A stretch of 34,222 bases of DNA from an uncultured Alphaproteobacteria bacterium (GTDB lineage Bacteria > Pseudomonadota > Alphaproteobacteria > Micropepsales > Micropepsaceae), in the NCBI GenBank assembly GCA_903857685.1, contig CAIOFO010000130.1, forward strand, positions 1 to 34,222, in the 5' to 3' direction. A program made the translations under genes and the position numbers. The first letter of the stretch is position 1; each line of letters opens with the position of its first letter. The notes beneath the pieces are model-generated. The model was not told the DNA's origin, did no database searches, and saw only the letters and a list, made by a program, of their open reading frames with translations. Of the stretch, positions 1 through 34,222 are shown in pieces.

Positions 1-470
1 AGGCCATGGAAGAAATCCGCGCCGGAAAGCTCCCGCACACTGTCCTTGTGCAGGTCGCCCACATCATAACCGGCCAGAGACCAAAGCGGCTTTTCGGCGC
101 GGAATGCTTCCAAGAACCGCCCGGCGCCGCAACCGATGTCGAGCATTGTGCCGGCCTCGGCCAGCGCAAGCATTGCGTCGAGTTTTTGAACGGCAAGCCC
201 GTCACGATTGACGATTTTGCCGCCGACGAAATTCACCTGACGCCCGACCACTCTGTAGTCGTCATAGTGGCGCTCATACAGACCGTCCATCGCCGCATGC
301 CAATCCGCATTGAGAGCTTTCTGCACATGCCCGCAGTCGCGGCATTGCATCAGGCGGAAGGGATGAAGGGCGTCAGCCTTGGTGGTCGCGCCCCGCAAAA
401 TTCGACCCTGAACCAGGTCTTGCAGCACGGTTCCACGGCAAATCAGGCAGGTTGCGTCTGAAACCGTCAT
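1..470 (-). CDS. SAM-dependent methyltransferase with N-terminal zinc-finger motif (partial, 3' end outside window)
   Basis: About 156 residues are visible from an ATG at 470; the C-terminal part lies beyond position 1. Residues 8-11 (CLIC) and 43-46 (CRDC) form two CxxC pairs typical of the putative zinc-binding domain in front of sugar C-methyltransferases (TylCIII type) and related class I enzymes. Residues 111-119 (DIGCGAGRF) are the glycine-rich SAM-binding motif I. The start is supported by an AAGGA-like ribosome site upstream. It would act in the cytoplasm on a nucleotide sugar or a glycan intermediate. It is the last visible gene of a minus-strand group with the flippase and the methyltransferase-like gene, separated from the flippase by 48 bases. 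The class I methyltransferase assignment is firm; the substrate, and whether the methyl goes to carbon or oxygen, are unknown. Confidence 0.85.
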   Translation of the reverse strand, partial: MTVSDATCLICRGTVLQDLVQGRILRGATTKADALHPFRLMQCRDCGHVQKALNADWHAAMDGLYERHYDDYRVVGRQVNFVGGKIVNRDGLAVQKLDAMLALAEAGTMLDIGCGAGRFLEAFRAEKPLWSLAGYDVGDLHKDSVRELSGADFFHG

Positions 471-518
471 AAGGTGTTTCCTTCAGGCGGATGCTTTCAG
501 GCACCCTAAAACAAGGCG

Positions 519-1940
519 TTAGCGCTGCAATATTTCGGGAGGAGATCCTGCCGGAATAGCCGGATTTTCATGCCATGCGGCGCGGCTTCGCACCAGTATC
601 CAGGCCGTTCCCGGCAGCATCAGGAATGTCATGACGGACGCGTATCCGATTACGATACCCAATGTGCCGCCAAGATACGCGCCACTCAGTGCGGCGATGA
701 GCATGATAGGTGTGACGACAGAGGTAAGCGCAACGATCGGTTCTTTTTTGTGGGCCCGCAGATAGGAAATCATCACGCTCGCCAGAATTTTGGAAAGGGA
801 AGACACGGCCAGAATTGCGAAGGGCAGGAAAGGAAGAAGCCGGCCGTCGAGGCGGTAATGATATATCGTGATGCCCGCGCGCAACAGGATCAGCGTCGCC
901 GCGCCCAGAACGACCAGAACGACTGCTTGGAGTCCGACACGCAAGGTCATTTTGTTGAGGCCGGACCAGTCGCGTAGAGCCGCCAGCGCGCCCATGGCGG
1001 GAAATTTCACCGCGGGCCATAAGAGCGCCACGCCGGTCATGGAGTCGACCAGCGTCCAGCTAAGCCCCATTTGTCCTGCCGCGACTGGCCCAACCATGCG
1101 GAACGTGATCGGTACAAAAAGGCTGTATTGGATGAAACCCGAAATCTGAGATACGCCCAGGCGCAGTTGCAGCGGCAGGATTTCCCGGCGCCAGGAAATG
1201 GCACCTTCCGGCGGATGCGTTTTGAAAAAGAATAGAACGAAATGCATCCGGGACACAACAAGGATGGTCAGCAGGAATATGACCGCAGCGGCCAGACTCA
1301 GGGGCAGGGCGTAAAGTCCATAACCGTTGCTGAGGAAATACCACAGCGACAGGGATGCGACCACGCCGCGGCCGAAGCGGTAAAAATAAATGATGGTGAG
1401 CTGGTTGGTGCCTTCCAGCAGCCAGAAAAAATTGTTGCACCACAGGTCAACCGCCGCCAGCACGCACATCATCAGCCATGGTGTCTGCCAGTCTGCGATC
1501 CCTGTGCGGGAGGAAAACATCCAATAGCCGGCCGCCAACAGGCCGGCGACCAGGACGATGGAAAGTGCGCCAAACCAGGCCAGGCTGAATCGCCCGATGC
1601 CGGCCAGGCGCGTCATCGCCTGGGCCGCACCGCTGACACGACCGCCCTTGCCGAACACCAGATGGGCAGCTTCGTGGCTGGCGAACTGCACCACCACGAT
1701 TTGCAGGCCCAGATCCACCAGCTGCGTCAACTGGGTGAGGCTGCCAAAAGTATAATAGTAACCCTGCACCGCGGCAGACATTCCGGCCGTGACAAAGCGG
1801 ATGGTGATCAGGCCCGCGAACACCGACCAGGCGCGCTGCGCGATGCCGAGCAGCAGCGGAGTGCTCATACCGGTGATTTGCGTCAGGCGTGCCAGCATGG
1901 AAGAGGAAGGGTGTCCGTTAGAGAAAAGACGCGGGGGCAT
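519..1940 (-). CDS. Polysaccharide flippase, Wzx-like (MATE/MOP superfamily)
   Basis: This 473-residue protein is hydrophobic nearly throughout, with about a dozen candidate membrane segments broken by short polar loops, as expected for lipid-linked-oligosaccharide flippases. Such proteins move undecaprenyl-diphosphate-linked repeat units across the inner membrane. The first ATG is used; an alternative ATG at residue 15 (MLARLTQ) fits the usual short cytoplasmic N-terminus equally well. The gene starts 11 bases after the stop of the methyltransferase-like gene, so the two are probably cotranscribed. The C-terminal tail after the last helix is proline-rich and polar. Family members share little sequence, so the call rests on length, hydrophobic pattern and context; a lipopolysaccharide-type exporter of the same superfamily cannot be excluded. 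Confidence 0.8.
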   Translation of the reverse strand: MPPRLFSNGHPSSSMLARLTQITGMSTPLLLGIAQRAWSVFAGLITIRFVTAGMSAAVQGYYYTFGSLTQLTQLVDLGLQIVVVQFASHEAAHLVFGKGGRVSGAAQAMTRLAGIGRFSLAWFGALSIVLVAGLLAAGYWMFSSRTGIADWQTPWLMMCVLAAVDLWCNNFFWLLEGTNQLTIIYFYRFGRGVVASLSLWYFLSNGYGLYALPLSLAAAVIFLLTILVVSRMHFVLFFFKTHPPEGAISWRREILPLQLRLGVSQISGFIQYSLFVPITFRMVGPVAAGQMGLSWTLVDSMTGVALLWPAVKFPAMGALAALRDWSGLNKMTLRVGLQAVVLVVLGAATLILLRAGITIYHYRLDGRLLPFLPFAILAVSSLSKILASVMISYLRAHKKEPIVALTSVVTPIMLIAALSGAYLGGTLGIVIGYASVMTFLMLPGTAWILVRSRAAWHENPAIPAGSPPEILQR

Positions 1941-1951
1941 TTCACCCGGTA

Positions 1952-3118
1952 TCAGAGATACGACTTTCCGATCCGTTCAAGAAATCGCTCTTCCTGGCTT
2001 GGGTTCTTTTCCCCGTAAACGCTGGCCAGGAACGCGATCACCTCGCCATACCCGACGGTCGCAGCCTTTTTGGCATTTTCCTGCGTGGCGCGGACAAAGG
2101 CCGAGAGCGGATTGGTTCCGGTATAGGACGCTATTTCATAGCCATGCATGATCGTTTCCAGCCGCAGCACGCGGCGGCTCATGCTGCGAAACTTTTCCCG
2201 GACGGATGTAGTGCGTGGCAGCACCTGATAATCGCTTATGGCAGGGTCGGAGGAATAGGCCACGACACGTTCTTCCACATGGCACATCCGAAAACCGGTG
2301 GCGTCAAACTCCCGCGCAACAAATCCCCGCGACCGCAACAATTCATAACCCCAACCTTCGAATATGACCGGCGCGCGCGTATTTTTCAGGGCAGCATAGG
2401 ACATGCGCACATAGTATTTCATCGCGCTGTCCTGCATTTCCGCCAGGCAGTGATTGGCCGTGACCAGATCGACCGCCAAAGGCAGTTCCGCCGGCTCCAC
2501 ATCAATGATTTTCCACCAGGGGATATGAACGGCCTGATAATCATCAAGGCGCGCCGTGACGTCGCGCAAACTCATAGGCTCGCTGGCCAGCTCGCAGAAG
2601 CCTGACTTGGCTGCGGCCGACCACATCCGGTTTTGCAGCAGATAAAAGGCTTGGGTGTTCTCCACGCCGATATAGGAAATGCCGTCCAGGATGTGCAGCA
2701 GGCCGAGATAACCGGAGCCCGGCCCGAACTCCATCACCCGTTTTGGCTGGGCGGCGCGGATATAGCGAAAAATCCCCATCGCCCGCATCAGTGCGTTTTC
2801 GCAGCGCAGAGGCCGACCGAATGTCATCGTGGTGAAGTCGATTATGAAACGCACGGCGCGCTGGAAGAGGGCAAATTCGTCCGGCGTCAGTCCTTGCAGC
2901 AGGTCCTCGACGGTGCTTTTGAGCCGCGTCTCATGCATCACATCGACATAGCGCCAGAGTTCGGCTTCCGACCTGACATGAACGGGATAGCCGGTGGCGT
3001 TGAAAACCTGGGGTTGGAAAGCTTCGATGATGCGATTGGAAAGTGTCGCCCGGCCCTTTTGCTCTTCCCGGTCGTAAAGCTCGGGCGCCAGTGCGGCGTT
3101 TTCACTCGTCAAGGGCAT
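1952..3118 (-). CDS. Methyltransferase-like protein, putative sugar O-methyltransferase
   Basis: A 388-residue soluble protein. Residues 129-137 (MEFGPGSGY) form a clear SAM-binding motif I at the end of a beta strand, preceded by about 120 residues of mostly helical sequence. The following stretch (residues 145-160) suits motif II of a class I fold. Long cluster-encoded proteins of this layout are usually annotated as putative sugar O-methyltransferases. It begins the minus-strand group that continues into the flippase and is divergent from the EamA permease. The ribosome site is weak (GAGAAA, seven bases before ATG). The Rossmann-like methyltransferase fold is well supported; a role in sugar methylation is inferred from the neighbours. 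Confidence 0.65.
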   Translation of the reverse strand: MPLTSENAALAPELYDREEQKGRATLSNRIIEAFQPQVFNATGYPVHVRSEAELWRYVDVMHETRLKSTVEDLLQGLTPDEFALFQRAVRFIIDFTTMTFGRPLRCENALMRAMGIFRYIRAAQPKRVMEFGPGSGYLGLLHILDGISYIGVENTQAFYLLQNRMWSAAAKSGFCELASEPMSLRDVTARLDDYQAVHIPWWKIIDVEPAELPLAVDLVTANHCLAEMQDSAMKYYVRMSYAALKNTRAPVIFEGWGYELLRSRGFVAREFDATGFRMCHVEERVVAYSSDPAISDYQVLPRTTSVREKFRSMSRRVLRLETIMHGYEIASYTGTNPLSAFVRATQENAKKAATVGYGEVIAFLASVYGEKNPSQEERFLERIGKSYL

Positions 3119-3171
3119 TGATTTCTCATGATTTTCATGGCGGGAAGGGCCTGCTTATAGCGTAATTGCGA

Positions 3172-3177
3172 TATAAT
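3172..3177 (+). promoter_or_regulatory. Candidate -10 box for the EamA/Nudix operon
   Basis: A perfect TATAAT lies in the short divergent gap and points toward the permease gene. No good -35 hexamer sits at 16-18 bases upstream, so this is only a candidate. If it is used, transcription begins near 3184, which favours the TTG start at 3211 over the upstream TTG at 3166. Confidence 0.35.
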
Positions 3178-3210
3178 GTAAGCCCGCCTCGAACCACCGA
3201 TTCCCCTTCC

Positions 3211-4047
3211 TTGAACAGCCCGGTTTTTATCATTGTCATCGCGGCGGCGCTGCTGCATTCGTCCTGGCACGCCATGATCAAGCAGTCCCCCGACAGGATG
3301 GTCGGGCTGGCGGGGATGAATGTGGTTAGTGCCGGCCTGTCGCTATTCGCCCTGCCATTTGTGTCCCTGCCGCACGGCCGTGTCTGGCCGGTGCTGGCGG
3401 GTTCGGTGTTGCTGCACAATTTTTACAAGATCGGACTGGCGCGGCTTTATGCGGCGGGCGATCTGGGCCAGTCCTTTCCGCTGGCGCGCGGCATGTCGCC
3501 CCTGGCGGCGACGTTGCTGGCGATGATTTTTCTGGGCGAAGTTCCCAGTCCGGCGCATTTGGCGGGCATCGTGACAATCTGTCTCGGGCTGCTGTTGCTC
3601 GCGCTGGACCGGACCGGCCGGCCCCGCATCCTTGTGATCGTACTGGCGGCGCTGGTGGGGCTGTCGGTGGCGGCCTATTCGGTGGTGGATGGTTACGGTG
3701 TGCGTCTCAAGGGTGACTGGGTCAGCTTCACGATCTGGCTGATGGTGCTGGATGGCGGCGCCTATGTGCTGCTGTCCTGGCGGCTGGTGGGCAATGATCT
3801 ATGGCCCACGCTTTACCGACAGCGCGGCCGGGTATTGCTCAGTGGTGCCCTGGGTGTCATATCTTTTTGCGTTTTCCTCTGGGCCCTGGGGCAGGCGCCC
3901 GTCGGCATGGTGACGGCTTTGCGTGAGGTCAGCGTCCTATTCGCCTCACTTATCGGTGTGATCTTCCTGCGGGAGCGTTTTTCGCCGTCACGGCTGGCGG
4001 GCGCGGCGCTCGTCTCCATCGGCGTCGGCAGTCTGGCTCTGCTATAG
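3211..4047 (+). CDS. EamA/DMT-superfamily permease
   Basis: About 278 residues with around ten hydrophobic segments in two similar halves, the layout of EamA (drug/metabolite transporter) proteins. The early SSWHAMIK segment and the late LREVSVLFASLIG and FLRERFSPSRLAGAALV segments are typical EamA signatures. In glycan loci such proteins have been linked to movement of small metabolites or lipid-linked sugars, but the substrate here is unknown. The start is uncertain: the frame opens at a TTG at 3166, while a TTG at 3211 gives a more usual N-terminus (MNSPVFII) and lies downstream of a TATAAT. Neither has a good ribosome site. The Nudix gene follows after 8 bases, so the two are probably cotranscribed. 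Confidence 0.8.
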   Translation: MNSPVFIIVIAAALLHSSWHAMIKQSPDRMVGLAGMNVVSAGLSLFALPFVSLPHGRVWPVLAGSVLLHNFYKIGLARLYAAGDLGQSFPLARGMSPLAATLLAMIFLGEVPSPAHLAGIVTICLGLLLLALDRTGRPRILVIVLAALVGLSVAAYSVVDGYGVRLKGDWVSFTIWLMVLDGGAYVLLSWRLVGNDLWPTLYRQRGRVLLSGALGVISFCVFLWALGQAPVGMVTALREVSVLFASLIGVIFLRERFSPSRLAGAALVSIGVGSLALL

Positions 4048-4055
4048 GCACACGA

Positions 4056-4529
4056 ATGCTTGATCCGTTTCTCGATTCCCGCATGCCGCTGGTTCCGGGC
4101 GGAGCAACCGCCGCGATCATTCTGGTCGAAGGCGGCCGCTATCTGCTGCAGCACCGCGATCCCAAGCCGGAGATATTTTTTCCCGATCACTGGGGCCTGT
4201 TCGGCGGCGCCACCGAACAGGGCGAAAGCGATCCCGAAGGTTTGCGCCGCGAGCTGATGGAAGAGCTCGGGCTGGATTTTCCGGAAAGCGAATTTCGCTA
4301 TTTCACCCGGTTCGATTTCGATCTCGGCTTTTGCAACCGTCCCCCCATTCGTCGGATTTTTTTCGAGTTGGGTCCGCTGCCGGATGCGATTCTGGGCCGC
4401 ATCCGTCTTGGCGAGGGCCGGGCGGTAATGGCGTTCACCGCGCGTGAGGCCCTTGGCAGCCTGCGCCTGACCCCGTACGACGGTTTTGCCCTTTGGATGC
4501 ACGCCAATCAGGCGCGTCTGCAGCCGTGA
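4056..4529 (+). CDS. Nudix hydrolase
   Basis: A 157-residue protein with a complete Nudix box (G-x5-E-x7-REUxEExGU) at roughly residues 51-73, reading GATEQGE then RELMEELGL. Nudix enzymes split nucleoside diphosphates linked to another group; the Glu residues of REUxEE bind the catalytic metal. Length and position in a glycan cluster would suit a nucleotide-sugar or dinucleotide pyrophosphatase such as the GDP-mannose hydrolase group, but the box does not define the substrate. It starts 8 bases after the permease gene and is followed by a 70-base gap before the TylF-type methyltransferase. The family is certain; a clean-up or regulatory role on nucleotide sugars is inference. Confidence 0.93.
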   Translation: MLDPFLDSRMPLVPGGATAAIILVEGGRYLLQHRDPKPEIFFPDHWGLFGGATEQGESDPEGLRRELMEELGLDFPESEFRYFTRFDFDLGFCNRPPIRRIFFELGPLPDAILGRIRLGEGRAVMAFTAREALGSLRLTPYDGFALWMHANQARLQP

Positions 4530-4599
4530 GCGGCCATGTTGCAGGCCCGGGGCCGATATCTGATAGGGTCGCGCGGAGCGGTGTCGGGAAGGCAGTGAG

Positions 4600-5628
4600 A
4601 TGAAGAATGTGTTGGGTCTGGTGGGCAAGGTGGCGCAGCTTTATGGTGGCCTTTACTACCAGCGTTTCTCCCGCGACCTGAATACGCTGCTGATTTGCCA
4701 GGGTCTGGGGCGCGTGCTGCGCGCCACCCGCGTGTCTGCCACCGACCCCGGTGCCATGATCCGTACTGCGCTGGTCGGCCATTATTTTAATTTTTTGCGG
4801 CATTTCGAGGTACTGGCCGATTGCGGCTTTGCCGTTTCCTGTTTTGCCGGAAAGCCGGACGATGTCTATCACCCCAGCCAGCCGCTGGCGGCCTTCGATC
4901 CCGCGCAATTCGATTGCGTGCTGGTGGCCGACGATGTGGCAGAAGAAAGGTTATACGCCGAGGTTGCCGCCAAGGGCGCCCGGCCAATCCGCATCATGCG
5001 GGTGGTGGAGGCGCATATCGCGGTGCTGAAAAGCATGCGCTTCCGCGGCGTGGTCTCCTGTCTCAACCCCTACAAGCAGGCGGTGATCACGGCGGTGGCG
5101 GCCGTCACCGATCCGGGCGGTATCGTGGTGGAATGCGGCGTCTATATGGGCGGCACCACCATCCAGATGGCGCTGCTGCAACGCGCCTTGGGACTGAAGC
5201 GGCGCATCTATGCGCTGGACACGTTTGAAGGCATGCCGGAGCCGACCGCTTCGGATTATGGCGGTGGCATGGTCTATACCGCCGGCATGTTCGCCGATAA
5301 CCGTCAGGGTCTGGTGCAATCCTATTACCACAAGGCCGGTGTCGAGGCCGACATCGAAATCGTGCCCGGCCTTTGCCAGGACACGCTCCCGGCAATCATC
5401 GCTAGGACGCCCCATGTGGCGTTCGCCTTTTTGGATACCGACCAGTATGCGGGTACCAAGGGCGGGTTGGACATGATCGGACCGGTCCTGCGCAGTGGCG
5501 ATGTGATCGTGGTCGACGATACCAGTGTACGGGGCGTCGACACGGCGATCCGCGAAGCGCTGGCGCGCGATGCCGGACTGGTGCGGGCGCCGGTCCTGAT
5601 GAATTTCGATCTCGTTTTCCGGCACTAA
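4600..5628 (+). CDS. TylF/MycF-type O-methyltransferase with N-terminal extension
   Basis: The C-terminal 190 residues of this 342-residue protein match the macrocin O-methyltransferase (TylF) family: VVECGVYMGGTT (residues 176-187) is the SAM-binding loop, ALDTFEGMPEP (205-215) is a hallmark, and FLDTDQYAGTKGGLD followed by VVDD (278-307) supplies the acidic metal-binding residues. TylF and MycF methylate sugar hydroxyls with Mg2+. The first 150 residues are extra; they have an alternating strand/helix pattern (residues 53-82 and 104-135) that looks like a separate Rossmann-like domain. A GGAAGG-like ribosome site supports the ATG at 4600. The likely target is a sugar hydroxyl of the glycan; which sugar is unknown. 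Confidence 0.88.
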   Translation: MKNVLGLVGKVAQLYGGLYYQRFSRDLNTLLICQGLGRVLRATRVSATDPGAMIRTALVGHYFNFLRHFEVLADCGFAVSCFAGKPDDVYHPSQPLAAFDPAQFDCVLVADDVAEERLYAEVAAKGARPIRIMRVVEAHIAVLKSMRFRGVVSCLNPYKQAVITAVAAVTDPGGIVVECGVYMGGTTIQMALLQRALGLKRRIYALDTFEGMPEPTASDYGGGMVYTAGMFADNRQGLVQSYYHKAGVEADIEIVPGLCQDTLPAIIARTPHVAFAFLDTDQYAGTKGGLDMIGPVLRSGDVIVVDDTSVRGVDTAIREALARDAGLVRAPVLMNFDLVFRH

Positions 5629-5708
5629 GGGCCCCGAGTTGACCCGAAGGGGTGCCCAATGTTAACATTCGGAAGTCGAATTTTCCTTATAAATCAAGGC
5701 TGAAGGGC

Positions 5709-6485
5709 ATGAAGGCGGTCATCCTGGCAGGGGGCCTGGGGACCAGGCTCAGGGAAGTTACCGAGGTTAAACCCAAGCCTCTGGTCGAGATCGGCAGCCA
5801 GCCGGTCCTGTGGCACATCCTGAAGACCTATTCGCATTATGGCGTGACGGATTTCATCATCTGCCTCGGCTACAAGGGCTATCTGATCAAGGAATATTTT
5901 GCCAACTACAGCCTGCACATGTCGGACGTGACTTTCGACATGACGACGGGCAAATGCGAAGTGCATCAGAACAATTCCGAGCCCTGGCGCGTGACGCTGG
6001 TGGATACCGGCGAAGCCACCCAGACCGGCGGGCGCCTCAAGCGCGTGGCGCGCCATCTGGCCGGCGAAGAAGATTTCTGCATGACCTATGGCGATGGCGT
6101 GGCGAATATCGATATCGCCAGGCTGATCGCCTTTCATCGCGGCCACAAGCGCCTGGCGACGGTCAGTGCGGTGCGTCCGCCGGCGCGCTTCGGCGCCCTC
6201 GACATGGACAATACCGATCTGGTGACGGCATTCCAGGAAAAGCCGGTGGGCGACAACGTCTATATCAATGGCGGCTATTTTGTGCTGTCGCCGCGGGTAC
6301 TGGATTACATCGCGGACGACGCGATGCCGTGGGAACGCGAACCGCTGGAACGGCTCGCCGCCGAAAAGCAGTTGAAGGCGTTCCGGCATAACGGCTTCTG
6401 GCAGCCCATGGATACGCTGCGCGACAAGCAGTATCTGGACGGGCTTTGGGAATCCGGCGCCGCCGAGTGGAAAGTCTGGAAATGA
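5709..6485 (+). CDS. rfbF: Glucose-1-phosphate cytidylyltransferase
   Basis: Makes CDP-glucose from CTP and glucose 1-phosphate, the entry step to CDP-3,6-dideoxyhexoses. The N-terminus MKAVILAGGLGTRL and the following KPKPLVEIG are the nucleotide-binding signature of sugar nucleotidyltransferases; the overall sequence (GYKGYLIKEYF, YGDGVANIDI, DTLRDK at the C-terminus) matches RfbF/DdhA. The frame is open back to a GTG at 5652, but the ATG at 5709 gives the family start and a 258-residue protein, the normal length. The 45 bases before it are noticeably AT-rich (TTAACA near 5662, TATAAA near 5688), so a local promoter is possible. The stop overlaps the rfbG start by four bases (ATGA). Confidence 0.96.
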   Translation: MKAVILAGGLGTRLREVTEVKPKPLVEIGSQPVLWHILKTYSHYGVTDFIICLGYKGYLIKEYFANYSLHMSDVTFDMTTGKCEVHQNNSEPWRVTLVDTGEATQTGGRLKRVARHLAGEEDFCMTYGDGVANIDIARLIAFHRGHKRLATVSAVRPPARFGALDMDNTDLVTAFQEKPVGDNVYINGGYFVLSPRVLDYIADDAMPWEREPLERLAAEKQLKAFRHNGFWQPMDTLRDKQYLDGLWESGAAEWKVWK

Positions 6486-7591
6486 CGCCAGCATTCTGGC
6501 AGGGCAAGCGCGTATTCCTCACGGGGCATACGGGGTTCAAGGGCTCCTGGCTGGCGCTCTGGCTGACGCAGCTGGGCGCCAGGGTCAGCGGTTATGCACT
6601 GGCGCCGCCCACCCAGCCCAGCCTTTTCGACCTGGCCAAGGTTGAACCCAGGCTCGCCCAGCATACCGTTTCCGACATCCGCGACCTGGAGGCGGTGAAG
6701 CGCGCCATGGCGTCCGCCAAACCGGACATCGTCATTCACATGTCGGCGCAGCCGCTGGTGCGCGAGGGCTACAGCGACCCGGTCGGCACCTATGCGGTGA
6801 ATGTGATGGGCACCGTCAACCTGCTGGAAGCGGTGCGCGGCACCCCTTCGGCCCGGGCAGTCCTGATCGTGACCACCGACAAATGCTATGAAAATCACGA
6901 CATGGTTCAGAGCTTTCGGGAGGGCGATAGGCTGGGGGGGCGGGACCCCTATAGCAACAGCAAGGCCTGCGCCGAATTGGCCGCCGGAGCCTATCGCCAA
7001 TCCTTCTTTGCCGCGGAAGGCAGCGCCAGGATCGCCACGGCCCGGGCGGGCAATGTGATCGGCGGCGGCGACTGGGCCAAGGATCGGCTGATCCCGGATC
7101 TGGTTCAGGCCTTCATGCAGGGCAACGCGCCCCTGATCCGCTCGCCCCATGCTGTGCGGCCCTGGCAACACGTCCTGGAGCCGCTGGCAGGGTATCTGAG
7201 CCTGTGCGAGGCGCTCTGGGCCGGCGGCGCGGACGAAGGCTGGAATTTCGGTCCCAATCCTGATGACGCCAAGCCCGTATCCTGGATCGCCGACCGCCTG
7301 GCGCAGCTTTGGGGCGACAAGGCGCATTGGACGCTGGATAACAACGCGGGCCATCCGCACGAGGCAGCCTATCTGAGCCTGGATATTGCCAAGGCCGGGG
7401 CGCGTCTGGGCTATGCGCCGCGCTGGTTCCTGGATGATGCGCTGGCCAGCATCGTCGCCTGGTACAAGGCCTATGCCGCGGGCGAGGAGATGGGGCGCGT
7501 GACCGGCGATCAAATCGCCGCTTTCCAGGCGGGACGCCAGCCGGCACCCCGGATGGCCCTGGCGGGCGAGACAAGGGGAGCGATCGGGTGA
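6482..7591 (+). CDS. rfbG: CDP-glucose 4,6-dehydratase
   Basis: Converts CDP-glucose to CDP-4-keto-6-deoxyglucose in the cytoplasm. This 369-residue extended SDR has TGHTGFKG (residues 14-21) for NAD binding, TTDKCYEN (131-138) carrying the dehydratase Asp/Lys pair, and Y157SNSK161 as the catalytic YxxxK. These are RfbG hallmarks. The ATG at 6482 overlaps the rfbF stop as ATGA, implying translational coupling; an upstream in-frame ATG at 6446 lies inside rfbF and is less likely. The rfbH start overlaps this gene's stop as GTGA. The order rfbF-G-H matches classic O-antigen clusters of Salmonella and Yersinia. Confidence 0.96.
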
Positions 7592-8916
7592 GCAGCGGCG
7601 AGAAACTGGATACGGCAGAACTGCGCCGGCAGATCCTGGAACTGTCGGAGGAATATGCCCGGCGGGTGCATGGCCCGCGCAATTTTGTGCCCGGCGAGAG
7701 TTCTGTCGCGGTGTCCGGCAAGGTGATGAGCCCAGCCGACATGCGCAACCTGGTGGACAGCGCCCTGGATATGTGGCTGACAGCGGGACGTTTCTCGGAC
7801 GAATTCGAAACGCGCTTTGCGGAATTCTTCGGCACCAAATATTCCCTGCTGGTGAATTCGGGCTCCTCGGCCAACCTGGTGGCTTTTTCGGCGCTGACCT
7901 CGCCATTGTTGCGCGGCAAGCGCCTCAAGCCCGGCGATGAAGTGATCACCGTCGCCGCGGGCTTTCCCACCACCGTCAATCCCATCATCCAGAATGGCTG
8001 CATTCCCGTCTTCATTGACGCGCATGTCCCGACCTACAACGCCGATGTCTTGATGCTGGAGGAAGCGCGCTCGGACAAGACGCGGGCCGTGATGTTCGCC
8101 CACACGCTGGGCAATCCGTTCGACCTCAGCGCGGTAAAAACGTTCTGCGACAAGCATGATCTGTGGCTGATCGAGGATTGCTGCGACGCGCTGGGCGCCA
8201 CCTATGACGGCAAGCCGGTAGGCACCTTCGGCAATATCGCCACGGTCAGCTTCTATCCGGCCCATCACATCACCATGGGCGAGGGCGGCGCCGTGATGAC
8301 GGACCGTCCGGCACTCAAGAAAATCCTGGAGAGCTTCCGCGATTGGGGCCGCGACTGTTATTGCCCGCCGGGCAAGGACAATACCTGCGGCAACCGGTTC
8401 GGCTGGCAGCTGGGCAGCCTGCCCAAGGGCTATGACCACAAATACACCTATCGCCATATCGGCTATAATCTGAAGGTTTCGGACATGCAGGCGGCGGTGG
8501 GCCTGTCGCAGCTGGACCGCGCCCCGGATTTCATCGCTGCGCGGCGGCGCAATTTCAAGCTGCTGACGGATGGTCTGGGCGATCTGCAGGACTTGCTGAT
8601 CCTGCCCGAGGCGACGGCGAACAGCGATCCGTCCTGGTTCGGCTATCCCATCGCCGTGCGGCCCGGCGGTCCCCGGACGCGGGAGGAAATTGTCGGCTAT
8701 CTCGAAGACCACAAGGTTGCAACACGCCTGCTGTTCGGCGGCAACCTGCTGCGCCAGCCAGCCTACCGCGACGTCAATTGCCGGGTGATCGGCGACCTGC
8801 CGGGGGCCGACTTCATCATGAACAATGTGTTCTGGATCGGCGTATTTCCGGGACTTGACCAGCCCCGTATCGATTACATGATCGAGACGCTGCACGCCGC
8901 CATGCGGGCGAAATAG
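7588..8916 (+). CDS. rfbH: CDP-4-dehydro-6-deoxyglucose 3-dehydrase (E1)
   Basis: Removes the C-3 hydroxyl of CDP-4-keto-6-deoxyglucose using pyridoxamine phosphate and a [2Fe-2S] cluster. The 442-residue protein belongs to the DegT/DnrJ/EryC1 fold, but the PLP lysine is replaced by His226 in SFYPAHH, the mark of the E1 dehydrase. The cluster motif C-x57-C-x-C-x7-C is exactly present as C199, C257, C259 and C267. The GTG start overlaps the rfbG stop (GTGA). E1 normally needs an NAD(P)H-dependent flavin/iron-sulfur reductase (E3, RfbI/AscD); none is encoded in this window, so it must lie elsewhere or be replaced. The product, CDP-3,6-dideoxy-4-ketohexose, is the likely acceptor for the TPP enzyme encoded at 11171-12976. 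Confidence 0.96.
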
Positions 8917-8921
8917 GGCGC

Positions 8922-9803
8922 ATGGCGCCCGGCCCCATCGCCATTCTCGGCGCCACAAGCCAGATCGCGCGGGATTTCGTGGCGCGGTTTGGCAGCTCCG
9001 GCACTGACCTGCATCTTTTTGGCCGCACTGCACAAACGCGGCCCTATTCCGGGTTCGGTCAGGACAAGTATGCCGCCATCATCAACTTTGTCGGCGTTGG
9101 CGATCCTGTCCGCGCCCGGCAGATGGGCGCGGATATTTTCGCCGTGACGCGGGAGTTCGATCTGCTGGCGCTGGATTATTTGCGCCGGCACCCGGAGACA
9201 CGCTATATTTTCCTCAGCAGCGGCGCGGTTTATGGCCACGGTTTTGCGGAAGGCGTTACCGCGGACAGCCTTGCCAAAATTCCGGTCAATGCCCTCCAAC
9301 CTCAGGATTATTACGGCGCGGCCAAACTCTATGCCGAGGCGCTGCATCGCAGCCGCGGCGAAAGCATTTTCGATATCCGGGTGTTCAACTATATCAGCCG
9401 CAGCATGGATCTTTCGGCGCGCTTCCTGATCGCGGACATGGTCAACGCCGCGCGGTCGGGATCTGTCTTCCAGACCACCAATCGACCGCTGATGCGCGAT
9501 TTCCTGCACCCAGCCGATTTCTGTCAGTTGATCGAATGCTGCCTGGCGGCGCCACCGGGCAGCAACATGGCCCTCGATTGTTACAGCCAGAGCCCGATTT
9601 CAAAATATGAAATGGTCAAGCTAATGGCGGGTGATTTCGGCATGAAATATGAAATTGCCGACGCGTCCGATACCGTCAACGCCACCGGCGACAAGCCGAA
9701 TTATTTTTCCCGCAATCACCTTGCCGCCGCATTGGGATATGCTCCCGGCCATTCTTCGCACAGCGCCATACGGGAAGAAGTGGGCGCTATTCTTTCGCGG
9801 TGA
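8922..9803 (+). CDS. Extended SDR, candidate CDP-3,6-dideoxyhexose 4-keto or branch-chain reductase
   Basis: A 293-residue SDR directly after rfbH. The nucleotide loop GATSQIA (residues 10-16) lacks the last glycine of the usual TGxxGxxG, while Y131GAAK135 provides the catalytic YxxxK, with SSGAVYG (99-105) supplying the Ser. In characterised clusters this position holds the reductase that finishes abequose, paratose, ascarylose or, in yersiniose loci, reduces the branch ketone (YerF). Which reaction applies cannot be read from the sequence. The gene starts 5 bases after rfbH and ends overlapping, tail to tail, the GtrB-like gene by 17 bases (9787-9803), so no terminator stands between them. 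Confidence 0.85.
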   Translation: MAPGPIAILGATSQIARDFVARFGSSGTDLHLFGRTAQTRPYSGFGQDKYAAIINFVGVGDPVRARQMGADIFAVTREFDLLALDYLRRHPETRYIFLSSGAVYGHGFAEGVTADSLAKIPVNALQPQDYYGAAKLYAEALHRSRGESIFDIRVFNYISRSMDLSARFLIADMVNAARSGSVFQTTNRPLMRDFLHPADFCQLIECCLAAPPGSNMALDCYSQSPISKYEMVKLMAGDFGMKYEIADASDTVNATGDKPNYFSRNHLAAALGYAPGHSSHSAIREEVGAILSR

Positions 9804-10740
9804 AGTTGATCCGCTCGCGCTCGATCACCAGCGGCTTTTTGCGCACCTGGCCATAGATGGCAAGAATATATTCCCCCAGCAGACCCATGAAAAATATCTG
9901 GATGCCGGCGAAGAAGAACAGCGCCACGATCAGCGTGGGAATGCCCGGCTGTGCCACATGGCCGGTCGCCAGCAGTGATGCGACCAGCGTAATCACGGCG
10001 TAAACGATGCTCAGAATGGAAACCGCGGTGCCCACGAACAAGGCGCCGCGCAGCGGTATGGTCGTGAAAGTGATGATGCCGTTCAGCCCCTGGTCAACCA
10101 GGCTGAAGAAACTGTTCTTGGAAAAACCCTTCTTGCGCGCGAGCCAGTGGTACGGCACCCCAACCGCGCGAAAGCCCGACTCGAATGTCATCATCCGCAT
10201 GAAAGGATAGGCGTCTTCGGTTTTGCGCATGGCGTCTAGCACCTTGCGGTCCACCAATTGATAGTCGCCGACATCCGGCGGAAAGGAGACGTAGGAGAAG
10301 CGGCTGATCATCTGGTAGAATGCATGCCGCACCGCGCGCATCACCCAGCCTTCCGAGCGCGTGGCGCGGATGCCATAAACGATTTCATAGCCTTGTTCCC
10401 ACAACGCCACGAACTGGGGCAGCAGCGAGGGCGGGTCCTGCATGTCTGCGGGTTGAAACAGCAGGATGGCGTCACCCGACGAGGCCAGCACGGCGTTGTA
10501 GGTCGATCGCATCGGCCCGAAATTTCGGGCGTTGACGATCACCTTCACGGCGGGGTCTGAAGCGGCGATCTCGCGCAGGATGGCGGCCGTTTTGTCGGTG
10601 GAGCAATTGTCGGCGAAGATATGCTCACGGTCGTAGCCGCTCAGCGGCCCGTCGAACTGGGCCTTCACGGCTTCGTAGCAATCCCGCACATTCTCTTCTT
10701 CGTTGAAGCAGGGCGTGGTGATGCTGATGAGCTTTTTCAT
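9787..10740 (-). CDS. GtrB/DPM1-like polyprenyl-phosphate glycosyltransferase (GT2)
   Basis: A 317-residue protein. Residues 1-215 form a GT2 catalytic domain with the N-terminal TTPCFNEEENV, DNCSTDKT (44-51) and ADMQDPP (98-104), equivalent to the DADLQDPP metal-binding motif although the first Asp is Ala. Two strong membrane segments follow (about residues 224-250 and 258-290), ending in GEYILAIYGQV, typical of GtrB, ArnC and dolichyl-phosphate-mannose-synthase relatives. Such enzymes load a sugar from its nucleotide onto undecaprenyl phosphate. The ATG at 10740 is chosen because it gives the family N-terminus; the frame is open further upstream. Its start overlaps the gtrA-like stop by four bases (ATGA). 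Beside the TPP enzyme, its donor could be the branched CDP-sugar. Confidence 0.93.
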   Translation of the reverse strand: MKKLISITTPCFNEEENVRDCYEAVKAQFDGPLSGYDREHIFADNCSTDKTAAILREIAASDPAVKVIVNARNFGPMRSTYNAVLASSGDAILLFQPADMQDPPSLLPQFVALWEQGYEIVYGIRATRSEGWVMRAVRHAFYQMISRFSYVSFPPDVGDYQLVDRKVLDAMRKTEDAYPFMRMMTFESGFRAVGVPYHWLARKKGFSKNSFFSLVDQGLNGIITFTTIPLRGALFVGTAVSILSIVYAVITLVASLLATGHVAQPGIPTLIVALFFFAGIQIFFMGLLGEYILAIYGQVRKKPLVIERERINFTAKE

Positions 10741-11171
10741 GAGAGCCGCGCGGGTCGGAATACAAATATCTTGTTCAAGGCAAAATTCAGGACCACCATC
10801 AGGGGAAGCAGGATCGCCTGCGCCAAAATGGGGGAAAATCCTGACGATAAGAGAAAATGGAGACTCCACAGGTTGAGCAGGAATGTCAAACCGTAGACGG
10901 CGACAAAAAAAGGCAGGCGGCCAAGGCCGCGCGCCGCGAACACCAGCCGCCCGGTGGTCATATAGTTGAACAGGACGCCCAGTCCGGTCGCCAGGGTCAG
11001 CGAGATATTGGGACCCAGTTTCATCAAGACGAACAGGACAAAAAAGCCATAGCCGACGCCGGTATTGAGCGCGCCGACAAAAAGGAAACGTACAAACTGA
11101 CGTTGACCTGGCGTCAGCCAGTGGCCCAGCAGGGATTCCTCCAGTCGTGCCACGAAGTTTGAGGCGGGCAT
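10737..11171 (-). CDS. GtrA-family membrane protein
   Basis: A 144-residue protein with four membrane segments and the N-terminal FVRFLFVGALNTGVGYGFF signature of the GtrA family. GtrA proteins are thought to flip undecaprenyl-phosphate-linked sugars made by a GtrB partner, so that a periplasmic glycosyltransferase can use them. That partner is encoded immediately downstream with a four-base ATGA overlap, and the start overlaps the stop of the TPP-enzyme gene by one base (TGATG). This tight three-gene unit suggests that sugar synthesis and loading are coupled. The family is clear; the flipped sugar is inferred. Confidence 0.92.
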   Translation of the reverse strand: MPASNFVARLEESLLGHWLTPGQRQFVRFLFVGALNTGVGYGFFVLFVLMKLGPNISLTLATGLGVLFNYMTTGRLVFAARGLGRLPFFVAVYGLTFLLNLWSLHFLLSSGFSPILAQAILLPLMVVLNFALNKIFVFRPARLS

Positions 11172-12976
11172 CAGAGATTCTTCGACTTGGGATGCAGCCC
11201 GACGATCATGTCCTCGTGCAAGGAGTCCCGCGGCAATAGCGGTGAGAGGTCTTCCAGCGGCGGGGAGACAATCGTTCCATCCGCCTGTTTTGCCAGCGAC
11301 AGTTTGGGAACGAAGAGCTGCGTCGGGTGCATGAAGACTTCACAGATGACCGGTCCTTTTTCGGCCTGCACCAGCGGCAGCACGCGATCGAAATCCTCCC
11401 AGCTGCGGATCTGGTAGGCCGGGAAATCGAACGCCTTGGCGAGCTTGGAAAAATCCGGGCAGGAAACGCCTGAGCTTTGGTCCACCCCGACGGCGCGTCC
11501 GGAATAAAGGTTGGTCTGGGTGTGCTTGATCATCAGGTAGCCGTCATTGTTGAAAATGAACAGCTTGATGGGCAGCCGGTGGTGCGCCATCGTCTGCAGT
11601 TCCTGCAAATTCATCATCATGCCGCCGTCACAGTTCAGGCACATGACTTCGCCGCGTTCGCGCGCAAAGGAGGCGCCGATCGCGCCGGGCAGGCCATAGC
11701 CCATTTCGCCAAGCCCGGTTGAGGTCATCAACCGCTGGCCGTCCTTGATCTTGAGGACCTGGTGTCCCGACAGCAATGCCGTTCCCATGTCAGTCACTAC
11801 GACCTGGTCCGGCTTGAAATGGCCGACCAGTTTTTCCATGAAGGTGTAGGAGTTGATAAAGGGCGGCTGGTCGGCATGTTCCGGCCCGACCCAGGGATAG
11901 CGCTTGCGATAGGTTTCGCACTGCGCGATCCAGGCCGCGGGCGCCGTCAGGTTTTCGTTGCCCAGTGACGCAATCAGTTCCGAAATGAACAGGCCCGCAT
12001 CGGCGACAATCGGCAGGGTGACACGCTTGCCGAGCTTTTTGGCTTCACTTTCTTCGACATCCACGACGACCAGTTCGGCATCGCGCGCCAGTTCGTCGAC
12101 GACATAGCCGATCTGGGGAATGGCAAGCCGGGTGCCGATCGCGATCACCAGGTCGGAGTTCTGCAGGACAAAATTGGCGCAGCGTTGGCCATAGACACCG
12201 GCCCGTCCGTAAACCAGGACATTGTCCGAATCCACCATGTCGATTCCGGCCCAGGACAACAGTGTGGGAATTCCCAGGCGCGATATCAGCGGCGCAACCT
12301 GATCCGCCGCGCCTGCCAGGCGAATGCCGTTGCCCAGCCACAATACCGGCCGTTTGGCCTTGCGGATTTTTTCAATGAGTTGCGCAACCTGGCCGGCAGC
12401 AGGGTGAGGGCGCTCATCCGTTGCGAAGTATTGCCTTACATCTTCGCGTTTGACCGACATGGATTGGATGTCCATCGGAATATCCACCCAGACCGGACCC
12501 GGACGCCCCGATGCGGCGATGGCGACGGCTTTTTCCAGTTCAAAGACCGCCATGGTCGGATCGAATACCCGCACGGCATATTTCGTGACTTTGCGCACCA
12601 TCTCTGTGCTGTCATAGCCCTGTACGCCCCAGGCCCGGAGGGGATTGTCGTCGCGGGCGAAGCGGGAATTTTCATTTCCGGATATGGCCAGCATGGGAAT
12701 GGAATCCATCCAGGCGCTGACAATGCCGGTCACCGCGTTGGTCGAGCCCGCGCCCGTGGTCAGCAGCGCAGCGGTGACATTGCCGGTCATGCGATAATAA
12801 ATCTGGGCCGCCATGCAGGCAGCCTGTTCGTGATGGACGCAGACGATCTCGGTGAAGCCCAGCCGTCCGACCGCATCGAAAAGATTGGCGTTTCCGGCGC
12901 CGACAATTCCAAACACGTGCCGCAGGCCGCGCGCCTCCAGAAATTCAGCCACCAGATCAGAAACTTTGATATCCAT
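11171..12976 (-). CDS. TPP-dependent carboligase of acetolactate-synthase fold, YerE-like candidate
   Basis: A 601-residue protein with the PYR, middle and PP domains of the acetolactate synthase/benzoylformate decarboxylase group. Glu50 in VHHEQAA is the cofactor-activating Glu; the metal/TPP motif is CDGG with Asn456 and the NN pair at 476-477, where the usual GDG has become CDG. In Yersinia, YerE of this fold decarboxylates pyruvate and adds the two-carbon unit to C-4 of CDP-3,6-dideoxy-4-ketohexose (yersiniose pathway). Here rfbFGH lie nearby and no small regulatory subunit (ilvN) is present, so branched-chain amino acid synthesis is unlikely. The ATG at 12976 has a good GAGAAGG ribosome site; the frame is open to 13138. 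The gene is divergent from the aldehyde dehydrogenase and aldolase genes, which could supply a different 2-oxoacid donor. Confidence 0.88.
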   Translation of the reverse strand: MDIKVSDLVAEFLEARGLRHVFGIVGAGNANLFDAVGRLGFTEIVCVHHEQAACMAAQIYYRMTGNVTAALLTTGAGSTNAVTGIVSAWMDSIPMLAISGNENSRFARDDNPLRAWGVQGYDSTEMVRKVTKYAVRVFDPTMAVFELEKAVAIAASGRPGPVWVDIPMDIQSMSVKREDVRQYFATDERPHPAAGQVAQLIEKIRKAKRPVLWLGNGIRLAGAADQVAPLISRLGIPTLLSWAGIDMVDSDNVLVYGRAGVYGQRCANFVLQNSDLVIAIGTRLAIPQIGYVVDELARDAELVVVDVEESEAKKLGKRVTLPIVADAGLFISELIASLGNENLTAPAAWIAQCETYRKRYPWVGPEHADQPPFINSYTFMEKLVGHFKPDQVVVTDMGTALLSGHQVLKIKDGQRLMTSTGLGEMGYGLPGAIGASFARERGEVMCLNCDGGMMMNLQELQTMAHHRLPIKLFIFNNDGYLMIKHTQTNLYSGRAVGVDQSSGVSCPDFSKLAKAFDFPAYQIRSWEDFDRVLPLVQAEKGPVICEVFMHPTQLFVPKLSLAKQADGTIVSPPLEDLSPLLPRDSLHEDMIVGLHPKSKNL

Positions 12977-13188
12977 AATGCCTTCTCTAACAACGCTGCT
13001 GTTCGCCGGTGGGCCGATCCCGTGCCGCATTCTGCGTATCGCCGGTCCGGAAAATCCGGCGTCAGGGAAATAGAAGTTTCCCCGTGTCTTCAAGCCCCGG
13101 CGGGCATTTGGCAGTTTTTTGGGCAAATTTAAAGGCAATGGCCGGCTTTTTTGCCCGGAATCGCTGGATTTGTCCGCTGGACCAATGG

Positions 13189-13194
13189 TATAGA
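13189..13194 (+). promoter_or_regulatory. Candidate -10 box for the dehydrogenase/aldolase operon
   Basis: TATAGA lies seven bases before the ATG at 13201, in the 224-base divergent region between the TPP enzyme and the dehydrogenase. No Shine-Dalgarno sequence precedes that ATG, so if this is a true -10 box the message would be leaderless. No convincing -35 hexamer is seen. The remainder of the divergent gap (12977-13188) contains no other gene I can support. Confidence 0.25.
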
Positions 13195-13200
13195 CGATTT

Positions 13201-14118
13201 ATGCGATCCCCCGCCAAAAAAGTCGGCACGAGGCTCCGCGCGGTCATTCTCGGCAGCGGCAATATCGGTACGGACCTGATGATGAAGATCCTCAGGTCCG
13301 AGATGATGGAATGCGTCGCCCTGGTGGGCCGCAACCTGTCATCGCCGGGACTGACCAAGGCTGCCTCGCTCGGCATTACGATTTCGACCGACGGCATCGG
13401 GTTCATCGAGAAGAATCCCGATTGCTGCGACATCGTGTTTGACGCCACCTCGGCGATCAGCCATCTGGAGCATGCCCCCATCCTTGAGCGGCTGGGAAAA
13501 TTCGTCATTGACCTGACGCCGGCAAAGGTCGGGCCGTTCGTCGTGCCGGCAGTGGATGCGGCCGGGCCCCTGAGCGGGAATTGCAACATGGTCACCTGCG
13601 GCGGCCAGGCTTCGGTTCCCATCGCCTATGCGCTGGGCCAGGCGCATGACGACATTGAATATATTGAAGTGGTTTCGAGCATCGCCTCGCGGTCGGCCGG
13701 TCAGGCGACGCGCCGCAACCTGGACGAATATATTCACACCACAGAGAGCGCCGTGAAGCTTTATTCCGGCGCCCGATTTGCCAAGGCGATCCTGAATCTC
13801 AACCCCGCTGTGCCCTGCATCAACATGCAGACCACGATCTTCGCCAAGATCGCCAAGCCGAACATGGAGAAATTCGCCGAGTGCCTGCAAACCGTGGTGC
13901 GCCAGGTCCAGCAATATGTTCCGGGCTATGAAATCCTGGTCGGCCCCAAGATCGACAATGATCGCGTCGTCACCATGCTGCGGGTGATCGGCCGCGGCGA
14001 TTATCTACCGGCTTATGCCGGTAATCTGGATATCATTAACTGCGCGGCGATTGCGGCGGCCGAGCGTTTTGCCCGCCAGACGCTGCAAATCTCTCCCAGC
14101 TTTCGGGTTGTCCAATGA
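13201..14118 (+). CDS. Acetaldehyde dehydrogenase (acylating), MhpF/DmpF family
   Basis: Interconverts acetaldehyde plus CoA plus NAD+ with acetyl-CoA plus NADH. The 305-residue protein has LGSGNIGTDLM (residues 18-27) as the NAD loop and Cys133 in NMVTCGGQAS, the catalytic thiol segment of this family. In catabolic pathways it forms a channelling complex with 4-hydroxy-2-oxovalerate aldolase, and that partner follows here with a four-base ATGA overlap. The ATG at 13201 is preferred over upstream in-frame starts because it gives the family length. There is no hydratase or ring-cleavage gene nearby, so aromatic degradation is unlikely; inside a sugar cluster it may run backwards to supply acetaldehyde. 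Confidence 0.93.
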   Translation: MRSPAKKVGTRLRAVILGSGNIGTDLMMKILRSEMMECVALVGRNLSSPGLTKAASLGITISTDGIGFIEKNPDCCDIVFDATSAISHLEHAPILERLGKFVIDLTPAKVGPFVVPAVDAAGPLSGNCNMVTCGGQASVPIAYALGQAHDDIEYIEVVSSIASRSAGQATRRNLDEYIHTTESAVKLYSGARFAKAILNLNPAVPCINMQTTIFAKIAKPNMEKFAECLQTVVRQVQQYVPGYEILVGPKIDNDRVVTMLRVIGRGDYLPAYAGNLDIINCAAIAAAERFARQTLQISPSFRVVQ

Positions 14119-15152
14119 CAGCGGATTCCGGCGCCAAATTCATCCTGATGAGCGATCCCTCCCTGCGGGACGGCAATCACGCGGTCGGCCATAGCCTCAC
14201 GCCCGACCAGATCGCAGCCTATTGCCGGATCGCCGAGAATGCCGGCATTCCGATTGTGGAGGTCGGCCATGGCAACGGCATCGGCGCCTCCTCGCTGCAG
14301 CTTGGCCTGGCGGCGGCGCCCGACGGCGCCCTGCTGAAAGCGGCGCGGGACAATCTGAAGCGCAGCCTGCTGGGCGTTCATGTCATTCCCGGTTTTGCCA
14401 CCATCGATCGCGATCTCAAGCCGGCCATGGATGCGGGGGTGGATGTGTTTCGCATCGCCTCGCATTGCACCGAGGCTGACATCACCGACCGCTTCCTCAA
14501 TTATTCGCGCAAGCAGGGCAAGACCACCTATGGCGTTCTGATGATGTCGCATATGGCGACGCCGGAAATCCTGCTGGAGGAAGCCCGCAAGATGGAAGCC
14601 TCCGGCGCCGAGGCGCTGGTGATCATGGATTCCTCGGGCACCTATCTGCCGAACGATGTGCGGCTTCGCATCGGCAAGCTGGTGGAAAATCTCTCAATCC
14701 CCGTGGGCTTTCACGGCCACAACAATTTGAGCATGGCGGTGGCCAATTCCATTGCCGCTGTCGAAGTGGGCGCCACCATTCTGGACGCCAGCGCCCGTGG
14801 TTTTGGCGCCGGGGCGGGCAATACACAGCTGGAAGCGCTGGTCGCGGTGCTGCACAAGCTGGGCTATCAGACGGGCATCGATCTTTATGGTGTGCTTGAC
14901 CTTGGCGATTACGCCGAAGAAAATCTGATGAAGGTCGTGCCGACCGTATCGTCCACCAGCATCGTCAGCGGCATGGCGGGGGTCTTTTCAGGCTTCCTCA
15001 AGCCCGTCCGGCGCATCGCCGCGGAATACAAAATCGACCCGCGCGATATCTTCTTCGATCTCGGCAAGCGCGGTGTGGTTGCCGGGCAGGAAGACCTGAT
15101 CCTGGAGAGCGCCGAAAAGCTTGCCAAGGCCAAACTGGCCAAGGTTTCGTAA
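14115..15152 (+). CDS. 4-hydroxy-2-oxovalerate aldolase family protein (MhpE/DmpG/BphI type)
   Basis: A class II pyruvate aldolase of 345 residues that reversibly joins pyruvate and a short aldehyde. Arg18 and Asp19 in SLRDGNHA, His22, and the metal ligands His200 and His202 in FHGHNN match the catalytic set known from BphI/DmpG; SARGFGAGAGNTQLE is the family signature. Two differences stand out: the usual VTLRDG is PSLRDG, and the Tyr of AGVYSSF, linked in BphI (Tyr290) to aldehyde positioning, is Phe291 here (AGVFSGF). The gene overlaps the dehydrogenase by four bases. With acetaldehyde it would give 4-hydroxy-2-oxopentanoate; a different aldehyde is possible given the changed pocket. Confidence 0.92.
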   Translation: MTADSGAKFILMSDPSLRDGNHAVGHSLTPDQIAAYCRIAENAGIPIVEVGHGNGIGASSLQLGLAAAPDGALLKAARDNLKRSLLGVHVIPGFATIDRDLKPAMDAGVDVFRIASHCTEADITDRFLNYSRKQGKTTYGVLMMSHMATPEILLEEARKMEASGAEALVIMDSSGTYLPNDVRLRIGKLVENLSIPVGFHGHNNLSMAVANSIAAVEVGATILDASARGFGAGAGNTQLEALVAVLHKLGYQTGIDLYGVLDLGDYAEENLMKVVPTVSSTSIVSGMAGVFSGFLKPVRRIAAEYKIDPRDIFFDLGKRGVVAGQEDLILESAEKLAKAKLAKVS

Positions 15153-15157
15153 GGCCT

Positions 15158-16210
15158 GTGGAAAATTTTCACGAAGACTGCATGCGTTCTTTGGGCCTGC
15201 GGGGCGCTGTTGCGCTGGAGCCTTTGCGGCATGGCACACTTGTCATCACCGGCGGCAGCGGATTTGTAGGGGCATGGCTGTCAACGCTTTGCGCCTATCT
15301 CAACGACAAGCACAATTTCGGGATTGAACTGGTCCTGACGGCGCGCCGCAAGGCGCGGCTGGACGATAGCGCGCCGCATCTGGCCGGCCGGCGGGATATC
15401 CGCTTTGTCCCCGCCGATATCAGGCAATTCATTGATGTTCCGGCAGCTGCCAGCTGGATCATCCACGCCACCGGCAGCCCCGACAATCGCGCCCATGTCA
15501 GCAATCCCATGGAGACGATGGACGTCATTTCGGCCGGGACCTATCGGGTGCTGCGGACCGCGGAACAATGCCTGAATTTCCGCATGCTGGTGAATCTCAG
15601 TTCGGCGGCGATCTATGGCAGCCAGCCGCCGGAGCTGGATGCGTTGCCGGAAGATTTCATCGGCAGGATTGATCCGGCGACGATGCCTTCGGCTTATGCC
15701 GAGGCCAAGCGTTATGGCGAGGCGCTTTGCGCCAGCGCCCGCAGCCAGTCGCGTACGCCCGTGATCATCGCCCGGCCCTTCACCTTTATCGGCCCGTTTC
15801 AGGCCCTGGATGCCCCCTGGGCGATCAACAATTTCCTGCATGCCGCCCTCAAGCAGCAGCCGCTCAAAATTCAGGGTGACGGCAACACCAGGCGCAGCTT
15901 CCTGTATGGCAGCGACGCGGCCTTTCTGCTGCTCCGCATGCTGGTGAGCGGCACAAATGGCAGCATCTTTAATGTCGGCCACCCGAATGCCATTGCGCTG
16001 AACGAGCTGGCGGCTCTGGTCTTGCGCAAATCGGGCTTGCCGCTGGAAATCAAGACCAATACGGCGGGAGGCCGCGCCGCGACCGCGCATCTGGTGCCGG
16101 ACATGACGCGCGCCAGTCAGGCATTCGAGTTCAAGCCGGCATTTTCGGTCGCGGATTCCGTGGAACGGACATTGGCCTGGCATCGCGCCCGCGCGAAAAT
16201 TGCAGCCTGA
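15158..16210 (+). CDS. Extended SDR, NAD-dependent epimerase/dehydratase or reductase
   Basis: A 350-residue protein with TGGSGFVG (residues 31-38) for NAD binding, LSSAAIYG (147-154) and Y180AEAK184 as the catalytic YxxxK, so it should be active. The GTG at 15158 lies five bases after the aldolase stop; an ATG at 15182 (residue 9, MRSLGLRG) is an alternative. An N-terminal extension of about 25 residues precedes the Rossmann fold. Its place in the operon with the aldolase makes it, together with the SDR after rfbH, a candidate for reducing the ketone left by the TPP reaction. The exact reaction is not readable from the sequence. Confidence 0.85.
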   Translation: MENFHEDCMRSLGLRGAVALEPLRHGTLVITGGSGFVGAWLSTLCAYLNDKHNFGIELVLTARRKARLDDSAPHLAGRRDIRFVPADIRQFIDVPAAASWIIHATGSPDNRAHVSNPMETMDVISAGTYRVLRTAEQCLNFRMLVNLSSAAIYGSQPPELDALPEDFIGRIDPATMPSAYAEAKRYGEALCASARSQSRTPVIIARPFTFIGPFQALDAPWAINNFLHAALKQQPLKIQGDGNTRRSFLYGSDAAFLLLRMLVSGTNGSIFNVGHPNAIALNELAALVLRKSGLPLEIKTNTAGGRAATAHLVPDMTRASQAFEFKPAFSVADSVERTLAWHRARAKIAA

Positions 16211-16213
16211 GAG

Positions 16214-17869
16214 ATGAATAAAAAGAGATTTCATTTGTCACGGGCGTGGCCTGAAAATATACGCTTCTCCGGTGCGGCCCCAAGCTTTTTCGCTCCACGT
16301 CAATTGGCGATTGTCGCCAGCCTCTTTTGCGCTGTCGCGTTTCTGCTTAGTGCATTTGGGCGCGACATCTTAATTGATCAAGCCATTTTCGTCCTGCACG
16401 CACAGCAATGGCTGCTCGGCCGCGAACTTTATGTTAACATTCAGGACGTTCATCCGCCACAGATCTATATCCTGCACGAACTTCCTGTTTTACTTTCGCT
16501 TGCAACTCACTGGACGATTGTTTTTTCCTTTAATCTGACCGTTTCCCTGCTGGCGGTTTTTTCAGGTTATTTGTTCGGATCCGCCACGCATGCCCCGTAT
16601 CGCATGATCGCCGGAGCGTTATGGGCATCTGCACTGTTACTTGCCGCGCACGACTATTTTTTCGGGCAACGTGAATATTTTTTCATACTGGCCTGGGTCC
16701 CCTATCTTCTGATCCGCACGGGCTCGGGAGAACCGCCGCGCTGGACGCAGATCGCGAGCGGCGCGCTCTTGGGGTTCCTTATATGCGTAAAGCCGCACTT
16801 TGCGCTGATCGCTGGAGGCACGGAGGCTTGGCTTTGGTTGCGCTGGAAAAATCAGTGCCGGCTATTGCCGTTCATTGTTTTCATCTCCGTCGGCGCAATA
16901 CAGCTGGCGATTTTCTTTACGCTGTTCAGCTTCAGCGCCTACCTTCATGACATTCAAATATTCGACTATTACAATGGAGTGGGCATTCGATATATCGATA
17001 CACTTGTGGGAATTCTCCGGTCGCCCATTTTGCTCGAAAGCCTTGTGGGAGGTGTGCTGGTTGTCGGCCCTATCGCGACGAAAGGCCGCCTTCACCCTTT
17101 CATGGAGGCCTGCATCGCGACCTTTGTTCTAGGTCTTGTTCTTAGCGTGCTGCAGGGGTTATTTCGGACCTACTATTTGATCCCCGTTTATTTCGCAATC
17201 ATTGGAATGCTGGTGGCATCACTCTGTCGGCCCCGGCTGGATGTGCATTTGCGCTGTTTCATGTCTTATCCCTTCGCCTATGAGACTTGGGTTCTGAGCG
17301 CTATGGCTTGCTTTTTGGTGTTCGCCTATCAGCCATACACGGGAATATTGCGGTTGGCAGGCAAGAAGTATCTTGAGGGGCTTCAGTATCAAGAATTTGG
17401 TGGTGTCCACCCCGATCCATTTGCCGACTGGGTTACAACGCATGTCCCGGCGCGCGATACCATTTCAATTGTCGCGCCGCAATATGGCGCTGTGTTGTCC
17501 GATCCGATATTGTCTATGTTGCATATGGGCAGACCAGTCATAAGCCGCACCGCTGGCTTGGAATTAAATTTTTCGATTGCCGAGGCGACGCACAATAAGC
17601 CGTCCGGCTGTCAGGCGACAGATGGTATTCGTCGCGATATCGTGGAAAGCGATTCCCGGTGGGTCTTTATCCGCCGAGATATGCCAGCATGGGCGAGCAC
17701 GAGTGCCGGTGGGAAAAACCCGATTGCTCATTTCCAGCGCTACCCAGCCTTCTGGCGCTGGTTCAGCGACAGTTTTAACGCGTCGGACCAGTTTGGAATG
17801 TACTCCGTCTATCGGCGCAAGGCGCCTTTCTCGGAACAGGATAATGTAATTGCATTGCCGTGTTCTTGA
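16214..17869 (+). CDS. Multispanning membrane glycosyltransferase, GT-C-like
   Basis: A 551-residue protein with around ten membrane helices and a soluble C-terminal part of about 150 residues. After the first helix, Asp55 in DILIDQAIF and DVHPPQ (residues 78-83) resemble the acidic residue and xxPP loop found in GT-C enzymes (GT39/GT83 type) that use polyprenyl-phosphate sugars in the periplasm. No Wzy-specific motif is visible, though a polymerase role cannot be excluded. It starts three bases after the SDR. Its base composition is lower in GC than the neighbours (a sampled line at 16501-16560 has 27 of 60 G or C), suggesting separate acquisition. It could be the GtrC-like transferase that completes the GtrA/GtrB-like set encoded at 9787-11171. 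Confidence 0.7.
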   Translation: MNKKRFHLSRAWPENIRFSGAAPSFFAPRQLAIVASLFCAVAFLLSAFGRDILIDQAIFVLHAQQWLLGRELYVNIQDVHPPQIYILHELPVLLSLATHWTIVFSFNLTVSLLAVFSGYLFGSATHAPYRMIAGALWASALLLAAHDYFFGQREYFFILAWVPYLLIRTGSGEPPRWTQIASGALLGFLICVKPHFALIAGGTEAWLWLRWKNQCRLLPFIVFISVGAIQLAIFFTLFSFSAYLHDIQIFDYYNGVGIRYIDTLVGILRSPILLESLVGGVLVVGPIATKGRLHPFMEACIATFVLGLVLSVLQGLFRTYYLIPVYFAIIGMLVASLCRPRLDVHLRCFMSYPFAYETWVLSAMACFLVFAYQPYTGILRLAGKKYLEGLQYQEFGGVHPDPFADWVTTHVPARDTISIVAPQYGAVLSDPILSMLHMGRPVISRTAGLELNFSIAEATHNKPSGCQATDGIRRDIVESDSRWVFIRRDMPAWASTSAGGKNPIAHFQRYPAFWRWFSDSFNASDQFGMYSVYRRKAPFSEQDNVIALPCS

Positions 17870-17875
17870 TCAGTC

Positions 17876-18748
17876 TCATGACAGGCGGATCTCCCTCCCA
17901 TACCGTTCCGCCATCTCTCCGATTTCCATCGGATCATAACCCCAGCGCGCGATGGCGCGATGGGATGACAATATGAAGGAGGATTTGGTCGCGGGCGCCG
18001 GTTCAATCTGCGCCGTGACACCAAGGCCCTGCGCCAGACTTTCGATCACCCGACGTACGGGAAGCGCTCCACGCGCGCCCAGTACTACGGCGTCGAAATC
18101 CGTCCAGGAATGCGCTAGCACCGTGCTTACGAGTCTTGCGATGTCGTCAATGTGCACGGCGTTGTTGAAAGGGCTGTCCAGATGGAAGGCGCGGATCGTT
18201 TTTCTCGCCTTCAGCTTGGTGGCGATGCCGGACAGCCAGTTGCGGTGCGCGCCTGGGCCGAGCACGCCTGGCAGGCGCAGAGACAGGCTGGGAATGCCGG
18301 AGCCACTTACCAGCAATTCGCATTGCCGCTTGCTGGCGCCATAGATATCGGGATTTACGATGGCGGTTTCCTCGTCAAGCAGTGGCGCCGTCACGTCGCC
18401 ATAAAGGGACAGAGAAGAGAAAAAGACAAAGCGTTCCGTTCCCCAGCGCCCGGCTTCCGCCAGCAGCGCCGTCGTGCCGTCGAGATTGTCGCGGACGATC
18501 ATCGCGTCGGTGATGCCGGGCGCAGGCGAGGTGGCCGCTGTATGGACAATCGCTTCGAAAGGCCCTGCCAGCCCGCCCACACTGTCCAGACCCGCCTGTT
18601 CGAGACGGATATTCGCCTGCTTGCGCGCCTGCGCCAGGAAATTCGTTTCGCGGCGAAAAAGCCCCGTGACATCGTGGCCGGCGGACGCCAGCGCGCGGGC
18701 GACAAAGGATCCCGAGAAACCGGAAACACCGGTGACCAGGACCTGCAC
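17876..18748 (-). CDS. Extended SDR, NAD-dependent epimerase/dehydratase
   Basis: A 290-residue protein with TGVSGFSGS (residues 6-14) and Y136GASK140, a complete SDR catalytic set; SSLSLYG carries the Ser. The GTG at 18748 is chosen because it places the Rossmann fold at the N-terminus and lies two bases after the transketolase C-subunit stop; the frame is open upstream only inside that gene. It is the last gene of the long minus-strand operon and ends six bases from the convergent GT-C-like gene. It probably modifies the nucleotide sugar made by this operon; the reaction is unknown. Confidence 0.85.
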   Translation of the reverse strand: MQVLVTGVSGFSGSFVARALASAGHDVTGLFRRETNFLAQARKQANIRLEQAGLDSVGGLAGPFEAIVHTAATSPAPGITDAMIVRDNLDGTTALLAEAGRWGTERFVFFSSLSLYGDVTAPLLDEETAIVNPDIYGASKRQCELLVSGSGIPSLSLRLPGVLGPGAHRNWLSGIATKLKARKTIRAFHLDSPFNNAVHIDDIARLVSTVLAHSWTDFDAVVLGARGALPVRRVIESLAQGLGVTAQIEPAPATKSSFILSSHRAIARWGYDPMEIGEMAERYGREIRLS

Positions 18749-18750
18749 GT

Positions 18751-19662
18751 TCAGGCGACCTTGGCGAGGATTTTCTTGACGGAGATGCCGTGCGCGTCGA
18801 GCAGGTCTTCCCAGGAACCGTAATTGTGGATGAAGGCGTCCTGCAGGCTGAATGTGTCGAGCCGGCATGTTGCCTTGGTGTCCCAGGCGATCTGCTTGGT
18901 GTGGGCCGCAAGGCCGCCCTGGGGCGCATGCTCCTCGATCACGATCACCTGTTTGTGGCTGGCCAACGCCTTGGCGATGCCCACGCGGTCAATCGGCTTC
19001 ATCGTGTGCACCGACACCAGCGAAACCGATTTGCCCTGTTTGGTGAGTTCGTCGGCAACCTGCGCCGCCATGCGGGTGATGACGCCGAAGGTGAGAATGC
19101 AGACGTCCGTGCCGCGGCGCAGATAGCGGATCTTGCCGAATTCCCAGGGCTCGGCGGTCTGGGTGAGGATCGGCTCGCCCGCCTTGCCGATGCGCAGATA
19201 GACCGGGCCGTTCTTCTGCCGGGCGCACCAGCGCGTCGCATCGGTGCATTCCGTCGGATCGCAGGGGGCGACGATCTGCATGTTGGGTATGGCGCCGGCG
19301 ATCGCGATGTCTTCCTGGGTGTGATGCGTTCCGCCCAGGGTGGAATAGATGATGCCCGCGCCCATGCCGACCACTGTGACGGGCAGGTTCTGGTAGCCCA
19401 GATCGTCGCGCACCATCTCAAACGGCCGGTAGAGCGAAAACGTGGCAATGGTATAGGCGAATGGCTGCTTGCCCTTCAGCGCCAGGCCCGCCGCGATGCC
19501 GATCATACTCTGTTCGGCGACACCGACATTGATGAAGCGTTCGGGATATTGGGTGGTGAATTTGGCCATGCTGCCGGCGGGCGAGATATCGGCCACCACC
19601 AGGTAGATGTCGGAATTCTTGGTGGCTTCTTCGTACAGCGCCTCGGAAAAGGTATTTCTCAC
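18751..19662 (-). CDS. Transketolase, C-terminal subunit (split enzyme)
   Basis: A 303-residue protein covering the PYR and C-terminal domains of transketolase. Glu50 in NVGVAEQSM is the Glu that activates TPP; GGTHHTQEDIA and the C-terminal VIEEHAPQGGLA are typical of the split forms. The GTG at 19662 overlaps the N-subunit stop as GTGA, so the two halves are translationally coupled and must assemble. Transketolases move two-carbon ketol groups between sugar phosphates; split versions are frequent in secondary-metabolite and glycan clusters, where they make special sugars. Here it may produce a heptulose or octulose phosphate for the SIS/kinase genes of the same operon. Confidence 0.93.
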   Translation of the reverse strand: MRNTFSEALYEEATKNSDIYLVVADISPAGSMAKFTTQYPERFINVGVAEQSMIGIAAGLALKGKQPFAYTIATFSLYRPFEMVRDDLGYQNLPVTVVGMGAGIIYSTLGGTHHTQEDIAIAGAIPNMQIVAPCDPTECTDATRWCARQKNGPVYLRIGKAGEPILTQTAEPWEFGKIRYLRRGTDVCILTFGVITRMAAQVADELTKQGKSVSLVSVHTMKPIDRVGIAKALASHKQVIVIEEHAPQGGLAAHTKQIAWDTKATCRLDTFSLQDAFIHNYGSWEDLLDAHGISVKKILAKVA

Positions 19663-20486
19663 GTCTGAGCCTCCAGCTCGGCGACGGCCTGGGCATATTC
19701 GGCCTTGTTGGGCGAGCGGTAATGCCACATCGGCACATTCTCCATATAGCTGACGCCCTTGCCCTTGGTGGTCTTGGCCACCACCATGAAGGGCCTGGTT
19801 CCACTGCGGTTCTTCACCGCCTCATAAATCGCCTTGGGGTCGTGGCCGTCCACTTCCACCGTCTCCCAGCCAAAGGCAACGAACTTGTCGGTCAGGGGGT
19901 AGAAGGAGGGGTGGGTTTCCGAGGTGCGGCCCAGGCTCTGGAAATCGTTATTGTCGATGAATGCGACGATGTTGCCCAGCTTGAGCGAGGAGGCCATCAG
20001 GATGGCTTCCCAGGTCGAGCCTTCCTGCACCTCGCCGTCACTGAGCACGGTATAGATGACCCCATCGCGCTTGCTGCCACGTTCCGCCAGCGCCATGCCC
20101 ACCACCATCGACAGGCCGTGGCCCAGCGAACCGGTGGAAGCTTCGATGCCGGGATTGCCGTAATCGGGGTGGGTGCCGAGGATACCCTGCGGCGTGCAAT
20201 ATTCGTCAAGGTCCTTCTTCGAAAGGATGCCGTGATCTTCCAGAATGACGTACTGGATCATGCAGCCATGGCCCTTGGAGATCAGGAATGTGTCGGGCGA
20301 CTTGCCACCGCCGGGGTCGGGCCGCATGAATTCATTGTAAATGGCGTCCACCAGTTCTGTGCAGGAATAGGCGCCTGCGATATGCAGCGCCGAGACATGC
20401 TGGGACATGTCCAGAATGCGGCGGCGGTACTTGGTCGCCCGCGCCTTTGCGATGGCGGGATCGAATTTGCTGTTGCGTAAGTGCAT
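19659..20486 (-). CDS. Transketolase, N-terminal subunit (split enzyme)
   Basis: A 275-residue protein equal to the TPP-binding half of transketolase. SKGHG (residues 70-74), GSLGHGLS (119-126) and LSDGEVQEGSTWEA (148-161) followed by FIDNND form the cofactor and metal site. The ATG at 20486 lies seven bases after the methyltransferase stop, with an AGGCGA-like ribosome site in the gap. It works only with the C-terminal subunit encoded downstream. A housekeeping role is less likely than a dedicated one because the pair sits inside a sugar-nucleotide operon beside SIS isomerase, GmhB-like and HldE-like genes. Confidence 0.93.
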   Translation of the reverse strand: MHLRNSKFDPAIAKARATKYRRRILDMSQHVSALHIAGAYSCTELVDAIYNEFMRPDPGGGKSPDTFLISKGHGCMIQYVILEDHGILSKKDLDEYCTPQGILGTHPDYGNPGIEASTGSLGHGLSMVVGMALAERGSKRDGVIYTVLSDGEVQEGSTWEAILMASSLKLGNIVAFIDNNDFQSLGRTSETHPSFYPLTDKFVAFGWETVEVDGHDPKAIYEAVKNRSGTRPFMVVAKTTKGKGVSYMENVPMWHYRSPNKAEYAQAVAELEAQT

Positions 20487-20493
20487 GGTTCGC

Positions 20494-21150
20494 CTACTCG
20501 ATGATGGTCCAGTAATAATCGCCGGTGTAGCCGGCGTCCTTGAAGACGTCTATCCACTCATGGGGATAGCCGTAGAATTTCGCGGTCAGCACCCAATCCT
20601 CGAACACCGCTTTCTGTTCCGGCGTGCGATATGAATCCACCTGCACGAATGCGCGGCCGCCGGAGACGCGCTGCAACTCCTTCAGCGCACGCACGCAACC
20701 TGCGCGGTCGAAATTGTGAATGGTGTTGAGGCTGATTGCGGCCTTGAAGCTGTTGTCGGGGAAAGGCAGGTCGTCGCCGCTGCCCAGATGCAGCCGGCCA
20801 ATGACTTCGGGCTCGCATTTCATCATGGCGTATTTCGAGATGTCCTGACCGAAAGCTTCCAATCCCGGCAGCGCCTTCATGAAATCCTTGACCAGGAAAC
20901 CCTTGGCGCAGCCGACATCCAATACGCGGTCGCCGGGCTTCAGGTCGAAATGCGCGATCATGTCCTGCGCCACCGGCACCCAGCGCCCGTCATAGCGATA
21001 GCCACCATAACCATATTCGCGTGGCCCATCGAAATACTGTTCGCCATATTCACGGCTGATGCGAATATGCTCGTCCGTCTTGGCGGTGGCGCGGGCGTTC
21101 AAATTGCGCTTGCCCTTGGGCAGCTTGTCGAGAAGATTGACTTCGGCCAT
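20494..21150 (-). CDS. Class I SAM-dependent methyltransferase
   Basis: A 218-residue protein. VLDVGCAKGFLV (from about residue 76) is a clear motif I, followed by FGQDISKYAM and LPFPDNSFKAAIS, the usual second and third motifs of the Methyltransf_11 group. The ATG at 21150 has a strong AGGAG ribosome site five bases upstream, so this start is preferred over the longer frame to 21204. Enzymes of this kind in glycan operons methylate sugar hydroxyls or carboxylates, or a lipid carrier; the substrate is not visible. It stands between the small hairpin gene and the split transketolase. Confidence 0.9.
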   Translation of the reverse strand: MAEVNLLDKLPKGKRNLNARATAKTDEHIRISREYGEQYFDGPREYGYGGYRYDGRWVPVAQDMIAHFDLKPGDRVLDVGCAKGFLVKDFMKALPGLEAFGQDISKYAMMKCEPEVIGRLHLGSGDDLPFPDNSFKAAISLNTIHNFDRAGCVRALKELQRVSGGRAFVQVDSYRTPEQKAVFEDWVLTAKFYGYPHEWIDVFKDAGYTGDYYWTIIE

Positions 21151-21242
21151 GAGGGCTCCTGGGGGCGGAGGGCACCGTTTAAACGCCCATAACGGCGGGC
21201 GCAAGCTTCTATGGGCCGCGGCTCACTTTGAATTGGGCGCGG

Positions 21243-21419
21243 CTAAATATACCCCAGTATTCCCCACCCGATTGCCCCCAATCCGAACAAAATCATCAGG
21301 ACGCAAATGACAACCCCAACCGGCCCCGCCAGCATCAGAGTTCTCCTTTTAGCGGGGAGAGCCAGGCCGTATCGGATTGCCACGAAACACAGACCGAATC
21401 CAACCAGGATGTAGAGCAT
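21243..21419 (-). CDS. Small hypothetical membrane hairpin protein (58 residues)
   Basis: This small frame lies in the 339-base gap between the methyltransferase and the SDR-like gene (21151-21489). It starts at an ATG at 21419 and ends with TAG. Residues 1-22 and 29-58 are two strongly hydrophobic segments joined by a basic loop (AKRRT), which predicts a helical hairpin with the loop in the cytoplasm. An AGGCGG stretch upstream could serve as ribosome site. No family is recognised. Support is the consistent hydrophobicity, which a chance frame in GC-rich DNA would rarely show, and the correct strand for the operon. Nothing else is evident in the rest of the gap. Confidence 0.5.
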   Translation of the reverse strand: MLYILVGFGLCFVAIRYGLALPAKRRTLMLAGPVGVVICVLMILFGLGAIGWGILGYI

Positions 21420-21489
21420 TGCCGCCGCCTGCTTTTCATGTAGCCCGCTGCGGGGCTCAAGCTAACCGCACCATGGGACGCGCGCGCTG

Positions 21490-22416
21490 TCAATCCGGCG
21501 CCGGAATTCTGGAATTTCCCCTCGGTGTTAAGAGGCCCGCCTGAACTTCCCGATGCACACGCTTCAGACCCGTTGCCAGCGCCTCGTATTTAAAATCCGG
21601 GAAGGATTTGTAAGCGTCAGTGATGTCGAAGAAGCGGTGCAGCAAATGCGGCCTGGGACCGGGGCGCGGCACCAGTTCGATCCTGGCCGGCGGGCCAAAT
21701 TCGCCCGCCACGATCCGGGCGATGTCGTGAAAGGATGTGGCGACGCCGGTAACGGCGTTCAGCACGCCGCTGCTGCCATGCAGAAGAATTCTCACCACCA
21801 GCCTGGCGACATCCTCCACCGCGACATGATCGCGCTTTTCTTCGCCCTCGCCGAATAAGCCGATTGGCTCGCCTTTGGCGGCCAGCTTGCGGAAGCGATT
21901 GGGACCATAGCCGGAATGGGGATCGCCGGCGCCGTAAATAAGGGTGGGGCGCAGGATGGCGAAGGGACCCTTGTACTCGCTGCGGAACATAAGCTCGCGC
22001 GCCACGTGCATCAGGCCATGCGTGGTGGAGGGCGCCACCGGCGAGCGTTCCGTCACCGGGGTGGCGTCATCGGCATAAACCGCGTCCGAACTGATATAGA
22101 TGAGATGGGCGGGCGGCACGGCGGCGAAGGCGGCGATGGCGGCTTCACCCATGCGCAGATTGGTCATGACCTGCGCCGCATTCTTGGCGGGAGCGATGGC
22201 AGAGACGAACACCACCGCGTCGTCCGGCTTCAACAGCGCCGCCAGCGCCTCTCCGCTGCCTGCCGACAAAAGGTCGGCGTCCTTGCGCGTGATTCCCAAG
22301 GCCGGGATATTGGCCTTCTGAATTTCCTTCAGGATGGCACCGCCGACAAAGCCGCCCGCGCCTATGACAACGGCGCGCTTGGGAATGACGGGTTTTTCGT
22401 GAGCGTGAGCAAGCAT
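21490..22416 (-). CDS. SDR-like NAD(P)-binding protein lacking the catalytic Tyr and Lys
   Basis: A 308-residue protein with the extended SDR layout: GAGGFVGG (residues 19-26), ISSDAVYADD (108-117) and a C-terminal substrate domain. At the place of YxxxK it reads H133-G-L-M-H137, so both catalytic residues are replaced by His although the flanking ARELM region is conserved. It therefore may not do ordinary hydride chemistry; it may bind a nucleotide sugar, act as a partner subunit, or use a different mechanism. Its start overlaps the upstream dehydrogenase-like stop by one base (TGATG). The fold assignment is good; the function is unknown. Confidence 0.82.
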   Translation of the reverse strand: MLAHAHEKPVIPKRAVVIGAGGFVGGAILKEIQKANIPALGITRKDADLLSAGSGEALAALLKPDDAVVFVSAIAPAKNAAQVMTNLRMGEAAIAAFAAVPPAHLIYISSDAVYADDATPVTERSPVAPSTTHGLMHVARELMFRSEYKGPFAILRPTLIYGAGDPHSGYGPNRFRKLAAKGEPIGLFGEGEEKRDHVAVEDVARLVVRILLHGSSGVLNAVTGVATSFHDIARIVAGEFGPPARIELVPRPGPRPHLLHRFFDITDAYKSFPDFKYEALATGLKRVHREVQAGLLTPRGNSRIPAPD

Positions 22417-23684
22417 CAGGCGACACCCAGCAGCCGGTGATCCAGGCCCGCCGCCTTGGCCTTGGCGGGATCGAGAACGCGATAGGGATCGAGCACGGTC
22501 TTGCCCGCCATGGCTCCCGCGATGGCGGCGGGATCGAGCTTTTTGAATTCGGGCCAGGGCGTCATGATGGCAAGGGCATCGGCGCCTTTCACGGCGTCCA
22601 GCGCCGAAGGCGCGCCGGTGACATTGGGATGCGGCGCGGCGCTGGCCGGCACCACCGGATCGAATACCGTCAGCGGCCAGGGCGCCAGATGGCGGATCAG
22701 CGCCAGCGACGGTGAGTTTTTCACCGAATGGGTATTTTCCTTGTAGGCAAGCCCCAGCACCGCCAGCCTAGCATCCGGCTTTCGAGCCAGCACCAGCTCA
22801 TGAAGGGTCCTTAGGGCCCAGTCCTTGCGATGCTTGCTGCTCGCGACAAAGGCTTTGATCAGGCCGGCATCAGTGCCGTATTCCTCGGAAAAGCGGATGA
22901 CGGTGGCCAGGTCCCGCTCCAGGTTGCCGCCCGCCAGGCCCAGGCCGGGGGAAAGGTACGAATAGGCACCGATGCGCTTGTCCAGCTTGAGGGCGGGGGC
23001 GATTTCCGACCAGTCCGCCCCAATCCGTTCGCACAGCTCCGCCAGGGTGTTGGCCACGGTCACAGAGGCCACCAGACAGCAATTGATGGAGATTTTGGTC
23101 AATTCGGCGCTCTCGAACCGCATGGGCAGCAGCGGGCAGCCAAAAGCCTCCAGATAGGCCCTGAGAGCCGGGGGCAGGGTGACGCCGTCAGGGGCGCCCA
23201 CAATGAACCGTTCAGGCTGCGTGGCCCTCTCGACCGCCCGGCCGAAGACCAACGTCTCCACTTGGTAATAGAGCTGACGGCCCTGGCGCTGGCGGGCACG
23301 GGTGTAGCCCGGGGGGACCTGGCTCAGCACCACGACCACCGCATCCGGACGCGTGTTGGCCAGAACCAGTTCCAGCAGGCTGTCGAGCCCCGAAAGGTCG
23401 CTGCCGCCCATATCGTCGGTGGGCACATCGGGCGCAATATAAACCACGTCGCAATCCCTGAGCCGGGCGGGGTCGCTGGTGAAAGCCATGTGATCGCGAT
23501 TGGCGGCCAGCATGTCGTCCAGGTCCGGCTCGACCACGGGCAGTTTGCCCTGCTCCAGCCGGGCGACCAGCGCGGGGTCGGTGTCGAATCCCAGCATGGG
23601 GAAACCCTTGCTGGAGCCGCCGACGGACGAGCACAAGCCCAGATGCGTCATGCCCGCATAGGCGATCTTCGGTTTGCTGCTCAT
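22416..23684 (-). CDS. UDP-glucose/GDP-mannose dehydrogenase family protein lacking the catalytic Cys
   Basis: A 422-residue protein with the three domains of nucleotide-sugar 6-dehydrogenases. Lys197 and Asn201 (ELTKISIN) match the conserved active-site pair. The segment that normally reads PGxGFGGSCFPKD is PGLGLAGGNLERD (residues 246-258), so the nucleophilic Cys needed for the second oxidation is Asn254. The NAD loop is also unusual, GMTHLG in place of GxGYVG. The enzyme may stop at the aldehyde, perform a reversible oxidation (as in epimerisation), or have another task. It is tightly coupled at both ends: ATGA overlap with the Gfo/Idh gene upstream and TGATG with the SDR-like gene downstream. 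Confidence 0.87.
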   Translation of the reverse strand: MSSKPKIAYAGMTHLGLCSSVGGSSKGFPMLGFDTDPALVARLEQGKLPVVEPDLDDMLAANRDHMAFTSDPARLRDCDVVYIAPDVPTDDMGGSDLSGLDSLLELVLANTRPDAVVVVLSQVPPGYTRARQRQGRQLYYQVETLVFGRAVERATQPERFIVGAPDGVTLPPALRAYLEAFGCPLLPMRFESAELTKISINCCLVASVTVANTLAELCERIGADWSEIAPALKLDKRIGAYSYLSPGLGLAGGNLERDLATVIRFSEEYGTDAGLIKAFVASSKHRKDWALRTLHELVLARKPDARLAVLGLAYKENTHSVKNSPSLALIRHLAPWPLTVFDPVVPASAAPHPNVTGAPSALDAVKGADALAIMTPWPEFKKLDPAAIAGAMAGKTVLDPYRVLDPAKAKAAGLDHRLLGVA

Positions 23685-24610
23685 GCCGGTTTGGAACTCG
23701 CTTCTTCGGAAAGCTTGCCCAGCACCCGCTGCAGCCAGCGGTCCTGGGACAGATCGGCCGGCGTTTTGGCCGCGACCAGATTTCTGAAATGCTCATATTC
23801 CAGCGTCCAGGTGGGGTCTTCCTGGGTCAGGGTGACGGCGGCTTCGGGCGGCCGCCCGCTGGGCAATATCCGGGTGCGGTGGGTAAAGGTGGTGGGACCC
23901 CATTTGCACAGGGATTCAATATGGGCGGTGCCTTTTTCGGCGAAAATATCGCAGGTGAAATGATTGCGCCAGTTCAGCAGCGTCATTTCCAGTTCCAGCG
24001 CCGGTGACGAAGACTGGGAATCGATCACCACATGGTCGGGGGCGCGATTCTCGAAACGGCTGGCCGAGACCAGGCGGAAATCCTCGCCGATATCGCCGAA
24101 CCAGAAGCGCGCCGTGTCCAGCAGGTGCGAGCCCAGGTCGGGCAACACGCCGGCGCCCTTGTCGCGCCATTCCGAATTGCGCACCAGGCGGGCCGTGCCG
24201 TTGCCGTAGAACATGCGGCAGCGGTAGATTTTTCCCAACGCGCCCGAGGCGATCAAATCACGCATCCGCACATAGTGCGGCTCGAAGCGGTGATTGTAGG
24301 CGGTGTAGCAGACAGCGCCGGTCTTGCGCGCCATGGTTTCCACTTCGGTCAGTTCCGCTTCATTCTCGGCATGCAGCGGTTTTTCGATCAGGGCGTGCTT
24401 GCCGTGCTGGAAGAGGTGGCGAAGAATCGCCATCTTGGGCGCATCGGGGGTGCAGACCAGCGCCGCGTCATAGCGGTCCAGCGGCACGTCCGTAATCTCT
24501 TTCCAGGTCGCTTCCGGGGCAACGGGATCCACGATGCCGGCGGCATCATCGCCGGCGATGCGAAGCCGCTTCTTGCCCTGAACTCCGTATCCGACGATGA
24601 CGACCTTCAT
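23681..24610 (-). CDS. Gfo/Idh/MocA-family oxidoreductase
   Basis: A 309-residue NAD(P)-dependent sugar oxidoreductase. GYGVQG (residues 7-12) is the dinucleotide loop, EKP (76-78) carries the catalytic Lys region, and DLGSHLLD (157-164) supplies the His/Asp of the active site. In nucleotide-sugar pathways such enzymes oxidise or reduce C-3 (for example WlbA-type) or act on other positions. It starts eight bases after the HldE-like gene and overlaps the next gene by four bases. Together with the dehydrogenase-like and SDR-like genes it probably alters an activated sugar made upstream in the operon. Confidence 0.9.
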   Translation of the reverse strand: MKVVIVGYGVQGKKRLRIAGDDAAGIVDPVAPEATWKEITDVPLDRYDAALVCTPDAPKMAILRHLFQHGKHALIEKPLHAENEAELTEVETMARKTGAVCYTAYNHRFEPHYVRMRDLIASGALGKIYRCRMFYGNGTARLVRNSEWRDKGAGVLPDLGSHLLDTARFWFGDIGEDFRLVSASRFENRAPDHVVIDSQSSSPALELEMTLLNWRNHFTCDIFAEKGTAHIESLCKWGPTTFTHRTRILPSGRPPEAAVTLTQEDPTWTLEYEHFRNLVAAKTPADLSQDRWLQRVLGKLSEEASSKPA

Positions 24611-24618
24611 TCACGGCC

Positions 24619-26175
24619 TCAGCTATAGTGAATGAGACGCTCGAACCGGGCGAGCTTGTCGAGCATGTCCTTGGGCCGCACCGGAACATTGCCTTCATGC
24701 TCGCATTCGATGGCGGCAGAGAAGGACCCCAGTGCCGAGGCGATGATGCTGTTTTTCGTGACATAGAGCGCCAGGGCTGCATAGGCCAGCAGCGCATCGC
24801 CGGAGCCCACCGCGTCAATCACTTTTTCCGCAAAGCTGTCCAGGGTCACGAAAGCGCGGACGTCTTCGTCTTTCTTGGGAACGGAGCGGAAGGTGAGGAG
24901 GCCGCGTTCGCCCAGCTTGAGGATCAGGGTTTTGCAGCCGGCTTCCTTGTACAGCTTCAGCCCCAGCGGCCGCACCACCGAATCCTGGTCGCCCAGGGCA
25001 AAGCGCGCTTCGCGCTCATTGGGGGTGATCAGGTCGAAGCCGTAGAATTCCAGGATATTGCCCCAGCGGGTGGCGACCTGGCTGTCGGCAACACGGAAGA
25101 CGCCCTCCGGAATGGCCTTGGTCAGGAGCGGAATCGTATCGCGATTGAAAATGCCGTGGCGGAAATCACTGAACACCACGATATCGGCCTTTACCTCGGT
25201 GATGCGCTTGGCCAGCTCCGCCAGAATTTTCTCGGAAATGGAACGGTTGTCGAGCGTGTCGATTTTCAGAAGGTTATAGCCGCCCGCCATGATGGCGTTC
25301 TTGTTGGTGGTGGGGCGAGTGGAATCGATGATGGGCTCGCACTTCACGCCCGCCTCTTCCAGGTCCTTGATGGCGAATTTGCCCAGGGCATCGTCGCCCA
25401 GCACGGTTGAGAAGGTGACGTTTGCGCCCGCGGCATGCAGATGCTTGGCGACAATGCCGGCGCCGCCCACGAAATCGCGCTTGTTTTCCATGCGCACGCT
25501 CATGGTCGGCGTCTTGGTCATGCCGCCGATCAGCACGGTGTGGGTGTAGCTGTCCACAATCAGGTCGCCGATCACATGCACCTTGATGCCCTGGAATTTG
25601 TCCAGGGTGCTGCGCAGATCGCCCAGGGTGAGATTTTCGCCTTCCAGCAGCGCCATCAGCTTTTCGGTGGCGATGCTGGGCGCTTCGGTTTCAATAATGT
25701 TGGACGAGGAATAAACGATGTCGCCCGGCGTGAAAAGAATTTCGCCGCCATAGCTTTCGACGGTGGCTTTTTCCTCGGCGGTCTTGGGGTGCAGGCCGTT
25801 GCTGGTATATTCATAGCCCTTGGCGAAATAATCGGGCTTGATGATCGCCAAATTCTGCAGCGGGGTGGGCTCCTTGTCGATCACCACATAGTCCACCGCT
25901 TCCAACGCCGCCAGGTTGAAGGCGCGCAGTTCCTGCGGGACATAGGGGCGGAAATTGGCCTTGGTGATGTGTTCGTCGCCGGTCAGGCTGGCCACCAGAA
26001 TGTCCCCCTTGCTCTTGGCATAGAGCAAGTGCCGGATATGGCCGGGATGCACCACGTCAAATGTGCCGTGGCACATGATGACCTTCTTGGCGCGGGGCGG
26101 CGCACCGATCGTGGCGGCAATCTGCTCCGCCGTCTTGATCTTGTGGCTGACGATTTTCTTGCTGCCTTCGTCCAT
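24619..26175 (-). CDS. Bifunctional nucleotidyltransferase-PfkB kinase, HldE-like with reversed domain order
   Basis: A 518-residue fusion. Residues 30-165 are a cytidylyltransferase-like domain with CHGTFD and H43PGH46; residues 196-518 are a PfkB sugar kinase with GGAG (237-240), TPNE (384-387) and DAVGSGD (454-460), where the last Asp is the catalytic base. E. coli HldE has the kinase first and the adenylyltransferase second; here the order is reversed. The expected chemistry is phosphorylation of a sugar phosphate at C-1 and, after removal of the other phosphate by a GmhB-like enzyme, transfer of a nucleotide. The ATG at 26175 lies five bases after the preceding SDR stop. The partners, SIS isomerase and phosphatase, are in the same operon. 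Which sugar and which nucleotide are used cannot be read. Confidence 0.9.
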   Translation of the reverse strand: MDEGSKKIVSHKIKTAEQIAATIGAPPRAKKVIMCHGTFDVVHPGHIRHLLYAKSKGDILVASLTGDEHITKANFRPYVPQELRAFNLAALEAVDYVVIDKEPTPLQNLAIIKPDYFAKGYEYTSNGLHPKTAEEKATVESYGGEILFTPGDIVYSSSNIIETEAPSIATEKLMALLEGENLTLGDLRSTLDKFQGIKVHVIGDLIVDSYTHTVLIGGMTKTPTMSVRMENKRDFVGGAGIVAKHLHAAGANVTFSTVLGDDALGKFAIKDLEEAGVKCEPIIDSTRPTTNKNAIMAGGYNLLKIDTLDNRSISEKILAELAKRITEVKADIVVFSDFRHGIFNRDTIPLLTKAIPEGVFRVADSQVATRWGNILEFYGFDLITPNEREARFALGDQDSVVRPLGLKLYKEAGCKTLILKLGERGLLTFRSVPKKDEDVRAFVTLDSFAEKVIDAVGSGDALLAYAALALYVTKNSIIASALGSFSAAIECEHEGNVPVRPKDMLDKLARFERLIHYS

Positions 26176-26180
26176 AATCT

Positions 26181-27185
26181 CTAGCTCGCGGCGGATAGCG
26201 ATTTGAACCAGACTTCCGTCGCCTTGGCGATGGAGGCCGGGTCCCACAGCGGCGCATCGCGCCAGTAATCGATCTGGTCCAAGATGCGGCGGACGCCATC
26301 CTCGAAGGTAATCTGCTGCTTCCAGCCCAGATCGCGCTGGATTTTGGCGATGTCGGCCCAGGTGCAATCCGGCTCGCCCGGGCGTTTGGGAATATAGGTC
26401 ACTTCGCCGCCCAGCAGTTCGACCAAGCGATTGACCGACTGCGGATTGCCCGCGCCCAGATTCCACACTTCCCCGGTCTTGCCGGTTTCGGCGGCCAGGC
26501 GAAATGCCTCGGCGACATCACGGGCAAACAGGAAATCGCGTCTCTGGCTGCCATCGCCCACCACGGTAAAGGGCTTGCCGGCCAGTTTCTGCTTCAGGAA
26601 AACTCCGAATACCGCGCCATAGGCGCCCGAGGTGCGCGAGCGGGTGCCATAGGCATTGAAGATGCGGATCGAATTGACCGGCAGGTGATAGACCTTGTGC
26701 CAGTGAAAGGCCGCCTGCTCGCCTTGGTATTTGCTCAGCGCATAGGGATATTCGGGCGTGATGGGATGGTCTTCCCTGGTGGGAACCGAAGCCAGGCCGT
26801 AGCAGGACGATGAGGCGGCATAGACGAATTTCTTCACCCCGGCATGGCGCGAACATTCCAGCATGTGGACGGTGCCCTGCACATTGGCGGACATGTACTC
26901 CATCGGATGCTCAATCGAGGGAACGATGTCGCCGATGCCGGCAAAATGGATGACATAATCCACGCCTTCGAACAGTTTGTTGCCGGGCTGATAGCTGCGA
27001 ATGTCGGATTCGGCAAATTCGAAACCGGGACTGGATTTGTGATGGGCGATATTAGCCTCACGCCCACCCACCAAATTGTCGATCACGCGGACGCGATATC
27101 CATTGTCCACCAGGACATCAACCATATGGCTGCCAATGAAGCCCGCGCCGCCGGTGACGATGGCGGTTTTACCCTTGCCGCTCAT
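26181..27185 (-). CDS. Extended SDR, UDP-glucose 4-epimerase-like
   Basis: A 334-residue protein with TGGAGFIGSH (residues 11-20), SSSCYG (125-130), Y148ALSK152 and the late GDGSQRRDF motif, the full set of GalE/RfbB-type extended SDRs. It is expected to epimerise or dehydrate a nucleotide sugar using bound NAD+. The start overlaps the stop of the next SDR gene by four bases (ATGA), and the HldE-like gene follows five bases after its stop. In this operon the natural substrate would be the activated heptose-like sugar and not necessarily UDP-glucose. Confidence 0.92.
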   Translation of the reverse strand: MSGKGKTAIVTGGAGFIGSHMVDVLVDNGYRVRVIDNLVGGREANIAHHKSSPGFEFAESDIRSYQPGNKLFEGVDYVIHFAGIGDIVPSIEHPMEYMSANVQGTVHMLECSRHAGVKKFVYAASSSCYGLASVPTREDHPITPEYPYALSKYQGEQAAFHWHKVYHLPVNSIRIFNAYGTRSRTSGAYGAVFGVFLKQKLAGKPFTVVGDGSQRRDFLFARDVAEAFRLAAETGKTGEVWNLGAGNPQSVNRLVELLGGEVTYIPKRPGEPDCTWADIAKIQRDLGWKQQITFEDGVRRILDQIDYWRDAPLWDPASIAKATEVWFKSLSAAS

Positions 27186-28189
27186 TTCGCGCCAATCTTC
27201 TTCATCGTGCGGACATTGTAGTACCAGTCGTCATCAAAGCTGTTGGGCATCAAATGATTGCGGAAGGCGCGGGCCAGGTCGCGCACCGCATCTTCCAGAT
27301 TGCGCTTGGGGGCGAAGCCCAGCACCCGGCGTACCTTGTCGGAATTGACATGATAGGAACGATTGTCGTTGCTGGGGGTGGTGACGATCTCGATATCGCC
27401 CAACTCCGGCATTTCCTGTTCGACGACCTTCTTCACGATTTTCGCGATGTCGGCAATGGAATGATTCTGGAAGGCGATGTTGAAGACTTCGCCCTGGATT
27501 TTCTCGGCCGGGGCTTCCAGCATCATCACATAAGCGTCCACCATATCCTCGATATGCAGGTTGGGACGCATCTGGTCGCCGCCGAACACCGTGATCTTGC
27601 CCTTGTTGACGGCATGATTGGTCAGGATGTTGACCGACAAGTCGAGGCGGGTGCGCGGGCTGTAGCCGCAAAGGGTGGCGGGGCGGATCACGGTGCAGAC
27701 GAAATCATCGGATTTGTGCTTCCACAGCAGCGGCTCACACATACCCTTGAACTTGTTGTAGAGGGTGAGGGGCAGCAGCGGATGCTCCTCGGTGACGTCG
27801 GGCGAGTTGCTGACGCCATACACCGAACTGGACGAGCAATAGACGAAACGCTTCACGCCGGCCTTTTTGGCGGCGATCACCATGGGCTCGAAACAGTCGA
27901 AATTGACGGTCTCCGACAACTTCTCGTCGAGCTCGAAGCTGGCATCGTTGGAGATGCAGGCCAGATGCAGCACGGCATCCTGGCCCTTGAGCAGTCCGGC
28001 CAGCATGGCGGTGTCGCGGATATCGCCGTCAATGATGCGCAAATTGGGATCGTTGGGCATCCGCGCGCCATACCAAAGCTTGTCCACGACGGTCACCTTG
28101 TAACCCAGCGACAATAGCCGCGGCGTGAGGACATGGCCGACATAACCGGCGCCGCCGGTCACAAGCACGTTCGTAAGTTTGGAAGTCAT
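27182..28189 (-). CDS. Extended SDR, NAD-dependent epimerase/dehydratase
   Basis: A 335-residue protein with TGGAGYVGH (residues 11-19), SSSSVYG (119-125) and Y144NKFK148 as the catalytic YxxxK. The sequence is related to nucleotide-sugar epimerases that act at C-4 or C-6 side chains. The ATG at 28189 has a GGAG ribosome site at the right distance; an in-frame GTG three codons earlier would bury that site. It overlaps the following SDR gene (ATGA), so two different SDRs are made together. A 96-base gap (28190-28285) separates it from the transaldolase-like gene; no feature is evident there. Confidence 0.9.
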   Translation of the reverse strand: MTSKLTNVLVTGGAGYVGHVLTPRLLSLGYKVTVVDKLWYGARMPNDPNLRIIDGDIRDTAMLAGLLKGQDAVLHLACISNDASFELDEKLSETVNFDCFEPMVIAAKKAGVKRFVYCSSSSVYGVSNSPDVTEEHPLLPLTLYNKFKGMCEPLLWKHKSDDFVCTVIRPATLCGYSPRTRLDLSVNILTNHAVNKGKITVFGGDQMRPNLHIEDMVDAYVMMLEAPAEKIQGEVFNIAFQNHSIADIAKIVKKVVEQEMPELGDIEIVTTPSNDNRSYHVNSDKVRRVLGFAPKRNLEDAVRDLARAFRNHLMPNSFDDDWYYNVRTMKKIGAK

Positions 28190-28285
28190 ATTCTCCACCA
28201 GATTGATAATAGGTTTTGATGCACCGGCTGCCTATGCATGAGCAATGGGCGGCCAAGGAAGTTTATCGGGACGGATCGTGTTCCT

Positions 28286-29032
28286 TCACGCCCCCTGATC
28301 GGCCGCAACCGGAATGCTGAAGCCCGCGGCGGTCGCGTCCTTGTAGAACATTGCCACCGTCTCGCGCGAATAAAGGTCAAGATCCTTGGCGGCCAGCGAC
28401 AGTTTCTTGATCAGATCGTTGGTGATGGTGATGATATGGCAGCCGATCTCGTCCGCCTGATAGATATTGAGGGCTTCGCGCGGGCTTGCCCAAAGCAGCT
28501 CGGCCCTGGGCCGAGGCTTCATGATGGCCAGGGCTTCGCGCATGAGGGGCACGGGATCGCGGCCGGTGTCGGCGATACGTCCGGCAAACACCGAAATGAT
28601 GGCCGGCACTTTTTCCGACAGCGCATCGGTGACACGCCCAACCTGGTCGTTGGTCATCAGGGCGGTGACGTTCAGCTTCACGCCGTCGCGCGACAGTTGC
28701 GAGATCAGCGGACCGGCAAAGTCGCCCTTGGTGTTGGTCACCGGAATCTTGACATAGACATTGTTGCCCCAGGACGCGATCTCGCGGGCCTGCTCCTGCA
28801 TGGTGGGAAAATCGTCGGCAAACACTTCGAAGGACACGGGAAGGACGGTGATCGCCTTCAGCACCTGCTGGGCGAAGCCCTTGTAATCGCTGATGCCGGC
28901 CTGGCGCATGAGGGTGGGATTGGTGGTGAAGCCCTTGACCAGCGGATTGGTGGTCTGGTCCAGCATGCCTTTGAGGTCGGCGCCGTCCGCGAAAATCTTG
29001 ATGCGTAGCCGGTCGGCCGTGATGTTAACCAT
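28286..29032 (-). CDS. Transaldolase family protein
   Basis: A 248-residue (beta/alpha)8 protein. FADGADL (residues 14-20), GFTTNPTLM (34-42) and VYVKIPVT (92-99) are the transaldolase signatures, with Lys95 as the Schiff-base residue and Asp16 as the acid/base. Length lies between fructose-6-phosphate aldolase (about 220) and classical transaldolase (about 320). It should move a dihydroxyacetone unit or catalyse a related aldol reaction on sugar phosphates. The ATG at 29032 has an AAGGGA ribosome site. Its presence with a split transketolase in a sugar-nucleotide operon suggests custom construction of a ketose phosphate. Confidence 0.88.
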   Translation of the reverse strand: MVNITADRLRIKIFADGADLKGMLDQTTNPLVKGFTTNPTLMRQAGISDYKGFAQQVLKAITVLPVSFEVFADDFPTMQEQAREIASWGNNVYVKIPVTNTKGDFAGPLISQLSRDGVKLNVTALMTNDQVGRVTDALSEKVPAIISVFAGRIADTGRDPVPLMREALAIMKPRPRAELLWASPREALNIYQADEIGCHIITITNDLIKKLSLAAKDLDLYSRETVAMFYKDATAAGFSIPVAADQGA

Positions 29033-29074
29033 ATTCCCTTACCCCTTGATTTCTTTGGCCCGCCCCGGCCTCTT

Positions 29075-29605
29075 TTAGGCACATTCTATTATAAAGGAAA
29101 CGGCTTCGGGAAGGGAACGAACTGTCCGGTCCGGCTGGTGCGGACCCTCCTGGAAATGGCCGTAATCCACGAAAATTGTGCGGCACCCTGCCGCAAGGCC
29201 GGCCTGGGTGTCGCGCCAGCGATCCCCCACCATGAAGCTGGCGCCAAGGTCGATATCGAGTTCCCTGGCAGCCTCGAGCAGCATGCCGGGCAGGGGCTTG
29301 CGGCAGGCGCAATTGTCCTTATCGGTATGGAAGCAGGCCTTGATCGCGTCGAGCGGCATCTTCTCACGTAGGAGATCGTGCATTGCCTCGACGGTGGCGA
29401 GCGGTGTCCGGCCTGTGGCCACATCCGGCTGGTTGGTCACCACCACGATTGTGAAGCCCGCCGCCTTGAGTTTGGTTACTGCATCCACCACACCGGGCAA
29501 CAGGCGGAACTCCGCCAAGCTGGTCGGTGCGACCTGTTTTCCGTCCCGTTCGATATTGGCATTCAGCACACCATCACGATCCAGAAAGACCGCGCGGTTC
29601 ACCAT
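29075..29605 (-). CDS. HAD-IIIA phosphatase, D,D-heptose 1,7-bisphosphate phosphatase-like (GmhB type)
   Basis: A 176-residue protein with Asp9 and Asp11 in FLDRDGVLN as nucleophile and acid, VTNQPDVATG (56-65) as the second motif, MVGDRWRD as the last acidic motif, and Cys91, His93, Cys99 and Cys101 as the zinc site typical of GmhB and HisB-N. GmhB removes the 7-phosphate from heptose 1,7-bisphosphate between the two HldE reactions. The ATG at 29605 overlaps the upstream SIS gene stop by seven bases; a GTG at 29602 (GTGA overlap) is equally possible. The longer frame upstream lies in the SIS gene and does not resemble the family. Confidence 0.92.
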   Translation of the reverse strand: MVNRAVFLDRDGVLNANIERDGKQVAPTSLAEFRLLPGVVDAVTKLKAAGFTIVVVTNQPDVATGRTPLATVEAMHDLLREKMPLDAIKACFHTDKDNCACRKPLPGMLLEAARELDIDLGASFMVGDRWRDTQAGLAAGCRTIFVDYGHFQEGPHQPDRTVRSLPEAVSFIIECA

Positions 29606-30162
29606 TTCGTGGCGGTCTGCTGCAGCTTGGGGTGGGAGACAAGGCAGTGCCAGACTACCGCCTGGAAGGCTTCGGAATGGGCCGTGACCCGTTCCGCCGC
29701 CACGGTGGGAATCACCACCACGCAATCGCCGACTTTCTTGGTGTAGCCGCCATCGCGCCCGACGATGCCAAGAATGCGGGTGCCACGGGATTTCGCTTCC
29801 TGGAGTCCCGCCACGATGTTGGGGCTGACATTGCGCTCCAGGTCGCCGCCGCCCACCGATAAGACCAGCACGGCGTCATCGGAATCGGCGCGGCTGACCT
29901 TGAGCCAGCCGGAGAACACGGTGGCCCAGCCCTCATCATTGGTGCGCGCGGTCAGTTCGGAAACATTGTCGGTGGGTGCATAGGCTTCGATGCCGCAGAG
30001 CTTGCGGAAATCATTGACGGCGTGCGCGCAATTCGCGGCGCTGCCGCCGACGCCCAGGAGAAAAAGCCGGCCCTTGCGGTCGCGCAGCGCCACCAGTTCG
30101 TCGCACAGCGCTTCGACAGCATCCGCCGGAATGGCGGTTGCGATTTTGCCGACTTCGTCCAT
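29599..30162 (-). CDS. SIS-domain sugar-phosphate isomerase, GmhA-like paralogue
   Basis: A 187-residue SIS protein from the ATG at 30162. GVGGSAANCAHAVNDFRK and VLSVGGGDLERNVS are the two phosphate-binding loops; the sequence belongs to a GmhA-related group distinct from the canonical GmhA encoded at 32619-33209. It would turn a ketose phosphate into an aldose phosphate. The start is uncertain: the frame is open to a TTG at 30261 (220 residues), but the ATG fits the usual short N-terminus; neither has a clear ribosome site. It heads the long minus-strand operon and is followed directly by the GmhB-like gene, so isomerisation and dephosphorylation are probably in one pathway. Confidence 0.85.
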   Translation of the reverse strand: MDEVGKIATAIPADAVEALCDELVALRDRKGRLFLLGVGGSAANCAHAVNDFRKLCGIEAYAPTDNVSELTARTNDEGWATVFSGWLKVSRADSDDAVLVLSVGGGDLERNVSPNIVAGLQEAKSRGTRILGIVGRDGGYTKKVGDCVVVIPTVAAERVTAHSEAFQAVVWHCLVSHPKLQQTATKW

Positions 30163-30326
30163 GAAAGTTCTGGCGTGAATGACCGTATCTCCCGCATCTG
30201 AGACTTTGCGGCGGAACGTGCCGCTGAAACAGGGTGCCGCTTTAGCCAATCCCCTGCTCAAGGTCTAGCAAAAAAGCGCGTTTTGGCGTTTTCGCCCCAT
30301 GATCCGGCGAACTGCGGACCCCGCGC

Positions 30327-30353
30327 TTGACAGGGCCCGAGCCCCCCTATTAG
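30327..30353 (+). promoter_or_regulatory. Putative sigma-70-type promoter for the mutase-like gene
   Basis: A perfect TTGACA (30327-30332) is followed 15 bases later by TATTAG (30348-30353); a 16-base register gives ATTAGT. Transcription would start near 30360 and leave a leader of about 30 bases before the ATG at 30390. The spacer is short, so strength is uncertain. It lies in the divergent gap with the SIS gene. Confidence 0.4.
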
Positions 30354-30389
30354 TGACACTGAAATTCAACTGGCTCACGGGATCACGGC

Positions 30390-31544
30390 ATGAAAAAAGC
30401 GCTCATCATTGGCGGGGGCGCCGCCGGTTGTTCAGCGGCTCATCAACTGGCGCTTCAGGGCGGCTGGGACGTCACCCTGGTGGAACGCTCCCCGATTCTG
30501 GGTGCGGGTCTTCGCACCAACTGGTTCGGCGGCCATCCCTACACGTTCGGCCCCCGGCATTTCCTGACACAGAATCGCGCCGTCTATGACTATATGAACG
30601 GGATTTGTCCGCTGCGGTCCTGCGCCGACCACCAATTCATCACCTATGTCGAGCGCGATAACGCCTTCTACAATTATCCCATCCATGAGGATGATATCGC
30701 GGCCATGCCCGATCGCGACAAGATCAACCAGGAACGCAAAATGGCGGTGGGCGCGGCCGAAGCCAAAAATCTGGAAGATTACTGGATCAATTCCGTGGGC
30801 CGGACGTTGTATGAAAAATTCATCGACCAGTACAACAAGAAGATGTGGCTGGTGGACGACAACAAGAAAATCGACACTTTCAACTGGTCGCCCAAGGGCG
30901 TGAACATCAAGAGTGGTCCGCGCGCCGCCTGGGACACGGCCTATTCCGCCTACCCCTATGCGCCCGACGGCTATAACCACTTTTTCGATTTCACCGTGGC
31001 CGGTACCAAGGTGTTGCTCTCAACGGCAATCGAAAAATTCGACCTGGAAGGCAGCGCCGTCTGGATCAAGGGCGAAAAGCACAGCTACGACATTCTGATC
31101 AACACCGTCTCACCCGATCTGCTGTTCGGGCAATGTTATGGGGAGTTGCGTTTCATCGGGCGCGACTTTCACAAGATTGTTTTCCCGACCGAGCATGTAT
31201 TTCCGGAGCATGTCTATTTTCTCTATTACGCCAATGACGAGAGCTTCACGCGCCTGGTCGAATACAAGAAAATGACCCATCACAAATCGCCAACGACGCT
31301 GGTGGGCATGGAAATCCCTTCCCTGAACGGCCGGCACTATCCGCTGCCATTCCAGAAGGACATCAAGCTCGCGGACAAATATTTTGCCGACATGCCGGGC
31401 AATGTCTATTCCACCGGCCGGGCCGGCAGTTATCGCTATGGCCTGGATTTCGACGATTGCATCGAGCAGGCCATGATCATGGCCCATCAGATCAAGGAAG
31501 GCGGGCGCGACCATCCGGTGCCGATGGAGATCTGGCGCAAATAA
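30390..31544 (+). CDS. UDP-galactopyranose mutase-like flavoprotein (GLF family)
   Basis: A 384-residue protein. IIGGGAAGCSAA (residues 6-17) binds FAD; the C-terminal YSTGRAGSYRYG with DDCIEQAM matches the GLF signature. The mutase converts pyranose to furanose forms of nucleotide sugars. In UDP-galactopyranose mutases an N-terminal segment reads GPHIFHT; here it is GPRHFLTQ, so the His near the flavin is displaced, suggesting a related but different substrate. The gene is monocistronic, divergent from the heptose-type operon and convergent with the FkbM gene. No galactose-specific genes are near, so a furanose form of the operon's own sugar is a possibility. Confidence 0.85.
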   Translation: MKKALIIGGGAAGCSAAHQLALQGGWDVTLVERSPILGAGLRTNWFGGHPYTFGPRHFLTQNRAVYDYMNGICPLRSCADHQFITYVERDNAFYNYPIHEDDIAAMPDRDKINQERKMAVGAAEAKNLEDYWINSVGRTLYEKFIDQYNKKMWLVDDNKKIDTFNWSPKGVNIKSGPRAAWDTAYSAYPYAPDGYNHFFDFTVAGTKVLLSTAIEKFDLEGSAVWIKGEKHSYDILINTVSPDLLFGQCYGELRFIGRDFHKIVFPTEHVFPEHVYFLYYANDESFTRLVEYKKMTHHKSPTTLVGMEIPSLNGRHYPLPFQKDIKLADKYFADMPGNVYSTGRAGSYRYGLDFDDCIEQAMIMAHQIKEGGRDHPVPMEIWRK

Positions 31545-31563
31545 TCTCCATTTTCCGCCGCGA

Positions 31564-32463
31564 TTACAGAATGCGGTTGGCCAATCTCCTGAGGCTTACG
31601 ACAAGGCCCGGATAGCGTTCCTCGATGATCGATGGAATCAGTGCACTCCGGACGGCGTGCTTGATTTTGCCGGACAGAGATTTCTTCGGATCAGCGAAAA
31701 GCCGTGCCGCTTCGGCCAGTGGCACAATCCGCAGGCCGGCCATGCGCGGTGCATGCTTTTGGGGAATCACCGCCAATATATTGGATACGAAGGGCGCAAG
31801 ATCTTCTGCTTCCGCGTTCGTGAAGGAGATGACGCAATTGCGCAAGGACCGCGTCTCGGTGCTCACGATATTTTCAAACGATTTATGCAGGCCTATAAGC
31901 CGATGCATATCGATAAAATACAGCTCGTATCCGCGGTTGCGCAATTTTTCTAGATGATCCGGCAATGAATTCGAAATACCCATCTCGAAAATCAAAATCG
32001 GCTGGATGTCCAGAACAGCATCGGCGCCTTCCAGGACAAAAGGTTCCGCGCCCTCAACGTCAATTTTGATGACGGATGGTCTCAGTTTCCGGTCGGCGCA
32101 AAACTTGTCCAGTGTGGTAGCGGGAACTTCGACGGACCGCACTTCTTCGCCGAACCGATCCTTCGTTGCCAGATCCGCACAAATCGTCGAAGCCTGGTCG
32201 CTTTGTTCATTGTTGCCGAAATAAAGTGTTACCGGCGAAAGGGAATTGCTGACTGCACTATTGATCGCCGTGAGATTGGAATTCTTTTCAGCCTTCGCCT
32301 TCAGAGATTTGAATTTTTCGGGATGTGGTTCGAACGAAAAAACGTTTCCGTCCGGCCCAGCACAGATGGTCATGAATCTGGCGACAACTCCGACATGACC
32401 ACCGACGTCCAAAACAGTGTCACCGCGCCTGACGACCTGGTGGAGGATTTCTTCAATATTCAT
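31564..32463 (-). CDS. FkbM-family methyltransferase
   Basis: A 299-residue protein. VLDVGGHVGVVARF (from about residue 17) is the SAM loop, VFSFEPHPEKF is the FkbM EP motif and VIKIDVEGAEPFVLEGA is the family hallmark; ILIFEMGIS follows. FkbM enzymes O-methylate sugars or polyketides. The C-terminal 90 residues extend beyond the domain and end in basic helices. The gene is convergent with the mutase-like gene (19 bases between stops) and divergent from gmhA. Its base composition looks less GC-rich than operon E, suggesting a different origin. Confidence 0.92.
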   Translation of the reverse strand: MNIEEILHQVVRRGDTVLDVGGHVGVVARFMTICAGPDGNVFSFEPHPEKFKSLKAKAEKNSNLTAINSAVSNSLSPVTLYFGNNEQSDQASTICADLATKDRFGEEVRSVEVPATTLDKFCADRKLRPSVIKIDVEGAEPFVLEGADAVLDIQPILIFEMGISNSLPDHLEKLRNRGYELYFIDMHRLIGLHKSFENIVSTETRSLRNCVISFTNAEAEDLAPFVSNILAVIPQKHAPRMAGLRIVPLAEAARLFADPKKSLSGKIKHAVRSALIPSIIEERYPGLVVSLRRLANRIL

Positions 32464-32564
32464 TTTCGTTCTTGAGCCCGTTAAGTCCCGCTACAGAAGG
32501 CCGCAACCGTCAATTCAACCGTTAATTGCCGCCGGAGCCGCCTGGTTCGCGTGGCCCCAAAACC

Positions 32565-32594
32565 CTTACATTGCCGCGGACGTTACGCTAAGAT
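32565..32594 (+). promoter_or_regulatory. Weak candidate promoter for gmhA
   Basis: CTTACA (32565-32570) and TAAGAT (32589-32594) are 18 bases apart in the 155-base divergent gap between the FkbM gene and gmhA. Each hexamer matches consensus only in part. Start of transcription would be near 32601, leaving a leader of about 18 bases. Confidence 0.25.
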
Positions 32595-32618
32595 CGCGCA
32601 AAATCCAACGATGGTCCC

Positions 32619-33209
32619 ATGAACGTGACAATTCAAACGCCTTCCATACTTTCTCAACAGCTGAAGTCCGCTGCGAGGCTTTTGGAAAGCGTTTCCACCT
32701 CGTCGCTCATTGGACAAACGGACTGTGCGGTCGAAGTGATCAGCAACGTCCTTTCCGGGGGGCTGCCGCTTCTGGTTTGCGGCAATGGTGGCTCGGCATC
32801 GGATGCCATGCATATCACCGGCGAATTGGTGGGGCGCTATCTGAAGGAACGCAAGGCCCTGAACTGCATCTGTCTTTCGTCCAATCCGGCCGTCCTGACG
32901 GCGTGGGCCAACGACTATAGTTACGAGACGGTTTTTGCCCGGCAGGTGGAAGCCTATGGCCGCGCCGGCGGCGCCATATTGGGGCTCAGCACATCGGGCA
33001 ATTCGGCGAACGTCATCCGGGCATTTGAAACCGCCAGGGACATGGGCATGTCCACCATCGCCATGACAGGCGAGGGCGGAGGGAAGATGGCCGCTGTCAG
33101 CGACATCCTTATCGATGTGCCGTCCAAACGAACGCCCGATATTCAGCAAGTGCATATTTGCCTTTATCACTATCTCTGCGAGATGGTTGAGGCGCGGCTT
33201 AGCAATTAG
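32619..33209 (+). CDS. gmhA: Sedoheptulose-7-phosphate isomerase
   Basis: A 196-residue SIS protein that converts sedoheptulose 7-phosphate to glycero-manno-heptose 7-phosphate. CGNGGSASDAMH (residues 54-65), LTAWANDYSYE, GLSTSGNS and the C-terminal VPSKRTPDIQQVH match canonical GmhA along the full length. It is the first step of ADP- or GDP-heptose synthesis. The gene stands alone, convergent with the GT11 gene (25 bases between stops). Its kinase, phosphatase and nucleotidyltransferase partners may be the operon E enzymes or copies elsewhere in the genome. Confidence 0.94.
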   Translation: MNVTIQTPSILSQQLKSAARLLESVSTSSLIGQTDCAVEVISNVLSGGLPLLVCGNGGSASDAMHITGELVGRYLKERKALNCICLSSNPAVLTAWANDYSYETVFARQVEAYGRAGGAILGLSTSGNSANVIRAFETARDMGMSTIAMTGEGGGKMAAVSDILIDVPSKRTPDIQQVHICLYHYLCEMVEARLSN

Positions 33210-33234
33210 TCGGTCAGCGCGGCGCAAGTAAGTC

Positions 33235-34089
33235 TCAGTAGCGTTCCCAGTTCTCCACATATATATCGGTGTCTTCACCGATCTGGTCCATCGGCCCAAA
33301 CCAATTGACCGGTGCAAGAACGCGCTTATCCGGGAATGCATTCAGCCATGCCCCCCACCAGCTGAAAGAACTGTTGGCTATGATGTTGTGATCGCAAAGG
33401 CTCATTGCGATCATGTCCTCCAGCGGAGACGAAAATGGCGAAAACTTCACACCATCGCGATTGAGATTGCTGCGACACCATTCGATATCATCGGAAAAGA
33501 ACACATAGTCGGCATTGCTGAACCTTGCCATGGCATCCAATATCCGCTCCCGGGAAACGAGAAGCGACCCGTTCGGCTCCACAATCAGGTAATCGCCGCG
33601 CCGCACATGTACGGATACCAAAACGCGCCCGGAACGCCGGAGTGACGCCATCGTGTCCGCGATGTGACGCGTCATGGCCGGATCGCGGGGCCGAAATTCC
33701 CGGCGAATGATATCCGCGATGTCGTTGAAATATTTTTCACTCTGAAAAAAACCCGTGAGCAAAGTCCCGTCCGGAAGGTCGAGAACCGCCGGATCGAAAC
33801 GAAGGTTGATTTCGCGATAAGTCGACAGTAATCGGCCAAATTTCAAGCGTCTGGCAAGGCGGCGCCGGATTTGAAGCGCGGCAGCGGTGAAGCCTGTGGC
33901 CTGAATTTTGTCGCCGAAGTCAAACTGCGCGAGCGCGTAGGGCCTCATATGGCCGGGTTTTTGATATCGAACGGCGAGCATGCTCATGTCGAGTTGGAGG
34001 GCGGTGTTTCTGATGACCCCCAACCGACGCGCGGCGGCATATTGGAACATCTGGTTTCCCAGACCGCCCCGGAGGAAAACGGTTATCAT
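33235..34089 (-). CDS. GT11-family glycosyltransferase (alpha-1,2-fucosyltransferase type)
   Basis: A 284-residue protein. GGLGNQMFQYA (residues 8-18), VSVHVRRGDY and NSSFSWWGAWLN are the conserved blocks of GT11, which transfer fucose from GDP-fucose to a galactose-type acceptor in bacteria; the HVRRGD block binds the donor. The ATG at 34089 gives the family N-terminus (MITVFLRGG); the frame is open to a GTG at 34116. No ribosome site is visible, and TATACT on the minus strand (34102-34097) lies just before the start, so a leaderless message is possible. No GDP-fucose synthesis gene is in the window, and a different 6-deoxysugar donor is not excluded. Confidence 0.9.
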   Translation of the reverse strand: MITVFLRGGLGNQMFQYAAARRLGVIRNTALQLDMSMLAVRYQKPGHMRPYALAQFDFGDKIQATGFTAAALQIRRRLARRLKFGRLLSTYREINLRFDPAVLDLPDGTLLTGFFQSEKYFNDIADIIRREFRPRDPAMTRHIADTMASLRRSGRVLVSVHVRRGDYLIVEPNGSLLVSRERILDAMARFSNADYVFFSDDIEWCRSNLNRDGVKFSPFSSPLEDMIAMSLCDHNIIANSSFSWWGAWLNAFPDKRVLAPVNWFGPMDQIGEDTDIYVENWERY

Positions 34090-34126
34090 TGAATAAAGTA
34101 TATCCCATGGAAGCACGGAGTGGAAC

Positions 34127-34155
34127 TTGACAAAATACTTATAGAATGCTATCTT
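34127..34155 (+). promoter_or_regulatory. Putative sigma-70-type promoter
   Basis: TTGACA (34127-34132) is separated by exactly 17 bases from TATCTT (34150-34155), the best promoter match noticed in the window. It points to the gene starting at 34193, with a predicted leader of about 30 bases, and is divergent from the GT11 gene. Confidence 0.55.
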
Positions 34156-34192
34156 CAGACACTGAACTTATCACGATCGGGGGTAGCACGGC

Positions 34193-34222
34193 ATGAGTAA
34201 TTTGGAATGGTGCAAGACACTG
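34193..34222 (+). CDS. Start of an unidentified gene (partial, continues beyond window)
   Basis: Ten codons from an ATG at 34193 (MSNLEWCKTL) remain open to the window end. A strong promoter-like sequence stands about 40 bases upstream and a G-rich stretch (GGGGGTAG) seven bases before the ATG may serve as ribosome site. Too little is visible to name a family. Confidence 0.4.
   Translation, partial: MSNLEWCKTL

Follow-up and report, generated by a model that had tools for sequence, protein, structure and literature searches.

Several described systems come close to the locus analysed here. In lincomycin biosynthesis, LmbR forms an octulose by transaldolation (PMC5854111), and the GDP-octose route shared by lincomycin and celesticetin proceeds through a transaldolase, an isomerase, a phosphatase and a nucleotidyltransferase, then an epimerase, a dehydrogenase and a further enzyme (PMC12945683, PMC5854111). 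In Bradyrhizobium, gdh mutants lack bradyrhizose, a ten-carbon sugar, and the genes belong to an O-antigen cluster of photosynthetic strains (PMC4743980). As for branching, the ThDP enzymes YerE, AviB1/AviB2 and Pau11/Pau12 are described as branching a keto-sugar through the addition of a carbon unit, with reduction of the carbonyl to follow (PMC12247030, PMC4753412). For miharamycin and amipurimycin, section 9 of a 2025 review describes a two-gene transketolase for which hydroxyacetyl transfer onto a keto-sugar is proposed; in that section, split transketolases for sugar branching are a class without an in vitro test, comprising 13 putative sequences, from Streptomycetes only (PMC12247030).

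The window, that is, the whole stretch of 34,222 nucleotides from an uncultured alphaproteobacterium, carries thirteen genes on one strand that fill positions 17876-30162 (Table 1) and include, each in its place, all the gene types that an earlier note on this DNA had named. Neighbouring genes overlap or are separated by at most 96 bp; the exception is the gap from SDR3 to the methyltransferase gene, which measures 339 bp. Promoter and terminator scans returned sites no more numerous than in shuffled sequences. The flavoprotein on the opposite strand shows 76% identity to copies adjoining five Bradyrhizobium-type operons, and such a gene is present at 8 of 45 long loci (from the best 80 of 555 relatives).

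Table 1. Genes of the operon and an adjoining gene, in window coordinates
Gene product	Characteristics and predicted role	Positions	Strand
SIS-domain isomerase	far from GmhA; predicted ketose-P to aldose-P	29599..30162	-
GmhB-like HAD-IIIA phosphatase	terminal phosphate removal predicted	29075..29605	-
Transaldolase (TAL)	TIGR02134	28286..29032	-
SDR1	epimerase-like, YxxxK retained	27182..28189	-
SDR2	epimerase-like, YxxxK retained	26181..27185	-
Reversed HldE-like fusion	nucleotidyltransferase domain ahead of PfkB sugar-phosphate kinase domain	24619..26175	-
Gfo/Idh/MocA oxidoreductase		23681..24610	-
UGDH-like nucleotide-sugar dehydrogenase homologue	Asn for catalytic Cys (GGNLERD)	22416..23684	-
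SDR3	sugar-epimerase family, YxxxK degenerate	21490..22416	-
SAM methyltransferase		20494..21150	-
Split transketolase, N-terminal subunit (TKN)	ThDP-binding, SDG replacing GDG	19659..20486	-
Split transketolase, C-terminal subunit (TKC)	acceptor motif altered, catalytic Glu retained	18751..19662	-
SDR4	YxxxK retained; predicted reductase of carbonyl from transketolase step	17876..18748	-
UDP-galactopyranose-mutase-like flavoprotein	divergent; possibly a member of the system	30390..31544	+

The operon occurs at about a hundred loci. A survey of genomes for conservation, as the earlier note had suggested, found the fusion in 28 of 384 other genomes of the class (at least 57% identity; three matches are fragments) and the core set in the best 80 of 555 relatives (the named loci), whose labels span many phyla and include records whose titles give strains of Bradyrhizobium, Azospirillum and Skermanella; the two sets share some contigs (e.g. 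L036/L075, L037/L073, L047/L092, L051/L121, L058/L094). The co-location of core orthologues in so many other genomes shows that the grouping goes beyond chance, and the recurrence of the fusion in both sets led us to reject an artefact of a single assembly. Among these best 80 of 555 relatives, the SIS gene was found at 53 loci (some loci being short), the GmhB-like gene at 57 (at least 35% identity), the TAL gene at 65 and the Gfo/Idh gene at 79. Counts out of 80, and out of the 45 long loci, where the fusion is flanked by 9 kb or more on either side, refer to the named set alone; those for the TKC motif, the UGDH cysteine, the SDR3 motif and the gene after TKC draw on both, overlapping sets. 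The p values below are guides, the related genomes being non-independent, and labels of metagenome bins are possibly wrong (L066 bears the title Acidobacteria; L069, under the title Frankia, resembles Bradyrhizobium).

We give a probability of roughly 60% to the reading that the operon is a mobile module for a surface polysaccharide, in which a heptose or octose would be made in nucleotide-activated form and afterwards branched. What we observed are the gene families, their conservation, the changes at individual sites and the exchanges of ThDP enzymes; substrates, chain length, nucleotide, order of steps and product are what we infer. TAL, SIS, the GmhB-like protein and the fusion are best read as serving the dedicated assembly and activation of a higher sugar, as claimed in the earlier note. 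The transaldolase scores 365 bits against TIGR02134 (cut-off 282), and its conserved Lys95, Asp16 and Arg152 align with those of solved transaldolases. The operon copies are not the only ones in the genome: a separate housekeeping transketolase (C99) and a separate transaldolase (C151) are encoded elsewhere. Furthermore, TAL goes with SIS: among the 45 long loci (from the best 80 of 555 relatives), both are present at 33, TAL alone at four, SIS alone at none and neither at eight, and TAL adjoins the GmhB or SIS gene at 31 of 37 loci. This pairing fits ketose-phosphate assembly by analogy with the lincomycin octose. The operon and the lincosamide system have in common a dedicated transaldolase accompanied by an isomerase, a kinase, a phosphatase and a nucleotidyltransferase; in the operon, however, a single fusion of PfkB and cytidylyltransferase type would act as both kinase and nucleotidyltransferase, the aminotransferase is absent, a split transketolase and a methyltransferase are added, and the setting is a surface polysaccharide rather than an antibiotic. 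The lincosamide route comprises LmbR, LmbN, LmbP, LmbK, LmbO, LmbM, LmbL and LmbZ, among which LmbP is a kinase, LmbO a nucleotidyltransferase and LmbZ a Gfo/Idh protein.

In the proposed order, TAL would shift a C3 unit from fructose 6-phosphate or sedoheptulose 7-phosphate to an aldose phosphate, most likely ribose 5-phosphate, giving octulose 8-phosphate; SIS would convert the ketose phosphate to an aldose phosphate, the PfkB domain would phosphorylate C1, the GmhB-like phosphatase would strip the terminal phosphate, and the nucleotidyltransferase domain would yield the NDP-sugar. An octose is no general answer, because TAL is missing from 8 of the 45 long loci (from the best 80 of 555) and from all nine bradyrhizose loci. 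Could the product be a heptose? In this version, which overlaps with the reading that we prefer, TAL would top up sedoheptulose 7-phosphate, SIS and the fusion would produce an NDP-heptose, and branching would lead to C7+C2(+C1), a scheme that can be drawn for bradyrhizose. The activation enzymes are indeed of the HldE/GmhB type, and the bradyrhizose cluster combines a GmhA-type SIS, a split transketolase and a homologous methyltransferase, yet has no TAL match. Sedoheptulose 7-phosphate, however, is presumably supplied already by the housekeeping transketolase and transaldolase, and the linkage of a dedicated TAL to an SIS protein far from GmhA suggests a different substrate, so we regard the heptose version as possible but would not favour it.

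The earlier note ascribed to the transketolase, too, a part in assembly: together with TAL, it would build a non-standard ketose phosphate that is then isomerised and activated, and no branching would follow. The two enzymes do lie in a single gene run, additional to the housekeeping copies, but this claim is disfavoured. The presence of the transketolase is independent of TAL and SIS (both transketolase and TAL at 20 of the 45 long loci from the best 80 of 555, TAL alone at 17, transketolase alone at five, neither at three; p 0.72 for TAL), and, at 18 of the 25 transketolase loci among them, the nearest upstream operon gene of TKN is the methyltransferase gene, whereas TAL keeps to the GmhB and SIS genes. 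Moreover, the acceptor motif is altered: the operon TKC has MGAGIIYSTLGGTHH where the genome's own transketolase has THDSIGVGEDGPTHQ, with His and Asp, which we take to be binders of phosphate and hydroxyl. Gly replaces His in 46 of 46 operon rows and Leu replaces Asp in all 44 readable ones; the same alteration is found in 9 of 9 rows from bradyrhizose clusters. The catalytic core is present (SDG motif, Asn, conserved His, Glu of GVAEQ), its residues presumably serving ThDP binding and catalysis.

Finally, the transketolase is replaceable. The pair is found at 25 of the 45 long loci (from the best 80 of 555) and is absent from 20, of which 14 bear an E1-like pair, a YerE/ALS-like gene, or both (the E1-like type was checked on two pairs). 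Thus, a ThDP ligase of some type is present at 39 of 45 long loci as against 0 of 20 rmlB controls (Fisher p 8e-12; controls comprise 16 of 24 places above the cut-off and four below, eight near contig ends being omitted, and one stretch is just 11.9 kb). None of the three types was found within range at the other six. On these counts, the transketolase is an optional member, whose place E1-like or YerE/ALS-like ThDP enzymes can take; joint assembly with TAL is accordingly unlikely. Because loci without the transketolase often carry other ThDP ligases and because the acceptor motif is altered, a late role in branching is indicated, but one in which hydroxyacetyl transfer is not common to all loci, given the six without a ThDP gene and the 20 without the transketolase pair. 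YerE, AviB1/AviB2 and Pau11/Pau12 differ from the operon transketolase in belonging to other ThDP superfamilies and using 2-oxo acid donors, and YerE acts on a dideoxyhexose rather than on a higher sugar; the miharamycin and amipurimycin transketolases come from Streptomycetes, whereas those of the operon lie in surface-sugar operons under the labels of many phyla.

The least probable alternative is ordinary ADP-L-glycero-D-manno-heptose for the LPS core. For the isomerisation, kinase, phosphatase and nucleotidyl-transfer steps, the HldE/GmhA/GmhB pathway does draw on the same superfamilies, but the operon differs from it in its reversed fusion, divergent SIS and extra TAL, transketolase and oxidoreductases. 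The HldE-like fusion and the SIS protein of the earlier note are present, yet the former, composed of PfkB and CTP_transf_like domains, scores 159.5 bits against HldE (cut-off 521) and has the opposite domain order (HldE is kinase first), and the latter scores 47.9 bits against GmhA, far below the curated cut-off of 209.45. Despite the GmhB-like and HldE-like domains, and although the thresholds applied brought up no other HldE-like gene in this genome, ADP-heptose synthesis is highly improbable and was rejected on these score cut-offs, the domain order and the patchy distribution (the four listed genomes of the same genus gave no match at E<=1e-20, which is unlike a core gene), and the UGDH-like protein, Gfo/Idh and transketolase would be of no use to it.

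All 95 rows of the UGDH-like protein carry Asn at the position of the catalytic Cys (the segment aligns with GGSCFPKD of 4a7p), so that the Cys in GGxCxPKD of UDP-glucose 6-dehydrogenases is missing; one-step oxidation to a ketone is predicted. In SDR3, at least 58 of 76 rows have HGxMH in place of YxxxK. Epimerisation of the NDP-sugar and its oxidation to a keto-sugar would fall to SDR1, SDR2, Gfo/Idh and the UGDH-like protein without the Cys; onto the ketone of that keto-sugar, the modified split transketolase would place a C2 hydroxyacetyl group, generating a tertiary alcohol; SDR4 would then reduce the new carbonyl and the methyltransferase would methylate, for a product of about 9-11 carbons, branched or, like bradyrhizose, cyclised. 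At 45 transketolase loci, counted over both sets, TKC is followed by SDR4 in 19 cases and by a DegT-like gene in nine (one DegT was checked), never by both together.

How close is the operon to the bradyrhizose cluster, which we compared at nine loci among 13 genomes bearing the gdh primer? Five of its 11 genes have clear operon homologues, namely the fusion (31% identity), SDR1 (44%), TKN (41%), TKC (37%) and the methyltransferase (41%). The cluster's GmhA-type SIS, NTP_transferase, 4,6-dehydratase-like gdh, Zn-alcohol dehydrogenase, APH-like gene and a gene of unknown function lack a clear operon counterpart; conversely, TAL, Gfo/Idh and the UGDH-like protein have zero matches at these loci. 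Canonical split transketolases show 40-45% TKN identity to the bradyrhizose enzyme, on a par with the 41% of the operon's TKN, so it is the motif alone, not overall identity, that ties the operon transketolase to it. Among split transketolases of another phylum (the 29 best-scoring loci of 167 matching genomes among 396), 22 have the intact motif and seven lack the His. Four of these seven have YxxLG, three lying beside RfbF and RfbH homologues and one beside bradyrhizose-type genes; near the other three, the kinds of sugar gene searched for were not found. None of the 13 of 22 canonical neighbourhoods examined, several contigs being short, has RfbF/RfbH or bradyrhizose-type genes. In trees (nine operon loci plus the window, three bradyrhizose rows, the seven altered rows, 12 of 22 canonical rows and L065; unrooted, some rows long), a branch parts canonical split transketolases from all altered ones (99/94 and 97/93), and operon and bradyrhizose enzymes are not sisters. 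A special kinship of the two, suggested by a first tree with two outgroup rows, was therefore discarded, and the absence of a sister grouping makes the broader proposal given below slightly less probable.

The earlier note was aware of no description of the product. Among the papers listed in a literature search that covered few subscription journals, none dealt with the operon; the early logic, however, is known from the lincomycin octose and part of the gene set from the bradyrhizose cluster. The broader proposal, tentative and somewhat short of an even chance, is that a split transketolase whose acceptor site has been remodelled would hydroxyacetylate a nucleotide-bound keto-octose or keto-heptose, in a pathway that would be widespread and so far undescribed. 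The resulting surface sugars, of C9-C11, would be branched or carbocyclic; bradyrhizose would arise through the same type of transketolase, and E1-like and YerE-like enzymes could take each other's place as branching tools on one scaffold. Such a surface sugar may be common and yet have escaped notice. If the proposal is true, it suggests a route for building exotic higher sugars such as bradyrhizose, transketolase would join the means by which surface sugars are known to be branched, and the altered motif would serve as a signature, readable from sequence, of transketolases with possible ketone acceptors.

The stretch at 17876-30162 is filled by thirteen genes that all lie on the minus strand and belong to the families named in the earlier note, so that the proposed gene set is confirmed. 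The intergenic spacing ranges from -7 to 96 bp, except for 339 bp ahead of the methyltransferase gene; this sole large gap (21151-21489) contains a short minus-strand reading frame of membrane-like character. The transaldolase (TAL) scores above the TIGR02134 cut-off (365 versus 282 bits); the sugar isomerase (SIS) and the nucleotidyltransferase-PfkB kinase fusion fall far under the GmhA and HldE cut-offs, respectively, and the domain order of the fusion, nucleotidyltransferase first, is the reverse of that in HldE. A UGM-like flavoprotein gene is divergent from the operon, and copies 76% identical adjoin the operon in loci L067-L070 and L072; the operon of L069, from a record titled Frankia sp. 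RB7, is almost identical to Bradyrhizobium operons, and the label is probably wrong.

Features of the window (TKN and TKC, N and C subunits of the split transketolase)
Feature	Position	Strand	Remark
RfbF, CDP-glucose 4,6-dehydratase, RfbH, acylating acetaldehyde dehydrogenase, 4-hydroxy-2-oxovalerate aldolase	5652-16210		gene group
ALS/YerE-like ThDP enzyme	11171-12976	-	within 5652-16210 group
SDR4	17876-18748	-	last operon gene
TKC	18751-19662	-	
TKN	19659-20486	-	
Methyltransferase	20494-21150	-	
SDR3	21490-22416	-	
UGDH-like	22416-23684	-	
Gfo/Idh	23681-24610	-	
Nucleotidyltransferase-kinase fusion	24619-26175	-	
SDR2	26181-27185	-	
SDR1	27182-28189	-	
TAL	28286-29032	-	
GmhB-like phosphatase	29075-29605	-	
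SIS	29599-30162	-	first operon gene, upstream end
UGM-like flavoprotein	30390-31544		
GmhA-like isomerase	32619-33209		

The window is the entire contig C130, and surface-sugar genes make up much of the remaining contig; the genome measures 3.0 Mb, with completeness rated at 100% and contamination at 2.08%. This genome encodes a full-length transketolase (TK) on C99 and a second TAL on C151; the operon copies are thus not the sole ones, in line with the earlier note. No further HldE-type protein was found in the genome, where a kinase-family search returned the fusion and one weak partial match, and a GmhA-family search had just two matches, the SIS of the operon and a distinct GmhA-like gene. 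The latter, in a genome in which no canonical HldE was found, scores 195.8 bits, slightly below the cut-off of 209.45. The fusion has no match at E<=1e-20 in the four same-genus genomes listed, which fits an acquired locus.

A survey of other genomes recovered the fusion at >=57% identity in 28 other genomes (three of them fragments) of a class sample of 385, own genome included, and at least 555 relatives in named genomes. The best 80 of the 555 were kept; they include Bradyrhizobium, Tardiphaga, Azospirillum and Skermanella, along with bins that carry labels such as Acidobacteria, Verrucomicrobia, Nitrospirae, Omnitrophota and Chlamydiae. Of these best 80 loci, 45 have at least 9 kb on each side; the genes counted there as present at >=35% identity were Gfo/Idh and UGDH-like (45 each), SDR1 and SDR2 (44 each), methyltransferase (41), TAL and SDR3 (37 each), SIS (33), GmhB (32), the TK pair (25), SDR4 (11) and UGM-like (8). 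TAL and SIS co-occur in these loci (both 33, TAL only 4, SIS only 0, neither 8; p 2e-6); TAL and TK are independent (20/17/5/3 in the same order, p 0.72). In map order, the operon gene preceding TAL is GmhB or SIS in 31 of 37 loci, and the one preceding TKN is the methyltransferase in 18 of 25. This coupling, this independence and the gene order place TAL with assembly and activation and TK with tailoring, so that the earlier idea of both enzymes building the sugar skeleton is half right, supported for TAL and disfavoured for TK. Locus L143 carries two split-transketolase pairs, one 59/56% and the other 40/31% identical to the window pair.

The acceptor site of the TK is altered. Among solved structures, its best matches are the subunits of the split transketolase from Carboxydothermus (6yak and 6yaj). 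The acceptor motif of the genome's own TK is THDSIGVGEDGPTHQ, in which the His and Asp correspond to E. coli His461 and Asp469 and bind the acceptor phosphate and hydroxyl. The His is replaced by Gly in 46/46 operon TKC rows and the Asp by Leu in all 44 readable ones, two rows of one contig having an unread letter; the motif in the TKC of the Bradyrhizobium gdh cluster, linked to the ten-carbon surface sugar bradyrhizose, is VGAGLAYSGLGPTHH in 9/9 rows. The catalytic Glu and second His are kept in both groups, and the ThDP residues of TK are retained, with SDG replacing GDG. Locus L138, titled Acidimicrobiaceae, belongs to genome G652; in the phylum of that genome 167/396 genomes match in a split-TK survey, and the motif was read in the 29 best-scoring split TK C subunits, with L194 (operon) and L195 (DXP-synthase-like) set aside: His and Asp are kept in 22, and the His is lost in 7, with Asp changed to Leu in 5 and to Glu in 2. 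The YxxLG-motif TKs of L225, L226 and L228 adjoin homologues of RfbF (50-52%) and RfbH (49-58%), and that of L229 adjoins bradyrhizose-type genes; neither kind of neighbour was found at L227, L230 and L231 (altered) or at 13 canonical TK loci. L229 is a short contig, from a phylum other than that of the window, with homologues of the methyltransferase, split TK, APH-like and unknown genes of the bradyrhizose cluster. The known acceptor of YerE being CDP-4-keto-3,6-dideoxyglucose (excerpt of PMC12247030), the RfbF/RfbH neighbours fit a keto-sugar acceptor, and L225, L226 and L228 could possibly represent a transketolase version of yersiniose-type branching.

Other ThDP enzymes occupy the same slot: TK-less loci often contain E1-like alpha/beta pairs or YerE/ALS-like enzymes, and the two E1-like pairs checked with Pfam were assigned to E1_dh and Transket_pyr/Transketolase_C. 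Such pairs adjoin the same core operon, with the split TK missing, in L042 (14839-16897), L084 (17853-19915) and others. The 45 long loci among the best 80 of 555 divide into TK only 23, TK+E1 1, TK+ALS 1, E1 only 7, E1+ALS 2, ALS only 5 and none 6, so that at least one ThDP type is present in 39/45, against 0/20 same-class rmlB loci (p 8e-12). These types correspond to the three ketone-acceptor ThDP superfamilies of a 2025 review, namely TK, E1-like (alphaKADH2) and YerE-like decarboxylases (excerpt of PMC12247030).

Among the other active sites, the Lys, Asp and Arg of TAL are retained in alignment with solved transaldolases. The UGDH-like protein has Asn in place of the catalytic Cys in 95/95 rows (4a7p reads GGSCFPKD); the usual oxidation to an acid is therefore unlikely, and judging from sequence the protein is likely to form a ketone by one-step oxidation. 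YxxxK is retained in nearly all rows of SDR1 and SDR2 and in the rows shown of SDR4; the SDR3 position reads HGxMH in at least 58/76 rows and YGxMH in 9 further rows. In the joint set, which has 45 TK loci and counts some contigs twice, TKC is followed by SDR4 in 19, a DegT-like gene in 9, neither in 16 and the contig edge in 1, and never by both; the DegT-like genes are weak RfbH matches, one of them checked by Pfam. This exclusivity suggests that a carbonyl arising from the TK step could be either reduced or aminated.

The bradyrhizose genes are stated as unknown in PMC4743980 (Busset et al., 2016), which also reports that ORS285 gdh mutants lack bradyrhizose, with a polar effect possible, and that gdh is part of an 11-gene cluster. 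The cluster was located with the primers from that source, allowing <=3 mismatches for the forward primer, which matches 13 of the 265 genomes in the genus to which G385 (L067, Bradyrhizobium) belongs. The primer sites span ~380 bp in the 9 retrieved genomes, inside the stated 300-400 bp (excerpt of PMC4743980). The run in L165 comprises eleven genes: fusion, NTP_transferase, SDR1, GmhA-type SIS, gdh, TKN, TKC, Zn-alcohol dehydrogenase, unknown, APH-like and methyltransferase; identity to the window is 31% for the fusion, 44% for SDR1, 41% for TKN, 37% for TKC and 41% for the methyltransferase. Bradyrhizose has ten carbons, with hemiacetal rings via hydroxyls 4, 5 or 9 (excerpt of PMC9912281), and the ten carbons would be accounted for by a C7 sugar, C2 from TK and one methyl. 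An initial tree, which had two outgroup rows, put the TKs of the operon and of the bradyrhizose cluster together (99/96, with a long-branch warning). In a fuller, unrooted tree, one branch separates all 21 non-canonical from the 12 canonical rows, with support of 99/94 in the C half and 97/93 in the N half, and the bradyrhizose and operon TKs do not come out as sisters. Canonical split TKs are 40-45% identical to the bradyrhizose TKN, and the window TKN 41%; since canonical TKs are no less similar and the two groups are not sisters, the link between them rests on the shared motif, not on overall identity.

In the gene group at 5652-16210, the product of the aldolase is 4-hydroxy-2-oxopentanoate, a donor of the type that ErwE is reported to favour (excerpt of PMC12247030); these genes may specify a second C4-branched sugar, erwiniose- or caryophyllose-like, with its donor made locally.

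In lincomycin biosynthesis, the putative transaldolase LmbR is reported to form an octulose from a ribose 5-P acceptor (excerpt of PMC5854111), and GDP-octose is processed afterwards by LmbM, LmbL, CcbZ and CcbS (excerpt of PMC12945683). The first half of the operon likely functions like this octose route, as an analogue and not as an established member; unlike the lincomycin pathway, the operon uses a PfkB/cytidylyltransferase-type fusion and then adds TK and a methyltransferase. The operon most likely specifies a predicted higher NDP-sugar pathway, in which the nucleotide sugar would be made first and ThDP-dependent branching would come late.
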